From contig NZ_AP026738.1 of NCBI RefSeq assembly GCF_002157685.2, forward strand, positions 124,001 through 188,000: DNA of 64,000 nucleotides, read 5' to 3'. A program made the translations under genes and the position numbers. The notes below the pieces were generated by a model, which saw nothing but the letters and a program-made list of their open reading frames with translations, did no database searches and had not been told where the DNA came from. Numbering within the stretch: position 1 is the stretch's first letter; the number at the start of each line of letters is the position of its first letter. This document shows positions 1 to 64,000 of this stretch, piece after piece. Source of the stretch: Comamonas thiooxydans (GTDB lineage Bacteria; Pseudomonadota; Gammaproteobacteria; Burkholderiales; Burkholderiaceae_C).

Positions 1-471
1 TCCCGTGAGACCGTATTGGTTTTCCAGCACCGAGCCCCAGGCTCCGGCCGTACCGTGACCGCCCACCAGCGTGATGGAGCCCGCGACCAGGCCGATCAGC
101 GGATCCAGTCCCAGAACAGTGGCCAAGCTTACGCCCACGATGTTCTGCATGATGATGAAGACGGCAATCACGCCCAGGAAGAGGAACAGCGCCGAGCCGC
201 CCTCACGCAGCTTGGCGAAGTTCGCGCTCAGGCCGATGGACGAGAAGAACACCAGCATGAACGCCGACTGCAGGCCGCCCTCGAAGCTCAGCGCCAGTCC
301 CGTGGTCTGATGCAGCATGAAAATGATGGCCGCCACGACCAGGCCGCCGGAGACGGGCTCGGGAATATTGAAGTCGCGCAGAAAGCGGATATGTCTTGTC
401 ATGAGCTTGCCAAGCATGAGCACAAGCACGGCCATGATGAGGGTGTAGTACGCGCCGAAGGTCACGTTCAT
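1..471 (-). CDS. gltS: Sodium/glutamate symporter, N-terminal part (cut by window edge)
   Basis: Reading the minus strand from the ATG at 471 gives an uninterrupted 157-codon frame that leaves the window at base 1. The protein starts MNVTFGAYYTLIMAVLVLML, a first membrane segment, followed by an RFLRDFNIPEPVSGG-type loop and further hydrophobic segments. Near the truncated end is the stretch GSITLVGGHGTAGAWG, typical of the ESS/GltS family of sodium:glutamate symporters of the inner membrane, where it belongs to the re-entrant loop region. GltS proteins are about 400 residues, so roughly 240 residues lie outside. It points away from metH and shares the 472-890 intergenic region with it. The family call is firm; the substrate is inferred from the family. 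Confidence 0.88.
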   Translation of the reverse strand, partial: MNVTFGAYYTLIMAVLVLMLGKLMTRHIRFLRDFNIPEPVSGGLVVAAIIFMLHQTTGLALSFEGGLQSAFMLVFFSSIGLSANFAKLREGGSALFLFLGVIAVFIIMQNIVGVSLATVLGLDPLIGLVAGSITLVGGHGTAGAWGSVLENQYGLTG

Positions 472-890
472 GAAGATCTCCTGGGTGTTCCATGCGATGG
501 CCGAACGGCCTGCCCGGTCATGGCTGGCAATCGGCTGTGCACGGCTGAGCACATGGACCAGACATTTGCTGTCGATGGTGCCAAAGACTCAAAGATAGGG
601 GCTGTAGGTGCTTGTCCACTCATGGCAGGCGGACCCGTTGGTGCCGGGCAGCCTGAGAGCAGGAAAGCGGTGTGCGCCATTCCTTGCGGATGCGCACCAT
701 GCCACGAATATGCTTGAAATGAGATGGCTGCATTCGTGTTTTGCGAAATTACCTTTTGCCGTGCTCCTGTTTTTGGGATGCGGAAAGTCGAATCTGCTAT
801 AGCCATCCGCAAGCCGCGCGCCTCGGCCGCCAATGGGGCAAAGCGCCTTGAACCCCCGATTGCCCGCCCTCGCCGTAGAATGACGGGCTT
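472..890. other. Gene-free interval between gltS and the metH riboswitch
   Basis: About 420 bases separate the divergent gltS start from the first riboswitch stem. Frames here are short, mutually overlapping and lack family motifs or good ribosome binding sites, so I see no gene. Promoters for both flanking genes must lie here, but I could not assign one with confidence. An AT-richer patch around 715-800 is the likeliest promoter zone for metH. Confidence 0.5.
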
Positions 891-994
891 CACCCCGAGG
901 AGCGCTGCAGCCGGTCATCCCAGAGATGTTTGACCCGTCAGGCTCGGGGTGGCAGATCCGTTTGGCGATCTGCCCGTACCCACAACGGCGCTCA
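889..994 (+). promoter_or_regulatory. SAH riboswitch upstream of metH
   Basis: The segment contains the conserved SAH-aptamer core CGAGGAGCGCTGC (896-908) and, downstream, CAGGCTCGG. Stem P1 pairs 891-899 (CACCCCGAG) with 943-951 (CTCGGGGTG). An internal stem pairs GGTCA 913-917 with TGACC 931-935. P4 pairs GGCAGATC 951-958 with GATCTGCC 967-974. The diagnostic pseudoknot pairs GAGCGC 900-905 with GCGCTC 988-993. SAH riboswitches are known from proteobacteria, where they raise expression of genes that clear or recycle S-adenosylhomocysteine (ahcY, metH). The position directly before metH fits. All helices were read by eye; the match to the published consensus is unusually complete. Confidence 0.95.
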
Positions 995-1036
995 CCTGTT
1001 TTCGATTCTGTTTCTGGTTTTCACACAGGTGAGCTG
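991..1036 (+). promoter_or_regulatory. Expression platform: SD-sequestering hairpin of the SAH switch
   Basis: CTCACCTG at 991-998 is perfectly complementary to CAGGTGAG at 1026-1033, which holds the ribosome binding site of metH (AGGTGAG, 4-10 bases before the ATG at 1037). The first three bases of the blocking arm (991-993) are also the last bases of the aptamer pseudoknot. The two pairings are mutually exclusive. Ligand binding that locks the pseudoknot should free the ribosome site, so the design predicts a translational ON switch. Confidence 0.85.
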
Positions 1037-3796
<2,760 letters not shown>

Positions 3797-3825
3797 ACCA
3801 GCTTCGAGATCGCACTTCGCAAATG

Positions 3826-3855
3826 AAAAAAGCCAGGGTCGACCCTGGCTTTTTT
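3826..3855. terminator. Bidirectional rho-independent terminator, metH / gntR
   Basis: A perfect inverted repeat: AAAAAAGCCAGGGTC (3826-3840) is followed immediately by its complement GACCCTGGCTTTTTT (3841-3855). The GC stem is flanked by A6 and T6, so it can terminate both the rightward metH transcript and the leftward dctA-gntR transcript ending at 3872. Confidence 0.93.
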
Positions 3856-3871
3856 GCTTGTTGCGCGGTGC

Positions 3872-4564
3872 TCAGAGGCGCTGCTTGAGCACGGGAGCGA
3901 GCGTGGCACGCAGGCGGTCGCCAGGTACTTCGGTCTCAGTCGCACGGATTTCCAGCGAGCGCTCCACCATGCCTATATGTTCCAGCAGCAGCGCCTTGGC
4001 ACCATCGGTGTCGCCGCGTTCCAGGGCGGCCACGATGCGCTCGTGCTCGGCGCAGGACTGGCTGGCGCTGTGCGTGGACTGATAGAGCGTGGCGGCCAGG
4101 GTGGTGCGCGCTGTCAGATCGCGCAGCGTGTCGGCCAGCAACCGGTGACCCATCTGCTCGGCCAGGCAGACATGGAAATCCGCTAGCAGGAAGGCGCGCG
4201 TGGCACTGTCCGCCCCGGCAATGGCTTTCTGCTCCTGGGCGATATGGCGGCGCAGCCTGGTGATGACGCGCTGCAGCGGCTTGCCGGCCTCCTGCAATAT
4301 GCCGGTCTCGATGATCCGCCGGGCAGAGAATGCATCCATGGCCTCGGCAGCCGAGGGCTGGACCACGTACCAGCCCCTGCGGGCCTGGACCTGGACAAAG
4401 CCGCGGGCCTGCAGTTGCATCAGCGCTTCTCGCACCACGGTGCGGCTGACGTCGAAGTTGTTGGCCAGCTCCTGCTCTCCCAGTCGTTCGCCGGGGGCCA
4501 GTTTCTGGGCCAGGATGGCTTCGACGACGCGTTCCGCGATGTGTTGTGGAGAGGCAGGAGTCAT
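3872..4564 (-). CDS. GntR-family transcriptional regulator (FadR/FCD type), likely dctA regulator
   Basis: A 230-residue DNA-binding regulator. Residues 1-70 form the winged helix of GntR proteins, with SRTVVREALMQLQARGFV as recognition helix and wing. Residues about 80-210 form the all-helical FCD effector domain, with RRIIETGILQEA and the histidine-bearing ADFHVCLAE and CAEHERIVAAL segments that usually bind metal and a carboxylate ligand. It lies 8 bases downstream of the dicarboxylate carrier on the same strand and probably shares its transcript. A 34-base palindrome before the carrier gene has FCD-type half sites, so the regulator most likely represses that operon and itself. The effector (probably a C4 dicarboxylate) is inferred. 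Confidence 0.9.
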   Translation of the reverse strand: MTPASPQHIAERVVEAILAQKLAPGERLGEQELANNFDVSRTVVREALMQLQARGFVQVQARRGWYVVQPSAAEAMDAFSARRIIETGILQEAGKPLQRVITRLRRHIAQEQKAIAGADSATRAFLLADFHVCLAEQMGHRLLADTLRDLTARTTLAATLYQSTHSASQSCAEHERIVAALERGDTDGAKALLLEHIGMVERSLEIRATETEVPGDRLRATLAPVLKQRL

Positions 4565-4572
4565 TGCTGGCT

Positions 4573-5913
4573 TTAATGGCTGGACTGAGGGATGGGGACT
4601 ACGACAGGCGGCACGATAGCAGATGCATGGTCTTCTTCTTCGGTCAGTGGCTCGGCCTTGCCGTCAAGTACCGCATGGGCACGTTCGCGGTCGATGTCGC
4701 CTTCCCAGGCTGCAATCGCCACAGTGGCCACGCAGTTGCCGATCAGATTGCCCAGAGCGCGTGCAATGCCCATGAACCAGTCCACCGACAGCACCAGCAC
4801 CAGGCCGATCGCAGGGATGGCGGGGATGGCATGCAGGGTGGCGGCCAGCACCACGATGGCCGAGCCCGGTACGCCGTGCGCGCCCTTGGAGGTCACCAGC
4901 GCGATGGCCAGAATGGTCAGCAGGTCGGACATGCTGATCGGGGTGTTGGTGGCCTGGGCGATGAAGACCGCTGCCAGTGTGATGTAGATGGAGAATGCGT
5001 CCAGGTTGAAGGAGTAGCCGGTGGGAATCACCAGGCCCACGGTGGAGTCGCGCACACCCATGTTGCGCAGCTTGGCCATGATCTGGGGCAGCACGCTGTC
5101 GGAGGAGGTGGTCGCGAAGACGATGGTCAGTTCCTCGCGCAGATAGCGCAGCAGCTTGATCAGGCTGAAGCCCGACAGACGCATCACCAGGCCCAGCACC
5201 ACGAACACGAAGAGCAGCACCGAGACGTAGAACAGCGCCACCAGCATGCCCAGCTGCTTGAGCGAGCCTATGCCGTACTGGCCCACGGTGAAGGAGATGG
5301 CGCCCAGCACGCCCAGAGGTGCCAGCTTGATGATGATGCCCATGACCTTGAACAGGGCCATGGACAAGGTGTCCACCAGTTCGGAAACAGGCTTGCCGCG
5401 CTCGCCCAGCATGGTCAGCGCGCAGCCGAACAGCACGGCGAACAGCAGCACCTGCAGGACGTCGCCCTTGGCGAAGGCTTCCACCACGGTGGTGGGAATG
5501 AGCTTCATCAGGAAGTCCACCGTGCCGCCGCTGGTCAGCTTGTCGGCATTGCTGGCATAGGCTGCCATGGCCGAGGCGTCGAGCTTGCTGGTGTCCACGT
5601 TCATGCCAACGCCGGGTTCGAAGACAAAGGCCAGCACCAGACCCAGGCCCAGGGCGATGGTGGTCAGCACCTCGAAATAGATCAGGGCCTTGACGCCCAC
5701 GCGGCCTACGCGCTTGAGGTCGCCTGCACCGGCAATGCCGTGCACGACAACGCAGAACACCAGTATGGGGATGATCATCTTGATGAGCTTGATGAAGCCA
5801 TCGCCCAGGGGTTTGAGTTTCACGGCCCATTCAGGGGCCAGTAGTCCGGCGAGCACACCCAGTATGAGTGCGATCACCACCTGTCCGAACAGTGATCTGA
5901 CAAAGCGGCGCAT
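4573..5913 (-). CDS. dctA: C4-dicarboxylate:cation symporter, DAACS family
   Basis: Inner-membrane carrier for succinate, fumarate, malate and related acids. The 446-residue product from the ATG at 5913 begins MRRFVRSLFGQVVIALILG, the usual DctA start. It carries the family signatures KMIIPILVFCVVVHGIAG, the serine-rich TTSSDSVLPQIM hairpin, SFNLDAFSIYITLAAVFIAQ and the second hairpin LVTSKGAHGVPGSAI. Eight membrane helices plus two re-entrant loops are expected and the length matches DctA (about 430-450). The longer start at 5967 would place the operator palindrome inside the coding region, so I prefer 5913. The conserved NxDG motif reads NLDAF here, a deviation that may alter specificity. 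The GntR gene follows in the same direction. Confidence 0.93.
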   Translation of the reverse strand: MRRFVRSLFGQVVIALILGVLAGLLAPEWAVKLKPLGDGFIKLIKMIIPILVFCVVVHGIAGAGDLKRVGRVGVKALIYFEVLTTIALGLGLVLAFVFEPGVGMNVDTSKLDASAMAAYASNADKLTSGGTVDFLMKLIPTTVVEAFAKGDVLQVLLFAVLFGCALTMLGERGKPVSELVDTLSMALFKVMGIIIKLAPLGVLGAISFTVGQYGIGSLKQLGMLVALFYVSVLLFVFVVLGLVMRLSGFSLIKLLRYLREELTIVFATTSSDSVLPQIMAKLRNMGVRDSTVGLVIPTGYSFNLDAFSIYITLAAVFIAQATNTPISMSDLLTILAIALVTSKGAHGVPGSAIVVLAATLHAIPAIPAIGLVLVLSVDWFMGIARALGNLIGNCVATVAIAAWEGDIDRERAHAVLDGKAEPLTEEEDHASAIVPPVVVPIPQSSH

Positions 5914-5938
5914 AGTCGTCTTTCGCAAGTTGTGGAAT

Positions 5939-5972
5939 CTTGTATGCAAGTTGTCTGCAACTTGCATACAAG
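5939..5972. promoter_or_regulatory. Palindromic operator before dctA (GntR/FCD type)
   Basis: A perfect 15-bp inverted repeat around the spacer TCTG: CTTGTATGCAAGTTG (5939-5953) and CAACTTGCATACAAG (5958-5972). Each arm contains a TTGTATGCAA unit, close to the TNGTNNNACNA-type site of FCD GntR regulators. It lies 26 bases upstream of the dctA start, where a bound repressor would block transcription. No T-run follows in either direction, which argues against a terminator. Confidence 0.75.
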
Positions 5973-6158
5973 AATGTAGGCAAGCGAAAGGCGTGCCAGC
6001 AGAGGGTATTCCTGCAGATTTGTGTAAATTAGGGGAGGATCAGCCCTGACTTTCACGTATGAAATGAAGCGGCGTTCCGCCTTGGTGCGACAGGAGGCGC
6101 CAGTGTGCACGCGCGTGGTGCGCGGGCGTTCGGCATGCCCAAAGCCAGGGCATGGCGC

Positions 6159-7604
6159 TTACAGCAGCGGGCTCAGGGCGCCCAGCAGGTTGTCCCAGAT
6201 GCGCTTCCACCAGGGTGCCGAATGCACCTGTGCCAGCGTCACCACATCGGATTCGTGCAGATAGCTCTGTTGCCGATGCCGGATGGCCTCGGTGATAGCT
6301 TCGTCGTGCAGCAATACATTGTTTTCGAAGTTCAGGTCAAAGCTGCGCAGATCCAGATTCGTGGAGCCGATCAGGCTGACCGATCCGTCCAGACACAGGG
6401 TCTTGGCATGCAGCAGGCCGGGGCGGAATTCGTGGATATGGACGCCGGCGCTCAGCAGCCGCCAGTAATGGCTGCGGCTGACGGCACCGACGATCCATGA
6501 GTCATTGCGGGCGGGCAGGATCAGCGTGACCTGCACCTGGCGCAGCGCGGCGGCGCACAAGGCATCGAGCACCGTGCTGTCGGGCACGAAGTAGGGGGTG
6601 GAGATCACGACCTCGCGCTGAGCACAGGCCAGTAGGCTGGCAACCAACTGGGGTGTTGAGCGTGCTCTTTCCGTCGGCCCTTCGGCAATCGCAACGGCAT
6701 GGAAGCCGTCGGCGGCAGCGCCGGCCTCGGCCTCGATAGCCGGTGGTGCAAGGCTCGCATCGGACTGCGCCCAGTCGCTGGCAAAAGCCTGCTGCATCTG
6801 CATGACCACGGGGCCCTGCAGGCGCAGCATGATGTCCACCCAGGGGGCATAGCGTGCCTTGATGTGAAAGCCCTCGTCGGCGCAGTTCTGGCTGCCGCAA
6901 TAGTTGATCCTGCCGTCTATGAGCGTGATCTTGCGGTGGTTGCGCAGGTCGATGCGGCTGGTCAGCATGACCTTGAACAGATTGCTGATGGGCAGGGCAA
7001 CCGCCAGGTGCACGCCGGCCTGCCGCATCTGCTGCCACAGTGGCGAGCGCGTCAGGGCACGCGATCCCAGTCCGTCGACCATGGCCCGGCAGGTTACGCC
7101 GCGCTGCGCGGCACGCATCAGGGCATGGGCCACATCGGTGCCGGTCCCGTCGTCCAGCCAGATGTAGTACAGCACGTTGATCTCGTGGCGTGCGGCATCC
7201 ATGTCGGCCAGCATCTGCGCACGGGCATGTGCGCCATCGCGCATCAGCTCGGCCTTATGGCCGGGCAGCGGTACAAAGCCGTTGATGGACGAGGCATAGC
7301 GGAAGGCCGGCAGCCATTGATCGGGAATGGCGGGCCGTGCCTGCGGCATGGAGCCGGGTGCGGGCGCAAGGGCGCTGCCCTGGGTCTGGCAGAACTCGCG
7401 CACATTGAGTCTTCTGCGGCCTGGTACACGGCCCAGGGCTACTTCCCCAAACAGGTAGTACAGCAGGCAGCTCACATAGGGCAGCAGCACGATGACCATG
7501 AGCCAGGCCAGCCGCACATCGGGCCGCATGTCTCTGCGCAGCAGGATGCGCAGGCCGAAGCCGGCAATCAGCAATACATGAAGAGTCAGCAGCAGCCAGG
7601 TCAT
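6159..7604 (-). CDS. cls: Cardiolipin synthase (phospholipase D family)
   Basis: Condenses phosphatidyl donors with phosphatidylglycerol to make cardiolipin at the inner membrane. The 481-residue protein has two N-terminal hydrophobic segments (about 1-20 and 32-52) ending in LPYVSCLLYYLFGEVALGR, typical of bacterial Cls. Two PLD catalytic motifs follow: HRKITLID with downstream GSQN, and HAKTLCLD with GSTNLDLRSF. Both HxKx4D triads are intact. Length matches ClsA-type enzymes (about 480). It is convergent with nothing and divergent from the ammonium transporter gene, with a 209-base gap. No partner gene suggests a dedicated role. Confidence 0.93.
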   Translation of the reverse strand: MTWLLLTLHVLLIAGFGLRILLRRDMRPDVRLAWLMVIVLLPYVSCLLYYLFGEVALGRVPGRRRLNVREFCQTQGSALAPAPGSMPQARPAIPDQWLPAFRYASSINGFVPLPGHKAELMRDGAHARAQMLADMDAARHEINVLYYIWLDDGTGTDVAHALMRAAQRGVTCRAMVDGLGSRALTRSPLWQQMRQAGVHLAVALPISNLFKVMLTSRIDLRNHRKITLIDGRINYCGSQNCADEGFHIKARYAPWVDIMLRLQGPVVMQMQQAFASDWAQSDASLAPPAIEAEAGAAADGFHAVAIAEGPTERARSTPQLVASLLACAQREVVISTPYFVPDSTVLDALCAAALRQVQVTLILPARNDSWIVGAVSRSHYWRLLSAGVHIHEFRPGLLHAKTLCLDGSVSLIGSTNLDLRSFDLNFENNVLLHDEAITEAIRHRQQSYLHESDVVTLAQVHSAPWWKRIWDNLLGALSPLL

Positions 7605-7813
7605 GAATCAGTGCGGCAACGATGGATCTTGTCGAGCATAACGGGCTCTGCTCCAAGCACAAGCTGCAAGCCGTGATTCATAGGCAGCGAGCTTGAACTC
7701 ATTGATGAGAAGGCGCGGCCTGCTATCAGTAGTGCAGCGACAGAAGACCGGCATGGCTCTGGCATGGAACCTGCTTCCTTTTTTTGTCAAAGCAAACAAG
7801 CAGGGGGGAGTGC

Positions 7814-9046
7814 ATGGAAATGGTGCCATTGACTGCCATCGACAAGGCAGATACCGGGTGGGTCATGGTTGCGTCGGCGCTGGTCCTGCTGATGACCTTG
7901 CCGGGCATCGCCCTGTTCTATGCGGGGCTGGTGCGGCGCAAGAATGTGGTCAACACCATGGTGGCCGTGTTCGCGGTGGCCTGTGTGGTGACCCTGACCT
8001 GGTTCGGTCTGGGCTACTCGCTCGCATTCACCGCCGATTCCCCCTGGCTCGGCAATCTGGGGCGCGCCTGGTTTGCATCCTTGCACCTTGATGGCCGGCG
8101 CAGCGTGATCTCGGTCAGCCACCTGGCGCCGCATCTGCCCGAAGCGGCCTATGCCCTGTTCCAGGCCGCATTCGCCATCATCACCACCTCGCTGATCGTG
8201 GGGGCCGTGGTAGAGCGCATGAGCTTTGCGGCTCTGCTGGTGTTTGCCGCGCTGTGGAGCGTGGTGGTCTATGCGCCCGTGGCCCACTGGGTGTGGGAGA
8301 GCGGGGGCTGGCTGAACCAGCTGGGCGCACTGGACTTTGCCGGCGGTGCCGTGGTGCATGTGAATGCGGGCGTGGCGGCACTGGTCTGTGCCTTCATGAT
8401 GGGGCGCAGGCGCGGTTACGGAACCGAGCCATTCGAGCCGCACAGCCTGGGCTGGACGGCCATGGGCACGGCCTTGCTGCTGTTCGGCTGGTTCGGCTTC
8501 AACGCCGGATCGGCCCTGTCCGCCGATGGGCGCGCAGCGCTGGCCTTTGTGGTCACGCTCGTGGCGGCTGCGGCCGCCGGTCTGGCATGGATGGTGGTGG
8601 AGTGGCTGGTGCGCGGCGCTCCGACCTTGCTGGGCCTGCTCTCGGGCATGGTGGGCGGACTGGTGGCTATCACACCGGCCGCGGGCTTTGTGCAGGTGGG
8701 CAGTGCGGTGTGGATAGGCCTGATTGCGGGCGCCGTCTGTTTCTGGGGCGCAACCTGGCTCAAGCGCCGGCTGGGAGCCGACGACTCGCTCGATGTGTTC
8801 GGCGTGCATGGCGTGGGCGGCATTGCCGGCTCCATCCTCACGGCGGTGTTTGCCGATCCCCTGATCGCGGGCACGAGTGCCACGGTGCTGAATCAGCTGA
8901 TTGCGGTGGCGGCGGTGGCTGTCTACAGCGGCGCTGCCACGGCCGGGGTGCTGGTGCTGATCCGTCTGCTGATGCCGTTGCGGGTGGATGCCGTGCAGGA
9001 AATGGAAGGCCTGGATATCAGCCTGCATCTGGAGCGTCAGCACTAG
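7814..9046 (+). CDS. amt: Ammonium transporter, Amt family
   Basis: Inner-membrane channel for ammonium. I choose the ATG at 7814 after the strong site CAGGGGGGAG (7801-7810), giving 410 residues. Eleven helices are expected, starting at DTGWVMVASALVLLMTLPG. The binding-site aspartate and first pore histidine lie in LDFAGGAVVHVNAG, and the second pore histidine in FGVHGVGGIAGS, so the twin-histidine conduit is intact. There is no cleavable signal peptide. The usual partner glnK is not adjacent; the next gene is a small unknown ORF. The C-terminal tail after the last helix is short (about 25 residues) and lacks the long GlnK-binding helix seen in some relatives. Confidence 0.93.
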   Translation: MEMVPLTAIDKADTGWVMVASALVLLMTLPGIALFYAGLVRRKNVVNTMVAVFAVACVVTLTWFGLGYSLAFTADSPWLGNLGRAWFASLHLDGRRSVISVSHLAPHLPEAAYALFQAAFAIITTSLIVGAVVERMSFAALLVFAALWSVVVYAPVAHWVWESGGWLNQLGALDFAGGAVVHVNAGVAALVCAFMMGRRRGYGTEPFEPHSLGWTAMGTALLLFGWFGFNAGSALSADGRAALAFVVTLVAAAAAGLAWMVVEWLVRGAPTLLGLLSGMVGGLVAITPAAGFVQVGSAVWIGLIAGAVCFWGATWLKRRLGADDSLDVFGVHGVGGIAGSILTAVFADPLIAGTSATVLNQLIAVAAVAVYSGAATAGVLVLIRLLMPLRVDAVQEMEGLDISLHLERQH

Positions 9047-9072
9047 TGATCCATCAAAGACAGGAGCGGTGT

Positions 9073-9393
9073 ATGGAGGACAGCGAGCGAGTGGCGGTGG
9101 CCGCACATCTGCATGTGGTGTTGCGCCGCAAGACGGGCCGGGTGACCGATACCGAATGGATGGCCTGCAATCAGGCCTATGCACAGGCCATGGCGGCTTT
9201 TGCGCTGGAGCATGCACGAGAGCAACAGGATGAGGAGCTGGCGCGCCTGGCCCGGCGTCTGCAGGACAGCTGGAGCGGCGACATGCCCCGGCATGCAGCG
9301 CCTGCCGAGACCGCTCAGAGCGATGGCTCCGTCACCGCCAAGGCCGCCGAGATACTGCGCACCTCGGCACGCTATATCGGCGGGCTGCGCTGA
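9073..9393 (+). CDS. Small protein of unknown function downstream of amt
   Basis: A 106-residue frame starting at the ATG at 9073, preceded by GACAGGAGCGG, 26 bases after the amt stop and likely in the same transcript. The sequence (EDSERVAVAAHLHVVLRRKT at the start) is helical and soluble, with no membrane segment, signal peptide or metal motif. The first 35 residues, including a TDTEWMA element, look like a compact fold; the tail (SGDMPRHAAPAETAQSDGS) is disordered before a final helix. I do not recognise the family. Coding is supported by the ribosome site, position and third-base GC pattern only. Confidence 0.6.
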   Translation: MEDSERVAVAAHLHVVLRRKTGRVTDTEWMACNQAYAQAMAAFALEHAREQQDEELARLARRLQDSWSGDMPRHAAPAETAQSDGSVTAKAAEILRTSARYIGGLR

Positions 9394-9507
9394 GGCACAA
9401 GCCGGATCCGAGGCCGGGACGGCCTGGCGCCACGGATCACAATGCCTGTGACCCGTGACGGTCCGCTGCAGCACGCCGGCGCAGGCTGTGTCGGCAACAA
9501 GCCTGGC

Positions 9508-10896
9508 CTATTGCTTTTTCAGCTCGGCAATATAGGCATCGCGGGCCTTCACGCCATCGGCCGTGAAGTCGGTGAACACGCCGTCAATGCCCAGGCGGTA
9601 GTAAGCCAGGTATTCCTGCAGCGGGTAGCCCTTGAAGATGCCCGCGAGCCGGCTGGCCTCGCTGCGGAAGGTGAAGCTGTGCACCACCAGACCGGCCTTG
9701 TGCGCATTGGCGATCAGGCCGGTGTCCTTGAGCGTGTTGACGTCCTTGAGGCCCGCTCCGTCCTTGTAGGGAGCGACGGAATGGGCCAGCACCTGGGGCT
9801 TCCAGGGGCCGATGCCGTCGGCATAGGTCTTGATCTCGGCCAGGCCTGCCGGCGTCTGCATGACCGCGAAGGTGCGCGCATCGCCTGCCAGCGTCCAGCT
9901 ATAGGGGCGGCCGCTGATGAAGGTCCATTCGTCGGCGGTGATATAGCCTACGGAGCCGTCCCTGAAGTTGTAGTCGTTGCCATCGATCAGCTGCACCCCC
10001 TTGGCCCGCATGCCCACCTTGCGCAGATACTTCAGGCTGTCGGGGTCGAAGCTCTGGATGTAGATGGGCGCTTCCTTGCGGTTGAGATTGTTCCTGTCCA
10101 GCAGCGCCATCACGGCGTCTTCGAAGGGGTGCTCACCCGTTCCGCAGCTGTTGGCAATGGCTTGCTGGTTGTTCCAGTAAGGGTTCTTGGTCTCGGCGTA
10201 GACGGCAATCGTGCGGCCTGCCGCCTTGCCCTTGGCGAGTGCGATATCGATCACATCCTGTGCGCTGATCAGTGGCAGCTTGCCATTCCATTCGCTGGGG
10301 CGATCGGCGCGGTTGTCCAGCGTGGTGCCGCCAAACAGCGTGCGCAGCTCATGCAGGCTGAAGTCCGAGATGGACCAGTCGCCGGTGTGGTCCTCGCCGT
10401 CGACCACCAGAGCCTGCAGCACCGACTTCTGATTGTTTGGGTCGATGCGGTCGCTCAGGTATTGCGCGGGGCCGTTGGCGGCAATGGCCGGGTACTTGAC
10501 GTTGACCAGCACGCCGGGCGTGTTGCGCTTGCGGCCCGCCACATAGGCATTGATCTTGGCGACCTCGGTGACATTGGTGCTGTCGCTGAGCCAGGCGTTG
10601 TGGCGTGCCACCAGCTGGCAGTCGCGGCTCAGGTGCATGTCCAGCTCGATCATGTCGGCACCGGCATCGATGGCTTTCTCATACGCCATCTGTGTCTGCT
10701 CGGGGTACAGCCCCGAATAGCCGCGGTGGGCGATGACCTGGGGCTGCTTGCCGTCCAGCGTCAGAAACTGCGGCGCAGGCGCAGGCGCAGGCGCAGGTGT
10801 CGGGCCGTCTCCGCCACCACAGGCGCTCAGGGCAAGGGCGGCAAGCAAGGTCAGAGCAAAGACGGGGTGGCGGGTATGGGACATGGGTTCGGGCAT
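9508..10896 (-). CDS. glpQ: Glycerophosphodiester phosphodiesterase, lipoprotein
   Basis: Hydrolyses deacylated phospholipids (glycerophosphodiesters) to glycerol-3-phosphate and an alcohol. Starting from MPEPMSHTRH, the N-terminus has a signal peptide ending in the lipobox LSAC followed by GGGDG, so the protein is probably a membrane-anchored lipoprotein. An Ala-Pro repeat (six-base GCAGGC-type repeat at 10774-10797) forms a linker. The catalytic GDPD barrel begins IAHRGYSGLYPEQT, then MIELDMHLSRD and LVARHNAWL, giving the two catalytic histidines and the metal-binding Glu/Asp. The long barrel insertion and length (about 460) match periplasmic GlpQ-type enzymes. Start is uncertain: 10914 and 10884 are in-frame alternatives. 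Confidence 0.9.
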   Translation of the reverse strand: MPEPMSHTRHPVFALTLLAALALSACGGGDGPTPAPAPAPAPQFLTLDGKQPQVIAHRGYSGLYPEQTQMAYEKAIDAGADMIELDMHLSRDCQLVARHNAWLSDSTNVTEVAKINAYVAGRKRNTPGVLVNVKYPAIAANGPAQYLSDRIDPNNQKSVLQALVVDGEDHTGDWSISDFSLHELRTLFGGTTLDNRADRPSEWNGKLPLISAQDVIDIALAKGKAAGRTIAVYAETKNPYWNNQQAIANSCGTGEHPFEDAVMALLDRNNLNRKEAPIYIQSFDPDSLKYLRKVGMRAKGVQLIDGNDYNFRDGSVGYITADEWTFISGRPYSWTLAGDARTFAVMQTPAGLAEIKTYADGIGPWKPQVLAHSVAPYKDGAGLKDVNTLKDTGLIANAHKAGLVVHSFTFRSEASRLAGIFKGYPLQEYLAYYRLGIDGVFTDFTADGVKARDAYIAELKKQ

Positions 10897-10975
10897 GGAT
10901 GGAGATCGCCTCATGCTTGCGGTTGTTGATGACGGCTGTGTGACCGTGCCCTCAGAGCGTGTTCATGCTCCGAAG

Positions 10976-11004
10976 CACAAGGCTGCCGGGGCGGCAGCCC
11001 TGTG
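10976..11004. terminator. GC-rich hairpin after trpB
   Basis: CACAAGGCTGCC and GGCAGCCCTGTG pair around a GGGGC loop with one mismatch. It sits 13 bases beyond the trpB stop on the minus strand. No clear U-tract follows, so it is a weak terminator candidate or an RNA-stabilising stem. Confidence 0.45.
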
Positions 11005-11017
11005 CGGGATGCGGCAG

Positions 11018-12220
11018 TTACAGTCCCAGCTTCCTGGCGACGTAATCGGCATCCTTGTCGCCGCGACCCGAGAGGTTGACCAGAATATGCTGGTCCTTGC
11101 CGAGCTTGGGCGCTTCGCGCATGGCCCAGGCCACGGCGTGCGCACTTTCCAGAGCCGGGATGATGCCCTCCACACGCGACAGCGTCATGAAGGCATCCAG
11201 GCATTCCTTGTCGTCCACGGACTGGTAGTCCACGCGGCCTATATCCTTGAGATAGCTGTGCTGCGGGCCCACGCCGGGGTAGTCCAGGCCCGAGGCAATG
11301 CTGTGCACGGCGGCCGGTGTGCCGTCGGCGTTCTCCAGCACATAGCACTTCATGCCGTGAATCTCGCCGGGCTTGCCAGCCGACAGCGTGGCGGCATGGC
11401 GGCCGGGCTTGTCCACGCCCTCACCGGCAGGTTCCACGCCCACCAGATGCACGGACTCGTCACCCAGGAAGGCCGTGAAGATGCCCATGGCATTGCTGCC
11501 CCCGCCCACGCAGGCCGCCACATGGTCGGGCAGCTTGCCATGCCGGGTATGGAACTGTTCGCGAGCCTCACGACCGACGATGGACTGGAAGTCCCGCACC
11601 ATCATGGGAAAGGGGTGGGGGCCGACCACCGAGCCAATCGCGTAGATGGTGTTGACGGGGTCTTGCAGATAGACCTCGAAGGCGCTGTCCACGGCCTCCT
11701 TCAGCGTGGCCGCGCCGCGCGTGACGGGCACCAGATTGCAGCCCAGGATGCGCATCTTGGTGACGTTGGGGTGCTCCTTCTCGATATCCACCTGGCCCAT
11801 GTGAATCTCGCAGGGAATGCCCACCAGTGCACAGGCCGTGGCCAGGGCCACGCCATGCTGGCCGGCGCCGGTCTCGGCAATGACTTTTTTCTTGCCCATG
11901 AACTTGGCCAGCAGCGCCTCGCCCAGGCAGTGGTTGATCTTGTGCGCCCCCGTGTGATTCAGATCCTCGCGCTTGAGATGGATCTGCGCGCCGCCCAATT
12001 GATCGGACAGGCGCCTGGCGTGAAAGATGGGGCTGGGCCGGCCCACATAGTCGGCAAACAGCGCGGCCAGCTCGTCCTGGAAGTCCTGGCGTTTGACGAT
12101 CTCCTCGTAGGCAGCGGCAATCTCGTCCATGCATTGCTTGAGCTCGGGCGGCACGAGCTGGCCGCCGTAGGGGCCGAAGAAGCCTTGCGCATCGGGCATG
12201 GCCTGGGGGTTCTGGGTCAT
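11018..12220 (-). CDS. trpB: Tryptophan synthase beta chain, stand-alone copy
   Basis: Makes tryptophan from indole and serine using pyridoxal phosphate. The ATG at 12220 follows AAGGAGA with good spacing and gives 400 residues, the normal TrpB1 length. Key features: [13 protein letters not shown] at the start, [17 protein letters not shown] with the PLP lysine Lys94, [14 protein letters not shown], the phosphate-binding [10 protein letters not shown] loop and the terminal SGRGDKD. Nothing is missing. Neither trpA nor trpF is adjacent; the neighbours are a glycerophosphodiesterase and, divergently, the DUF2868 gene. Either trpA is elsewhere or this is a second, trpA-independent copy. Confidence 0.95.
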
Positions 12221-12405
12221 GGCTTGTCTCCTTGGTGTGTGGTTCTGCGAAGCTGCATTCATAGCACACGGCGGGCTCAAGGCGCTTGCAGGCAAGTCCG
12301 GATGGAATCAGCACAGAAATGAACGCAGCCCCCAAGATGAAAGCGCTGACAGCTATTGTTTTGATATTTGCAACGCCCCTTCTTGCTCTGAAACACAATA
12401 GCAAC

Positions 12406-13854
12406 ATGAAAGCCAGCTCAGTCCGCGATATTGTCTTTGCCCACGCTCTGGAAACCGCCGCTCCGCACGAGGCGCTGCCCACGGCCGAGCGTTGCACTGC
12501 CATCACGCAGGAGTGCCTGCACGCCCAGGGCAAGACCAGGGGCGGCGGTCGTGCAGCGTTCGAGAGCTTTCTGCAGGAGCGGGCACAACGCGTGATCGCC
12601 GCAGCGCAGCTGCCTGCCGACATACGCGCCGTGGTCTGGCAGCGCGCCGGTATTTCACGCTGGTTGGTGCTGGCCGTGATGGCTGCGGCATTTGTGCTGG
12701 GCTTTGCGGGTCATGCGATCACGGACCCGCATCGTGTGGATCTGCTCTCCGCTTCCCTGATCGGCATCGTGCTGTGGAACCTGCTGGTCTATGTGCTGTT
12801 GCTGCTGTCCTGGCTGCGCAGTCTTGTTCGGCGCAGGCAAACAGTGATTGCACCGCTGGAGCCTGAGCCAGGTCAGGGCGCTGCGGCACAGCGGACCGTG
12901 GCAGCCCCCGGTGGCTGGCTGCAAAAACTGCAGACGAAAAGGTGGAGTGTTTCGCGCGGCACGGGGCTGCGCAAGATGGCGCTGAACTTCGAGCGCAACT
13001 GGTGGCAGGTCAACCAGAGACCGCGCCATGCGCAATGGCTTGTGTGCCTGCATCTGGGTGCGGCAATGCTGGCACTGGGTGCGCTGACATCGCTATGGCT
13101 CACCGGTCTCACCAAGGCTTATCAAGTGGGGTGGGAGAGCACTTTCCTCTCGCCGTCTGCCGTGCAGACCTGTCTGAACATGCTGTTTGCGCCGGTGCAG
13201 CATCTGCTGGGCCTGGCACCGTGGAGTCTGGCGCAGATCCAGGCACTGCAGGGCTGGTCGGCCGGTGATGCTGCAGATGCGGGGCCGCGCTGGGTGCAGC
13301 TCTACAGCTGGTTGCTAGGGTTGATGGTGGTGGCACCGCGTCTGCTGCTGGCGCTGTGGCAAGGTGCCAGGGTCTGGTGGTTGAGCCAGCATCTGGCATT
13401 GCCGCTGCAGCAGCCCTATTTCCAGAAGCTGCAGCGTGACTGGGCGGGGCGTGCAACGGCGCTGCTGGTGCAGCCCTACAGCCTGGACATCACGCCCGAG
13501 CGCGAAGCCGCCCTGCGCAGCCATGTGGCGCAGAGCTACGGCGCCGGGGCGCAGCTTGCGTTGCTGCCCGTGCTGGCCTATGGATCGCCCTTGCCGGACG
13601 CTTCGGCTGTTGACGCACAGCAGGTGCTGCTGCTCAATCTGGCTGCCACGCCCGAGGCGGAAATTCATGGAGTCCTGCTGGCGCAGGTATTGAACCGCTG
13701 GGGCGCGCATACCGATGTGTGGCTATGGGCGGCGGACTTTCGTGTGCGCAACAGCGGTGCCCCGGCGCGAGTGCAGGAGCGCGAACAGCTGTGGCGGGAA
13801 TTTGTGCGTGGCGCGGGCCTGAACGCGACCCTGGTGCCCGGCGCAGGAGTGTGA
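12406..13854 (+). CDS. DUF2868 membrane protein, partner of the DUF3482 GTPase
   Basis: A 482-residue protein starting at ATG 12406 (MKASSVRDIVFAHALE). It has an N-terminal helical domain, a pair of membrane segments around 90-150 (SRWLVLAVMAAAFVLGFAGH, LIGIVLWNLLVYVLLLLSWL), another near 240-265, a loop rich in Trp, and a further segment near 335-355, then a soluble C-terminal domain. This layout and the immediate downstream GTPase fit the DUF2868 family, which is found next to DUF3482 in many proteobacteria. Function is unknown; a membrane receptor or effector for the GTPase is an inference. Stop and next start overlap as TGATG, indicating translational coupling. Confidence 0.82.
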   Translation: MKASSVRDIVFAHALETAAPHEALPTAERCTAITQECLHAQGKTRGGGRAAFESFLQERAQRVIAAAQLPADIRAVVWQRAGISRWLVLAVMAAAFVLGFAGHAITDPHRVDLLSASLIGIVLWNLLVYVLLLLSWLRSLVRRRQTVIAPLEPEPGQGAAAQRTVAAPGGWLQKLQTKRWSVSRGTGLRKMALNFERNWWQVNQRPRHAQWLVCLHLGAAMLALGALTSLWLTGLTKAYQVGWESTFLSPSAVQTCLNMLFAPVQHLLGLAPWSLAQIQALQGWSAGDAADAGPRWVQLYSWLLGLMVVAPRLLLALWQGARVWWLSQHLALPLQQPYFQKLQRDWAGRATALLVQPYSLDITPEREAALRSHVAQSYGAGAQLALLPVLAYGSPLPDASAVDAQQVLLLNLAATPEAEIHGVLLAQVLNRWGAHTDVWLWAADFRVRNSGAPARVQEREQLWREFVRGAGLNATLVPGAGV

Positions 13855-15413
13855 TGATGAGTGAGAGCAAGGAGCTGGTTCCGATTGACAGCAGCATTCA
13901 GTGGTGTCTGCTGTCGCACACCAATATCGGCAAGACCACGCTGACCCGTACGCTGATGGCCGATGATGTCGGCGAGATTGACGATGCCGCACATGTGACC
14001 ACTCAGTCGCAGCGCTATCTGCTTCAGAAGACGCCGCAGGGCGATGAGCTGTGGCTTTGGGATACGCCGGGCTTCGGCGACTCGGTGCGGCTTTATGAAC
14101 GCCTGCGGCAGCAGGGCAATCCGCTGGGCTGGTTTCTCAGCAATGTCTGGGATCGCTGGCGCGACAGGTCTTTCTATCTGAGTCAGCGTGCATTGCTTGC
14201 TGCGCGCGATCATGCGGATGTGATGCTCTACCTCGTCAACGCGGCCGAAGACCCGGCAGATGCTGGCTACTGGAGCGCCGAGATGAACATTCTGGCCTGG
14301 ATGAACAAGCCGGTCATCGTGCTTCTCAACCAGATTGGCAGCGACACCACGGCAGAGCAGACACAGGAAGATTTGCGGCGCTGGCAGCAGGCGACGCAGA
14401 GCTTTCAAAGCGTGGTGCGCGATGTGCTGGTGCTGGATGCCTTCACGCGCAGCTGGTGGCATGAGCGCAAGATGATGCAAAGCATTGCGCCTTTGTTGCC
14501 TCAGTCCAAACAGTCTGCCTATCAGCGCCTGCTGGAGCAGCGAGCTTTGCAGCAGCAGCAGCGCGAGCAGGCGAGCCTGGGGGTCATGGCAGATCAGCTG
14601 ATAGCTGCGGCAGGTCTGCATGAAAAGCTCGATCCCGAGCAAGGCAAACTGCTGGCGCGTGCCTGGCAAAGCCTGAGCCAGCTCACCGCCAAATTGGGTA
14701 AATCGGCAGAGGGTGAAGAGCGGCTCGGAGCCCAGGCCAAGGCCGCCGTTCAGCGGCTGATGCAGGCTTTGCGTCAGGCCGATGTGCAGGCTACCCAGCG
14801 CTTGCTCGAGATTCATGGACTCGACGGTCAGGCGGCCAGTCAGATACAGGAGCAATTGCGCAGCCAGCTTCAGATCACCACGCCGGTCGATGCGCAGGCA
14901 GCCAGCTTGTGGGGGGCGTTGACTGCCGGCGCAGCCACAGGGCTGGGGGCCGATCTGATGGCAGGAGGTTTGACGCTGGGTGCCGGTGCCCTGGTGGGGG
15001 CGCTGCTGGGGGCCCTCACCTTTGGGGGCGCGGCTTGGGGAGCGAACAAGATGTTCGACCAGGAGCAGCAGAGCTTTCAACTCTCGACCGACTATCTGAA
15101 CGCCGCAGCTAGCCAGGTATTGCTCAAGTACCTGCTGATCTCGCATTTCGGCCGTGGTCGCGGTCGCTACACCAGCCCTGCGGCGCCCAGTCAATGGAGT
15201 GAGCTGACCCAGGGCACGGTGCAGACGCATGCCGCGCAATGGGCCGCACTCTGGGCGCAGCTGCGCGAAGCACATGCCACAGGAGCTGCTACCGATGCGC
15301 AGAGAGTCTCCATGATGGAGCTGCTCTCGCAAAGCCTGCAGCAGATCATGGCCGACCTCTATCCGGGGCTGAACGCAGAGTCCGGTGTCAGAGACGGGGA
15401 AAGCGCACGGTGA
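13854..15413 (+). CDS. DUF3482 GTPase-like protein
   Basis: A 519-residue protein with an N-terminal GTPase domain. The P-loop reads SHTNIGKTTL, followed by the switch region and DTPGFGDSVRL (G3). G4 is LNQIGSD, not the canonical NKxD. A long helical region (about 210-340) precedes a glycine-rich hydrophobic hairpin (ATGLGADLMAGGLTLGAGAL), which may insert in a membrane. It resembles DUF3482/YfjP-like proteins and is coupled to the DUF2868 gene. Its last 26 bases overlap the convergent histidine kinase gene. Cellular role unknown. The altered G1 first residue (Ser for Gly) and G4 suggest modified nucleotide specificity or weak binding. Confidence 0.82.
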   Translation: MMSESKELVPIDSSIQWCLLSHTNIGKTTLTRTLMADDVGEIDDAAHVTTQSQRYLLQKTPQGDELWLWDTPGFGDSVRLYERLRQQGNPLGWFLSNVWDRWRDRSFYLSQRALLAARDHADVMLYLVNAAEDPADAGYWSAEMNILAWMNKPVIVLLNQIGSDTTAEQTQEDLRRWQQATQSFQSVVRDVLVLDAFTRSWWHERKMMQSIAPLLPQSKQSAYQRLLEQRALQQQQREQASLGVMADQLIAAAGLHEKLDPEQGKLLARAWQSLSQLTAKLGKSAEGEERLGAQAKAAVQRLMQALRQADVQATQRLLEIHGLDGQAASQIQEQLRSQLQITTPVDAQAASLWGALTAGAATGLGADLMAGGLTLGAGALVGALLGALTFGGAAWGANKMFDQEQQSFQLSTDYLNAAASQVLLKYLLISHFGRGRGRYTSPAAPSQWSELTQGTVQTHAAQWAALWAQLREAHATGAATDAQRVSMMELLSQSLQQIMADLYPGLNAESGVRDGESAR

Positions 15414-16560
15414 AAAGCGCGCCGCCACGCTCGGATATGCCCGTGCTGACGGTGCCGCCCTGCGAAGTCACCAGAGCCTTGACGATGGACAGACCCAGGC
15501 CCGAGCCTTCCCGGCGGCGCTTGCCTGGGGCCTGGACAAAGCGCTGGAAGGGGTGGGCCTGAACTTCGTCGGCAAGGCCGGGCCCCGCATCGCCCACTTC
15601 CAGGATCACCCATGACTGGTTCTGGTGGTCGGAGCTCGTATGCACCCGGATGCTCAGCCAATGGCCGCTGCTGGCATGGCGCAGCACGTTGCTGATGAGG
15701 TTGGTGGTGATCTGGCGCAAGCGATCGGTGTCGGCCTTGATGTCGGTGCTGCCATCGCCGTCCTGCATGGGCAGATCCAGTGACAGGGCCATGTCCAGCT
15801 TTTGCAGCTGCGGGTGCAAGTCCTCGACGACGTCACCGACCAGTGCGGCGAGGTCTATGCGTTCCTTGCGCAGAGACAGCTGTCCGGCGTCGGCCATGGA
15901 CAGGGTGTGCAGATCGCCGACCAGCCGTCCCAGATGCTCGACCTGGGCCAGCAGCGTCTTCATCTCGGCCTGGCTGGAGTCGATGACGCCGTCGCAGATC
16001 GCATGCAGTCTTGCCTGCAGCACCGTCAATGGGGTGCGCAGCTCGTGGGAGATGGAGGCGGCGGTGGCCAGGCGTTCCGCCTCCAGCGTTTCCAGCGAAT
16101 CAACCATGCCGTTGAAGGCATCGATCATCTCGGCCATCTCGCCATGGGCATTGCCCTTGACGGCTCTGGAGGCCAGGTCGCCACGCTCCACGCGCGCAGC
16201 CACTTCCACCATCGAGGCCAGCGGACTGGTGATGCGGCGGGAGATCCAGAAACCCACGGCCATGCCGAAAGGCAGGCTGACGGCCAGACCGATGACCAGC
16301 GACCATTTCTCGCCGAACAGGCGATCGCCCTCCCAGTACTCGGAGTAGATCTGCAAGGCTCTGGGGCTGTCCTCCAGATCCTGGGACTTCAGCGCTTCCA
16401 GCTCGGTCTTGACGGGGCTTGGCAGATGGCGATAGAACTCGCGGTACTGCAGCTCGGAAAACGCCAGCACGCCAATCGCCAGCGAGGCAATGGCCAGCAG
16501 CACGGCCGCCGTGATCCACAGACCAAAGCGGACCCAGATGCGGTTCAGTCCCAGGGCCAT
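15388..16560 (-). CDS. Sensor histidine kinase of the exporter locus
   Basis: A 390-residue membrane kinase: helix 1 at about 13-33, a short periplasmic loop (about 35-83), helix 2 at 86-106, then HAMP (ISRRITSPLASMVEVAARV). The H-box SISHELRTPLT places the phospho-accepting His at 172. N box (NLISNVLRHA), G1 (DAGPGL) and G2 (GSGLGLSIV) are all present. It resembles BaeS/envelope-stress kinases with small sensor loops. The start overlaps the end of the response regulator gene by 16 bases, so both are co-translated. The divergent operon starting at 17495 is the obvious target. The signal is unknown. Confidence 0.93.
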   Translation of the reverse strand: MALGLNRIWVRFGLWITAAVLLAIASLAIGVLAFSELQYREFYRHLPSPVKTELEALKSQDLEDSPRALQIYSEYWEGDRLFGEKWSLVIGLAVSLPFGMAVGFWISRRITSPLASMVEVAARVERGDLASRAVKGNAHGEMAEMIDAFNGMVDSLETLEAERLATAASISHELRTPLTVLQARLHAICDGVIDSSQAEMKTLLAQVEHLGRLVGDLHTLSMADAGQLSLRKERIDLAALVGDVVEDLHPQLQKLDMALSLDLPMQDGDGSTDIKADTDRLRQITTNLISNVLRHASSGHWLSIRVHTSSDHQNQSWVILEVGDAGPGLADEVQAHPFQRFVQAPGKRRREGSGLGLSIVKALVTSQGGTVSTGISERGGALFTVRFPRL

Positions 16561-17267
16561 AGACGATAGCCAATACCGCGCACGGTCTCGATCAGCCCAT
16601 CCTGGCCGGCCAGCTGCAGCTTGCGGCGCAGTTTGGAGAGATGGGAGTCGATCACCCGCTCCAGCGCATCGCTTTCCGGCAGGCAGTTCTCAATCAGGTA
16701 GGCACGTGAAAAGCAGCGGCGTGGCTGGGCCGCCAGGCAGGCCAGCAGACGGAATTCCGTGAGCGTCAGCGCCAGAGGCACGGCCTGGCCCGCATCGTCA
16801 TAGACGGCTGCACTATGGGCTTCCACGTCGATCTCTATGGGGCCGACGCGTATAGGCGCGGCCACCGGCGCAGGCTTGGCCTGGGTGCGGCGCAGCACGG
16901 CACGCACCCGGGCCACCACCTCGGGAGGGTTGAAAGGCTTGACCACATAGTCGTCCGCCCCCAGGCGCAGTGCCAGCAGCTTGTCCACATCGTCTGCCAG
17001 GGCCGTCACCATGATGACGGGGACATCGCTGTCATTGCGAATCATGCGCAGCACATCCACTCCATCGACCTTGGGCAGATGAATGTCTAGCAGCACCAGG
17101 TCCGGGCGCAGCTGCCGAAAGCTCTGCAGGGCTTCCTCGCCGTCCTGCGCCATGCGGATGCGCAGGCCGTCGCGCTCCAGATAGGCGCTGAGAACGCCGG
17201 CAATTCCGGGTTCGTCTTCGACTACAAGCACCATGGGCGTGGAAGCAGGTTGAGTAAAAGTAGTCAT
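16545..17267 (-). CDS. OmpR/PhoB-family response regulator of the exporter locus
   Basis: A 240-residue regulator from the ATG at 17267 (a longer frame starts at 17294). The receiver has the acidic pair in VVEDEPG, the phospho-acceptor Asp61 in LLDIHLPKVDG, and Lys110 in YVVKPFNPPEV. The C-terminal winged helix contains LTLTEFRLLACLAAQPRR and the recognition region ERVIDSHLSKLRRKL, ending VRGIGYRLWPW as in BaeR/OmpR types. It heads the kinase operon and is divergent from the exporter operon across 227 bases. Direct control of that operon is inferred; I could not pick out a tandem repeat operator there with confidence. Confidence 0.93.
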   Translation of the reverse strand: MTTFTQPASTPMVLVVEDEPGIAGVLSAYLERDGLRIRMAQDGEEALQSFRQLRPDLVLLDIHLPKVDGVDVLRMIRNDSDVPVIMVTALADDVDKLLALRLGADDYVVKPFNPPEVVARVRAVLRRTQAKPAPVAAPIRVGPIEIDVEAHSAAVYDDAGQAVPLALTLTEFRLLACLAAQPRRCFSRAYLIENCLPESDALERVIDSHLSKLRRKLQLAGQDGLIETVRGIGYRLWPWD

Positions 17268-17494
17268 GGTTTTGTGTGCAGCAAAGTCATGCATCTGCTG
17301 GACTCCCTGAAACTTGTTATCTGCACATTATGTGCGTTGCCGCTGCAATAGCCGAATGGAGGCGGCTCTCCATAATTCCTACATAAACCCTGCAATCTGG
17401 CGAAAGCTTGCTGCCGTCCAATGGCGAGGATGGAAAGCTGTTTCCGCTTTCTGCAGGTTCCCGGGTGACACCTATAGCTTGAGCCAACTGCGCT

Positions 17495-18904
17495 GTGATA
17501 TTTCCCTCTCACGTCTCGCGTCTTCGCATGGGCAGTCTGTGCCTGTGTGCCTTGTCGTTGCTGGCAGGCTGTGCTGCGCCCGAGGCAGTCAAGCTGGACC
17601 GGACCACACCACCTCAATGGCAGCAGCAGGAGTCGGCTCAAAAGTCGGACCCCGCGGAGCTGGCTCAATGGTGGCGTGCCTGGAATGACCCTGCTCTCAA
17701 TGCGCTGGTGGACGAGGCGCTGTCCCAGAACCTTGATGTAGCCCAATCCGTGCTGCGCCTGCGTCAGCAGCGCTTGCTGGCAGGTACGGCCGATGCGGCT
17801 TTCCGCCCCATAGTCAATACCGGAGCGCGGACCCTGCAGGATATTGCGGCAGTTGATACCTACTTTCATGCCAGCATTGATGTGAGCTGGGATCTGGGCC
17901 TGTTTGGCGATTCCGCCGCGGCACGCCGTGCAGGCGCAGCCGGCGTGCTGGACGCGCAAGCCCAGCTGCATGCGGCGCGGGTGGCCCTGGTGGCCGATGT
18001 GGTGCACCGCTATCTCGATATCCGGCTGGCCCAGGTGCAGCGTGGTTTCGCCGAAAAGCAGTTGCAGCAGGCACAGCGACAGCTGCAGCTCTTGCAGGTT
18101 CGGCATGAGCAGAGACTGACAGATGCCCAGACTCTGGAGCAGCAACAGTTGCAGCTGCGCACCGCAGAGTCTCAGCTGTCCACACTGAACGAAGCCCAGG
18201 CACGTGCTGCCCATGCGCTGGCAGCCCTGCTGGGGCGCGAGCGCGCCGAGCCGCAATGGCTGCAGCCCGGTGCCGCTGCCGCGCTGCCCGCAGTGCAGGC
18301 GCTTACCGTGCTGCCGGCAGACCTGCTGCGCAACCGCCCCGATATTCAAAGTGCCGAGGCTGCTGTGGAACAGGCCGCAGCCGAGGTCGGCGTGTCGCGC
18401 GCGGCGCTCTATCCGCGGCTGACCCTGACAGGGTCCCTGCTGTATGCCTACAACCTGACGCGCAATCACCGCACGACCTCGGACTCCATCCCCATGGTCG
18501 GTCCGCAGATCGATATTCCGCTCTTTGACTGGGGGCGCCGCCGTGCCGTGGCGGACGGCAAGGAGCTGGCGCTGCAGGCCAGCATCAAGGCATACCGCCA
18601 GGCCGTGCTCAACGGTATGGCCGAGGCGGAATCGGCGCTGGCGGCGGTTGCCGCCCAGCAGCAAAGACAGCAGCAGCTGCAGTCCCAGCAGCAGATTCAT
18701 GCCGGGCTCGAGAAGGCTCAGGCAGTGCGCCAGCAGCTGGGCCTGTCCAGCGAGCTTGCGGGCATCGATAGCACCCGTGCCAGCCTGCAAAACCAGAGCG
18801 AGCTGGCAACCGCCAGGGCTGCCGAGGCACTGGCCTATGTGGCGCTCTACAAGGCCGTGGGCGCTGCGCCCATCGATGCCGCAGTCTCCGAGGTCCAGCC
18901 ATGA
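17495..18904 (+). CDS. TolC/NodT-type outer-membrane efflux lipoprotein
   Basis: Outer-membrane channel of a tripartite exporter. Residues 1-26 are a lipoprotein signal ending in LLAGC; the cysteine at about 25 would be lipidated. The 469-residue body has the two-fold repeat of the OEP family, with long heptad-like helices (LAQVQRGFAEKQLQQAQRQL) and a repeat joint around RNRPDIQSAEAAVEQAAAEV. I prefer the GTG at 17495 because it supplies the positively charged n-region (HVSRLR); the ATG at 17528 is the alternative. It opens a nine-gene rightward operon whose stop/start pairs mostly overlap. The next three genes supply an ABC permease, ATPase and adaptor. Confidence 0.92.
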   Translation: MIFPSHVSRLRMGSLCLCALSLLAGCAAPEAVKLDRTTPPQWQQQESAQKSDPAELAQWWRAWNDPALNALVDEALSQNLDVAQSVLRLRQQRLLAGTADAAFRPIVNTGARTLQDIAAVDTYFHASIDVSWDLGLFGDSAAARRAGAAGVLDAQAQLHAARVALVADVVHRYLDIRLAQVQRGFAEKQLQQAQRQLQLLQVRHEQRLTDAQTLEQQQLQLRTAESQLSTLNEAQARAAHALAALLGRERAEPQWLQPGAAAALPAVQALTVLPADLLRNRPDIQSAEAAVEQAAAEVGVSRAALYPRLTLTGSLLYAYNLTRNHRTTSDSIPMVGPQIDIPLFDWGRRRAVADGKELALQASIKAYRQAVLNGMAEAESALAAVAAQQQRQQQLQSQQQIHAGLEKAQAVRQQLGLSSELAGIDSTRASLQNQSELATARAAEALAYVALYKAVGAAPIDAAVSEVQP

Positions 18905-20049
18905 TTGCCCTGGCGCGCAAGACGCTGATCCATGAGTGGAGACGCTTTGTCCCCTCGGTGTTCGCCGTGGGCTTTTCAGGCGTTCTGCTGGCCATGCAGG
19001 CTGCCTTGGTGCTGGGCATCTTCGGCTCTGCCGCGATCTACGTGACGGCTTCTTCGGCCGACCTCTGGGTGGGCTATCCGGGTACGCAAAGCGTGAATTT
19101 CGGGCGCAATATCGGCAGCGATGTGGAGATGCGTCTGCGCATGGACCCCGATGTGGCGGCCGTGGAATCCTATGTCTGGGTCGATGGCGACTGGCGCGCG
19201 CGTGCCGGTGCCCAGGGTGCGACCGGAGGCGGAGTCTCGGTCTATCTTTCGGGCGTCAGCACTGCGGACAACTCCATGATGTTCACCAAGGTGCTCACCT
19301 CCTGGCAGCGACAGCTGCTGCGCGAGCCCGGTGCCGTGATTGTGGACAGGGCGGACCTGGGGACTCTGGGCGCGCAGGAAGGCAGCACGGCCTGGATCAA
19401 CAACCATGCGGTCAAGATCGTGGCTGCCGTAGACGGCTTGCGCGGTCTGGGCGGTGTCAACGTGATCGCCTCGCTCAGCACGGCCCGCGAAATTGCAGAA
19501 ACCAGTGCCGAGCGTGGCAGCACCTATTTCGTGGCGCGCCTGAAGCAAGCGGCCAAGGCCGGCGAGGCCCAGGCGAGATTGAGCCAGCCCAGCAGCAGCT
19601 TCGGTCCGTACGAGGTCTGGACGGCGGATGCTTTTGCGCGCCGCTCGCAGCGTTACTGGATGCTCGATACCGGAGCCGGTGCCGGCGTGCTCTTCATGGC
19701 CGTCATCGTCTGCCTGGTGGGCGCCATCGTGACCAGCCAGTCGCTCAAGGCGGTGGTGGCGGGGTCCGCCCGCGAGTATGCGGTGCTCAATGCTCTGGGC
19801 GTGAGCCGAGCGGCACTGGGTCGTGTGGTGGTCGAGCAGGCCTGCTGGATTGGCGGCCTGGGCTTTGTGCTGGCGGCACTGGCCAGCGCGGTGCTGCTCA
19901 GCATTGCATCCACCTATCGCGTCCCTGTGGCCCTCAACTTGTCAGCGGTACTCGCTTGCGGCTTTCTGGTGGCCGTGCTGTCGCTGCTGTCGGGTCTGGG
20001 CGCCATGCGCAGCCTGCTGCGCGCCGATCCGGCAACCCTGTTGCGTTAA
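18901..20049 (+). CDS. FtsX/DevC-type ABC transporter permease
   Basis: A 382-residue inner-membrane subunit. One membrane segment near 20-45 is followed by a large periplasmic domain (about 50-255) and three C-terminal segments (about 258-285, 313-335, 345-370), the four-helix layout of FtsX/MacB/DevC permeases. Length and the RKTLIHEWRRFVPSV start resemble DevC of heterocyst glycolipid exporters more than MacB, since the ATPase is a separate protein. ATGA overlap with the upstream channel gene shows coupling. The substrate is unknown; DevC/MacB types move lipids, peptides or hydrophobic drugs from the inner leaflet or periplasm rather than the cytoplasm. Confidence 0.88.
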   Translation: MIALARKTLIHEWRRFVPSVFAVGFSGVLLAMQAALVLGIFGSAAIYVTASSADLWVGYPGTQSVNFGRNIGSDVEMRLRMDPDVAAVESYVWVDGDWRARAGAQGATGGGVSVYLSGVSTADNSMMFTKVLTSWQRQLLREPGAVIVDRADLGTLGAQEGSTAWINNHAVKIVAAVDGLRGLGGVNVIASLSTAREIAETSAERGSTYFVARLKQAAKAGEAQARLSQPSSSFGPYEVWTADAFARRSQRYWMLDTGAGAGVLFMAVIVCLVGAIVTSQSLKAVVAGSAREYAVLNALGVSRAALGRVVVEQACWIGGLGFVLAALASAVLLSIASTYRVPVALNLSAVLACGFLVAVLSLLSGLGAMRSLLRADPATLLR

Positions 20050-20059
20050 GGCCTGAAAC

Positions 20060-20821
20060 ATGCAAGCCGGGACCATGGAACGCATCAAAAATTCTGCTGC
20101 AGTCAAGGATGCAGCGCCCAGCCTTGAGGCCGTGCGTCTCGACAAATCCTTTGTGTCGGGCATCGTGCAGGTGCATGTGTTGCAAGGGCTGTCCGTCAGC
20201 CTCTATGCGGGGGAGTTGAGTCTGATCTCTGGCCCTTCGGGCTGCGGAAAAAGCACGCTGCTGTCGCTGATGTCGGGTCTGCAAAAGCCCGATGCCGGTC
20301 ACGCGATCGCACTGGGCGAGGATCTGGCCAAGCTCGGCACGGCGGCGCTGGAGAAATTTCGTCTGCGCCATACGGGTTTTGTCTTCCAGGGCTTCAATCT
20401 GTTTCCGGCCTTGACGGCACTGGAGCAGGTGCAACTGCCGCTGGGCTATATGGGGCTCAGAAGCGCCGAGACATTGCGCCGTGCCAAGGAGGCGCTCGAT
20501 GAAGTGGGGCTCTCCCACCGCAGTCATATGCGCCCGGCCCAGCTGTCGGGCGGCGAGAAGCAGCGTGTTGCCATCGCACGTGCCATGGCCAAGCAGCCGC
20601 GTCTGCTGTTTGCCGACGAGCCCACCAGTGCGCTGGATGCCGAGAGCGGCCAGCGCGTCATTGACTTGCTGCACCGTGCAGCGCGCACGCACGGCACAAC
20701 GGTGCTCTGCGTCAGCCATGACCCGCGTCTGGTGCGCCACGCCGATCGTGTGCTGGGCATGGAAGACGGCGCCATTCGCAGCGACTGGCGCCAGAACAGC
20801 CCCATCAAGGAATCAACATGA
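20060..20821 (+). CDS. ABC transporter ATPase (DevA/LolD/MacB type)
   Basis: A 253-residue cytoplasmic ATPase that powers the FtsX-type permease. Walker A is GPSGCGKST, the Q-loop FVFQGFNLFPALTALEQV is typical of the LolD/MacB class, the signature is LSGGEKQRVAIARA, Walker B is LLFADEPTSALD and the switch histidine is in LCVSHDPRLVRHAD. It starts 10 bases after the permease stop; an in-frame ATG at 20075 is a possible alternative. Its end overlaps the adaptor start by four bases. Confidence 0.94.
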   Translation: MQAGTMERIKNSAAVKDAAPSLEAVRLDKSFVSGIVQVHVLQGLSVSLYAGELSLISGPSGCGKSTLLSLMSGLQKPDAGHAIALGEDLAKLGTAALEKFRLRHTGFVFQGFNLFPALTALEQVQLPLGYMGLRSAETLRRAKEALDEVGLSHRSHMRPAQLSGGEKQRVAIARAMAKQPRLLFADEPTSALDAESGQRVIDLLHRAARTHGTTVLCVSHDPRLVRHADRVLGMEDGAIRSDWRQNSPIKEST

Positions 20822-21753
20822 ACCCAAGCCCATTTCGTCTCAGCATTGTGTCGGGCGCGCCGTTGCTGGTGGCGGCCGTGCTGATGCTGGGCGGGTGCTC
20901 TCCGTCTCAGAACGCGGCCTCCGTGGTCACCCCGGCTGCAGCCCAGGTCAAGCCTCAAAGCCAGGTGGCGGTTGCGCGGGGCAAGATCGACGTCGAGGGC
21001 GGTCTGCTCGATCTCTCGTCGGCCGCATCGGGCGTGGTGCAGCAGTTGCTGGTCAAGGAAGGCCAGAGCGTACAGAAAGGCCAGCCGGTGCTGCGTCTCG
21101 CGGACGATGCGGCGCGCGCCGATCTGGCGGTGGCGGAGTCCGAGCTGCAGCTGGCACAGACCAAGCTCAAGACACGCCAGGATCGCCTGCCCGCGCTCAA
21201 GGCCACGCTGACGCGCTGGCAGGCCGCTGCCAAGCAGGGTGCGGCGGATCTGCAGAGCGTGGATGAAGCCGTGCAGGCACTGCGCGACGCACAGTCCGAA
21301 GTGGATATTGCGGCTGCGGAAGTCACGGTCGCCAAGCGCAAGGCCGAACAGCTGCGGGCCTTGCTGCAGCGCCACGAGCTGCGTGCGCCCGAGGCCGCCG
21401 TCGTGGTGCGCCTGCTGGCCCAGGGCGGCAGCATGCTGCAAAGCGGCAGCCCGGTGGCGGTACTGCTGCCCAAGCGGCCCCTGATCGTGCGGGCCGAAGT
21501 CAACGAAAGCTATGTGACGGCGATTCGCGAAGGCATGAAGGCCCAGGTGGCCGTTGACGCAGACGGCAGCGCTGCCCGTCAGGAGTTTCCCGCCGCCACC
21601 GTGCTGCGCATCAGTCCCGTCTACGGCACGGCCCGGCTGCAGGACGACGCGCAGCGCGGCCCGGTAAGAGTTGTGGAATGCGTGCTGGCATTTGACCAGC
21701 CGCCCGCCAATGTCAAGGTCGGTCAGAACGTGAGGGTCAGTTTCCATGAATAA
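20818..21753 (+). CDS. HlyD/DevB-type periplasmic adaptor, lipoprotein
   Basis: Membrane-fusion protein that links the ABC permease to the outer-membrane channel. The 311-residue product starts with a signal peptide ending in the lipobox LGGC (Cys near 27), so it is anchored by lipid instead of a membrane helix. It contains the split lipoyl half motifs (SGVVQQLLVKEGQSVQKGQP and ELRAPEAAVVVRLLAQGGSM), flanking a coiled-coil hairpin (about 95-185), and a C-terminal beta-barrel ending VKVGQNVRVSFHE. This matches DevB-like adaptors. It overlaps the ATPase stop and the phosphatase start. Confidence 0.9.
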   Translation: MNPSPFRLSIVSGAPLLVAAVLMLGGCSPSQNAASVVTPAAAQVKPQSQVAVARGKIDVEGGLLDLSSAASGVVQQLLVKEGQSVQKGQPVLRLADDAARADLAVAESELQLAQTKLKTRQDRLPALKATLTRWQAAAKQGAADLQSVDEAVQALRDAQSEVDIAAAEVTVAKRKAEQLRALLQRHELRAPEAAVVVRLLAQGGSMLQSGSPVAVLLPKRPLIVRAEVNESYVTAIREGMKAQVAVDADGSAARQEFPAATVLRISPVYGTARLQDDAQRGPVRVVECVLAFDQPPANVKVGQNVRVSFHE

Positions 21754-22459
21754 GCGCATTCAGATTTTCCCGTCGCCTGCAGCTACAGCTTCGACCGGCT
21801 GGATGGTGCAAAGCGATTTCGACGGCACCATCAGCCTGCTGGACGTGACCGATACCCTGCTCAACCGCTTTGGCAAGCCTGGCTGGCAGGAGCTGGAAGA
21901 TGCCTGGGAGCGTGGCGAGATCGGCTCGCGAGAATGCATGAAGGGGCAGGTGGCCCTGCTGGACATGAGCGAGGCCGAGCTGCAGAACCATCTGGACGGC
22001 ATAGAGATCGACGAGCACTTTGCCGGCTTCGTGGCCGAGGCCAGGCTGCATGGCATCAAGGTGCAGGTCGTCAGCGACGGCATCGACTATGCGATTCGCC
22101 ATGTGCTCGCACGCCATGGCCTCGGGGATCTGGAAGTCATCGCCAATCATCTGGTGCAGACGGGCGAGCGCAGCTGGCGGCTGGATTCGCCCTGGGCCAG
22201 CAATCGCTGCACACGGGCCAGCGGCAACTGCAAGTGCGAACGCCTGGCCGAGCAGCAGGCCGTGCACGGGCGGGTGCTCTATATCGGCGACAGCACCTCG
22301 GATTTCTGCGTTTCCGGCAAGGCGGATTTCGTGCTGGCCAAGTACAAGCTCATCGACTATTGCGAGAGCCAGGGGATTGCCCATGCGCGCTTCGAGCATT
22401 TTGCGCAGGCCACCCAGCTGCTGGAGCAGGTCCTGCTCGGCATGGAGCAGACTGCATGA
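21746..22459 (+). CDS. HAD-superfamily phosphatase, MtnX/PSP-like
   Basis: A 237-residue phosphoserine-phosphatase-like hydrolase. The catalytic motif SDFDGTIS gives the nucleophile Asp24 and general acid Asp26; VQVVSDGIDYAI carries motif II, and IGDSTSDFCVSGKADFV motif IV for magnesium. The small cap insertion (about 35-80) is the C1 type of MtnX and PSP. The cysteine-rich RCTRASGNCKCERL segment is unusual and might bind metal. The methionine-salvage partners of true MtnX are absent; here it overlaps an exporter adaptor upstream and a hydrolase downstream. It probably dephosphorylates a biosynthetic intermediate of this locus (inference). Confidence 0.82.
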   Translation: MNKRIQIFPSPAATASTGWMVQSDFDGTISLLDVTDTLLNRFGKPGWQELEDAWERGEIGSRECMKGQVALLDMSEAELQNHLDGIEIDEHFAGFVAEARLHGIKVQVVSDGIDYAIRHVLARHGLGDLEVIANHLVQTGERSWRLDSPWASNRCTRASGNCKCERLAEQQAVHGRVLYIGDSTSDFCVSGKADFVLAKYKLIDYCESQGIAHARFEHFAQATQLLEQVLLGMEQTA

Positions 22460-23364
22460 ATGCCGCCGATGGATTGGGGCTGCTGCAGCAGCCGGATTTG
22501 CAGCAGCTGTGCGTGACGCCGCATGAGTTCGTCATGCCCGGCGAAGGCCGCAATGCCCGCACGGGCGTGCTGTTGATTCATGGCCTGACCGGCACGCCCG
22601 CCGAGATGCGCCTGCTCGCCAAAGGTCTGAACAAGCAGGGCTTCACGGTCTACGGGGTGCAGCTGGCAGGACATTGCGGCAGCATGGAAGACCTGGTGGC
22701 CGCCCGCTGGACCGACTGGCTGGCAAGTGTGGAGTCGGGTCTGCAGCGCTTTTCGCTGCACGTGGACCATGTGGTGGTCGGCGGTCTGTCCATGGGGGCG
22801 CTGCTGTCGCTGGCCGTGGCCGAACGCCATCCCGACAAGGTGGCCGGCGTCTGTGCGCTGTCCACCACCTTCCGCTATGACGGCTGGAGCATTCCGGCCT
22901 ATACCAAGCTGGCGTTCCTGCTGCCGCTGTTCCGTCTGCTGGGCATCGGCCGCAACAGCGTCTTCATGGAGGCGCCGCCCTACGGCATCAAGGACGAGGC
23001 CTTGCGCGCGCGCGTGGTCGAGCAGATGAACAGCGGCGACAGCTCTGCCGCGGGCCTGCCCGGCAATCCCTGGTGGAGCGTCATCGAGCTGCGCGCCCTG
23101 TCCGCGAATGTGCAGACCCGGCTGGCGCAGCTGCGCTCGCCCTGCCTGGTCATTCATGCCCGGGAAGACGATATTTCCTCGGTCAGCAATGCCCACGATA
23201 TCCAGCGCGGCGCGGTCAACGCCCATGTCGACCTGGTGCTGCTGGACAATTGCTATCACATGATCACCATCGACCGCGAGCGCCGCACCGTGATTGCCAA
23301 GCTCAACGAATTCATCGCGCGCATTGCCAGCTCGGCGGCGCCTGCCAGGGGTGCGAATGGGTAG
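22456..23364 (+). CDS. Alpha/beta-fold hydrolase (carboxylesterase-like)
   Basis: A 302-residue serine hydrolase. The oxyanion region is LLIHGLTGTPAEM, the nucleophile elbow GGLSMGA (Ser112), the likely acid is in HAREDDISS and the catalytic His in NCYHMITIDRE. This resembles Est30/monoacylglycerol-lipase type carboxylesterases, including a small cap with LAFLLPLFRLLGIG. No signal peptide, so cytoplasmic. It starts on the ATGA stop of the phosphatase gene and ends overlapping the first small DMT gene, so it belongs to the same pathway. The substrate is unknown; an acyl or thioester intermediate is possible. Confidence 0.85.
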   Translation: MNAADGLGLLQQPDLQQLCVTPHEFVMPGEGRNARTGVLLIHGLTGTPAEMRLLAKGLNKQGFTVYGVQLAGHCGSMEDLVAARWTDWLASVESGLQRFSLHVDHVVVGGLSMGALLSLAVAERHPDKVAGVCALSTTFRYDGWSIPAYTKLAFLLPLFRLLGIGRNSVFMEAPPYGIKDEALRARVVEQMNSGDSSAAGLPGNPWWSVIELRALSANVQTRLAQLRSPCLVIHAREDDISSVSNAHDIQRGAVNAHVDLVLLDNCYHMITIDRERRTVIAKLNEFIARIASSAAPARGANG

Positions 23365-23725
23365 TGATCTCTCGCCCCTGGTGGTGACGCTGTGGATACT
23401 CAATGTGCTGGTGGACAGCGGTGGACAGCTGGCTTTCAAGGCCGCGGCCAGCGAGCCGGGGCATCGCAATGGCACGGAGCGCTGGCGCTTCATGCTGGCC
23501 AGGCCCTGGCTGTGGGTGGGCATTGCCTGCTATGTGGCGGAGTTTCTGGTCTGGCTGGCGTTCCTGTCGCTGGTGCCGCTGTCGGACGGGGTGCTGCTGG
23601 GCTCGATCAACATCGTTGCCATCATGATTCTGGGCCGGGTGCTGTTCCGTGAAAAGCTCGCGCCCATGCGCGTGGCCGGCATCGTGCTGGTGTCCATAGG
23701 CGTGGCCATCGTTGGATTGCACTGA
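23357..23725 (+). CDS. Small DMT-superfamily membrane protein (SMR/ArnE-like), subunit 1
   Basis: A 122-residue protein with four predicted membrane helices: about 4-24 (LVVTLWILNVLVDSGGQLAF), 48-68, 74-95 and 100-120. The GQLAFKAA element after helix 1 and the terminal IVLVSIGVAIVGLH are typical of four-helix EamA/SMR proteins such as ArnE and ArnF, which flip aminoarabinose-undecaprenyl phosphate. It overlaps the hydrolase gene by 8 bases, and a second four-helix gene follows after 12 bases, so a heterodimer is likely. Confidence 0.82.
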   Translation: MGSDLSPLVVTLWILNVLVDSGGQLAFKAAASEPGHRNGTERWRFMLARPWLWVGIACYVAEFLVWLAFLSLVPLSDGVLLGSINIVAIMILGRVLFREKLAPMRVAGIVLVSIGVAIVGLH

Positions 23726-23737
23726 GGGCCGTCGGTT

Positions 23738-24124
23738 ATGAAGCGTTTTTACATTGTCGGCTTTCTGGTACTCATGGCCTTTGACACACTGGCGCAGCTC
23801 AGCTTCAAACAGGCCGGTGATTCCGCCTTGCCGCTGGAGTTCTCGACCGGCTGGCTGCTGCGCGTGTTCAGCCAGCCCTGGATCTACGGTGCCTTCGTGG
23901 GCTACATCGGGGCCTTTTTCACCTGGATGAGCCTGCTCAAGCACGCTCCCATCGGCCCGGCATTCGCCGCCTCGCATCTGGAGATCATCTCGGTGCTGGC
24001 GATCTCGTACTGGCTGTTCAACGAGCCCATCGGCTGGCCGCAGATCATTGGCTGTCTGTTCATCGTGGCCGGCATCATGTGCCTGGCCTTGAGCGAGAAG
24101 CCAGAGGCCGAGCAGGCCGCCTGA
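23738..24124 (+). CDS. Small DMT-superfamily membrane protein (SMR/ArnF-like), subunit 2
   Basis: A 128-residue partner of the preceding gene, again with four helices (about 3-23, 45-66, 72-93, 100-120). It has AQLSFKQAGDSALP after helix 1, matching the conserved region of subunit 1, and ends with a charged SEKPEAEQAA tail. Paired, unequal small DMT proteins usually act as an antiparallel heterodimer. Next to an aminotransferase, a lipid-linked or amino-sugar substrate is plausible, as for ArnEF, but glycosyltransferases and ArnA/ArnC-like enzymes are absent. Confidence 0.82.
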   Translation: MKRFYIVGFLVLMAFDTLAQLSFKQAGDSALPLEFSTGWLLRVFSQPWIYGAFVGYIGAFFTWMSLLKHAPIGPAFAASHLEIISVLAISYWLFNEPIGWPQIIGCLFIVAGIMCLALSEKPEAEQAA

Positions 24125-24125
24125 G

Positions 24126-25331
24126 ATGCGCCAGCCCACCGTGCCGCCAACGGCCGGACTGCCACTGCAGCTCGGCGATCTCTGGCCCTCGGGGGCGGGC
24201 AGCCTGGCAGGACAGCTGGCCGCATGGCTGGGCGTGGAGGCGGTGCAGCTCGAATGTTCGGGTACCTCGGCCCTGATGGTGGCTCTGCGCAGCCTGCAGG
24301 CTCTCAGTCAGGGGCGCAGCGAGGTCGTTGCACCGGCTTATACCTGTCCGCTGGTGGCGCTGGCGATTGCGCAGTGCGGGCTGCAGCTGCGCCTGTGCGA
24401 TCTGCGCGCCGATGCGCTGGACATGGACCCTGTCTGTCTGAAGCGCCTGTGCAGCGACCGCACGCTGGCCGTGCTGCCCACGCATCTGTGCGGGCGTGTG
24501 GCAGATGTGGATGCTGCCTTGCAATGCGCGCGCGCCGTGGGCGCCTATGTGATCGAGGATGCCGCCCAGGCGCTGGGAGCGCGCAGCGACGGAGTTTCGG
24601 TGGGCCTCAAGGGCGATATCGGCTTTTTCAGCCTGGCCGTCGGCAAGGGACTGAGCACTTTTGAAGGCGGCGTGCTGATGGCGCGCGAGCCTTCCATGCG
24701 TGCTGCGCTGCGCGCCGCAGGCGCCGCCACGCGCTTGAGCCCATGGTGGGAGCTGCGCCGCAGCATCGAGCTGTTGGGCTACGCCATGCTCTACCGTCCC
24801 AGCGGCCTGCGCATGGCCTATGGCAGGCCGCTGGAGAAATCGCTGTCCCGCGGCGACTGGGTAGAGGCCGCAGGCGATGACTTCGACGATCTCATTCCCC
24901 AGCACAGTCTGGGGCACTGGCGCCAGAGCGTGGGCGCCAAGGCATTGCGGCGGCTGGCTGCATTTCAGCAACAGACATCCACGCAGGCCGGCCTGCGCAT
25001 CGCGCAGCTGCAGGCCTGCGGGCTGGAGGTCGTGCAGGATGCCGTGCCCGGGGCGCAGGGCGTGTGGCCGGTGATACTGCTGCGCATGCCCAGCCAGAAG
25101 GCCAGGGATGCCGTGCTGCGCGCACACTGGGGCGGTGGCTGGGGTCTGTCCCTGCCCTTTGTCCATGTGCTGCCCGACTATGGCCGCTACGACCATGTGC
25201 TGGGTGCTGCGCGGGGCGACACGGTCGGCCAGGCGCGCGACTGGGCGCAGCGCCTGCTGGCCATCAGCAATAGCCCGTGGCTGGATGACGAGCGCTTTGC
25301 GGATTTGCTGGACACGCTGGCTGCACGCTGA
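24126..25331 (+). CDS. DegT/DnrJ/EryC1/StrS-family aminotransferase
   Basis: A 401-residue PLP enzyme of the sugar-aminotransferase family. ECSGTSALMVALRSL binds the cofactor phosphate, VIEDAAQALGA gives the ring-contacting Asp145, and SLAVGKGLSTFEGG gives Lys174, the Schiff-base residue. The usual preceding histidine (SFHxxK) is replaced by S-L-A-V-G-K. Family members add an amino group to keto-sugars, so an amino sugar or other amino-polyol is the expected product. It begins one base after the small membrane protein gene and closes the operon. The C-terminal domain has several departures from known sugar enzymes, so the true substrate is open. Confidence 0.85.
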   Translation: MRQPTVPPTAGLPLQLGDLWPSGAGSLAGQLAAWLGVEAVQLECSGTSALMVALRSLQALSQGRSEVVAPAYTCPLVALAIAQCGLQLRLCDLRADALDMDPVCLKRLCSDRTLAVLPTHLCGRVADVDAALQCARAVGAYVIEDAAQALGARSDGVSVGLKGDIGFFSLAVGKGLSTFEGGVLMAREPSMRAALRAAGAATRLSPWWELRRSIELLGYAMLYRPSGLRMAYGRPLEKSLSRGDWVEAAGDDFDDLIPQHSLGHWRQSVGAKALRRLAAFQQQTSTQAGLRIAQLQACGLEVVQDAVPGAQGVWPVILLRMPSQKARDAVLRAHWGGGWGLSLPFVHVLPDYGRYDHVLGAARGDTVGQARDWAQRLLAISNSPWLDDERFADLLDTLAAR

Positions 25332-25470
25332 TACGCCTACGCCTGCAATCTGTCTGCAATAACGATATAGAAATCCATTCGTTCTGTTTTCGCCGGCTCG
25401 TTTCTGCACTGAACTTGAACGGACTGCATGGCCTATTGCCCCGCAGATCAAGGCACAAGGAGTGGCGAAA

Positions 25471-27102
25471 ATGGGAGTAGGAAAACGCTCGAGGCAAGCG
25501 CTGTCAAGCGCGGCGGGGGCCTGCCAGCACGATGTGGATGTTCTGGTTATCGGTGCTGGGCCAGCAGGGGCATGGGCTGCCATCAGCGCAGCCAGTCAGG
25601 GAGCAAACGTGCTTCTGGTCGACAAGGGATATTGCGGAACATCGGGCGCAACTGCACCTTCGGGCTGCGGAGTTTGGCATGTCGACAATACCGGGGATTT
25701 GCGTGAGAAAGCCAAAGCCAGCCGTTACACCATGGGAGGCATGCTGGCCGAGCAGGCATGGATGGATCGGGTGCTGGAGCAGACCTGGAACAACATCGAG
25801 CTGCTGACTGAATGGGGCTACCCGTTCCCTGTCGATGTGGAAGGCAAGCTGCGGCGCAACTCCCTGCAAGGCCCTGAATATATGCGTTTGATGCGCAAGC
25901 AGGTCAAGGCTGCCGGTGTACGTATTCTTGACCATAGCCCGGCGCTGGAATTGCTCGTGGATGATGCTGGCACGGTATGCGGCGCAACAGGTGTGCGCAG
26001 GCAAGCCGAAGATACCTGGGTTGTGCGTGCAAGTGCAACCATCATTGCCACCGGCGGCTGCGCTTTCCTTAGCCGCGCGCTGGGCTGCAATGTGCTGACC
26101 GGTGATGGATACCTGATGGCAGCCGAGGTGGGGGCTCAGCTCTCGGGCATGGAATTCTCCAATGCCTATGGGCTGGGGCCGGCGTTTTCTTCGGTCACCA
26201 AGTCACTGTTCTACAACTGGGCCCGTTTTTACTATGCAGACGGCTCGCTGATCGAGGGTGCAGGGTCTTCGCGCGGGCGCAGCATCATTGCGCAGACCTT
26301 GCAAACACAGCCTGTTTTTGCGCGCTTGGACAAAGCCGATGCGAGCATTCAGGCATGGATGCGCACGGCACAGCCCAACTTCTTTGTCTCGTTTGATCGC
26401 AAAGGCATCAACCCTTTTCATGAAATGTTCCCGGTCAGCTTGCGGCTGGAAGGAACGGTGCGTGGCACTGGCGGTCTGAATGTGGTGGATGCCGACTGTG
26501 CAACCTCCGTGGCGGGGCTGTACGCTGCAGGCGATGCAGCAACGCGCGAGCTGATCTGTGGTGGCTTCACCGGGGGCGGCAGTCATAACGCAGCCTGGGC
26601 GCTCTCTTCGGGATTCTGGGCTGGTGCTGGCGCTGCGCGCTTTGCCTTGCATAACCCGATGAAAACACGGCAGCTTTACCGCGCTGGCAGTCCAGGTCTT
26701 GAGGAGCAGGGGCAAGCTCGGCTGGACAGCAGTCAGCTGATTCAAGCGGTACAGGCCGAAGTCTTCCCGTATGAGCGCAACTGGAATCGACAATCCGATG
26801 AGTTGCAGCAGTCTCTGCAGAACCTTGATGCCTTGTGGCTGCGCCTGCGTACTGGTGTGCAGTTCCAGTCCATCGAAGAGCGACTGCGCCTGAGGGAGGC
26901 AACTGCCATGCTGGCTACCTCGCGATGGATGTACCGGAGTGCCTTGCAGCGTACCGAAACCCGAGGCATGCATCGCCGCCGCGATCATCAAGAATTGGAC
27001 CCTGGCCAGAGACATCGATTGATCTCTGGCGGCCTTGATGAAGTCTGGGTGAGTCGTCAGCGGGTCAAAGAAGTGCAGTCTTCCGAAGGAGTGCTCGCAT
27101 GA
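25471..27102 (+). CDS. FAD-dependent oxidoreductase, fumarate reductase/AprA-like flavoprotein
   Basis: A 543-residue flavoprotein. The FAD dinucleotide motif is VLVIGAGPAGAWAA at about 25-38, followed by LLVDKGYCGTSGATAPSGCG as in succinate dehydrogenase/adenylylsulfate reductase alpha chains, and later TGGLNVVDADCATSVAGLYAAGD and CGGFTGGGSHNAAWA for the second FAD-binding region. The ATG at 25471 follows AAGGAG by eight bases; a GTG at 25462 is too close to that site. The downstream ferredoxin gene overlaps by four bases, so the two form an AprAB-like pair. There is no Tat signal, so it acts in the cytoplasm. The substrate is not evident. Base composition appears somewhat less GC-rich than the flanking operons. 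Confidence 0.85.
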   Translation: MGVGKRSRQALSSAAGACQHDVDVLVIGAGPAGAWAAISAASQGANVLLVDKGYCGTSGATAPSGCGVWHVDNTGDLREKAKASRYTMGGMLAEQAWMDRVLEQTWNNIELLTEWGYPFPVDVEGKLRRNSLQGPEYMRLMRKQVKAAGVRILDHSPALELLVDDAGTVCGATGVRRQAEDTWVVRASATIIATGGCAFLSRALGCNVLTGDGYLMAAEVGAQLSGMEFSNAYGLGPAFSSVTKSLFYNWARFYYADGSLIEGAGSSRGRSIIAQTLQTQPVFARLDKADASIQAWMRTAQPNFFVSFDRKGINPFHEMFPVSLRLEGTVRGTGGLNVVDADCATSVAGLYAAGDAATRELICGGFTGGGSHNAAWALSSGFWAGAGAARFALHNPMKTRQLYRAGSPGLEEQGQARLDSSQLIQAVQAEVFPYERNWNRQSDELQQSLQNLDALWLRLRTGVQFQSIEERLRLREATAMLATSRWMYRSALQRTETRGMHRRRDHQELDPGQRHRLISGGLDEVWVSRQRVKEVQSSEGVLA

Positions 27103-27428
27103 TCGAAATCATCAGTTCAGAGCGTTGCACCGGCTGCAATATCTGCGTCCATGCCTGTCCTACCAATGTGTTCGACATGGTCAAAGGGCAGGCTCCACGA
27201 ATTGCTCGACAAAGCGATTGCCAGACTTGCTTTATGTGCGAGCTGTATTGCCCTGAGGACGCTCTGTATGTCGCACCGGTGGCAGATGCTGCTGCCCATG
27301 TTGATGAGCTTTCGCCTGCCACGCAAGCTTTGCTGGGCAGCTATCGCGCCTCCGTTGGTTGGGGCAAAGGTCGCCAATCTACCGCGGCACTGGATGCCAG
27401 CTACGAGCTGCTGGCGCGTGCGCATTAG
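27099..27428 (+). CDS. Ferredoxin with two [4Fe-4S] clusters
   Basis: A 109-residue electron carrier with CTGCNICVHACP at residues 10-21 and CQTCFMCELYCP near 41-52, two complete CxxCxxCxxxCP motifs. A C-terminal extension of about 45 residues follows. It overlaps the flavoprotein stop (ATGA) and most likely transfers electrons to or from its FAD, as AprB does with AprA. The substrate-binding protein gene starts 14 bases later. Confidence 0.92.
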   Translation: MIEIISSERCTGCNICVHACPTNVFDMVKGQAPRIARQSDCQTCFMCELYCPEDALYVAPVADAAAHVDELSPATQALLGSYRASVGWGKGRQSTAALDASYELLARAH

Positions 27429-27442
27429 AAATTTTGTCATCC

Positions 27443-28447
27443 ATGTCAGAACATGAAATCCGTTTGTCGGAAGCAGGATCTTGTGCCGCTTTCAATCGTC
27501 GTCAATGGCTGCTTGGCGCTTTGGCGGCAGGCATTCCCATGCTGGGTGAAGCGCAGTCTCAAAGCGCGGAGCAGACCTTGCGTATCGGCTATATCGGTCC
27601 TGGAAAGAAGCCTGCCTATGCCACGGGCTGGGCGCTGCAGCAGGGCATCTTGCAGCGAGAACTGAGCACGTTGGGCTTCTCCCAGGTCGTGACCCGAGTG
27701 TTTCCCAATGGACCGGACTTGAATGAAGCATTCATTGCCAACCATCTGGACATTGGCATCTATGGCGACACACCCGCAGTGGTCGCTCATGCGCAAGGCT
27801 TTCAAGGTAAGTTGCTGGGTTTTGATTGCGTGGGCATGAACACCTGGCTGCTGACGCCCAAGGCTGGCATCAAGACGGTGGAGGAGCTCAAGGGCAAAGT
27901 CGTTGGCGTGGCTCTGGGCTCATACATGCACCGCTTTGTGCTGGGTCTGCTCAGGCAGCACGGTTTGAGCGGCAGGGTCAAGGTGGTGCATATGCTGCCG
28001 CGCGATGGTGCACCGGCGTTGGAGCGTGGGGATGTGGCTGCGTTTGCAGCACCGATCAATATGGGGCCGTTGCTGGCGCAGCAAGGCTTTCCGGTTCTGG
28101 CAGAGGCTGTGCAATATCCGACGCTGCTGGGCACATCGGTCATTGTGATTTCTCCCAAACTGCTTGCGAGGTTGCCGCAATTTCCTGTTGCATGGGGCCG
28201 TGCACGCAGCATTGCCTTGGGGGAGATTCGTAGCGACAGCGCAGCGTATCTGGCGTTTCATGCCGAGGCCAGCGGTTTCCCGGTGCCTGCGGTCAAAGCC
28301 TCTGTGGCATTGAGCAATCTGCCCGGTCAGGCCTATCCGGAGCAAGGCTTGCATTTGATCTCCGAGGCCAAACGCTTCCTGCTCAATGAAAAGCTGGTGC
28401 GCAAGGATTTTTCCGTTGAGAGCTGGAAGATTTCCGGGTTTTCATGA
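27443..28447 (+). CDS. Periplasmic substrate-binding protein, SsuA/NitT-TauT type, orphan
   Basis: A 334-residue binding protein from the ATG at 27443. The N-terminus has NRRQWLLGALAAGIPMLGEA, with an RRQWLL twin-arginine-like motif and a hydrophobic core, so Tat export is possible. The mature part contains LRIGYIGPGKKPAYATGWAL, then NHLDIGIYGDTPAVVAHAQG and LKGKVVGVALGSYMHRFVLGLL, typical of aliphatic-sulfonate/nitrate/taurine binding proteins. No permease or ATPase lies nearby, so it must use components encoded elsewhere. Together with the flavoprotein-ferredoxin pair it suggests uptake and redox processing of a sulfur- or nitrogen-containing compound, which is an inference. Confidence 0.85.
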   Translation: MSEHEIRLSEAGSCAAFNRRQWLLGALAAGIPMLGEAQSQSAEQTLRIGYIGPGKKPAYATGWALQQGILQRELSTLGFSQVVTRVFPNGPDLNEAFIANHLDIGIYGDTPAVVAHAQGFQGKLLGFDCVGMNTWLLTPKAGIKTVEELKGKVVGVALGSYMHRFVLGLLRQHGLSGRVKVVHMLPRDGAPALERGDVAAFAAPINMGPLLAQQGFPVLAEAVQYPTLLGTSVIVISPKLLARLPQFPVAWGRARSIALGEIRSDSAAYLAFHAEASGFPVPAVKASVALSNLPGQAYPEQGLHLISEAKRFLLNEKLVRKDFSVESWKISGFS

Positions 28448-28474
28448 GCTTTTCCTCTGACAAGATCATTTGAA

Positions 28475-29776
28475 TCAAGCGATATTTGCTCTTGCTTCAA
28501 TGGGATCTGTCATAGCGGAAACTCTGCATTTCTGTCCGGATTCCCTGGCTTTCAGTGCTGTCTCATGCTCGGCGATATAGCTGCGCGTGAGCGGCACGGC
28601 ATCCTGCCTGCGCGCCAGCTGAACCTGGAAGATGGCGATGTCCTGATAGCGGAACGCGGTTTCCGACATGGACAGATAGAACTCCCACATGCGGCAGAAG
28701 CGCTCGTCATACAGTGCTGCGGCTTCGGCACGGCGTGCCATGAAACGTTCGCGCCACAGGCGCAGGGTCTGGGCATAGTGCAGGCGCAGCACCTCGATAT
28801 CGCAGATCACCAGCCCCGCGCGCTCTATGGCCGGCGTGAACTCCGACATCGACGGAATATGGCCGCCAGGAAAGATGTAGCGCTCTATCCAGGGATTGTT
28901 GAAGTCGGGCACATCGCTGTTGCCTATGAAGTGCAGCAGCATCACGCCGTCCTCGCTGAGCAGCTCATGGCATTTGCGGAAGAAGGCGTCGTGGAATTTC
29001 GTGCCCACATGCTCGAACATGCCGACAGAGACGATGCGCTCGAACGGCCCCTGTGTATCGCGGTAGTCTTCCAGCCGGTACTCCAGCCGTTCGCCATGGA
29101 GGGACTGCGAGGCCCTGGACTGCGCGCCGGCCAGTTGCTCTGTGGACAGCGTGATGCCGGTGACATGACCGGCACCGGCCACCTCGGCCAGATAGCGCGA
29201 GAGACCGCCCCAGCCGCAGCCGATGTCGAGCACGCGCTGGCCCGGCTCGATCAGCAGCTTGGCAGCGATATGGCGCTTCTTGGCCAGCTGGGCCGTTTCC
29301 AGGTCTTCGTTGCCCTGCTCGAAATAGGCGCAGGAGTACTGGCGCTCGCTGTCGAGAAACAGCTGATAGAGCCGGTCGTCCAGATCGTAGTGATGTGCCA
29401 CGTTGGCACGCGATCTGCCGCGCAGATTGTTCTGCAGCAAGGGCCGTAGCTTCATGCGCCAGGCATCGAGCATGCGTACCGTGGCGCTGACGGGCACCTG
29501 CTTGGCGCCGCGCAGCACCAGCTCCAGAACGTCGTAGACCGTGCCCTGCTCGACCAGCAGGCGCTGCTGCATGAACAGCTCGCCAAAGTTGAGGTCGGGG
29601 TCGCGCAGCAGCGCCAGGACGGCGCGTCTGTCGGCAAAGCGCAGGCGCGCCTGGGGCTGGCCGCCGTCGCCGAAGATCAGCGCCTTGCCTGAAGGGGTGA
29701 TGACTTCGAGCCGTCCCGTTTTGACCAGAGGTGCAAATACCTGTTGCAGCAATTTTTCGGTCAGCCGGTCCAGCAT
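28475..29776 (-). CDS. cfa: Cyclopropane-fatty-acyl-phospholipid synthase
   Basis: Transfers a methylene group from AdoMet to cis double bonds of membrane phospholipid chains. The 433-residue protein starts at an ATG preceded by AAGGAGC. An N-terminal lipid-binding part (1-135) precedes NVAHHYDLDDRLYQLFLD, the hallmark of the family, then the AdoMet loop VLDIGCGWGGLSRYLAE and FERIVSVGMFEHVGTKF. The end DPIEARANIA is unremarkable. It is the last of four leftward genes and lies 47 bases behind the arginase-fold gene. E. coli Cfa has 382 residues, so this is the longer type common in betaproteobacteria. Confidence 0.93.
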   Translation of the reverse strand: MLDRLTEKLLQQVFAPLVKTGRLEVITPSGKALIFGDGGQPQARLRFADRRAVLALLRDPDLNFGELFMQQRLLVEQGTVYDVLELVLRGAKQVPVSATVRMLDAWRMKLRPLLQNNLRGRSRANVAHHYDLDDRLYQLFLDSERQYSCAYFEQGNEDLETAQLAKKRHIAAKLLIEPGQRVLDIGCGWGGLSRYLAEVAGAGHVTGITLSTEQLAGAQSRASQSLHGERLEYRLEDYRDTQGPFERIVSVGMFEHVGTKFHDAFFRKCHELLSEDGVMLLHFIGNSDVPDFNNPWIERYIFPGGHIPSMSEFTPAIERAGLVICDIEVLRLHYAQTLRLWRERFMARRAEAAALYDERFCRMWEFYLSMSETAFRYQDIAIFQVQLARRQDAVPLTRSYIAEHETALKARESGQKCRVSAMTDPIEARANIA

Positions 29777-29823
29777 GTCAGCTCCTTGAAGCGAAGTGTT
29801 GAAAAGTGGTCGGTGGAATCGCT

Positions 29824-30723
29824 CTAATTCGTGCTGCTGAGCGCTATGTGCTGTATCAGCCGCTGGTTCAATGCATGCTGCCCGGCCTGCCAGCCGGCCA
29901 GCGTAGCGGCGTCAATCTGTGTGTCCTGGCCGTCGCCCGCGCTCATCAGTCGTTTCCACCAGGTGCCATAGTGCCATGACGACACGTCACCCGTGATATC
30001 ACTGCCCGTGATCTGCCCGCGCAGCGCATTGATCAGCTGCACGGCCTGCTCTTCCAGCATCCGGCCCTGGTCCCAGTTGGTGCGCACGACTTCGGCGGCG
30101 AATACATCCTTGTCTATGCTCAGATACGTGTCCTGCGGCCAGTCATGCAGATGGTTGGACAGCGCCTGTACCAGCTCCGAGATATCGGCAAAGCTGCGAA
30201 ACGCCTTGCCCGCGCCCAGGCGCCGGGCCCAGCCGGTGTCCACGCCGCAGCTCCAGTAGGTGAGCTTGCCGGCGCGCAGCGGCCGCAGATAGTTTTCCCA
30301 GGCGTGGCCCGAGCCTATGTCCTGGGAGGTGATGCCTGCCACATGAACCTGCGACACGGCCGGGTGCATGGCCACGCGCCTCACCCAGGAGCCGCAGTGC
30401 ACGCCCCAGGGAAAGCGCATATTGTCGGGGTGGTTGTCCAGCACCACCACGCGCAGCGGATGCTTGGCGCTGAAGCCCTTCTGGGCGATGCAGCGCTCGA
30501 TCAGCGGCCAGCTCAGATGGTGAAAGTCGCCGCTGCCCATGAGCACGGTGCCGTGCAGTGCGGGCAGCTGTTCATGCACCGCCTGGCTGAAGCGCCTGAA
30601 GCTGCGCAGGCCGCAGCCAAAGCGCACCAGCTCCTGCCACTGGGCAAGCGCAAGCCGCTTTTCCTGGACCAGCGGGCCTACCGACCCATCGACATCGAGC
30701 ACCACAGGTGTTTGTTGCATCAT
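29824..30723 (-). CDS. Arginase/ureohydrolase-fold protein, divergent
   Basis: A 299-residue protein with the metal-ligand pattern of the arginase superfamily: GSGDFHHLSW (His68/69), LDNHPDNM (Asp96, His98, Asp100, a DxHxD motif) and LSIDKDVF (Asp204, Asp206, an SxDxD motif). All expected manganese ligands are therefore present. The surrounding sequence is very unlike arginase, agmatinase or formimidoylglutamase, so the substrate cannot be named; hydrolysis or deacetylation-like cleavage of a guanidino, amidino or similar C-N bond is the family expectation. The start ATG overlaps the GNAT stop (ATGA). The neighbourhood has an aminotransferase, a GNAT protein and Cfa. Confidence 0.72.
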   Translation of the reverse strand: MMQQTPVVLDVDGSVGPLVQEKRLALAQWQELVRFGCGLRSFRRFSQAVHEQLPALHGTVLMGSGDFHHLSWPLIERCIAQKGFSAKHPLRVVVLDNHPDNMRFPWGVHCGSWVRRVAMHPAVSQVHVAGITSQDIGSGHAWENYLRPLRAGKLTYWSCGVDTGWARRLGAGKAFRSFADISELVQALSNHLHDWPQDTYLSIDKDVFAAEVVRTNWDQGRMLEEQAVQLINALRGQITGSDITGDVSSWHYGTWWKRLMSAGDGQDTQIDAATLAGWQAGQHALNQRLIQHIALSSTN

Positions 30724-31781
30724 GGCTTGTAGCCCCACTGGCTATCGCTTTCAAACAGGCCGGAGAAGCGTCGCCCCAACGCGCGCAGCACGGGGTTGCG
30801 CACGAAGACCAGATGCTGCGTCATGGTGAAGCTGGCGCCGAGCTGGGCCTTGACTTCTGGATCGGTCCAGCCCGCCACATAGTGGGACAGACCCCGCTCC
30901 AGTGCGTACTCGAGGTTGACCATCCAGCTCACGAAATAGAGATTCGCCTCGCGCGCTGCCGGGTAGGACAGGCCTATGTATTTGTCGATCAGCCTGCCGT
31001 CATGCTCGAAGCAAAGATTCCAGCCCAGCAGAGCATCGCTTTGCCGATCCCGGTATTCGAACACGATGCCGCCGTTGTCCGCATCGCGCAGCAGGCCGGC
31101 CAGGAAGGCGCGAGAGAGCTTGTCGAAATGGATCTCGCTTTGCGCATACACCGCTTCGAACAAGGCGTAGTAGGCGTCGATGTGGCTCTCGTCGGCAAAG
31201 GCGGCGCCGGTCGGCATGCGGCGGATGTCAAGCCCGGCGCGGCTCTTGAGTTTGCGCCTGAGGCTGCTGCGGCGGTTCTTGGACAGTCCGGCCAGATACT
31301 CATCGGCACTGGCAAAGTCCAGTGGCACATAGGCCAGTGCCTGGCCCTCGAGTGCCACAAAGCCTTGCTCGGCCAGTGCCTGCGACAAGGCCTTGGCAAA
31401 GTCATTGTCGCTGGCGCTCAACAGGGGCGATGCCTGCGGCAGATCCTTGACGATGGTGAGCATGGTCCGGCCCGCAACGGCACGCAGCTGCCGCGCCAGG
31501 GTGGCGGCCTCCACGCCCTGGGGCAGGGGCGCATACTCGCTGACCGTGCTGCCGATGAAGTCCGTCTTCAGCCTGAGTCTGGCGCTCAGCCAGCGCCCGC
31601 CCGGCAACGACAAAAGACGCGCCTTGAGCGCGTCATCTGCGGTGGTCAGCAAATCGAAGGGGGCGGTGAATGCTGGCGCCGGCCATTCCTTCAGCAAGGC
31701 AAAGCCTTCTGGAGGATGGTTGGTGAACTGCTGCAGCAAGCCACTGGGTTCGAGCCGGTTGCGGAAATTTTCCGTCGCCAT
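30720..31781 (-). CDS. GNAT-fold acyl/aminoacyltransferase (FemAB-like)
   Basis: A 353-residue protein starting at ATG 31781. The C-terminal half resembles the acyl-CoA/aminoacyl-tRNA N-acyltransferase fold of large GNAT or FemAB-like proteins: LAGLSKNRRSSLRRKLKS, then HIDAYYALFEAVYAQSEIHF, FEYRDRQSDALLGWNLCFEH and YFVSWMVNLEYALERGLSHY. It probably transfers an acyl or aminoacyl group to an amine. It overlaps the arginase-fold gene at ATGA, so the two act together. It lies 188 bases behind the class III aminotransferase gene across a GC-rich repeat hairpin. No signal peptide or membrane segment. Substrate unknown. Confidence 0.75.
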   Translation of the reverse strand: MATENFRNRLEPSGLLQQFTNHPPEGFALLKEWPAPAFTAPFDLLTTADDALKARLLSLPGGRWLSARLRLKTDFIGSTVSEYAPLPQGVEAATLARQLRAVAGRTMLTIVKDLPQASPLLSASDNDFAKALSQALAEQGFVALEGQALAYVPLDFASADEYLAGLSKNRRSSLRRKLKSRAGLDIRRMPTGAAFADESHIDAYYALFEAVYAQSEIHFDKLSRAFLAGLLRDADNGGIVFEYRDRQSDALLGWNLCFEHDGRLIDKYIGLSYPAAREANLYFVSWMVNLEYALERGLSHYVAGWTDPEVKAQLGASFTMTQHLVFVRNPVLRALGRRFSGLFESDSQWGYKP

Positions 31782-31874
31782 TTCGCCTTTTTGTAGTCGG
31801 TTTTGATGGTGCCTGAGTGTGTCTGCAGCGCAGAAAACTGGCACAACCCAGGCAAGAGACAGCGAGCAAGACCT

Positions 31875-31969
31875 GGGCGGCCCCCGCCGCCGCACAGCGA
31901 GGCTGTCGTCCCCTTCCCGAAGAGAGAGGGGGAAGCGGCGGGGCCGCCTAGGCAAAGCCGCTCAGGGGG
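31875..31969. repeat. Intergenic inverted-repeat element, copy 1
   Basis: GGCGGCCCCCGCCGC around 31876-31890 pairs with GCGGCGGGGCCGCC at 31935-31948 apart from one extra base. The part 31903-31967 read on the minus strand contains CCCCCTGAGCGGCT, then GCCGCTTCCCCC and GGGGACGAC, in the same order as the element at 49279-49327. It lies between two leftward genes and may also act as an attenuating terminator. Confidence 0.65.
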
Positions 31970-33343
31970 TTACGCCTTTTTAGCCTTGGTCAGCAGCTGA
32001 TCCAGCAGCACCATGGCTTCGTCGATCTCGCTGCGCGAAATCATCAGCGAAGGCGCGAAGGTGATCACGTTCTTGTAGTAGCCGCCCACGTCCAGCACCA
32101 GGCCGCGCTTCTGGCCCTGGTATTCCAGGCCGCCTTCGAGGCCGATGTCCACCATCTTGTCCAGCAGCGCCTTGTTGGGCGTGAAGCCGTCTTCGGTGCA
32201 GATTTCGGCACGCAGCGCCAGGCCCAGACCATCCACATCGCCGATTTCCTTGTGGCGCTTCTGCAGCTCCTTGAGGCCTTCGAGGAAGTAGGCACCCGAT
32301 TCGCGCACCTGACGACCGAAGTCCATCTCGTGGGTCATCTTCATGACTTCCAGGCCCAGGGCCGTGCCCAGCGGGTTGGAGGCAAAGGTGGAGTGGGTGG
32401 ATCCGGGCGGGAACACCGTGGGGTTGATCAGCTCTTCGCGAGCCCACAGGCCGGACAGCGCATTCAGACCATTGGTCAGGGCCTTGGCAAACACCAGCAC
32501 ATCGGGCTGGATGCCGAAGTTTTCCACCGACCACAGCTTGCCGGTACGCCAGAAGCCCATCTGGATTTCATCGACCACCAGCAGTACGCCGTGGTCGTCC
32601 AGTACCTTCTTCAGGCCGGTAAAGAAGTTGGCAGGCGGGATCACGTAACCACCGGTGCCCTGAATGGGCTCGATGTAGAAGGCTGCGTATTCGCACTGGT
32701 TGGTCTTGGGGTCCCAGACCGCGTGGTATTCGTTTTCGAACTTGCGGCGGAAGTCGGCCACGATGGATTCCGCGTACTCCTCTGCCGTCATGCCCTTGGG
32801 GCGGCGGAAGGGGTAGGGGAAGGGAATGAACTGTGCCCGGTCGCTGAAGTGGCCGAAACGGCGGCGATAGCGGTAGCTGGAGGTGATGGACGATGCACCC
32901 AGCGTACGGCCGTGGTAGCCGCCTTCGAACGCAAACATCAGGCTCTTGCCGCCGCTGGCGTTGCGCACGACCTTCAGCGAGTCCTCGATGGCTTGCGCGC
33001 CGCCCACGTTGAAGTGCACGCGGCCGTCGTGGCCCCATTTGCCCTTGGCGTCTTCGGCGATGAACTTGGCCAGTTCGATCTTGGTGGGGTGCAGATACTG
33101 GCTGGCCACCTGGGGCAGCTCCTGCAGCTGCTCGATCATCTTGGCTTCAAGACGCTTGTTCTTGTAGCCGAAGTTGACGGCCGAATACCACATCTGCAGA
33201 TCGAGGTAGGACGTGCCGGCATCGTCGTACATATAGCTGCCTTCGCAGCCCGTGAAGATCTTCGGAGGATTGACGTAGTGGACGGTGTCGCCAAACGAGC
33301 AGTATTTGGCTTCGTCAGCCAGCAATTGGGCAGTATTGATCAC
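31970..33343 (-). CDS. Class III PLP-dependent aminotransferase
   Basis: A 457-residue omega-type aminotransferase. The cofactor site has GGAQAIEDSL (113-122), FEGGYHGRTLGASS, LVVDEIQMGFWRTG with Asp258, and VFAKALTNG with the PLP Lys287. Family members act on omega-amino groups, for example ornithine, GABA, putrescine or beta-alanine. The YLDLQMWYSAVNFGY region is unlike standard ArgD or GabT, so I do not assign a substrate. The start is a GTG at 33343 with GGAGC upstream. It is the first of four leftward genes (aminotransferase, GNAT, arginase-fold, Cfa). Confidence 0.88.
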   Translation of the reverse strand: MINTAQLLADEAKYCSFGDTVHYVNPPKIFTGCEGSYMYDDAGTSYLDLQMWYSAVNFGYKNKRLEAKMIEQLQELPQVASQYLHPTKIELAKFIAEDAKGKWGHDGRVHFNVGGAQAIEDSLKVVRNASGGKSLMFAFEGGYHGRTLGASSITSSYRYRRRFGHFSDRAQFIPFPYPFRRPKGMTAEEYAESIVADFRRKFENEYHAVWDPKTNQCEYAAFYIEPIQGTGGYVIPPANFFTGLKKVLDDHGVLLVVDEIQMGFWRTGKLWSVENFGIQPDVLVFAKALTNGLNALSGLWAREELINPTVFPPGSTHSTFASNPLGTALGLEVMKMTHEMDFGRQVRESGAYFLEGLKELQKRHKEIGDVDGLGLALRAEICTEDGFTPNKALLDKMVDIGLEGGLEYQGQKRGLVLDVGGYYKNVITFAPSLMISRSEIDEAMVLLDQLLTKAKKA

Positions 33344-33592
33344 AGCAGAAAGCGCTCCGCAAAAATGGATTCGGTCAACGGTATGCGGCAGCAGTGTGCG
33401 TTTGCAATATTTCCGGGCTGTCGAGCATTTGTGTGGGAATTGTGGAGAGCTCCCTATTGGCCGGTTTCCTGCGGCCTCAAGGATTTGAAACCGGCGTGGC
33501 AGCCCTCCCGCTGTGGTTCCTGCTGGCCCAAGGCTCGGGGCGGAGCCGCCACGGGCTGGCCAGGCGGCACCGGGGCCGCTGCTGCGGGCCGA

Positions 33593-35503
33593 TCAGCCCA
33601 GGGCCACCACGCGCAGCACCTCGGCTCCATAGGCGTCGAGCTTCTTGGTGCCCATGCCGCTGACGCCCTGCAGCTCCTGCAGGCTCTGGGGATTGAGCTC
33701 GGCAATCGATGCCAGCGTGGAATCGTGGAAGATCACGTAGGCCGGCAGGTTGTGGGACTTGGCCACTTCGGCGCGCCAGGCCTTGAGGTTGATGAAGCGA
33801 ACCTGTGCATCGGGGCCCAGATTGACCGCAGCCGCATTGGCCGCAGACTTCTTGCTCTGCTTCTTGCTGCGTGAAGCGGCCACGGCTTCGCGCAGCTGCA
33901 CCTGTATCTCGCCCTTGAGCACGGCACGCGAGCCGGTGGCCAGACACAAGGTGTCAAACACATGGCCGCTGTTCTCGCTCACCACCTTGTGCAGGCCCAG
34001 GGCCCCCGTGGCCAGCAACTGGCGCATCACGGCGCGCAGCTGCGGCTCCGAATACTCCTTGCCGATGCCGAAGGTGGACACCTTGTCATGCCCGTACTGC
34101 GTGACCTTGTCCGTCTCCTTGCCGCGCAGCACGTCCATGATGTGACCCGCACCATAGGTCAGGCCGCTGGCTTCGTACACGCGGAAGATGGTGGACAGCA
34201 GCTTGCGTGCCGCATCCGTGCCATCCCATAGCGCCGGCGGCTCCAGGCAGTTGTCGCAGTTGCCGCAATGGGTGCGGGCAACGGCCTGCAATGGCTTGCC
34301 ATCCAGGCTCGGCTCCTGTCCATACTGCTCGCCAAAATAGGCCAGCAGGCGAACACGGCGGCAGTCGGTGGCCTCGGCCAGACCGAGCAGGGCATCGAGC
34401 TTGCCGCGCATCACCTGCTTGAACTGTTCCTCGGCCGGGCTTTCATCGATCATGCGGCGCTGGTTGACCACGTCGCTGAGACCGTAGGCCATCCAGGCAT
34501 CGGCGGGCAGGCCGTCGCGGCCCGCACGGCCGGTTTCCTGGTAGTAGCCCTCGATGTTCTTGGGCATGTCCACATGGGCCACAAAGCGCACATCGGGCTT
34601 GTTGATGCCCATGCCGAAGGCAATCGTCGCCACCATGACCACGCCGTCCTCGCGCAGGAAGCGGTCCTGGTGGTTCTGGCGCATGTCCTGGGGCAGGCCG
34701 GCGTGATAGGGCAGGGCATTGATGCCGTTCTGCACCAGGGTCTGGGCCAGTTCCTCGACACGCTTGCGTGACTGGCAATAGACCACGCCGGCCTCGCCCT
34801 CGTGCTCGCGCTCGATAAAGCGCAGCAGCTGGTTGCTGACGTCCTTTTTCTCGGCGATCTTGTAGCGGATGTTCGGGCGGTCGAAACTGCTGATGAAATG
34901 CTGGGCTTCTTCCAGCTGCAGGCGCTCGATGATGTCGGCGCGCGTCAGCGCATCGGCAGTGGCCGTCAGCGCGATGCGCGGCACATCGGCATAGCGCTGG
35001 TGCAGCACGCTCAGTGCGCGGTATTCGGGGCGGAAGTCGTGTCCCCACTGGCTCACGCAATGCGCTTCGTCGATGGCGAACAGCGACAGCTTTCCCTGGG
35101 CATGCAGATCGTCGAGCAGGCCCAGAAAACGTGGTGTGTTCAGCCGCTCGGGAGCGGCGTAGAGCAGGGTGATGTCGCCGCTTTGCAGGCGCAGCTCCAC
35201 CTCCTGCGTCTCGTCGTAGCTCAGGGTGGAGTTCAGATAGGCAGCGCTGATGCCGGCCTCATGCAGCGCACCGACCTGGTCGTGCATGAGCGCGATCAGC
35301 GGCGAGACCACGATGGTCACGCCATGGCCGAGCTGTTGGCGCGCAATGGCCGGAACCTGGTAGCACAGCGATTTGCCGCCGCCCGTGGGCATGAGCACCA
35401 GCGCATCGCCGCCGTTGATGACATGCGAGACGATGGCCTGCTGGGGGCCACGGAATTGCTCGTAGCCAAAAACGGCTTGCAGAATGGATTGCGCGGAAGA
35501 CAC
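33593..35503 (-). CDS. recQ: ATP-dependent DNA helicase RecQ
   Basis: 3'-5' helicase for repair and recombination. From the GTG at 35503 (AAGAG seven bases upstream; a TTG at 35521 is the alternative) the protein has 636 residues. Walker A is MPTGGGKSLCYQ with Lys44, motif II is IDEAHCVSQWGHDFRPEY, and ETGRAGRDG is motif VI. The zinc-binding subdomain shows CRRVRLLAYFGE and CGNCDNC, then a winged helix and a C-terminal HRDC domain (about 555-630) starting near RFINLKAWRAEVAK. All parts of canonical RecQ are present. An alanine/lysine-rich linker (SRSKKQSKKSAANAA) precedes HRDC. Confidence 0.96.
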   Translation of the reverse strand: MSSAQSILQAVFGYEQFRGPQQAIVSHVINGGDALVLMPTGGGKSLCYQVPAIARQQLGHGVTIVVSPLIALMHDQVGALHEAGISAAYLNSTLSYDETQEVELRLQSGDITLLYAAPERLNTPRFLGLLDDLHAQGKLSLFAIDEAHCVSQWGHDFRPEYRALSVLHQRYADVPRIALTATADALTRADIIERLQLEEAQHFISSFDRPNIRYKIAEKKDVSNQLLRFIEREHEGEAGVVYCQSRKRVEELAQTLVQNGINALPYHAGLPQDMRQNHQDRFLREDGVVMVATIAFGMGINKPDVRFVAHVDMPKNIEGYYQETGRAGRDGLPADAWMAYGLSDVVNQRRMIDESPAEEQFKQVMRGKLDALLGLAEATDCRRVRLLAYFGEQYGQEPSLDGKPLQAVARTHCGNCDNCLEPPALWDGTDAARKLLSTIFRVYEASGLTYGAGHIMDVLRGKETDKVTQYGHDKVSTFGIGKEYSEPQLRAVMRQLLATGALGLHKVVSENSGHVFDTLCLATGSRAVLKGEIQVQLREAVAASRSKKQSKKSAANAAAVNLGPDAQVRFINLKAWRAEVAKSHNLPAYVIFHDSTLASIAELNPQSLQELQGVSGMGTKKLDAYGAEVLRVVALG

Positions 35504-35640
35504 CGGGTACTCTTGAATCAATAGCTGGTAGCGCTTGCTGTAAATGGGTTTGAGGCTGATTTGACCTCAGATGCAAGCAACAGAACTGGCCCTATTGTGC
35601 GCCGCGACCCGGCACGCTGCCCGGGCCGGGTTATGCGCAA

Positions 35641-36375
35641 TCAGCCAGCCTGCCCTATGGTGGAGGGCGAAAAATGCGCATCCAGCTCGTAGAGATCGGC
35701 GGGATAGGTCAGGCGCACAAAGGTGATGGGCAACTGCCCGGTCCAGGTGCGGCGGTCGATCACCAGGCAGGGAAAGCCGGGCTTGATCTCCAGCAGGCCG
35801 GCGGTTTCCTCGCTGGCCGCCTCGGCGCGAATGCGGTGTTCGGCCGAGCTCCAGGGCACATGGTTGACCATCCAGGAGCTGGGGCTGTGCTCGGTGAACG
35901 GCTCATGCTCGGCGTCCGGAACGGATTCGAGATTGATCAGACGGTCTTCGATGCAGAACGGACGCGATCCCGCCATGTGCAGACACAGCACATGGACGAT
36001 GGAGGCTGGTCGGGCCATGCGCATGGCCTCCATGTCCTCGCGCGTGCTGCGCCTCTGCGTGCGTCCGAGCAGCCTGCTCGAATACTCCTGCCCCATGCCC
36101 AGCACCACCTGACGCAGATCGGGAATCTCCAGCACGGCAGAGCTGGTCTGTGGGCGCGTCACAAAGCTTCCCGCCTTGCGCTTGCGCACCAGCAGACCGG
36201 CTTCTGCCAGCTTGTTGAGCACCTTGCTCACCGTCATGCGCGAGCATTGGTAATGGACGGTCAGTTCCATCTCCGACGGAATGCGATAGCCGGGTGGCCA
36301 GCGGCCACTGAGAATGTTCTGTTCAATCTCGGTGAGAATTTTCCCGTGCAGCGACATCGAAGAGTGTTTGTCCAT
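35641..36375 (-). CDS. GntR-family regulator, HutC/UTRA type
   Basis: A 244-residue regulator. The winged helix (8-75) includes IPSEMELTVHYQCSRMTVSK and the wing KRKAGSFV. The UTRA effector domain follows, with PFCIEDRLINLESVPD and CLVIDRRTWTGQLPITFVRL, the same architecture as the HutC proteins further right. It lies 45 bases downstream of the acyl-CoA dehydrogenase gene on the same strand and so probably controls that operon, with an acyl or amino acid derivative as effector. Classical HutC ligand is urocanate, but this copy is 3.5 kb from the hut genes and in a different transcription unit. Confidence 0.88.
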   Translation of the reverse strand: MDKHSSMSLHGKILTEIEQNILSGRWPPGYRIPSEMELTVHYQCSRMTVSKVLNKLAEAGLLVRKRKAGSFVTRPQTSSAVLEIPDLRQVVLGMGQEYSSRLLGRTQRRSTREDMEAMRMARPASIVHVLCLHMAGSRPFCIEDRLINLESVPDAEHEPFTEHSPSSWMVNHVPWSSAEHRIRAEAASEETAGLLEIKPGFPCLVIDRRTWTGQLPITFVRLTYPADLYELDAHFSPSTIGQAG

Positions 36376-36420
36376 GGAGTGGATTACACCAGCAAATCCG
36401 GCCGGGTGCCGCTGCGCCTT

Positions 36421-37569
36421 CTAAGCGTTCAATACGGAGCGCGCGATGATGGTGCGCTGAATCTCGGAAGAGCCTTCGTAGATGCGCAGGATGCGGGCGT
36501 CGCGCACATAGCGCTCCAGGGGCATTTCACGGGTATAGCCGTAGCCGCCATGGATCTGCAGCGCCTCGTCGGTCACGAAGCCCACCATTTCCGAGGCGAA
36601 CAGCTTGGCCATGGCCGACTGTTGGGTGAAGGGCTGGCCCTGCTGGCGCAGTGCAAGGGCCTGCATGGTCAGCGCCCAGGCGGCTTCCAGGCGCAGCTTC
36701 ATGTCGGCGATCTTGAACTGTATGCCCTGCTTGTTGGCTATCGGTTCGCCGCCCACCAGACGCTGGTTGGCCCAGTCGGCCGCTGCCTTGAGCGCGGCCT
36801 CGGCGATGCCCAGAGAGGTCGCAGCCACGTCCAGGCGGCTGTTGTCCAGTACCTTCATGGCGGTCTTGAAGCCACTGCCCTCGGCTCCGAGGCGGTTGGC
36901 TGCAGGAACGCGCACGCTGTCCAGCGAGACTTCAAAGGCATGGCCGCCGCGAATGCCCATGAGCTTCTCGGGTGAGGACACCTGGATGCCGGGCAGATCG
37001 CGCGGAACGATGAAGGCGCTGACCCCGCGTGCCGCAGCCTCCGCATCGGTCTTGGCGAACACCACCATGAAGCGGGCCTCCGCCGCATTCGAGATGAAGT
37101 GCTTGACGCCCGTGATCAGATAGTCGTCGCCGTCGCGCACGGCCCGGGTACGCATGTCTGCAGGGTGGGAGCCGCCGCGCGGCTCGGTCAGCGCAAAGGC
37201 CGCCAGCCATTCCCCGCTGGCGCAGCGCGGCAGCCATTGCTCGCGCTGCGTCTCGTCGCCGGCTATGAGAACGGCATCCGTGCCCAGGTAGTGAGCACCG
37301 ATCATGGACGAGGTCGCGGCACAGGCGCGCGAGATGGCGACCAGCGACATCAGCATGGCGGTGGGGGTGACGCCCGGTCCGCCAAAGCGTTCCGGCAGAT
37401 TCATGCCCATCACGCCCAGCGCGGACAGGCCGGGCACATGGCGTGTGGCAGAAAAAGCCTCCTCGTCCATGGCCTGGGCCACGGGCGCCAGGGTTTCCTC
37501 GGCAAAGCGTGCAACGGCATCGGCAACGGCCTGATCTTCTTCGGTCGCGCCCAGACGAATCAATGACAT
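36421..37569 (-). CDS. Acyl-CoA dehydrogenase
   Basis: FAD enzyme that forms the alpha,beta double bond in an acyl-CoA. The ATG at 37569 follows AAGGAGAG. The 382-residue protein has FALTEPRGGSHPADMRT (FAD/substrate loop), DDYLITGVKHFISNAAEARF and QIHGGYGYTREMPLERYVRDARI with the final RILRIYEGSSEIQR, the two standard family signatures. The C-terminal catalytic base region ends QRTIIARSVLN. It is encoded 32 bases after the CoA-transferase gene, so the pair likely activates and oxidises a specific carboxylic acid. The chain specificity cannot be read from the sequence. Confidence 0.94.
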   Translation of the reverse strand: MSLIRLGATEEDQAVADAVARFAEETLAPVAQAMDEEAFSATRHVPGLSALGVMGMNLPERFGGPGVTPTAMLMSLVAISRACAATSSMIGAHYLGTDAVLIAGDETQREQWLPRCASGEWLAAFALTEPRGGSHPADMRTRAVRDGDDYLITGVKHFISNAAEARFMVVFAKTDAEAAARGVSAFIVPRDLPGIQVSSPEKLMGIRGGHAFEVSLDSVRVPAANRLGAEGSGFKTAMKVLDNSRLDVAATSLGIAEAALKAAADWANQRLVGGEPIANKQGIQFKIADMKLRLEAAWALTMQALALRQQGQPFTQQSAMAKLFASEMVGFVTDEALQIHGGYGYTREMPLERYVRDARILRIYEGSSEIQRTIIARSVLNA

Positions 37570-37601
37570 GGCGGTCTCTCCTTGTGTTCTGTCAATCAAA
37601 A

Positions 37602-38813
37602 TCAACCCAAGGCGCCTGCTTCGCGCAAGGCGGCAATGGCGTCCGTGCTGCGGCCCAGCCAGCTTTGCAGCAGCAGCTCCGTGTGCTCGCCCAGGGCCGG
37701 TGCGCGTTGCGCACGATTGGGCAGAGCGCCGTTGAAATGCACGGGCTGTGTCGGCAGTTGCAGGCCCGGAAGGCGCTCGTCCTCGACCTCGCAGAGCAGG
37801 CCACGTGAGCGGATCTGCTCGGAGTTCAGGGCCTGCTCTATGTTCCAGATGGGGGCTGCGGGAACGCCAGCGGCTTCGAGCCGCGCCATCACATCGGCCA
37901 CATCGTGCTGCGTGCTCCAGCCCTCCAGCGCGGCGCGCAATGCAGGCTCGTTGGCCGAGCGGGTTTCATCGCTGGCAAAACGCGGATCGCTGGCCAGCTC
38001 GGGCTGCTCCATCGCGGCCGCAGTGGCATCGAACAGCTTCTTGTTGAGCACGGCCAGGGCGTAGTGGCCGTCCCGAGCCCTGTAGACGCCAAACGGCGCC
38101 GAGAGCGGATGCCGGTTGCCCACACGCCGTGCAGGCAGGCCGGTGAACAGATAGCGCGACATCGATGTCGCCAGAAAGCTCAGCGTGGTGTCGAACATGG
38201 CGACATCGACATGCTGGCCGTCTCCGGTTCTCTGCGCCTGCAACAGGGCCGCCAGTGTCGCCCAGGAGGCAAACAGGCCGGCAACCACATCGCTGACCGC
38301 TTCACCGACCAGGGTGGGCGCGCCTTGAGGCTCGCCGGTGGCTTCCATCAGGCCGCTCATGGCCTGAACAATGATGTCGTAGGCCGGACGATGGGCCAGC
38401 GGGCCGGTCTGGCCGAAGCCGGAGACGCTGACATACACCAGCCGGGGATTGAGGGCGCGCAGCGTTTCGGGGCCGATGCCCAGGCGCTCGGCCACGCCTG
38501 GCCTGAAGTTCTCGACCACCACATCGACCTGCCGGGCCAGCTCATGCACCACGGTGACCGCATCCGCATGCTTGAGGTCCAGCACCAGGCTTTGCTTGTT
38601 GCGATTCATGACCGTGAACAAGGCGCTTTGCCCATTCTTCATCGGGCCGATGGCGCGGTAGTCGTCGCCCTGGGGCGGCTCCACCTTCACGACTTCCGCG
38701 CCCAGATCGGCCAGCAAGGCCGTGGACATGGGGCCCGCCAGAACCCGGGTGAAGTCCAGGATGCGGATGCCGTCCAGCGGACGGGAGGCAAATTTTTCGG
38801 TGGATGCAAGCAT
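37602..38813 (-). CDS. Family III CoA-transferase (CaiB/BaiF type)
   Basis: Transfers CoA between acyl-CoA and a free acid through an aspartyl-CoA intermediate. The 403-residue protein from the ATG at 38813 begins RPLDGIRILDFTRVLAGPMS, the family hallmark, followed by LLADLGAEVVKVEPPQGDDYR and SLVLDLKHADAV. PAYDIIVQAMSGLMEATGEP contains the catalytic aspartate. A longer start at 38849 or 38891 would run into the divergent LysR start, so I prefer 38813. First gene of a leftward CoA-transferase/acyl-CoA dehydrogenase/gntR set. Confidence 0.92.
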   Translation of the reverse strand: MLASTEKFASRPLDGIRILDFTRVLAGPMSTALLADLGAEVVKVEPPQGDDYRAIGPMKNGQSALFTVMNRNKQSLVLDLKHADAVTVVHELARQVDVVVENFRPGVAERLGIGPETLRALNPRLVYVSVSGFGQTGPLAHRPAYDIIVQAMSGLMEATGEPQGAPTLVGEAVSDVVAGLFASWATLAALLQAQRTGDGQHVDVAMFDTTLSFLATSMSRYLFTGLPARRVGNRHPLSAPFGVYRARDGHYALAVLNKKLFDATAAAMEQPELASDPRFASDETRSANEPALRAALEGWSTQHDVADVMARLEAAGVPAAPIWNIEQALNSEQIRSRGLLCEVEDERLPGLQLPTQPVHFNGALPNRAQRAPALGEHTELLLQSWLGRSTDAIAALREAGALG

Positions 38814-38869
38814 GGGAGTCCTGCTGTTGATCTGAAGCGATGCCTGCATGCTGCCCAAAACATGAATCA

Positions 38870-39802
38870 ATGGAAAATATTCATTTCCCATTCACTGGAT
38901 TCAAAAAATTGATTCAGATAAATCTGCGCCAGCTCGAATATTTTGTCGCCGCCGCACGCCACGGCAGCACGGCCAAGGCGGCGCTGGCCATCAATGTTTC
39001 ACAGCCCTCCATCTCCAAGGCGATTGCCGACCTCGAAGCCCAATGGGGCGAGAAGCTGTTTGTGCGCAAACACGCTGTCGGGCTGGATCTGACCGCGGCG
39101 GGGCTGGCCAGAAGCCGCGAGGCCCTGAGCCTGCTCGAAGCCGCGCAGCGGCTTCAGGAGCCGCGCAAGCAGGCGCTTGCCGGCACGCTGAGGCTGGGCT
39201 TTCTGAGCACTTTTGGCGCGCTGTGGATTCCGCAGCTGCTCACCCAGATGCAAAAGCGCCATCCGTCCATAGACATCGAACTGGTCGAGGGAGACATCGC
39301 CTCGCTGACGCGACAACTGGAGCGCGGGGAGATTCATGCTGCCCTGCAATATGACCTGGGCCTGGCCCGGCCCCTGCTGGACATGCACGCGGTTGCCGCG
39401 CTGCCGCCCTATGCCTTGCTGCCCGCCAGACATGCGCTGGCCGCAGCCTCCAGCGTGAGTCTGTCGGAGCTGGCCCAGTCGCCGTTGCTGCTGATCAATC
39501 TGCCCCAGAGCCGCGAGTACTTTCTCTCGCTGTTCCGCGAGGCGGGGGTGGTTCCCACGGTGAACTATGAACTGGCTTCGATAGAGCTGGTGCGTTCCAT
39601 GGTCGCCAACGGCCATGGCGTCAGCGTGCTGACCACGCGCCCGGTGGTCGACAGAACCCATGACGGCAAGCGACTGGTCTGCAAACGAATCAAGGGCCGC
39701 GTCGCCAAGCAGGCCGTGGTGCTGTCGGTGCCCAGGAGCAATGCCTCGGCGCTGATTGCACCGTTTCTGACCGTGGCCCAGAGCGTGATTGCACCCGACT
39801 AG
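38870..39802 (+). CDS. LysR-family transcriptional regulator
   Basis: A 310-residue regulator divergent from the CoA-transferase operon (56-base gap), the classical LysR arrangement, so it most likely activates that operon. The helix-turn-helix is in residues about 15-70: LRQLEYFVAAARHGSTAKAA and INVSQPSISKAIADLE. The effector domain follows with GTLRLGFLSTFGALWIPQLL and terminates near FLTVAQSVIAPD. I place the start at 38870 (MENIHF); 38840 is also in frame but overlaps further into the divergent promoter. The region 39803-40063 downstream is a promoter zone for the hut ABC genes. Confidence 0.92.
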   Translation: MENIHFPFTGFKKLIQINLRQLEYFVAAARHGSTAKAALAINVSQPSISKAIADLEAQWGEKLFVRKHAVGLDLTAAGLARSREALSLLEAAQRLQEPRKQALAGTLRLGFLSTFGALWIPQLLTQMQKRHPSIDIELVEGDIASLTRQLERGEIHAALQYDLGLARPLLDMHAVAALPPYALLPARHALAAASSVSLSELAQSPLLLINLPQSREYFLSLFREAGVVPTVNYELASIELVRSMVANGHGVSVLTTRPVVDRTHDGKRLVCKRIKGRVAKQAVVLSVPRSNASALIAPFLTVAQSVIAPD

Positions 39803-39896
39803 CGCAACTCGGGTGCTGTTTTGGTGCGTGTCCCAGGAGTCGGTGGAGGCGGCTCCTGGGCGAGCGAGTTGGCACATAGCTTGCTCTTGTCGATGG

Positions 39897-39963
39897 TTGA
39901 CTCATGTCTATACAGCTGGGAAATACGTCATCTATGGCGCTCGGGTAAGCCTGTATATACCTG
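39897..39963 (+). promoter_or_regulatory. Putative HutC operators before the hut ABC genes
   Basis: TGTCTATACAG at 39905-39915 is the exact reverse complement of the motif before hutH. It directly follows a TTGACT (39897-39902) that could be a -35 element. A second related site, TGTATATACC, lies at 39952-39961. Both are upstream of the ABC transporter gene at 40064. HutC-type GntR proteins bind TGT-N-TA-N-ACA-like palindromes, so repressor control is likely. Confidence 0.65.
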
Positions 39964-40063
39964 TTCAATCAGCAACCGCAAACTTCGCTGCCTGCACTGT
40001 CGTGCAAGGCTTGAAGTCCACATCAACAACCGAACTGCTCTGGCATAGACCGAGGAGAGTCCC

Positions 40064-41032
40064 ATGAAATCGACACGTCGCGTTCCAATCTGGCAATTGG
40101 CATTCGCCGCAACCGTTCTAGTGTCTGCTGCACAACATGCAGCGGCTCAGGAGACCAAGATCGTCCTGGGCATGTCGGGATGGACTGGCTTCGCGCCACT
40201 GACGCTCGCGGACAAGGCAGGGATCTTCAAGAAGAACGGCCTCAATGTCGAAATCAAGATGATTCCCCAGAAGGATCGTCATCTGGCGCTGGCCTCGGGT
40301 GCCGTGCAATGTGCCGCCACCACCGTGGAGACGCATGTCGCCTGGAACACCAATGGTGTGCCCATCGTGCAGATCTTTCAGATGGACAAGTCCTATGGCG
40401 CAGACGGTATTGCCGTGCGCAACGACGTCAAGAATTTTGCCGATCTGAAAGGCAAGACCGTCGCCGTCAGTGCGCCGGGTACGGCTCCTTACTTCGGCCT
40501 GGCCTGGATGCTGAACAAGAACGGCATGACCATGAAAGACATCAAGACCGTATCGCTGGAGCCGCAGCCTGCGGCACAGGCTTTTGTCTCCGGGCAGAAC
40601 GATGCAGCCATGACCTATGAGCCATACCTGTCCACCGTCCGCGCCAACCCCAGCGCCGGCAAGATTCTGGCCACCACCATCGACTACCCGATGGTGATGG
40701 ACACCGTGGGCTGCGATCCCAAGTGGCTCAAGGCCAATGCACCGGCGGCCAAGGCCTTGACCCAGTCCTACTTCGATGCGATCGCCATGATCAACGCCGA
40801 CAAGGAAAAGAGCTACGAGATCATGGGCGCGGCCGTGAAGCAAAGCGGTGAACAGTTCGGCAAGTCGGCGGCCTTCCTGAAATGGTCGGACAAGGAAGCC
40901 AATCAGAAATTCTTTGCCAGCGACCTGCTGCCTTTCATGAAGGAGTCTGCCGCCATCCTCAAGGAGGCTGGCGTGATTCGCAGCATTCCTGAGAACTACG
41001 GCGTCATGTACGACGTAAGCTTCATCAAGTAA
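40064..41032 (+). CDS. ABC transporter substrate-binding protein (NitT/TauT type), hut locus
   Basis: A 322-residue periplasmic protein with a signal peptide (LAFAATVLVSAAQHAAAQ, cleavage near 28). GWTGFAPLTLADKAGIFKKN and GLNVEIKMIPQKDRHLAL are typical of the NMT1/SsuA-like family. GGAGAG precedes the ATG. Permease and ATPase genes follow, then hutC and hutH, and HutC-like operators precede it. Uptake of histidine, urocanate or a related imidazole is therefore inferred; the known HutXWV histidine transporter belongs to a different (glycine-betaine) family. Confidence 0.87.
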   Translation: MKSTRRVPIWQLAFAATVLVSAAQHAAAQETKIVLGMSGWTGFAPLTLADKAGIFKKNGLNVEIKMIPQKDRHLALASGAVQCAATTVETHVAWNTNGVPIVQIFQMDKSYGADGIAVRNDVKNFADLKGKTVAVSAPGTAPYFGLAWMLNKNGMTMKDIKTVSLEPQPAAQAFVSGQNDAAMTYEPYLSTVRANPSAGKILATTIDYPMVMDTVGCDPKWLKANAPAAKALTQSYFDAIAMINADKEKSYEIMGAAVKQSGEQFGKSAAFLKWSDKEANQKFFASDLLPFMKESAAILKEAGVIRSIPENYGVMYDVSFIK

Positions 41033-41049
41033 GCGCAAAGAGGTTGCAC

Positions 41050-41913
41050 ATGGAAGCGGTATCACCTTCTATCAAGTCAGCATCGCCCGCATCGGTTCAG
41101 GTGGCATCGCCTTCCGGACGTCCGGCTCGCCGGCGCTATATGGCCCCTCTGGAGCCTGTCAGCCCCAAGGCCAAGTGGCTGCTCGGCACGGGCTTCTTCG
41201 CGCTGTTTGTGCTGGTCTGGTCCGCCGTGACCTTTGGCGGCCTGGTGTCGCCGACCTTTCTTGCCAGCCCTCTGACGATGCTGCGCGAAGGCATTCTGCT
41301 GTTCACGGAGTTCGACTTTCACCATGACATCGGCATGACCGTATGGCGTGTCATGGGGGGATTCATACTGGCCAGCGTCGTGGCCGTTCCGCTGGGCATT
41401 GCCATGGGAGCCTGGAAGCCTGTGGAGGCGTTCTTCGAGCCCTTTGTCTCGTTCTGCCGCTACCTGCCCGCATCGGCCTTCATTCCGCTGCTGATTCTCT
41501 GGGCCGGCGTGGGCGAAGCCCAGAAACTGCTGGTCATCTTCATCGGCTCGGTGTTCCAGATCACCCTCATGGTGGCCGTGACCGTGGGCGGTGCGCGCAA
41601 GGATCTGGTGGAGGCCGCCTACACCCTGGGCGCCAGCAATACCGGCATCGTCAAGCGGGTGCTGATTCCCGGTGCCGCTCCGGGAATCGCGGAAACCCTG
41701 CGCCTGGTTCTGGGCTGGGCCTGGACCTATGTGATCGTTGCCGAGCTGATCGGCTCGTCCTCGGGCATCGGACACATGATCACCGACAGCCAGGCGCTGC
41801 TCAATACCGGACAGATCATCTTCGGCATCATCATCATCGGGCTCATCGGTCTGGTGTCGGATTTCATCTTCAAAACCGTCAACCGTCGCATGTTCGAATG
41901 GAGTTCCCTGTGA
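41050..41913 (+). CDS. ABC transporter permease (NitT/TauT type), hut locus
   Basis: A 287-residue inner-membrane permease with about six helices. It starts at the ATG at 41050, with AAAGAGG nine bases upstream. The first 40 residues are a soluble, serine- and proline-rich extension. The cytoplasmic coupling loop reads EAAYTLGASNTGIVKRVLIPGAAPG, the EAA motif of the family. It overlaps the ATPase gene at TGATG. It completes a three-part importer with its neighbours. Confidence 0.92.
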   Translation: MEAVSPSIKSASPASVQVASPSGRPARRRYMAPLEPVSPKAKWLLGTGFFALFVLVWSAVTFGGLVSPTFLASPLTMLREGILLFTEFDFHHDIGMTVWRVMGGFILASVVAVPLGIAMGAWKPVEAFFEPFVSFCRYLPASAFIPLLILWAGVGEAQKLLVIFIGSVFQITLMVAVTVGGARKDLVEAAYTLGASNTGIVKRVLIPGAAPGIAETLRLVLGWAWTYVIVAELIGSSSGIGHMITDSQALLNTGQIIFGIIIIGLIGLVSDFIFKTVNRRMFEWSSL

Positions 41914-42692
41914 TGAATCAGTTGTCCATTCAAGGCGTTTCGCGCACCTTCACCAGCCACAAAGGTGTCAGCACCCAGGCGCTGCTGCCGGTGGATTTCG
42001 AGGTCCGGGAGAACGATTTCGTGACCATTCTCGGGCCCTCCGGCTGCGGCAAATCGACGATGCTGCGCATTGTTGCGGGTCTGGATTTTCCGACGACGGG
42101 GCAGGTGCTGCTGGATGGGAAGCTGGTGCAGGAGCCCGGCGCTGACCGTGGCATGGTGTTTCAAAGCTACACCTTGTTCCCCTGGCTGACCGTGGCGCAG
42201 AACATCCGCTTCGGACTGCGCGAGAAAGGCGTGAGCGAAGCCATCCAGAAGGAGCGCAGCGACTACTTCATTGCCAAGGTGGGTCTGCGCGGGTTCGAGA
42301 ATCACTACCCCAAGCAGCTGTCGGGCGGCATGCAGCAACGCACGGCGATCGCGCGTGCGCTGGCCAACGACCCCAAGATCCTGCTCATGGACGAGCCCTT
42401 CGGGGCGCTGGACAACCAGACCCGGGTTCTGATGCAGGAATTGCTGCTGGGCATCTGGGAGGCCGAGCGCAAGACGGTGATGTTCGTGACCCACGATATC
42501 GACGAAGCCATCTTCATGGCCAATCGCGTGGCCGTGTTCAGCGCGCGTCCGGGCCGCATCAAGGCAGACATCCCGGTCCATCTACCGCACCCGCGGCATT
42601 ACACCGTCAAGACCTCGCCAGAGTTCATGGAGCTCAAGGCCCGGTTGACGGAAGAGATTCGCGCCGAGTCACTGGCTGCGGCAGCTCACTGA
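41913..42692 (+). CDS. ABC transporter ATPase (NitT/TauT type), hut locus
   Basis: A 259-residue ATPase from ATG 41913. Walker A is GPSGCGKST, the Q-loop is MVFQSYTLFPWLTVAQNI, the signature is LSGGMQQRTAIARA, Walker B is ILLMDEPFGALD, and the H-loop is FVTHDIDEAIFMANR. The pattern and length match SsuB/TauB/NrtD. It overlaps the permease stop; hutC1 follows after 10 bases, so the repressor is encoded in the transporter operon. Confidence 0.94.
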   Translation: MNQLSIQGVSRTFTSHKGVSTQALLPVDFEVRENDFVTILGPSGCGKSTMLRIVAGLDFPTTGQVLLDGKLVQEPGADRGMVFQSYTLFPWLTVAQNIRFGLREKGVSEAIQKERSDYFIAKVGLRGFENHYPKQLSGGMQQRTAIARALANDPKILLMDEPFGALDNQTRVLMQELLLGIWEAERKTVMFVTHDIDEAIFMANRVAVFSARPGRIKADIPVHLPHPRHYTVKTSPEFMELKARLTEEIRAESLAAAAH

Positions 42693-42702
42693 GGCCTGCA
42701 TC

Positions 42703-43470
42703 ATGAATGTCCGAGACCCTGCGCCGCGCAAGACAGCTCCTGCAGCCCAGATGCCGCTCGCGCTGTACCAGCAGGTCAAGGACCATGTGCTGCGCAAGAT
42801 CAGCGACGGTTCGCTGGCCGCAGGTGCGCGCGTACCTTCAGAGCAGGAGCTGGTCAACGAGTTCGGCGTGGCGCGCATGACGGTGAACCGTGCCCTGCGC
42901 GAGCTGGCCGAGCAGGGCGTGATCGTGCGTGTGGCGGGTGTCGGCTCCTTCGTGGCCGAGGAAAAGCCGCAATCGACCCTGCTGCGCATCGCCAATATCG
43001 GTGAAGAGATCACCCAGCGCGGGCATGACCATCGCTTCGAGCTGCTCGATATGCGCCGCGAGTCCGCCTCGCCCGAAGTCGCTGCGGCGCTGGACCTGGC
43101 GGTCGGCGCCTCGGTCTTTCATCTGCACGGCGTGCACTTCGAAAACGAACTGCCGGTCCAGATCGAAGACCGCTATGTGAACCCCCGCCTGGTCCCCGAC
43201 TTCATGGACCAGGATTTCTCTGCCGTGCAACCCTCGGTCTATCTGGTGCGCAATGTGCAGTACGACCAGATCGAACATGTGGTCGATGCGATCTTGCCGA
43301 CGGCCGAGCAGGCCCGGCTGCTGCAGATGGCTACCGACCAGCCTTGCCTGATGCTCACGCGCCGTACCTGGCTGCGCGGCGTCCCGATCACCTGGGTGCA
43401 TTGCGTGCATCCAGGCATGCGCTACCGACTCGGTAGCCGTTTCCGAACCGATTCAGTGCACGGCGGCTGA
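42703..43470 (+). CDS. hutC: Histidine utilisation repressor HutC, copy 1
   Basis: A 255-residue GntR-family repressor whose known effector is urocanate. Winged helix: about 20-90, with VPSEQELVNEFGVARMTVNR and RVAGVGSFVAEE. The UTRA domain has RGHDHRFELLDMR, FHLHGVHFENELPVQIEDRY and a C-terminal RRTWLRGVPITWVHCVHPG. It lies between the ABC genes and hutH, 67 bases before hutH. A second HutC (45191-45907) of clearly related but distinct sequence is encoded on the other side of hutH; the two may divide control of the uptake and catabolic parts. Confidence 0.93.
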   Translation: MNVRDPAPRKTAPAAQMPLALYQQVKDHVLRKISDGSLAAGARVPSEQELVNEFGVARMTVNRALRELAEQGVIVRVAGVGSFVAEEKPQSTLLRIANIGEEITQRGHDHRFELLDMRRESASPEVAAALDLAVGASVFHLHGVHFENELPVQIEDRYVNPRLVPDFMDQDFSAVQPSVYLVRNVQYDQIEHVVDAILPTAEQARLLQMATDQPCLMLTRRTWLRGVPITWVHCVHPGMRYRLGSRFRTDSVHGG

Positions 43471-43517
43471 TACCGGCCTGGCCCTTGAATCCCTCAGTAC
43501 GTTTTTGTTTCTCTTGA

Positions 43518-43529
43518 CTGTATAGACAG
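43518..43529 (+). promoter_or_regulatory. Putative HutC operator before hutH
   Basis: CTGTATAGACAG lies 9 bases before the hutH ATG and overlaps a TTGACT (43514-43519). Its 11-base core CTGTATAGACA is the reverse complement of the site at 39905-39915. Location and identity suggest that HutC blocks hutH expression here. Confidence 0.68.
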
Positions 43530-43537
43530 GTATAGCC

Positions 43538-45097
43538 ATGAACACTACCACCACCCAAGAGCTCTCGAACTCCGAACTGGAACTGCATCCCGGCGAGCTC
43601 ACGCTGGCTCAGCTGCGCCGCATTCAGGACGGCGGCGTGCAGCTCAGCATGGCGCAGGCCGCCTATGGCGCCATGCGCAAGGCCGAGGCGCATGTGCAGC
43701 ACATCGTCGATGAAGACCAGGTGGTCTATGGCATCAACACCGGTTTCGGCAAACTGGCTTCGACCAAGATCGCGCATGAGCGTCTGGCCGAGCTGCAGCG
43801 CAATCTGGTGCTTTCGCACAGCGTCGGCACGGGCGAGCCGTTGCCGGACCATGTGGTGCGTCTGGTTCTGGCCACCAAGGCCGTGAGTCTGGCCCGCGGG
43901 CATTCGGGAGCCCGCACGGCGCTGGTGGACGCGTTGCTGGCGCTGGCCAACGCCGATGTCCTGCCCGTGATTCCCTCCAAAGGTTCGGTGGGCGCTTCGG
44001 GCGATCTGGCGCCGCTGTCGCACCTGGCCTGCGTGCTGATCGGCGAGGGGCAGGCCAAGGTGGGCGGCAAGCTCGTCTCCGGCCGTGAAGCCATGAAACA
44101 TATCGGCCTGGAGCCCTTTGTGCTGGGCCCCAAGGAAGGGCTGGCACTGCTCAATGGAACCCAGGTCTCCACCTCGCTGGCGCTGGCGGGTCTGTTCCAG
44201 GCCGAAAGCGTGCTGGCCGCAGGCCTGGTCGCCGGTTGCCTGACGCTGGAAGCCATACAGGGCTCCATCAAGCCCTTCGATGCGCGCATTCACGAGGCCA
44301 GAGGCCAGCAGGGCCAGATTGCCGTGGCCGCCGCCGTGCGTGCCCTGCTGGACGGCAGCGCCATCGATCCCTCGCACCCCAATTGCGGACGCGTGCAGGA
44401 TCCCTATTCCATCCGCTGCGTGCCGCAGGTCATGGGTGCCTGCCTGGACAACCTCAGCCATGCTGCGCGCGTGCTGGTCATAGAAGCCAATGCAGCCTCG
44501 GACAATCCGCTGGTGTTCGACAACGGCGACGTGATTTCGGGCGGCAACTTCCATGCCGAACCCGTGGCTTTCGCCGCCGACATCCTGGCGCTGGCGATCG
44601 CTGAAATCGGCGCCATCTCGGAGCGTCGAATGGCCTTGCTGCTGGATACCGGGCTGTCGCGTCTGCCGGCCTTTCTGATCGAGGACAGCGGCGTCAACTC
44701 GGGCTTCATGATTGCCCAGGTCACGGCGGCCGCCCTGGCGGCCGAAAACCAGTGCCTGGCGCACCCGAGCAGCGTGACCAGCCTGCCGACATCGGCCAAC
44801 CAGGAAGACCATGTCTCCATGGCCACCTATGGCGCGCGTCGCCTGGCCGACATGGCCAGGAACACGGCAGTGATCGTGGGCGTGGAGGCCATGGCCGCAG
44901 TCCAGGGGATGGACTTCGACCGCCGACTCAAGAGCTCGCCGCTGATCGAGGAGCAGTACATGCTGATCCGCAGTCAGGTGCCCTATCTGGACAAGGACCG
45001 CTACCTGGCGCCCGATATCGAAATCATGCGTCTGTGGGCGCTGGAAACCGCCTGGCCCGAGGTGTTGCAGAGCATTCTGCCGAGCGGCGCGGCCTGA
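43538..45097 (+). CDS. hutH: Histidine ammonia-lyase
   Basis: Removes ammonia from L-histidine to give urocanate, the first step of the pathway. The 519-residue protein contains VYGINTGFGKL and GSVGASGDLAPLSHL; Ala153-Ser154-Gly155 cyclise to the MIO electrophile. Also present are NGTQVSTSLAL and SISNxx-like VQDPYSIRCVPQVMG. Length is slightly above P. putida HutH (about 510). An operator-like motif precedes it, and hutC2 is encoded convergently just downstream (93-base gap). Confidence 0.97.
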   Translation: MNTTTTQELSNSELELHPGELTLAQLRRIQDGGVQLSMAQAAYGAMRKAEAHVQHIVDEDQVVYGINTGFGKLASTKIAHERLAELQRNLVLSHSVGTGEPLPDHVVRLVLATKAVSLARGHSGARTALVDALLALANADVLPVIPSKGSVGASGDLAPLSHLACVLIGEGQAKVGGKLVSGREAMKHIGLEPFVLGPKEGLALLNGTQVSTSLALAGLFQAESVLAAGLVAGCLTLEAIQGSIKPFDARIHEARGQQGQIAVAAAVRALLDGSAIDPSHPNCGRVQDPYSIRCVPQVMGACLDNLSHAARVLVIEANAASDNPLVFDNGDVISGGNFHAEPVAFAADILALAIAEIGAISERRMALLLDTGLSRLPAFLIEDSGVNSGFMIAQVTAAALAAENQCLAHPSSVTSLPTSANQEDHVSMATYGARRLADMARNTAVIVGVEAMAAVQGMDFDRRLKSSPLIEEQYMLIRSQVPYLDKDRYLAPDIEIMRLWALETAWPEVLQSILPSGAA

Positions 45098-45190
45098 GCC
45101 AGCGCCATGTCGTCACGCCGCAAGCATCGGGCAGTAGCGGTTCTCGCTGCGGCGGGGCGGCATTCCGGCAGCGCTTGCCGGGGCGGCAGG

Positions 45191-45907
45191 TCAGAAGCTG
45201 CCCGCGAACTGGTAGCGCGAAGCCGGGTGCCAGAGGGCCGAAACCGAGGCCACCTGGCCCTGGGAGCGGGTTCTGCGGCGCAGCACCAGGCAGGGCTCGG
45301 AGGCTTCCATGCGCAGCAGATCCGCGACCTCGGCCGTGGGCATGCTCGCTTCGATGGAGAAACTCACGCCCTGCAGCGGAGCCACGCGCACCAGATAGGC
45401 ATTGGGCGTCTGGCTTGCAAAGTCCTGGCTCAGATAGTCGGGAGCCACGGCCGGGTTCACATAGCGGTCTTCGACCTGGATGGGGACATCGTTTTCGAAG
45501 TGCACGACCACGGAGTGAAACAGATGGGTGGCGGTGCCCAGCTCGAACTGGCGCAGCAGGGCGGTGTCGACCTTGCAGCGCTCGAGCCGCTGCAGCTCCC
45601 CCCGATGGCGGTGGCCGCGAGCCGCAATTTCGTCGGCAATATTGCGCAGCTCGACCAGGGTGGCCTGGTACTTCTGCTGGGCCACGAACGTGCCCGAGCC
45701 CTGGACACGCGTCAGTGTCTTTTCGTCGCTGAGCTCGCGCAAGGCACGGTTGACGGTCATGCGCGCCACATTGAACTGCTTGACCAGCGCGGCCTCGCTG
45801 GGAATGGCCTGGCCTTCCTGCCATACGCCACTGTGGATCTGCTGCAGCACATGGTCTTTGATGCGCTGGAACGCAGGTACGGCGGCGGTGGTATCGGTTC
45901 GCGACAT
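45191..45907 (-). CDS. hutC: Histidine utilisation repressor HutC, copy 2
   Basis: A 238-residue GntR/UTRA repressor divergent from the NCS1 permease gene and convergent with hutH. HTH: IPSEAALVKQFNVARMTVNRAL, wing VQGSGTFVAQQ. UTRA: ADEIAARGHRHRGELQRL, FHSVVVHFENDVPIQVEDRY, RRRTRSQGQVASVSAL. It shares the MTVNRALREL helix with HutC1, so both should see similar operators. Its promoter region (45908-46052) holds two GTCTAGA-containing sites, fitting autorepression plus control of the permease-hutU-hutD... operon. Confidence 0.93.
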   Translation of the reverse strand: MSRTDTTAAVPAFQRIKDHVLQQIHSGVWQEGQAIPSEAALVKQFNVARMTVNRALRELSDEKTLTRVQGSGTFVAQQKYQATLVELRNIADEIAARGHRHRGELQRLERCKVDTALLRQFELGTATHLFHSVVVHFENDVPIQVEDRYVNPAVAPDYLSQDFASQTPNAYLVRVAPLQGVSFSIEASMPTAEVADLLRMEASEPCLVLRRRTRSQGQVASVSALWHPASRYQFAGSF

Positions 45908-45931
45908 AGGGTTTGTTTGGATTAGAAAAGC

Positions 45932-45983
45932 TGTCTAGATGATTGACGTTGTCAGGAGTAAATCACAAAATTCGTCTAGACAA
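45932..45983. promoter_or_regulatory. Tandem HutC-like sites and candidate promoter between hutC2 and the permease gene
   Basis: TGTCTAGAT starts at 45932, and GTCTAGAC (a perfect palindrome within CGTCTAGACAA) lies at 45974-45981; the two GTCTAGA cores are 41 bases apart, about four helical turns. Between them a rightward promoter can be drawn: TTGACG 45943-45948, 17 bases, CAAAAT 45966-45971. Repressor bound at both sites would bracket it. Confidence 0.6.
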
Positions 45984-46052
45984 CTTATCGAGAATTAATG
46001 AAAGTTGTTCGGACATATAAGAGACATCCAGAGGGATTGACGGAGCAATTTC

Positions 46053-47525
46053 ATGAGTATTGATACAGCAACGCTGGGTTCCTCTGGCGCCATCGAGAGC
46101 AGAACCATCGACATGGTTCCGGAGAGCGAGCGCCACGGCACGCCCTCCAGCCAGTTCACCCTCTGGTTCGGTGCCAACATGCAGATCACGGCGGTGGTGG
46201 ACGGCGCCCTGGCCGTGGTGTTCGGTGCCGAAGCCATGACCGCCATCCTCGGTCTTTTGATCGGCAACATTCTCGGCGGCATCGTCATGGCGCTGCATTC
46301 GGCCCAGGGGCCGCGCCTGGGGCTGCCCCAGATGATCTCCAGCCGCGTGCAGTTCGGCGTCAAGGGCGCAGCCCTGCCGCTGGTACTGGTGATCCTGATG
46401 TATGTGGGCTTCGCCGCCACGGGCACCGTGCTCTCGGGCCAGGCCATCAATCTGATGTTCGGCTTTCACAGCCCTGCGGCCGGCATCATCATCTTCGGCG
46501 CGCTCACGGCCCTGGTCGCGGTGGTGGGCTACAGGCTCATCCATGTGGTGGGGCGCATTTCCACCGTGGTCGGCATTCTGGGCTTTGGCTATCTGGCCTG
46601 GCAGCTGTGCCACCAGTTCGATGTGGCCTCGGCGTTCGGCCAGAAGCCTTTCACCTGGGCCAGCTTTCTGACCGCCATGGCCCTGTCGGCAGGCTGGCAG
46701 ATGACGTTTGCCCCCTATGTGGCTGATTATTCGCGCTATCTGCCCACCAGGACCTCGACCGCAGCCACCTTCTGGACCACGTTCGGCGGCAGCGTCATCA
46801 GCTCGCAGCTGGCCATGAGCTTCGGCGTGCTGGTGGCCGCCCTGGGCGCCAACTTCATCAAGAACCAGGTCGGCTTCATGGGCCAGCTGGCCGGCCCGCT
46901 GGCGGTGGTGATCTACCTGGTCATCGTCACCGGCAAGCTCACCGTGAACTGCCTCAATGCCTATGGCGGCTTCATGACCGTGCTGACAACGGTCAGCGCC
47001 TTCAACCGGAAAACGCAGTTCACCGCGACATCGCGTCTGCTCTACATCCTGGGCTTTGTGCTGGTGACGGTGCTGGTGGCCCTGCTGGCCAGCTCCAATT
47101 TCCTGGCCACTTTCAAGAATTTCGTGCTGTTGCTGCTCACCGTCTTCGTTCCCTGGAGCGCCGTCAATCTGGTGGACTACTACCTGGTCTCCAAGGAAAA
47201 AGTGGACATCCCGGCGCTCTACGACAGCCAGGGCCGCTATGGCGCCTACAACTGGACGGCCCTGTGCTGCTATGTGATGGGCGTTGTGGTGCAGATTCCC
47301 TTCATCAACCAGGCCATGTATGTGGGCCCGCTGGCCAAGGCCATGAACGGCGCCGACATCTCGTGGATCGTGAGCCTGATCGTCACCTCGCTCGTCTACT
47401 ACCCGCTGGCCAGGAGAAGCATGAATGTGCCCGGCCAGATGATTTACCCCAGCCCGGCTCCTGCCGCGACCACAGGCGCAGACAGGAACTTTTCTGGTGC
47501 CACTTACGCCGTGCAAGCCGGCTGA
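46053..47525 (+). CDS. NCS1-family permease, probable histidine/urocanate carrier
   Basis: A 490-residue inner-membrane permease with about twelve helices. N-terminal [20 protein letters not shown] is the Nucleobase:Cation Symporter-1 hallmark, followed by [20 protein letters not shown] and [15 protein letters not shown]. Members import purines, cytosine, allantoin or hydantoins; here the position as first gene before hutU, with HutC-like sites upstream, argues for histidine or urocanate. CGGAGC precedes the ATG. The hutU start is 31 bases after its stop. Confidence 0.88.
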
Positions 47526-47556
47526 ATCCTCCCACCTATTTTTGAAGGATACGACC

Positions 47557-49278
47557 ATGAACGCCAACGACGCCATCATCAGCGCGGCCAAGCAAGACCC
47601 TCGCTACGACGCCAGCCGAGAAATCCGCGCTCCCCGCGGCAGCGAGCTGCACTGCAAGAACTGGCTCGCCGAAGCGGCCTATCGCATGATCCAGAACAAC
47701 CTGGACCCGGATGTGGCCGAGAACCCCAAGGCGCTCGTCGTCTACGGCGGCATCGGTCGCGCGGCCCGCAACTGGGAGTGCTATGACGAAATCCTGGCGC
47801 AGCTCAAGAAGCTCGAGGCCGACGAATCGCTGCTGATCCAGTCGGGCAAGCCCGTGGGCGTGTTCAAGACCCACCCCGATGCGCCGCGCGTGCTGCTGGC
47901 CAATTCCAACCTGGTGCCCAAGTGGGCCAACTGGGAGAAGTTCAACGAGCTCGATCAGAAGGGCCTGTTCATGTACGGCCAGATGACGGCCGGCAGCTGG
48001 ATCTACATCGGTGCCCAGGGCATCGTGCAGGGCACTTTCGAGACCTTTGTCGAGGCCGGTCGCCAGCACTACAACAACGACCTGACCGGCAAGTGGATTC
48101 TCACCGCCGGCCTGGGCGGCATGGGTGGCGCGCAGCCGCTGGCCGGCGTGCTGGCCGGCGCCTGCGTGCTGGCCATCGAATGCAAGCAGTCCAGCATCGA
48201 CTTCCGCCTGCGCACCCGCTATGTGGACAAGCAGGCCAAGGACATCGACGATGCGCTGGCCCTGATCAAGCACCACACCGAAAAGGGCGAGGCCGTCTCC
48301 ATCGCCCTGCTGGGCAATGCGGCCGAAGTCCTGCCAGAGCTGGTCAAGCGCGCCAAGGCCGGCGGCATCCGTCCCGATATCGTGACCGACCAGACCTCCG
48401 CCCACGACCTGATCAACGGCTACCTGCCGGTGGGCTGGACCGTGGAGCAATGGAACGCCGCTGCGGCCGACCCCGGCCAGCACCCCACGCTCAAGAAGGC
48501 CGCCGCCAAGGGCTGCGCCCAGCATGTGCAGGCCATGCTGGACTTCCAGGCCATGGGCATTCCCACGGTGGACTATGGCAACAACATCCGCCAGGTGGCC
48601 CTGGACGAAGGCGTGAAGAACGCCTTCGACTTCCCCGGCTTTGTGCCCGCCTACATCCGCCCGCTGTTCTGCGAAGGCAAGGGCCCGTTCCGCTGGGTGG
48701 CGCTGTCCGGCGACCCCGAGGACATCTACAAGACCGACGCCAAGATCAAGGAGCTGTTCCCCGAGAACAAGCACACCCACCGCTGGCTGGACATGGCCAA
48801 GGAGCGCATCGCCTTCCAGGGCCTGCCGTCGCGCATCTGCTGGCTGGGTCTGGGCGAGCGCCACAAGGCGGCTCTGGCCTTCAATGAAATGGTCAAGAAC
48901 GGCGAACTCAAGGCACCCATCGTGATCGGCCGCGACCACCTGGACTGCGGCTCGGTGGCCAGCCCCAACCGCGAGACCGAAGCCATGAAGGACGGCACCG
49001 ACGCCGTCTCCGACTGGCCGTTGCTCAACGCCCTGCTCAACACTGCGGGCGGCGCGACCTGGGTCAGCCTGCACCACGGCGGCGGCGTGGGCATGGGTTA
49101 CTCGCAACATGCCGGCGTTGTGATCGTGGCCGACGGTACGGACGAGGCTGCGGCCCGCCTGAACCGCGTGCTCTGGAACGATCCCGCCACCGGCGTGATG
49201 CGCCATGCCGATGCCGGCTACGAGATTGCCGTGGAAGCGTCCAAGCGCCATGGTCTCAACTTGCCGATGATTAAGTAA
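47557..49278 (+). CDS. hutU: Urocanate hydratase
   Basis: Adds water to urocanate to give imidazolonepropionate, using a tightly bound NAD+. The ATG at 47557 follows GAAGGAT. The 573-residue product includes [46 protein letters not shown] (NAD+ binding), [17 protein letters not shown] and [19 protein letters not shown] near the end, all hallmarks of HutU. Length matches other family members (about 555-575). The downstream region 49279-49376 holds an inverted-repeat element. Confidence 0.97.
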
Positions 49279-49327
49279 CGTCGTCCCCCCTGAGCGGCTG
49301 CGCCGCTTCCCCCCCAGGGGGACGACG
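49279..49327. repeat. Intergenic inverted-repeat element, copy 2 / terminator-like
   Basis: CGTCGTCCCCCCTG (49279-49292) pairs with its near complement ending GGGGGACGACG at 49327, enclosing the perfect inner stem AGCGGC-TGC-GCCGCT (49293-49307). A further hairpin follows (GCGGGAC...GTCCCGC, about 49336-49363). The order of blocks matches the element at 31903-31967 read on the other strand. It separates hutU from hutD and may reduce read-through. Confidence 0.7.
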
Positions 49328-49416
49328 CCCTTTGCTGCGGGACGGCCCTTGCTGGGCGTCCCGCACCTGGGGCGTGCTTGTTTTTTGAGCTTCTGCCTCA
49401 CTCACAACAGTCTTCG

Positions 49417-49983
49417 ATGCAACGCTTTGACCTGAACCAGATTGCGCCCAGCCCGTGGAAGAACGGGGGCGGCAGCACGCGCGAGATTGCCTGCTGGCCG
49501 CAGGGCGCGGGCATGGACAGCTTTGGCTGGCGCGTGAGCGTGGCCACGATTGCCCAGGCCGGCCCGTTTTCGGCATTTCCGGGCGTAGACCGCCAGATCA
49601 TGCTGCTCGATGGCGACGGGGTGCGGCTGCATAGCGCCCAGGGCCAGGTCGAACACGCGTTGACCGAACGCTGGCAGCCGTTCGCCTTTTCGGGCGATAT
49701 GGCGCTGGATTGCGATCTGCAGGGCGGGCCGTCCAGCGACTTCAATGTCATGACCCGGCGCGGACAATGGTCCGCACGGCTGGAGCTGCTCGCCGGCCAG
49801 GTCGAGGCAGGGCTGAGCGCCGCAGGACTTTGCATGGTGCTGCAGGGCCGCTGGAGAGCTGCCGACGGCCGGCTGCTGGAGACCGGACAGGGCCTGTGGT
49901 GGAGCAGCGCCCGGCCCGAGCCGCTGGTGGCGCAGAGCGAGGATGCCAGGCTGATCCTGGTCAGCCTGACAGCGCACGCCTGA
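49417..49983 (+). CDS. hutD: HutD-family protein
   Basis: A 188-residue cupin-like protein of the HutD/Ves family. MQRFDLNQIAPSPWKNGGGS is the conserved start, followed by TREIACWP and FGWRVSVATIAQAGPFSAFP, then RQIMLLDGDGVRL. In Pseudomonas, HutD is needed for normal growth on histidine and is thought to limit urocanate accumulation as a governor of hut expression; the biochemical activity is unknown. It lies between hutU and hutI. No strong ribosome site is seen before the ATG at 49417. Confidence 0.92.
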   Translation: MQRFDLNQIAPSPWKNGGGSTREIACWPQGAGMDSFGWRVSVATIAQAGPFSAFPGVDRQIMLLDGDGVRLHSAQGQVEHALTERWQPFAFSGDMALDCDLQGGPSSDFNVMTRRGQWSARLELLAGQVEAGLSAAGLCMVLQGRWRAADGRLLETGQGLWWSSARPEPLVAQSEDARLILVSLTAHA

Positions 49984-50122
49984 AACAGGAGCGGCTTGCA
50001 CCTTTGTACCGGACATTTCAATGAGAATTGATCTGTAAAGTTAAAAGGGGCAAGCGCTGGTAGCTATGAAATCAGGAGTTTCATGGCCTGGATTGTCGTC
50101 ATCGAACACGAGGAGCATCGCC

Positions 50123-51385
50123 ATGGCGCAAGCTAATCCCCATCCCGCAGTCTCCGCCGATGGCTGCTGGCACAACCTGCGTCTGGCGCCGGAGCTGTAT
50201 GTCTCCGAGGTGGCAGATATTCCCGAGGGCACGCTGGCCTGCATCGTGGTGCAGCAAGGCCGAATGGTCTGGGTGGGCCCGCAGGACGCCATGCCTGCCC
50301 AATACCAGGCGCTGCCCAGGCACGATGGAGCAGGGCGCCTGGCCACGCCGGGCCTGATCGACTGCCACACCCATCTGGTCTATGGCGGCGAGCGCGCCAA
50401 CGAGTTCGCCATGCGCCTGGCCGGGGCGAGCTACGAGGAAGTGGCCCGGGCCGGCGGCGGCATCGTCTCCAGCGTCAGGGCCACGCGCGAAGCGTCGGAG
50501 GACGAACTGGTGGCGCTGGCGCTGCCGCGTCTTGAACAGCTGCTGGCCGAAGGCGTGACGGCCATAGAGATCAAGTCGGGCTACGGACTGGCCCTGGAGC
50601 ACGAGCGCAAGCAGCTGCGTGCCGCACGGCGTCTGGGCGAGCTGTGTGCCGTGACCGTGCGCACCACCTTTTTAGGGGCTCATGCGCTGCCGCCCGAGTA
50701 TGCGGGCCGCAGCCAGGAATACACCGATCTGGTCTGCCAGGTCATGCTGCCGGCGCTGGCCGCCGAAGGCCTGATCGATGCCGTCGATGTGTTCTGTGAA
50801 CGCATCGCCTTCTCGCTGGCCGAGACCGAGCAGGTCTTCGAGGCGGCCAAGGCATTGGGCCTGCCCGTCAAGCTGCATGCCGAGCAGCTGTCGAATATGG
50901 AGGGAGCAGCCCTCGCGGCCCGCTATGGCGCGCTGTCCTGCGACCACATCGAGCACCTGTCCGAACACGGCATCACCGAGATGAAGAAGGCCGGTACCGT
51001 GGCCGTGCTGCTGCCCGGGGCCTTCTATACGCTGCGCGACACCAAAGTGCCGCCCATCGAAGGTTTAAGAGCTGCCAAGGTCCCGATGGCCGTTTCTACC
51101 GATCACAATCCGGGTACCTCCCCGTGCTTGAGCTTGCTGCTCATGGCCAATATGGCTTGCACGCTGTTCCGTCTGACGGTTCCCGAGGCTCTGGCCGGCA
51201 TCACCCGGCACGCCGCGCAGGCTCTGGGCCTGCAGGACGAGCAAGGCCTGATTGCCGTGGGCCGTCCCGCCAATTTCGTGCTCTGGCCCGTGCAGCGGGC
51301 TGCAGAGCTGGCCTACTGGTTCGGCAGCAAGCCTGACTGTACGGTGGTGCGCCAGGGCCGGATTGCGCAGCAAGCCAAAGCCTGA
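50123..51385 (+). CDS. hutI: Imidazolonepropionase
   Basis: Zinc/iron amidohydrolase that opens the ring of imidazolonepropionate to N-formiminoglutamate. The ATG at 50123 follows CGAGGAG. The 420-residue product has [20 protein letters not shown] with metal ligands His82 and His84, [30 protein letters not shown] and the metal aspartate in [12 protein letters not shown]. The end VWPxQ-type NFVLWPVQ closes the composite sandwich domain. Length is standard (about 400-420). The oxidoreductase gene follows 25 bases later. Confidence 0.96.
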
Positions 51386-51410
51386 AAGCGGGGTGCGCGA
51401 AAGGTTGCTG

Positions 51411-52799
51411 ATGTCTCACGAACAATTTCTCAATGAACTGATTTCCACCCTGGGCGCCGATGTGGCGCTGCGCGGCACGGACACGCCGCAGCGTAGCCGC
51501 ACCGACTGGAGCGGCACGCCGCCCCGGCAGCCGCTGGCGCTGGTGCGCCCACGCACCACGGAGGAAGTCAGCACCGTCATGCGTCTGTGCAGCGCCCACA
51601 GGATTGCGGTGGTTCCGCAGGGTGGGCTGACCGGGCTGGCCGGTGCAGCGGTCCCTACGGAGGGCGCCGTCGCGCTGTCGCTGGACCGCATGAACCGCAT
51701 CGAGGACATCGATGCCCAGACCGGACTGATGCAGGTGCAGGCCGGCGTCACCCTGCAAGCCGTGCAGGAGGCTGCCGTCGATGTCGGCATGGTGTTCGGC
51801 GTGGATCTCGGCGCTCGTGGCAGCTGCCAGATCGGCGGCAATGTCTCCACCAACGCGGGCGGCAACGGCGTGCTGCAGCACGGCATGATGCGCGAGCAGG
51901 TGCTGGGCCTAGAGGTGGTGCTGGCCGACGGCACGGTGCTGCCCATGCTGCGTCCCATGATCAAGAACAACACGGGTTACGACCTCAAGCAGTTCTTCAT
52001 CGGTGCCGAAGGCACGCTGGGCATCATCACGCGCGTGCTGCTGCGCCTGCGTCCTGCGCCGCAGGCCACGGCTACGACGCTGGTGGCCATGCCCGATTTC
52101 GACTCGGCGCTGGCCGTGCTCAAGCGCATGCAATCGCACTTCGGCAACAGCGTCGCGGCCTATGAGCTGATGTGGGACAGCTTTGTGCAGGCCTCCATGG
52201 CCTGGCTCAAGCTCGCTGCGCCTTTTGAACAGCGCTACCCCTTGCTGGCCCTGATCAATGTGGACGGCAAGGACGAGGCGCAGTTGCAAGGCGATGTGCA
52301 GCAGGTGCTCGAGCAAGCCATGGAAGCCGGTGAGGTGCTCGATGCCATCGTGGCCCAGTCGGTCGCCCAGGTGCAGCAGCTGTGGAAGCTGCGCGAGGCA
52401 CCGGCCGAGCTCAACAACAATATGCATCCCGCGATCAATTTCGACGTAAGCCTGCCCCAGGCCGACATCGGCCGCTTTGCCGAAGCCTGCATGCAGGCCT
52501 TTGCCGCTCGCTGGCCCGCGCACCAGGCTCTGTACTTCGGCCATGTGGGCGACGGCAATCTCCATGTCTCGGTGGATGGCAAGACCGTCAACGGCGAATG
52601 CGAGCAGGTGGAGGAGCTTCTCTACCGCATCGTGGGCGAGATGCAGGGCAGCGTCTCCGCGGAGCACGGCATCGGCCTGCACAAGAAGCCTTATCTGAGC
52701 AACAGCCGCACCCCCGCGGAGCTGGCGGCGATGCGGGCCATCAAGCTGGCCCTCGATCCACTGGGCCTGATGAATCCCGGAAAGGTGTTCGATCTATGA
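51411..52799 (+). CDS. FAD-linked 2-hydroxyacid dehydrogenase (GlcD/D2HGDH-like)
   Basis: A 462-residue flavoenzyme of the vanillyl-alcohol-oxidase fold. The FAD-binding half has VRPRTTEEVSTVMRLCSAH, VPQGGLTGLAGAAVP and GGNVSTNAGGNGVLQHGMMR; the catalytic half has FGHVGDGNLHVSV and SAEHGIGLHKKPYL, the metal/substrate histidine motifs shared with D-2-hydroxyglutarate and D-lactate dehydrogenases. It overlaps the HisC-like gene (ATGA), both within the hut operon. I infer oxidation of imidazole-lactate to imidazole-pyruvate. A D-2-hydroxyglutarate or D-lactate role independent of histidine cannot be excluded. Confidence 0.88.
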   Translation: MSHEQFLNELISTLGADVALRGTDTPQRSRTDWSGTPPRQPLALVRPRTTEEVSTVMRLCSAHRIAVVPQGGLTGLAGAAVPTEGAVALSLDRMNRIEDIDAQTGLMQVQAGVTLQAVQEAAVDVGMVFGVDLGARGSCQIGGNVSTNAGGNGVLQHGMMREQVLGLEVVLADGTVLPMLRPMIKNNTGYDLKQFFIGAEGTLGIITRVLLRLRPAPQATATTLVAMPDFDSALAVLKRMQSHFGNSVAAYELMWDSFVQASMAWLKLAAPFEQRYPLLALINVDGKDEAQLQGDVQQVLEQAMEAGEVLDAIVAQSVAQVQQLWKLREAPAELNNNMHPAINFDVSLPQADIGRFAEACMQAFAARWPAHQALYFGHVGDGNLHVSVDGKTVNGECEQVEELLYRIVGEMQGSVSAEHGIGLHKKPYLSNSRTPAELAAMRAIKLALDPLGLMNPGKVFDL

Positions 52800-53938
52800 C
52801 GAATTCTCTGGTGGCCTCGCTGGCCCGTGCCCAGGTTCGCCCGCTGCCCGCATACAACGCCGGCCTGTCCAATGAAGCGGTGCGGGCACGCTATGGCGTG
52901 ACCGATATTGCGCGACTGGCCAGCAATGAAAATCCCTTCGGTGCCAGTGCCTCGGTGCGCCGCGCGATTGCCGAGGTGGCCGACGATGTGGGTAACTATC
53001 CCGATGCCAACTGCACGGCCTTGCGCGAAGCCATTGCCGGGCGCACGGGGCTGCCCGCCGGGCGTCTGGTGTTCGGCGACGGTTCGGAAGACCTGATCAA
53101 GATTCTCTGCGAGGTATTTCTCGCTCCCGGCGATCTGGTGGTGACCCAGCGTCCCGTGTTCGGCCTGCACGAAATCTATCCGAAGATGATGGGCGCGGAG
53201 GTCGAGCTCCTCGAACTGAACGAGGCGCTGGGCTTCGATCTGGGCGCCTGGTGCGCTGCCGTGGCCAAGGCCCCCAAGATCGCCTTCCTGCCCAACCCGT
53301 CCAACCCCGTGGGCTGCATGATAGATGCGGCGCAGTTTGCGCAGGTGCTGGAGGCCACGCCCGCCAACACCGTGCTGGTGGTGGATGAGGCCTATTACGA
53401 ATACGCGCTGCACGACGATGACTACCCCGATGTGCTGGCCATGCTGGAGGCGCGGGTCGGACCCTGGATCGTGCTGCGCACCTTCTCCAAGGCCTGGGGC
53501 CTGGCCGGTCTGCGCGTGGGCTACGGCATGGCCGACAGCGCCGAGCTGGTGGGCCTGATGGACAAGGTGCGCTCGCCCTTCAATGTGAACATGGCGGCCC
53601 AGCGCGCGGCGCTGGCCGCCTGGAACGATCCCGCGCACATGCGCAGCGGTGTGGCGACCACGGTGGCGCTGCGCGAAGATCTGCGCCGACAGCTGCTGGC
53701 GCTGGCAGGGCCGGGCCGGCCGCTGCAAGGCCTGCGCATTGCGCCCTCGGTAGCCAACTTCCTGTTTCTCGACCTCGGACGTCCCAATGGCCCGGTGACC
53801 GAAGCGCTACTCAGGCAGGGCGTGATCGTCAAGCCCTGGAAGGAGCCCGGCTTCGAGCATTTCCTGCGCGTGTCCATAGGCACCGAAGGCGACAACGCGC
53901 GTTTTGTGCAGGCCTTGCTGGCCGCGCTCGAGGTCTGA
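52796..53938 (+). CDS. hisC: HisC-like aminotransferase in the hut locus
   Basis: A 380-residue class I/II PLP aminotransferase of the histidinol-phosphate family. ARLASNENPFGASASVR is the family start, FGDGSEDLIKILCEVF holds the cofactor phosphate, PNPSNPVGCMID and VVDEAYYEYA contact the ring, and RTFSKAWGLAGLRVGYG has the Schiff-base lysine. Biosynthetic hisC would normally sit in a his operon; here its stop/start overlap with a 2-hydroxyacid dehydrogenase and location among hut genes suggest imidazole-pyruvate to histidine conversion (or the reverse). Members of this family also act on aromatic 2-oxo acids. Confidence 0.88.
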   Translation: MTNSLVASLARAQVRPLPAYNAGLSNEAVRARYGVTDIARLASNENPFGASASVRRAIAEVADDVGNYPDANCTALREAIAGRTGLPAGRLVFGDGSEDLIKILCEVFLAPGDLVVTQRPVFGLHEIYPKMMGAEVELLELNEALGFDLGAWCAAVAKAPKIAFLPNPSNPVGCMIDAAQFAQVLEATPANTVLVVDEAYYEYALHDDDYPDVLAMLEARVGPWIVLRTFSKAWGLAGLRVGYGMADSAELVGLMDKVRSPFNVNMAAQRAALAAWNDPAHMRSGVATTVALREDLRRQLLALAGPGRPLQGLRIAPSVANFLFLDLGRPNGPVTEALLRQGVIVKPWKEPGFEHFLRVSIGTEGDNARFVQALLAALEV

Positions 53939-53941
53939 GCC

Positions 53942-55171
53942 ATGAAGCTGTTCCGGGGCTGGACGATTGTGGCGGCGGCCCATGGCCTGCTCGCCCTGGC
54001 TTTTGGTGCAGCTTATTCCTTTGGCGCTTTTTTCAAGAGCATCCAGACGCAGTTCGATGCGGGTCGTTTCTCGGTGGGCTCGCTGTTTGCCGTGACGGCT
54101 TTGCTGTATTACTGCGTTGGGGCCATTGCCGGTCCCCTGGCCGACCGCATAGGCCTGCGTCGCGTGACCGGTGCGGGGGTCCTGCTGCTGGCCACAGGCT
54201 TTGCGCTGGCCAGTCAGACTCGCTCGCTGGCGCAGCTGTTCGTGGTTTTCGGCCTGTTCGTGGGCGGTGGTGTGGGCCTGATCTACGTACCGGCCCTGGT
54301 CGCCGTGCAGCGCTGGTTCATACGGCTGCGCAGCCGTGCCTCCGGCCTGGCCTCGGCCGGCACCGGAGTCGGCACCTTCGTCGCGCCGCTGTTTGCGGGC
54401 TGGCTGCTGGAGCAGCAGAGCTGGCAGGTCGCCATGCAGTGGTTTGCGCTGGCCATCCTGCTGCTGGGACTGCCGGCAGCGCTGTCCATGGTCGGGCAGC
54501 CCTCGCAGCTGGGCCTGAGCTGCGACGGCGATCCTCACCCTGCCCAGGCCGCAGCCCAGGCACAGGGCATGGAGCTGTCCCAGGCCGTGCGCAGCGGCAG
54601 CTTCGGCTGGTTTTTCCTGGCCATTTTCCTGGCCTCGGTGAGCCTGTTTGCGGCCCTGGTGCATATCGCTCCCATGGCCCAGGGCCTGGATATCGATGCC
54701 GTTTCAAGCCAGTGGCTGATTGCGCTGATAGGCGCTGGCAATGTGCTGGGCCGTCCGCTGCTGGGCGGTCTCGGCGACAGACTGGGAGCTCTGCGTCTGC
54801 TCATGGGGCTGAGCATTTTCCTGGCCCTGTTGCACCTGCTGTGGTGGCAGGCCCAGGGCTGGGCTGTGCTGGCCGCTTTTTCCCTGCTGTTCGGCGCGGC
54901 GCACGGCGGCTGCATTGCCCTGTTTCCTGTCCTGGCAGCCCAGTGGTTCGGCACCTTGCGGCTGGGGGCCATTTTGGGCATTCTTTACATCAGCGTGGGG
55001 CTGGCGGCAGTCGTTGGCGCCAGCGCGTCCGGCTGGGTGTTCGACCAGACTGGCGGCTACACCCAAGCCATCCAGGTCAGCGCCGCGCTGGCCTTGCTGG
55101 CCGTGGCTGCGCTGGCGCTTGCGGCCCGTGGCCAGCGTTTGGTTTCATCTCCTTCAGGCATTTCGAAATGA
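53942..55171 (+). CDS. MFS transporter (OFA/monocarboxylate-like) in the hut locus
   Basis: A 409-residue major facilitator protein with twelve predicted helices in two halves. Helix 1 (WTIVAAAHGLLALAFGAAYS) and YSFGAFFKSIQTQF are typical of oxalate/formate- and monocarboxylate-type carriers; GPLADRIGLRRVTGAG is the loop 2-3 motif. Position after the dehydrogenase and aminotransferase points to uptake of a carboxylate such as imidazole-lactate. It overlaps hutF at ATGA. Substrate inferred from context only. Confidence 0.85.
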   Translation: MKLFRGWTIVAAAHGLLALAFGAAYSFGAFFKSIQTQFDAGRFSVGSLFAVTALLYYCVGAIAGPLADRIGLRRVTGAGVLLLATGFALASQTRSLAQLFVVFGLFVGGGVGLIYVPALVAVQRWFIRLRSRASGLASAGTGVGTFVAPLFAGWLLEQQSWQVAMQWFALAILLLGLPAALSMVGQPSQLGLSCDGDPHPAQAAAQAQGMELSQAVRSGSFGWFFLAIFLASVSLFAALVHIAPMAQGLDIDAVSSQWLIALIGAGNVLGRPLLGGLGDRLGALRLLMGLSIFLALLHLLWWQAQGWAVLAAFSLLFGAAHGGCIALFPVLAAQWFGTLRLGAILGILYISVGLAAVVGASASGWVFDQTGGYTQAIQVSAALALLAVAALALAARGQRLVSSPSGISK

Positions 55172-56595
55172 TCATGCACTCTTCCTCCTCCAGCGGCACA
55201 CTATTTGCCGAAGACGCCTTACTGCCCACGGGATGGGCGCGCAATGTCCTGCTGAGCTGGGATGAGAGCGGGCGTCTGGCCGAGGTGCTCACCGATGTGG
55301 ATCCGCAGAGCGGCGAGGCCGGCGAGGTCGATACTGCCATCCGCGCCGCTGGCCCGGTGATCCCAGGCATGCCCAATCTGCACTCGCATGCCTTCCAGCG
55401 TGCGTTCGGCGGGCTGACCGAGTTCCGTGGTCAGGCGCAGGACAGCTTCTGGAGCTGGCGCAAGCTGATGTACGGCTTTGCCAATCGCATGACGCCCGAG
55501 GCGCTGGAGGCGATTGCGACCTGGCTGTACCTGGAAATGCTGGAGGCGGGCTACACCTCGGTGTGCGAGTTTCACTATGTGCACCATGATGTGGGTGGCA
55601 AGCCCTATGCCAACGATGCCAGCCTGTCCCTGGCGCTGCTGCGTGCGGCGCAGAAGACGGGCATCGGCATGACCTTGCTGCCCGTGCTCTATCAGACCAG
55701 CGGCTTCGGGGGGCTGCCGCCTCGCGAGGATCAGGCCCGCTTCATTCGCAGCACGGACAACATGCTCTCCCTGCTGCAGCAACTGGAGCCCGTGACCAGG
55801 GCGCAGCAGGCAGCTCTGGGCCTGGCTCCGCACTCGCTGCGCGCCGTGCCTCCGGACAGCCTGAAAGCCGCGCTCGCAGGCCTGCACGCCATGCTGCCCA
55901 AGGCGCCGGTGCACATCCATATCGCCGAACAGACCCAGGAGGTGGACGACTGCCTGGCCTGGAGTGGTCAGCGCCCCGTGCAATGGCTGCTCGAGCATGC
56001 GCCCGTCGATGCGCGCTGGTGCCTGGTTCATGCCACGCATATGACGCCCGAGGAATATGCGGGCGCGGCTCGCAGCGCTGCCGTGGCCGGCATCTGTCCC
56101 ACCACCGAAGCCAATCTCGGCGACGGCATTTTCGACATGCCGCTGTGGCTCAGGCATGGCGGTCGCTGGGGTGTTGGCTCGGACAGCCATGCTTCGGTGA
56201 ATGCCGCCGAAGAGCTGTTGATGCTCGAATACAGCCAGCGTCTGAACCTGCGCCAGCGCAATGTGCTCGGCGGCGGTGCCCAGCCCCAGGTGGCGACTTC
56301 CATGACCTTGCAGGCGGTGGCCGGCGGTGCCCAGGCTTCGGGCCGTGCCATTGCCGGTCTGGCTGTGGGCCAGCAGGCCGACTTCGTGGTGCTCGATGCC
56401 CGGCATGTGGCCCTCAACGGCCTGCCTGCCGGCAGCGGCCATGCAGCCCATGTGTTTGCAAGCCATCGCACTTCGGCCATTGCCGATGTCTGGGTTCGCG
56501 GCCAGCAGCGTGTGCAGACAGGCCGCCATGCGCTGCACGAGGTCGCGCAACAGGGTTTTGTCCTGGCCCGCAAGGCATTGCTGCAAGGCGCCTGA
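55168..56595 (+). CDS. hutF: Formimidoylglutamate deiminase
   Basis: Converts N-formiminoglutamate to N-formylglutamate and ammonia, the first step of the two-step route to glutamate. The 475-residue amidohydrolase has PGMPNLHSHAFQRAFGGLTE with the HxH metal pair, EFHYVHHDVGGKPY, HIHIAEQTQEVDDC, CLVHATHMTPEEY and GSDSHASVNAAEELLMLEYS. All are HutF hallmarks, separating it from guanine or chlorohydrolase relatives. The ATG overlaps the MFS stop. With hutG next, histidine yields formate rather than formamide. Confidence 0.95.
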   Translation: MIMHSSSSSGTLFAEDALLPTGWARNVLLSWDESGRLAEVLTDVDPQSGEAGEVDTAIRAAGPVIPGMPNLHSHAFQRAFGGLTEFRGQAQDSFWSWRKLMYGFANRMTPEALEAIATWLYLEMLEAGYTSVCEFHYVHHDVGGKPYANDASLSLALLRAAQKTGIGMTLLPVLYQTSGFGGLPPREDQARFIRSTDNMLSLLQQLEPVTRAQQAALGLAPHSLRAVPPDSLKAALAGLHAMLPKAPVHIHIAEQTQEVDDCLAWSGQRPVQWLLEHAPVDARWCLVHATHMTPEEYAGAARSAAVAGICPTTEANLGDGIFDMPLWLRHGGRWGVGSDSHASVNAAEELLMLEYSQRLNLRQRNVLGGGAQPQVATSMTLQAVAGGAQASGRAIAGLAVGQQADFVVLDARHVALNGLPAGSGHAAHVFASHRTSAIADVWVRGQQRVQTGRHALHEVAQQGFVLARKALLQGA

Positions 56596-56636
56596 GGGCG
56601 GCTGCATTCAGATTTTTGACAGAAGAGAGACGCTCC

Positions 56637-57443
56637 ATGAGCCAAGCCATCGCCCCCTTTGTCTTTCACCAGGGTACGGCACCGCTGCTGATTTCCATGC
56701 CGCATACCGGCACCCATGTACCGGCCGATATTGCGGCCAGGCTCACGCCCGAAGGGCGCGAAGTCCACGACACCGACTGGCATATGCCGCAGCTCTACGA
56801 CTTCGCCAAGGCACTGGGCGCATCCATTCTGGTCGCCACGCATTCGCGCTATGTCATCGATCTGAACCGTCCGCCCGATGGTGCCAGCCTCTATCCGGGC
56901 CAGAGCGTGACCGGGCTGTGCCCGGTTGACGGCTTCGACAGCAAGCCCCTGTATGCGAGCAAGGCGTTCGAGCCCGACGAGGCGGAAGTCGCGCGCCGCC
57001 GCGAACTCTACTGGCAGCCCTATCACGCGCAGTTGCGTGCCGAGCTCGATCGCATCAAGAGCCAGCATGGCGTGGCCATGCTGTGGGATGCGCACAGCAT
57101 CCGCTCGGTGCTGCCGCGCTTTTTCGAGGGCAAGCTACCCGACCTGAACCTGGGCACCGCCGACGGCAAGAGCTGCGCGCCGGCGCTGGCCCAGCAGCTG
57201 CTGGATATTGCACAGCAGGCACCGGGCCACACCAGTGTGCTCAACGGCAGGTTCAAGGGCGGCTTCATCACGCGCAACTATGGTCAGCCGGAGCTGGGCT
57301 TCCATGCCGTGCAGCTGGAGATGACACAGTCCAGCTATATGCAGGAGCAGATGCCGTTCGACTACCTGCCCGAAGTGGCGGCCCGCATCCAGCCCACCAT
57401 GCAGCGCCTGCTGCAGGCCGTGCTGGCTTTCGCCCGCAGCTGA
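56637..57443 (+). CDS. hutG: N-formylglutamate deformylase
   Basis: Zinc amidohydrolase releasing formate and glutamate. The 268-residue product contains LISMPHTGTHVPADI, REVHDTDWHMPQLYDFA, RYVIDLNRPPDG, MLWDAHSIRSVLPRFFEGKL and LNGRFKGGFITRNYG. Residues such as His in HTGTH and Asp/His in VHDTDWH are those conserved in the family. AGAAGAGAGA lies upstream of the ATG. It is the last hut gene and converges on soxR with a 22-base gap. Confidence 0.96.
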   Translation: MSQAIAPFVFHQGTAPLLISMPHTGTHVPADIAARLTPEGREVHDTDWHMPQLYDFAKALGASILVATHSRYVIDLNRPPDGASLYPGQSVTGLCPVDGFDSKPLYASKAFEPDEAEVARRRELYWQPYHAQLRAELDRIKSQHGVAMLWDAHSIRSVLPRFFEGKLPDLNLGTADGKSCAPALAQQLLDIAQQAPGHTSVLNGRFKGGFITRNYGQPELGFHAVQLEMTQSSYMQEQMPFDYLPEVAARIQPTMQRLLQAVLAFARS

Positions 57444-57465
57444 GTCAGGCCTCGCCGCCGCTGCG

Positions 57466-57942
57466 CTAGTGGCCTTCGGCCCCCGCCGGTAGCGCATCGC
57501 CCATCCAGCGACGCGGTCCCGGGCCGCAGCGCTGGCACTGGTCCTCGGGGTTGTACATGCTGCACACCTTGAGCGACAGGCAGCCGCAGCCTATGCACTG
57601 GTTGAGGCTGTCGCGCAGGCGCTGCAGCTCGTCGATGCGCTCGTCCAGCCGCTGCTGCCAGATGCGCGACATCTTCTGCCAGTCGCCGCCCGTGGGTACA
57701 TGCCGCGTCGGCAGCTGCGCCAGCTGTGCGGCGATCTCCTCCAGCGTGAAACCCACGCGCTGCGCAAACACGATGTAGGCGATGCGCCGCAGGCCCGAGC
57801 GGTGGTAGCGTCGCCTTCCGCCGCTGCTGCGCACCGATTCGATCAGACCCAGCGACTCGTAGAAGCGCAGTGCCGATGCGTTGACACCGCTGCGCTGCGC
57901 AAAGTCGCTGATGCTCATCAGCGGATCATCCTCAATTTTCAT
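57466..57942 (-). CDS. soxR: Redox-sensing transcriptional activator SoxR
   Basis: A 158-residue MerR-family protein. Residues 9-80 hold the helix-turn-helix (SISDFAQRSGVNASALRFYE) and wing (RSSGGRRRYHRSGLRRIAYI). A dimerisation helix is followed by CIGCGCLSLKVC, the CX2CXCX5C motif that binds the [2Fe-2S] sensor cluster. In non-enteric bacteria SoxR responds to redox-active compounds rather than superoxide and activates a few efflux or redox genes. A SoxR-type promoter lies 23 bases upstream and reads away from soxR; no soxS is present. Confidence 0.95.
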   Translation of the reverse strand: MKIEDDPLMSISDFAQRSGVNASALRFYESLGLIESVRSSGGRRRYHRSGLRRIAYIVFAQRVGFTLEEIAAQLAQLPTRHVPTGGDWQKMSRIWQQRLDERIDELQRLRDSLNQCIGCGCLSLKVCSMYNPEDQCQRCGPGPRRWMGDALPAGAEGH

Positions 57943-57960
57943 GGTGTCTTTCCTTGGTGC

Positions 57961-57991
57961 TTGACTTCAAGTTAACTTGAACTTGAAGAAT
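57961..57991 (+). promoter_or_regulatory. SoxR box inside a 19-bp-spacer promoter, facing rightward
   Basis: TTCAAGTTAACTTGAA (57966-57981) is a perfect palindrome whose core TCAAGTTAACTTGA is identical to the E. coli soxS operator. It sits between TTGACT (57961-57966) and AAGAAT (57986-57991), a spacing of exactly 19 bases, the abnormal length SoxR-type MerR activators correct. The promoter points to the gene at 58166. Confidence 0.85.
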
Positions 57992-58165
57992 GTGAGCCAT
58001 TGTGATCGATAGCGTGGGAGCTGGGCAAGCCCGCTGAGGCAGTCCACGAAGGCCAGTTGGCCGGACTGCGAAATTCTTTGGCTGAAAGCTGCAATGACGC
58101 CGCTGCTGCTCACTCATAAAGTAATGAGTCTCATTTTTATTGATGAATATGCACAGGAGGTTCCC

Positions 58166-58549
58166 ATGTACATCGACAGCAGCAGCTATCCCTTGGTCCG
58201 CATGGGCTACGAGCGTGACAAGGCCCAGCCTATGGACCGCTTGCTGGCGGATTTTTCGGCGCTGCTCGACCGCGGCCAGGTCTTTGTCTTCTACAGCGAC
58301 GGCGACATGTCCCAGGAGGAGCGCTCGCCCGAGGAGCGCAAGCAGGTGGTGCTCTGGATGAAAGGCCGCCGCAGCGAGCTCAAAAGCCTGGTTCGTGCCC
58401 TGGTTCATGCCGAGCCCGATGAGCAAAAGCGAGAGCAGGCCCAGGCCTTGGCGCAGATGTTCGGCAAGGCCTGGGGTTATCCGATGCTGCTGGTGGCCTC
58501 CACACAAGAGGCGCGCGAGCGAGCGCTGGAGCTTCTTGAGAGCGATTGA
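58166..58549 (+). CDS. Protein of unknown function, likely SoxR target
   Basis: A 127-residue soluble protein starting at an ATG preceded by AGGAGG (58155-58160). The beginning is MYIDSSSYPLVRMGYERDKA; the middle is rich in charged residues (GDMSQEERSPEERKQVVLWM), then an arginine/glutamate-rich helix, and a hydrophobic strand YPMLLVASTQEAR near the end. No cysteine or known cofactor motif. It might be an enzyme regulator or a small alpha/beta fold with a SpoIIAA/STAS-like shape, but I cannot name a family. It is the first gene downstream of the SoxR promoter, 20 bases before the AraC gene. Confidence 0.72.
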   Translation: MYIDSSSYPLVRMGYERDKAQPMDRLLADFSALLDRGQVFVFYSDGDMSQEERSPEERKQVVLWMKGRRSELKSLVRALVHAEPDEQKREQAQALAQMFGKAWGYPMLLVASTQEARERALELLESD

Positions 58550-58569
58550 AATGGAATGAGGGAAAAGCG

Positions 58570-59427
58570 ATGAATGCCGTGGATGAAGCCTTGCTGCAGG
58601 AGCGGCCTGGAATGTGGGACCCCGATCAGGTGGACCGTCCGGTGATCGTGCTGCCCATGCAGTCGGGCCCGGGGGACTGGGGCATGGATTTCCATGCCCA
58701 TCGCAAGAGCCAGCTCATGGTCACGAATGTGGGGTTGATCACGCTGGAGACCGACGCTGGCGTCTGCGTGGTGCCACCGCGCAGCGCTGCCTGGATCGAA
58801 GGCGGAACGCCGCATCGCGTCAGCTGCAGCGGCGCGGCCAGCGGCTACATCGTATTCGTGGCAGCGGGGGCGGCGCATCCCATGACCGGCCCCTGTCATG
58901 CACTGGCGGTATCGCCATTTCTGAGTGCGCTACTGGAGCGCGTACAGGCCTTGCCGCAGCGCTACCGTCTTGATGACGGCGACGGCCGGTTGATGCAGGT
59001 GCTGATCGACGAAATACAGGCGGCACAGCCCGAGGGGCTGCACCTGCCGATGCCGCGCGACCGGCGTCTGCGCCGCATGGCCAGCGCCCTGTGCGCCGAG
59101 CCGCAGCTGCAGGCTAGGCTGGCCGATTGGGCGCAGCGCATAGGCATGAGCGAGCGCAGCATGACCCGACTGTTTCTAGCTGAGACAGGTCTTACCGTCA
59201 ACCAGTGGCGCCGTCAGCTTCATGTGCTTACCGCGCTGCAGCAGCTCTCGGAAGGGCAGCGCATACAGACAGTGGCAGATGCCCTCGGCTACGAAAGTGC
59301 GCCAGCCTTCGTGACCATGTTCCGCAAGGCGGTGGGTAGCTCGCCGCGGCGCTTTCTGGCGCAGCGCAGAGCACCGCTGCAGCCTGCGTGGCCCGGGCCG
59401 TCGCCTGTGTCCGGGTCCGCGGTCTGA
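58570..59427 (+). CDS. AraC-family transcriptional regulator with cupin N-terminus
   Basis: A 285-residue regulator starting at ATG 58570 after GAGGGA. The N-terminal cupin domain includes GMDFHAHRKSQLMVTNVG and VPPRSAAWIEGGTPHRVSCS. The C-terminal double helix-turn-helix covers about 180-275: WAQRIGMSERSMTRLFLAET and ADALGYESAPAFVTMFRKAV, the AraC signature. It lies between the SoxR-dependent gene and the RND operon and probably regulates the latter. It might be co-transcribed from the SoxR promoter, linking redox sensing to efflux (inference). Confidence 0.92.
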   Translation: MNAVDEALLQERPGMWDPDQVDRPVIVLPMQSGPGDWGMDFHAHRKSQLMVTNVGLITLETDAGVCVVPPRSAAWIEGGTPHRVSCSGAASGYIVFVAAGAAHPMTGPCHALAVSPFLSALLERVQALPQRYRLDDGDGRLMQVLIDEIQAAQPEGLHLPMPRDRRLRRMASALCAEPQLQARLADWAQRIGMSERSMTRLFLAETGLTVNQWRRQLHVLTALQQLSEGQRIQTVADALGYESAPAFVTMFRKAVGSSPRRFLAQRRAPLQPAWPGPSPVSGSAV

Positions 59428-59558
59428 AGGCCGGCAGGCCCCGCTTCCAACCTGTTTCCCACGACGTCTCTTGCGCGCCATGCGCCGCGCAGGGACGGGT
59501 GTGCCCGCAAAGCGCCGCAGCACGCCGTGCACGGCCGTTTCCTGAAGGAGAGAGTCTC

Positions 59559-60749
59559 ATGTTTGTCTTCCAACCACCGCAGCTGCGGCTTACCATGTTT
59601 GCCAGCGTCGTTGCGGCGCTGGCCCTGCTTTCCGGCTGCGGCCGCCCCGGCGCGGGCGACGCCCATGCCAGCAACGGCCCGCCGCCAGCGCCTGAGGTGC
59701 AGGTGGCCGAGGTCGCCTTGCAGGGCATACGCCCCTGGGACGAGTTCAACGGCCGCATCGAGGCCGTGGAATCGGTGCAGCTGCGCTCGCGCGTGTCGGG
59801 CTATATCGAGCGCATCGCCTTCGTCGAGGGTCAGGAGGTGAAGAAAGGCCAGCTGCTGTTCGTGATTGACCAGCGGCCCTATCGCGCGGCCCTGGCCAGC
59901 GCCCAGGCCCAGCTTGAACGCGCGCGTGCCGCAGCCGGGCTGGCGCAGACGCAGGACCAGCGTGCGCGCCAGCTGGTGGCCGAGAATGCGGTCTCGCGCG
60001 AGGAGGCCGACACGCGGGCCGCAACGCTGGCCCAGGCCGCGGCCCAGGTGCGCGCGGCCGAGGCCGAGCTGGCCACCGCCCGGCTGCAGCTCGACTTCAC
60101 CGAGGTGCGTGCGCCCATCACGGGCCGTGCCAGCCGGGCTCTGCTCACCGTGGGCAATATGGCCCAGGCCGACCAGAGCGTGCTGACCACCCTGGTCTCG
60201 CAGGACCCGGTGTATGCGTATTTCGATGCCGACGAACACAGCTTCCTGCGCTACCAGAAGGCCGGCCTGACCGGCCAGGGGCGCGCCGTGCGCGTGGCCC
60301 TGGTCGGCGACAGCGGTTTTCCCCATGCGGGCACGCTGGATTTCAGCGACAACCAGCTCCAGCCGGGCACGGGCACCATGCGTTTGCGCGCGCGCCTGGC
60401 CAACCCCGACCGGATGCTGACGCCAGGCCTGTTCGCACGCGTGCAGATGCAAAGCGGCCCGGACCGACAGGGAGCCGAGTCCCAGGCGCTGCTGATCGAC
60501 GACAAGGCCGTGCTCACCGACCAGGACCGCAAGTACGTCTATGTGGTGGGTGAAGGCAATCTGGCCGAGCGTCGCGACCTCACGCTGGGTCGCATGGTCG
60601 ATGGCCGGCGCCTGGTGGAAAAAGGTCTGACCGCAGGTGACCGGCTGGTGGTGGGCGGCGTGCAGCGCATTTACTACCCCGGCATGCCCGTCAATCCCAG
60701 GCCGGTAGCGGCAGCGGCCGCACAGCCCGCGCCCGCCGCTGCGCAGTAA
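59559..60749 (+). CDS. RND efflux periplasmic adaptor (AcrA/MexE-like)
   Basis: A 396-residue membrane fusion lipoprotein; the lipobox LLSGCG puts the lipidated Cys at 27. VQLRSRVSGYIERIAFVEGQ is the lipoyl half motif, a coiled-coil hairpin follows (about 100-165), then TEVRAPITGRASRALLTVGN, and LDFSDNQLQPGTGTMRLRAR in the barrel. The tail is Ala/Pro-rich. AAGGAGAG precedes the ATG. The pump gene follows 12 bases later. The GTMRLRA and final KGLTAGDRLVVGGVQRI parts resemble MexE-type adaptors. Confidence 0.94.
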   Translation: MFVFQPPQLRLTMFASVVAALALLSGCGRPGAGDAHASNGPPPAPEVQVAEVALQGIRPWDEFNGRIEAVESVQLRSRVSGYIERIAFVEGQEVKKGQLLFVIDQRPYRAALASAQAQLERARAAAGLAQTQDQRARQLVAENAVSREEADTRAATLAQAAAQVRAAEAELATARLQLDFTEVRAPITGRASRALLTVGNMAQADQSVLTTLVSQDPVYAYFDADEHSFLRYQKAGLTGQGRAVRVALVGDSGFPHAGTLDFSDNQLQPGTGTMRLRARLANPDRMLTPGLFARVQMQSGPDRQGAESQALLIDDKAVLTDQDRKYVYVVGEGNLAERRDLTLGRMVDGRRLVEKGLTAGDRLVVGGVQRIYYPGMPVNPRPVAAAAAQPAPAAAQ

Positions 60750-60761
60750 GGAGGGAGTGCC

Positions 60762-63700
60762 ATGGACTTCTCCAAATTCTTCATAGACCGGCCCATCTTC
60801 GCGGTCGTGCTCTCCATCATCATGTTCGCCGTCGGCCTGGTGGCCATTCCGCAGCTGCCGGTGGGCGAATATCCCGAGGTCGTGCCGCCCAGCGTGGTGG
60901 TGCGCGCCACCTATCCGGGGGCCAATCCCAAGGAGGTCGCAGAGTCGGTGGCCGTGCCGCTGGAGGAAGCCATCAACGGGGTTGAAGGCCTGATGTACAT
61001 GAAGTCGGTCGCGGCTTCGGACGGCAGCCTGCAGGTGGTTGCCACCTTCCGCCCCGAAATCGACCCCGACACCGCCGCCGTGCGCGTGCAGAACCGCGTC
61101 AGCCAGGCCCAGAGCCGCCTGCCCGAGGAGGTGCGGCAGTTCGGCGTGACCACGCAGAAGCAGGCGTCCACGCCGCTGATGTATGTGGGCCTGGTCTCCA
61201 AGGATGGCCAGCATGATGCGCTGTACCTGCGCAACCATGTCACGCTCAAGATCAAGGATGTGCTGGCGCGCATTCCCGGGGTGGGCGACGTCGGAATCTA
61301 CGGCGCGGGCGACTATGCGATGCGCGTCTGGCTGGACCCGAGCAAGGTGGCGGCACGCCAGCTCACGGCCGGTGAGGTGATCGCCGCCATCCGCGAGCAG
61401 AACATCCAGGTCTCTGCCGGCCAGCTGGGCGCCGAGCCCAGTGCGCAGAAGTCCGACAAGCTGCTGTCCATCAATGTGCGCGGGCGGCTGAAGACGGCCG
61501 AGGAGTTCGGTGACATCGTGCTCAAGAGCGGCGAAGGCGGCCAGGTCGTGCGTCTGGCCGACGTGGCGCGCATCGAGCTGGGCGCCAGCGACTACACGCT
61601 GCGCTCGTGGAGCGACACCAAGAACATGGCGGCCGTGGGCATCTTCCTGTCGCCAGGCGCGAATGCGCTGGGCGTGGCCGAGCAGGTCTACGCGGCCATG
61701 GACCGGCTCTCCAAGGATCTGCCCGAGGGCGTGGCCTTCGAATCCGTCTGGGACCCCACGGTCTTTGTGCGCGACTCGATCAAGGCGGTGCAGAGCACGC
61801 TGATCGAGGCCGTGATCCTGGTGGTGCTGGTGGTCATCGTCTTTCTGCAGACCTGGCGCGCCTCCATCATTCCGCTGCTGGCCGTGCCCGTGTCCATCAT
61901 CGGCACTTTCGCGGGTCTGTACCTGCTGGGCTATTCCATCAACACGCTGACGCTGTTCGGCCTGGTGCTGGCCATCGGCATCGTGGTGGACGACGCCATC
62001 GTCGTGGTCGAGAACGTGGAGCGCTACATCGAGCAGGGCCACAGCCCGCAGGAGGCGGCCCATCTGGCCATGAAGGAGGTCTCCGGGCCCATCATCGCCA
62101 TCGCCCTGGTGCTGTGCGCGGTCTTCGTGCCCATGGCCTTTCTCAGCGGCGTCACGGGCCAGTTCTATCAGCAATTCGCGGTGACCATCGCCATCTCCAC
62201 GGTGATCTCGGCCATCAACTCGCTGACCCTGTCGCCGGCACTGGCGGCCAGGCTGCTGCAGCCGCACGGCGCACCGCGCGATGCGCTGGCGCGTGTCATC
62301 GACAAGGGCCTGGGCTGGCTCTTCCGGCCCTTCAACCGCTTCTTCGATCGCAGCGCCCACGGCTACCAGAACTCGGTGGGGCATTCGCTGCGCCGCCGGG
62401 GCCTGGTGTTTGCGGTCTATGCGGCGCTGCTGGCCGGCACCGCCGTGCTGTTCCAGGCCGTGCCTGGCGGCTTCATCCCCATGCAGGACAAGCTCTACCT
62501 GTTTGCCGGCGCCAAGCTGCCCGAAGGCGCGTCGCTGAACCGCACCGACGCGGTCACGCGCCAGATGGTGGAGACGGCCAAAAGCGTGGATGGCGTGGAC
62601 ATGGTCGCCGCCTTCGCGGGCTTCAATGCGCTGCAGTCCACGACCACGCCCAATCTGACGAGCTCCTACATCATGCTCAAGCCCTTCGGCGAGCGCACGC
62701 GCAGCGCCGAGGCCATCAATGCCGAGCTGGGTGCCAAGTTCGCGCATATCGAGGGCGGCTTTGCCTATGCACTGATGCCGCCGCCCATCCAGGGCCTGGG
62801 CAACGGCTCGGGCTACTCGCTGTTCCTGCAGGACCGCGCGGGCCTGGGCTACGCGGCGCTGCAGCAGGCGCTGCAGGCCTTCCAGGCCGAGATCGCCAAA
62901 ACACCGGGCATGACCTACCCGGTCAGCAGCTACCAGTCCAACATCCCGCAGCTGGAAGTGAAGGTGGACCGCACCAAGGCCAAGGCCCAGGGCGTGGCAC
63001 TGACCGACCTGTTCCAGACGCTGCAGGCCTATCTGGGCTCGGTCTACGTCAACGACTTCAACGCTTTCGGCCGCGTCTGGCGTGTGATGCTCCAGGCCGA
63101 TGCGGACCACCGCCAGGCCGTGGAGGATATCGGCCGGCTGCGCACGCGCAATGCGCGCGGCGAGATGGTGCCCATAGGCTCCATGGTCACCGTGGTGCCC
63201 AGCTTCGGCCCCGACCCGGTGCTGCGCTACAACGGCTTTCCCGCGGCCGACCTGATCGGCGACTCCGACCCGCGCGTGCTGTCCTCGGGCGAGGTGCTGG
63301 CCAAGCTCCAGGAGATCGCGCAGCGCACGCTGCCGCGCGGCATCGAGCTGGCCTGGACCGACCTGAGCTACCAGCAGGTGGAGCAGAGCAACGCCGCGGC
63401 CGTGGTCTTCGCCATCGCCGTGATGCTGGTCTTCCTGGTGCTGGCCGCGCTCTACGAAAGCTGGACGCTGCCGCTGGCCGTGATCCTCATCGTGCCCGTG
63501 TGCATTTGCGCGGCGCTGTTCGGTGTCTGGCTGGCGGGGGGCGACAACAATGTCTTCGTGCAGGTGGGCCTGGTGGTGCTGATGGGGCTGGCCTGCAAGA
63601 ACGCCATCCTGATCGTGGAGTTCGCACGCGAGCTGGAGCTGCGCGGCGTGGGCATCGTCGATGCCGCGCTGCAGGCCTGCCGCCTGCGGCTGCGCCCCAT

Positions 63701-63956
63701 CGTCATGACCTCGATCGCCTTCATCGCGGGCGCCGTGCCCTTGCTGATCGGCAGCGGCGCCGGCAGCGAGGTACGCGCGGCCACGGGCGTGACGGTGTTC
63801 TCGGGCATGCTGGGCGTAACCCTGTTCGGCCTCTTCCTCACGCCGGTGTTCTACGTCACGCTGCGCCGCCTGTCGGGCCGGTCGCTGGCGACCCGCACGC
63901 CAGCCCATCCTGCTTCACCTGTTTCACCTGCATCCCTGGAGGGCAGCCATGTCTGA
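60762..63956 (+). CDS. RND multidrug efflux pump, inner-membrane transporter (MexF/HAE-1 type)
   Basis: A 1,064-residue proton-driven pump with twelve membrane helices. MDFSKFFIDRPIFAVVLSII is the usual start; porter domain segments such as ATYPGANPKEVAESVAVPLE follow. TM4 has GIVVDDAIVVVENVER with the proton-relay aspartate pair, and the second half has GLACKNAILIVEFARELELR in TM10. Length and the ISTVISAINSLTLSPALAA stretch fit the HAE-1 family; closest in style to MexF. Its last eight bases overlap the following gene. Substrates (antibiotics, biocides) are inferred from the family only. Confidence 0.95.
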   Translation: MDFSKFFIDRPIFAVVLSIIMFAVGLVAIPQLPVGEYPEVVPPSVVVRATYPGANPKEVAESVAVPLEEAINGVEGLMYMKSVAASDGSLQVVATFRPEIDPDTAAVRVQNRVSQAQSRLPEEVRQFGVTTQKQASTPLMYVGLVSKDGQHDALYLRNHVTLKIKDVLARIPGVGDVGIYGAGDYAMRVWLDPSKVAARQLTAGEVIAAIREQNIQVSAGQLGAEPSAQKSDKLLSINVRGRLKTAEEFGDIVLKSGEGGQVVRLADVARIELGASDYTLRSWSDTKNMAAVGIFLSPGANALGVAEQVYAAMDRLSKDLPEGVAFESVWDPTVFVRDSIKAVQSTLIEAVILVVLVVIVFLQTWRASIIPLLAVPVSIIGTFAGLYLLGYSINTLTLFGLVLAIGIVVDDAIVVVENVERYIEQGHSPQEAAHLAMKEVSGPIIAIALVLCAVFVPMAFLSGVTGQFYQQFAVTIAISTVISAINSLTLSPALAARLLQPHGAPRDALARVIDKGLGWLFRPFNRFFDRSAHGYQNSVGHSLRRRGLVFAVYAALLAGTAVLFQAVPGGFIPMQDKLYLFAGAKLPEGASLNRTDAVTRQMVETAKSVDGVDMVAAFAGFNALQSTTTPNLTSSYIMLKPFGERTRSAEAINAELGAKFAHIEGGFAYALMPPPIQGLGNGSGYSLFLQDRAGLGYAALQQALQAFQAEIAKTPGMTYPVSSYQSNIPQLEVKVDRTKAKAQGVALTDLFQTLQAYLGSVYVNDFNAFGRVWRVMLQADADHRQAVEDIGRLRTRNARGEMVPIGSMVTVVPSFGPDPVLRYNGFPAADLIGDSDPRVLSSGEVLAKLQEIAQRTLPRGIELAWTDLSYQQVEQSNAAAVVFAIAVMLVFLVLAALYESWTLPLAVILIVPVCICAALFGVWLAGGDNNVFVQVGLVVLMGLACKNAILIVEFARELELRGVGIVDAALQACRLRLRPIVMTSIAFIAGAVPLLIGSGAGSEVRAATGVTVFSGMLGVTLFGLFLTPVFYVTLRRLSGRSLATRTPAHPASPVSPASLEGSHV

Positions 63957-64000
63957 GATCTGCAAACCCTTGCGCCGGCATGCTCTGGCATATGCCATGG
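63949..64000 (+). CDS. Start of a third efflux gene, probably outer-membrane factor (cut)
   Basis: An ATG at 63949, preceded by CTGGAGGGCAGCC, opens a frame overlapping the pump stop by eight bases and running off the window (MSEICKPLRRHALAYAM, 17 codons). A charged n-region is seen before the start of what may be a signal peptide. In RND operons this position is usually taken by the OprM/OprN-type channel, but too little is visible to confirm. Confidence 0.5.
   Translation, partial: MSEICKPLRRHALAYAM

Follow-up and report, generated by a model that had tools for sequence, protein, structure and literature searches.

A candidate two-operon regulon of Comamonas thiooxydans for the synthesis and export of a stress-induced, amine-rich compound

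The locus described here lies in a window of 64,000 nucleotides of C. thiooxydans DNA (all positions refer to this stretch) and includes a two-component system on the minus strand, composed of an AdeS/BaeS-like sensor histidine kinase (HK, 15388–16560, with Pfam HATPase_c, HAMP and HisKA domains) and an OmpR-type, AdeR-like response regulator (RR, 16545–17294, with Response_reg and Trans_reg_C domains), the two genes overlapping by 16 bases. The best NCBIfam matches were AdeS (192.6 bits) and BaeS_SmeS (185.4 bits) for HK and AdeR (244.2 bits) for RR, but these miss the equivalog cut-offs (500 for both HK models, and 340 for AdeR, where the query fragment was 10 residues short at the N-terminus), and the putative targets differ from those of AdeRS and BaeSR. 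RR falls inside the 16545–25331 region covered by the preliminary description, with HK mostly outside it, and the divergent orientation and envelope-type sensor which that description proposed are both borne out.

All nine genes predicted in the divergent plus-strand operon (OMF to DegT, 17495–25331) were confirmed by profile searches, and they overlap or nearly touch as originally described, with spacings of −8 to +12 bases between adjacent genes. The first four encode a NodT-type outer-membrane efflux lipoprotein (OMF, 17495–18904; TIGR01845 at 224.6 bits with a cut-off of 210.05, lipobox LAGC), a DevC/FtsX-type ABC permease (PERM, 18901–20049; Pfam FtsX), a DevA/LolD/MacB-type ATPase (ATP, 20060–20821; ABC_tran, with Walker A and LSGGE motifs, and in which the strict Walker B pattern was unmatched, yet the sequence has LLFADEPT), and an HlyD-type adaptor which is a predicted lipoprotein (MFP, 20818–21753; HlyD_3, lipobox LGGC). 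This is a complete set of DevBCA-type parts in one operon, the same as those of the cyanobacterial DevBCA/TolC glycolipid exporter. However, the DevA (218.9 bits, cut-off 295.8), DevB (58 bits, cut-off 129) and devC (TIGR01185, 48 bits, cut-off 290.35) cut-offs were all missed, and here the adaptor is a predicted lipoprotein and the OMF gene is within the operon. Because the cut-offs were missed, we do not accept the pump as a DevBCA member and note the resemblance only.

The remaining five genes begin with a phosphatase (HAD, 21746–22459) that belongs to the MtnX-like HAD-IB subfamily, scoring 102.2 bits against TIGR01489 (cut-off 81.55) and having the catalytic DxDGT motif (DFDGTI, along with a GDSTSD motif; PDB 2fea was matched at 57.8 bits). 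An ATGA overlap links it to an alpha/beta serine hydrolase (ABH, 22456–23364; Hydrolase_4 at 81.6 bits, GLSMG motif), after which come two small EamA/SMR-type membrane proteins, SMR1 (23357–23725; EamA at 32.6 bits) and SMR2 (23738–24124; EamA at 33.6 bits). This adjacent pair recalls the ArnEF flippase, and ArnE is the top NCBIfam match for SMR1 (31.7 bits, cut-off 92) and ArnF for SMR2 (27.6 bits, cut-off 99), but these scores are about one third of the cut-offs and the pair was not accepted as ArnEF, again leaving a resemblance only. That such labels fix the product, as the preliminary description had assumed, is not supported. The last gene encodes a DegT-family PLP aminotransferase (DEGT, 24126–25331; PF01041 at 124.7 bits over residues 28–196 only, GKG motif) with a PLP lysine that is invariant in family alignment A1, and with 2-deoxy-scyllo-inosose aminotransferases and perosamine synthetase as its nearest solved relatives. 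It has the N-terminal half and PLP lysine in common with the DegT/DnrJ/EryC1/StrS sugar aminotransferases, but the best-matching stretches stop by residue 196 (Pfam) or 240 (PDB) of 401, and we did not accept it as a sugar aminotransferase as the full-length match fails. No nucleotide-sugar enzyme was recognised in the unit.

The preliminary description had taken these nine genes as the whole route and missed a convergent minus-strand operon of four genes (28475–33343), of which at least three are part of one unit with the plus-strand operon. The first, AT3 (31970–33343), encodes a class III PLP aminotransferase (Aminotran_3 at 242.5 bits), and the second a FemX/MprF-type tandem-GNAT transferase (FEM, 30720–31781; FemAB_like at 37.4 bits, cut-off 27). 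The AlphaFold model of FEM (pLDDT 91.2) has the tandem-GNAT fold over the chain and is nearest to aminoacyl-tRNA-dependent peptide synthases, FemX and MprF; structurally it is matched best by Sbb17, a peptide synthase that depends on aminoacyl-tRNA and whose structure with streptothrisamine has also been solved, and CoA-dependent GNATs have the same fold with lower Z scores. In comparison with this group, FEM is without the MprF flippase domain and its profile found no match among solved proteins up to E 10; for this reason, the only PDB matches of the single sequence, to ATP synthase alpha (E 0.0017–0.0091, residues 49–111), were taken as spurious. Four lysines (K112, K177, K267 and K311) do not vary across 20 FEM sequences and are candidate counterparts of the catalytic Lys305 of FemX. 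An analogy of FEM to bacterial ceramide synthase was dropped when a literature search did not bring up a supporting paper.

The third minus-strand gene, ARG (29824–30738, starting at GTG 30738 or ATG 30723), encodes an arginase-superfamily hydrolase (PF00491 at 24 bits, cut-off 22) with an AlphaFold model (pLDDT 91.9) that has the superfamily fold and is nearest to arginases and amidinohydrolases in Foldseek and VIA matches, and with two-metal ligand motifs that are invariant in 22 sequences. The ARG profile retrieved arginases from the PDB (best E 6.4e-7) plus one unrelated chain at 0.23, and the single sequence gave only five unrelated matches (E 0.4–0.9). ARG differs from the arginase, agmatinase and proclavaminate amidino hydrolase enzymes in being 10–18% identical to them in the structural-match rows and in having no NCBIfam match at E 0.001. 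The last gene, CFA (28475–29776), lies 47 bases from ARG and encodes a cyclopropane-fatty-acid-synthase-type SAM methyltransferase (CMAS at 291.8 bits); we are less sure of its membership of the unit (it is present in 10 of 51 loci). The FAD, ferredoxin and binding-protein genes between the operons (25462–28447) were excluded because the FAD and ferredoxin genes were matched in only one of 28 loci compared (L034), and because CFA directly follows DegT elsewhere (e.g. L031, L032, L033 and L035).

Putative RR boxes were found upstream of both operons, one before OMF (17368–17387, plus strand; CTCCATA-N4-CTACATAAA, with half-sites 11 bases apart) and the other before AT3 (33428–33447, minus strand; CTCCACA-N4-CCACACAAA). 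Sites of similar sequence occur upstream of OMF in relatives, and the box was also probed by a genome pattern search. A position weight matrix trained solely on these OMF-side (rightward) sites ranked the OMF and AT3 promoters first and second across the window (one of the 29 relatives, L063, was excluded by the score cut, and L068 and L110 were both included though they are one record). Judged from these sequence elements, both operons are therefore likely to be under the control of the AdeR-like regulator next to them.

The permease, AT3 and FEM genes are inherited together: of 23 genus-level genomes, 17 have all three (with AT3 orthologues 92–99% identical to the Delftia acidovorans protein) and the other 6 have none. 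These three genes therefore agree in 23/23 genomes, and the refutation that the preliminary description had offered, a lack of co-conservation, was not borne out. Among 51 loci spanning at least 17 kb (in which L068 and L110 are again one record), SMR2 and DegT are always on the same strand within 400 bases, and hence the gene order is far from chance. It should be noted that loci with lower DegT similarity were left out of these counts: L059 and L060 (30% and 39–42% over part of the protein) represent other DegT families, and L112 and L114–L117 (33–41%) and L118–L154 (weaker) were also omitted. The unit is found in Comamonas, Delftia, Variovorax, Acidovorax and Rhodanobacter, and in Stenotrophomonas without a nearby exporter. 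The OMF, permease and adaptor genes are missing from 14/51 loci; L111 has the enzyme set without the exporter, as does L113, but there the contig ends inside DegT. DegT is itself missing from one otherwise intact unit and from L186. The regulators neighbouring the unit are nearest to AdeR or PmrA, and L077 retains the exporter and enzymes beside a regulator of another type. Ketosynthase (KS) and acyl carrier protein (ACP) genes join the unit in some Xanthomonadales and one Nitrospirae MAG; as they occur in 7/51 loci, they were rejected as a universal component.

On balance, we favour the view that the locus is a single regulon, its roughly 15 genes divided between two convergent operons, for the synthesis and export of a stress-induced, amine-rich compound. 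We infer a pathway in which the two-component system would sense an envelope condition and RR would bind the direct repeat upstream of OMF and AT3, turning both operons on. AT3 and DegT would place amino groups by transamination, FEM may add an aminoacyl group, probably from aminoacyl-tRNA, onto an amine or lipid acceptor, and ARG may remove an amidino group, so that a guanidino group becomes an amine or an arginyl group an ornithinyl group. HAD would take off a phosphate and ABH cut an ester or thioester, a membrane-bound intermediate could cross the inner membrane by way of the SMR pair, and the DevBCA-like pump and outer-membrane channel would export the product. This is best read as an aminoacylated, amine-rich, possibly acyl-linked compound that is induced by envelope stress and exported; the KS and ACP genes suggest an acyl chain, and a lipid product is possible. 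The preliminary description was thus accurate in its observations and partly so in its interpretation, as the link between the exporter and amine chemistry stands and the route still corresponds to no recognised pathway. More tentatively, the product may belong to an undescribed class of stress-induced metabolites, polyamine-like (lipo)compounds aminoacylated in a tRNA-dependent manner, whose free amines an amidinohydrolase would unmask. Such compounds would be the product of an eight-gene core under envelope sensors that vary with lineage and often with a dedicated tripartite exporter. This core (HAD, AT3, ABH, SMR1, SMR2, DegT, FEM and ARG) ranges from the Burkholderiales and Xanthomonadales to Desulfovibrio, and in the Nitrospirae MAG no ARG was seen on the cut contig.

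A somewhat doubtful alternative, close to the view of the preliminary description, is envelope modification in response to cationic peptides, in which a cationic aminoacylated or amino-modified lipid would be kept in the outer membrane, with the SMR pair as flippase and the ABC system as lipid exporter. FEM does resemble the lipid-aminoacylating domain of MprF, but is modelled as a soluble two-domain protein without the membrane part and matches Sbb17 about as strongly (18.4 vs 17.4 for MprF). The AdeR- or PmrA-like regulators and the KS and ACP genes at some loci would also suit a lipid, as would CFA within the operon and FA_hydroxylase relatives in L073, L074 and L103, but the former is limited to the 10/51 loci given above and the latter to 3/66, and the ArnE, ArnF and DevB/C cut-offs were missed.

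The Sbb17 match and the nearest solved relatives of DegT also point to a secreted antimicrobial or signal made by streptothricin-like logic, with an aminoacyl-tRNA-dependent amide bond formed on an amino-cyclitol or amino-sugar and the tripartite pump giving self-protection, and AdeRS controls drug efflux. We consider this unlikely: no sugar, cyclitol or scaffold enzyme was recognised in the unit, the DegT similarity to those relatives stops by residue 240, and occurrence in 17/23 genomes is, in our opinion, commoner than expected for an antibiotic cluster. That an efflux pump merely sits beside an unrelated metabolic operon in an inherited neighbourhood, as the loci lacking exporter genes (including L111 and L113) might indicate, is very improbable given that the permease never occurs without AT3 and FEM, nor the reverse, in the 23 genomes, that the genes overlap, that the promoter box is common to both operons, and that exporter and enzymes stay together in L077 next to a different regulator.

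Searches of the open literature targeting this locus or its genes brought up nothing relevant. The common promoter box and clean presence/absence pattern make the unit readily testable, and several enzyme superfamilies contribute uncharacterised members to the one pathway. As a conserved, regulated make-and-export unit in common genera, it could bring to light either a new way of modifying the envelope with amines or a new amine compound that is secreted.

The window (G000:C1:124001-188000, inside a closed 5.9-Mb genome) contains every one of the nine rightward genes in the preliminary description, and the divergent two-component system as well. The rightward operon (17495–25331) encodes an outer-membrane-factor-type protein (OMF), DevC-like permease, ATPase and MFP adaptor, followed by HAD, ABH, SMR1, SMR2 and DegT proteins, with gaps of -8 to +12 bases between neighbouring genes, and the lipoboxes, Walker A, ABC signature, HAD, serine-hydrolase and PLP-lysine motifs were found in its products. 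The four best full-length matches of DegT (24126–25331) are 84–94% identical, and as the named ones among them all belong to Comamonas, the window is assigned to that genus; the Pfam DegT profile covers residues 28–196 only, the best stretches shared with solved DegT relatives stop by residue 240, and the C-terminal half looks divergent. DUF2868 and DUF3482/GTPase genes lie just upstream (12286–15413), and the GTPase neighbour is retained in four loci of relatives (L031–L034).

The nine-gene extent first proposed is too small. When the window genes were compared with relatives' loci found via DegT and with named loci, genes for a class III aminotransferase (AT3), a FemAB-like transferase (FEM) and an arginase-family protein (ARG) were found repeatedly to adjoin DegT, and in the window their orthologues are on the minus strand, facing the rightward operon: AT3 at 31970–33343, FEM at 30720–31781 and ARG at 29824–30738, followed on the same strand by a CFA-type methyltransferase gene (CFA, 28475–29776). 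FEM and ARG overlap (by 4 bases if the ARG start is 30723), and the AT3/FEM and ARG–CFA spacings are 188 and 47 bases. Three genes separate the operons (25462–28447, between DegT and CFA), encoding an FAD-dependent reductase-like enzyme, a 4Fe-4S ferredoxin and an NMT1-like binding protein, and because the FAD enzyme and ferredoxin genes were matched in only one of 28 loci compared (L034), this segment looks like an insertion, metabolic in appearance.

The unit is common in the genus and patchy elsewhere. Counting the window's own genome throughout, a strong DegT orthologue (>500 bits) occurs in 16 of 25 genus-level genomes, and at E 1e-30 DegT is found in 11/150 family-level, 6/300 order-level and 5/369 class-level genomes, where, of the four class-level matches besides our own, two clearly belong (52% identity) and the other two are weak. 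In 23 of the 25 genus-level genomes, AT3, FEM and the permease are each found in the same 17 and are missing from the same six. DegT is absent from one of the 17, G015, in which ~77 bases without a run of Ns separate the CFA and SMR2 matches (L172:9192-9270), and either a natural deletion or an assembly effect is possible.

We counted genes in 51 DegT-family loci ≥17 kb long, two of which (L068 and L110) are the same record. SMR1 and SMR2 are present in all, ABH in 48, HAD in 44, ARG in 43, FEM in 42, OMF, permease and adaptor in 36 each, CFA in 10, and a ketosynthase (KS) and acyl carrier protein (ACP) in seven each, uncorrected contig ends tending to lower such counts; those for AT3 (41), ATPase (39), the histidine kinase (46) and response regulator (45) are possibly also raised by paralogues in distant loci, as with the L104 AT3 match at only 23% identity. 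This Oleisolibacter gene (L104:7007-8443) encodes a different class III aminotransferase-like protein, and lies near SMR1, SMR2, DegT, ARG, FEM and HAD. All seven other core genes accompany DegT in 39/51 loci and the four exporter genes as well in 30/51; OMF, permease and adaptor are all missing in 14/51.

A direct repeat of CTCCAT with 11-base spacing was spotted by eye before OMF in relatives. A position weight matrix (PWM) built from the OMF-side sites of 28 of 29 relatives, with the window and hence its AT3 promoter absent from training, ranked the OMF promoter (putative box at 17368–17387, plus strand) first in the window (32.5) and the AT3 promoter (putative box at 33428–33447, minus strand) second (22.0), followed by a third site at 13.7; leaving out the nearest relative gave 31.3, 21.0 and 14.1. 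With 60 column-shuffled matrices, the AT3 promoter was in the top two in two cases and both promoters in one. A pattern made from the two window sites, for which 0.00 matches were expected in window shuffles, had no further match in the genome at ≤3 mismatches (reversed control, 1), and in G460, from another genus, the equivalent pattern found its own two sites plus one 3-mismatch site elsewhere (control, 0). Of 20 AT3-upstream regions including the window's, 12 scored above the window's best background site and eight below. We take both predicted sites as probable targets of the adjacent regulator. AdeR is the closest family to the response regulator, ahead of CreB and BaeR, and AdeS and BaeS are the closest to the kinase, with every score under its cut-off. 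In three other loci examined (L077, L090 and L073), PmrA comes closest to the neighbouring regulator, again with scores under the cut-off. That the pathway is accompanied by two different types of regulator, each most similar to families of the envelope or drug response, supports a role for it at the envelope.

Gene content varies with lineage. A Desulfovibrio MAG (L111) has a compact HAD–AT3–ABH–SMR1–SMR2–DegT–FEM–ARG locus without the exporter, and a Nitrospirae MAG (L113) has HAD–AT3–ABH–KS–ACP–FEM–SMR1–SMR2–DegT, the contig stopping inside DegT. Exporter, KS and ACP occur together in Rhodanobacter (L077, genes assigned by Pfam), Dyella (L078), Xanthomonas bonasiae (L083) and Luteibacter (L092), and four Stenotrophomonas loci (L090, L093, L094 and L099) have neither exporter nor KS/ACP nearby. 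The best match of the L077 KS in the window's genome is 42% identical, similar to that in G002, a genome without the unit. AT3 is found at E 1e-110 in six of 369 class-sample genomes, our own included, and three of these have no DegT match at E 1e-30. One of the three, the class-level relative with locus L186 (7259–17277), has the regulator, exporter, HAD, ABH, SMR1, SMR2 and AT3 with no DegT, FEM or ARG within 18 kb, a reduced form of the pathway. Of the other two, L188 has HAD, AT3, ACP and KS, and L187 is a short contig with ABH, HAD and AT3. On these gene contents, the innermost core seems to consist of HAD and AT3, and DegT–FEM–ARG resembles a tailoring set.

The analysis shows the genes, their co-inheritance, the promoter element and the protein folds; the substrates, order of steps and product that we infer from these would be as follows. 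An envelope signal would act through one regulator to turn on both facing operons; AT3 and DegT would install amines, FEM attach an aminoacyl group and ARG free an amine masked as a guanidino group, HAD would take off a phosphate and ABH cleave an ester or thioester, and SMR1/SMR2 with the tripartite pump would move the product out. A fatty-acid hydroxylase gene adjoins the unit in Diaphorobacter aerolatus (L103:105-1028; 44% identical to its L073 counterpart). The KS/ACP, CFA and occasional fatty-acid hydroxylase genes, none of them universal, speak for an acyl part in the putative product, which may be a lipid. Among the open-licence full texts listed in searches aimed at the locus or its genes, no description of the locus appeared. 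We rate the locus as a regulated biosynthesis-and-export cluster.
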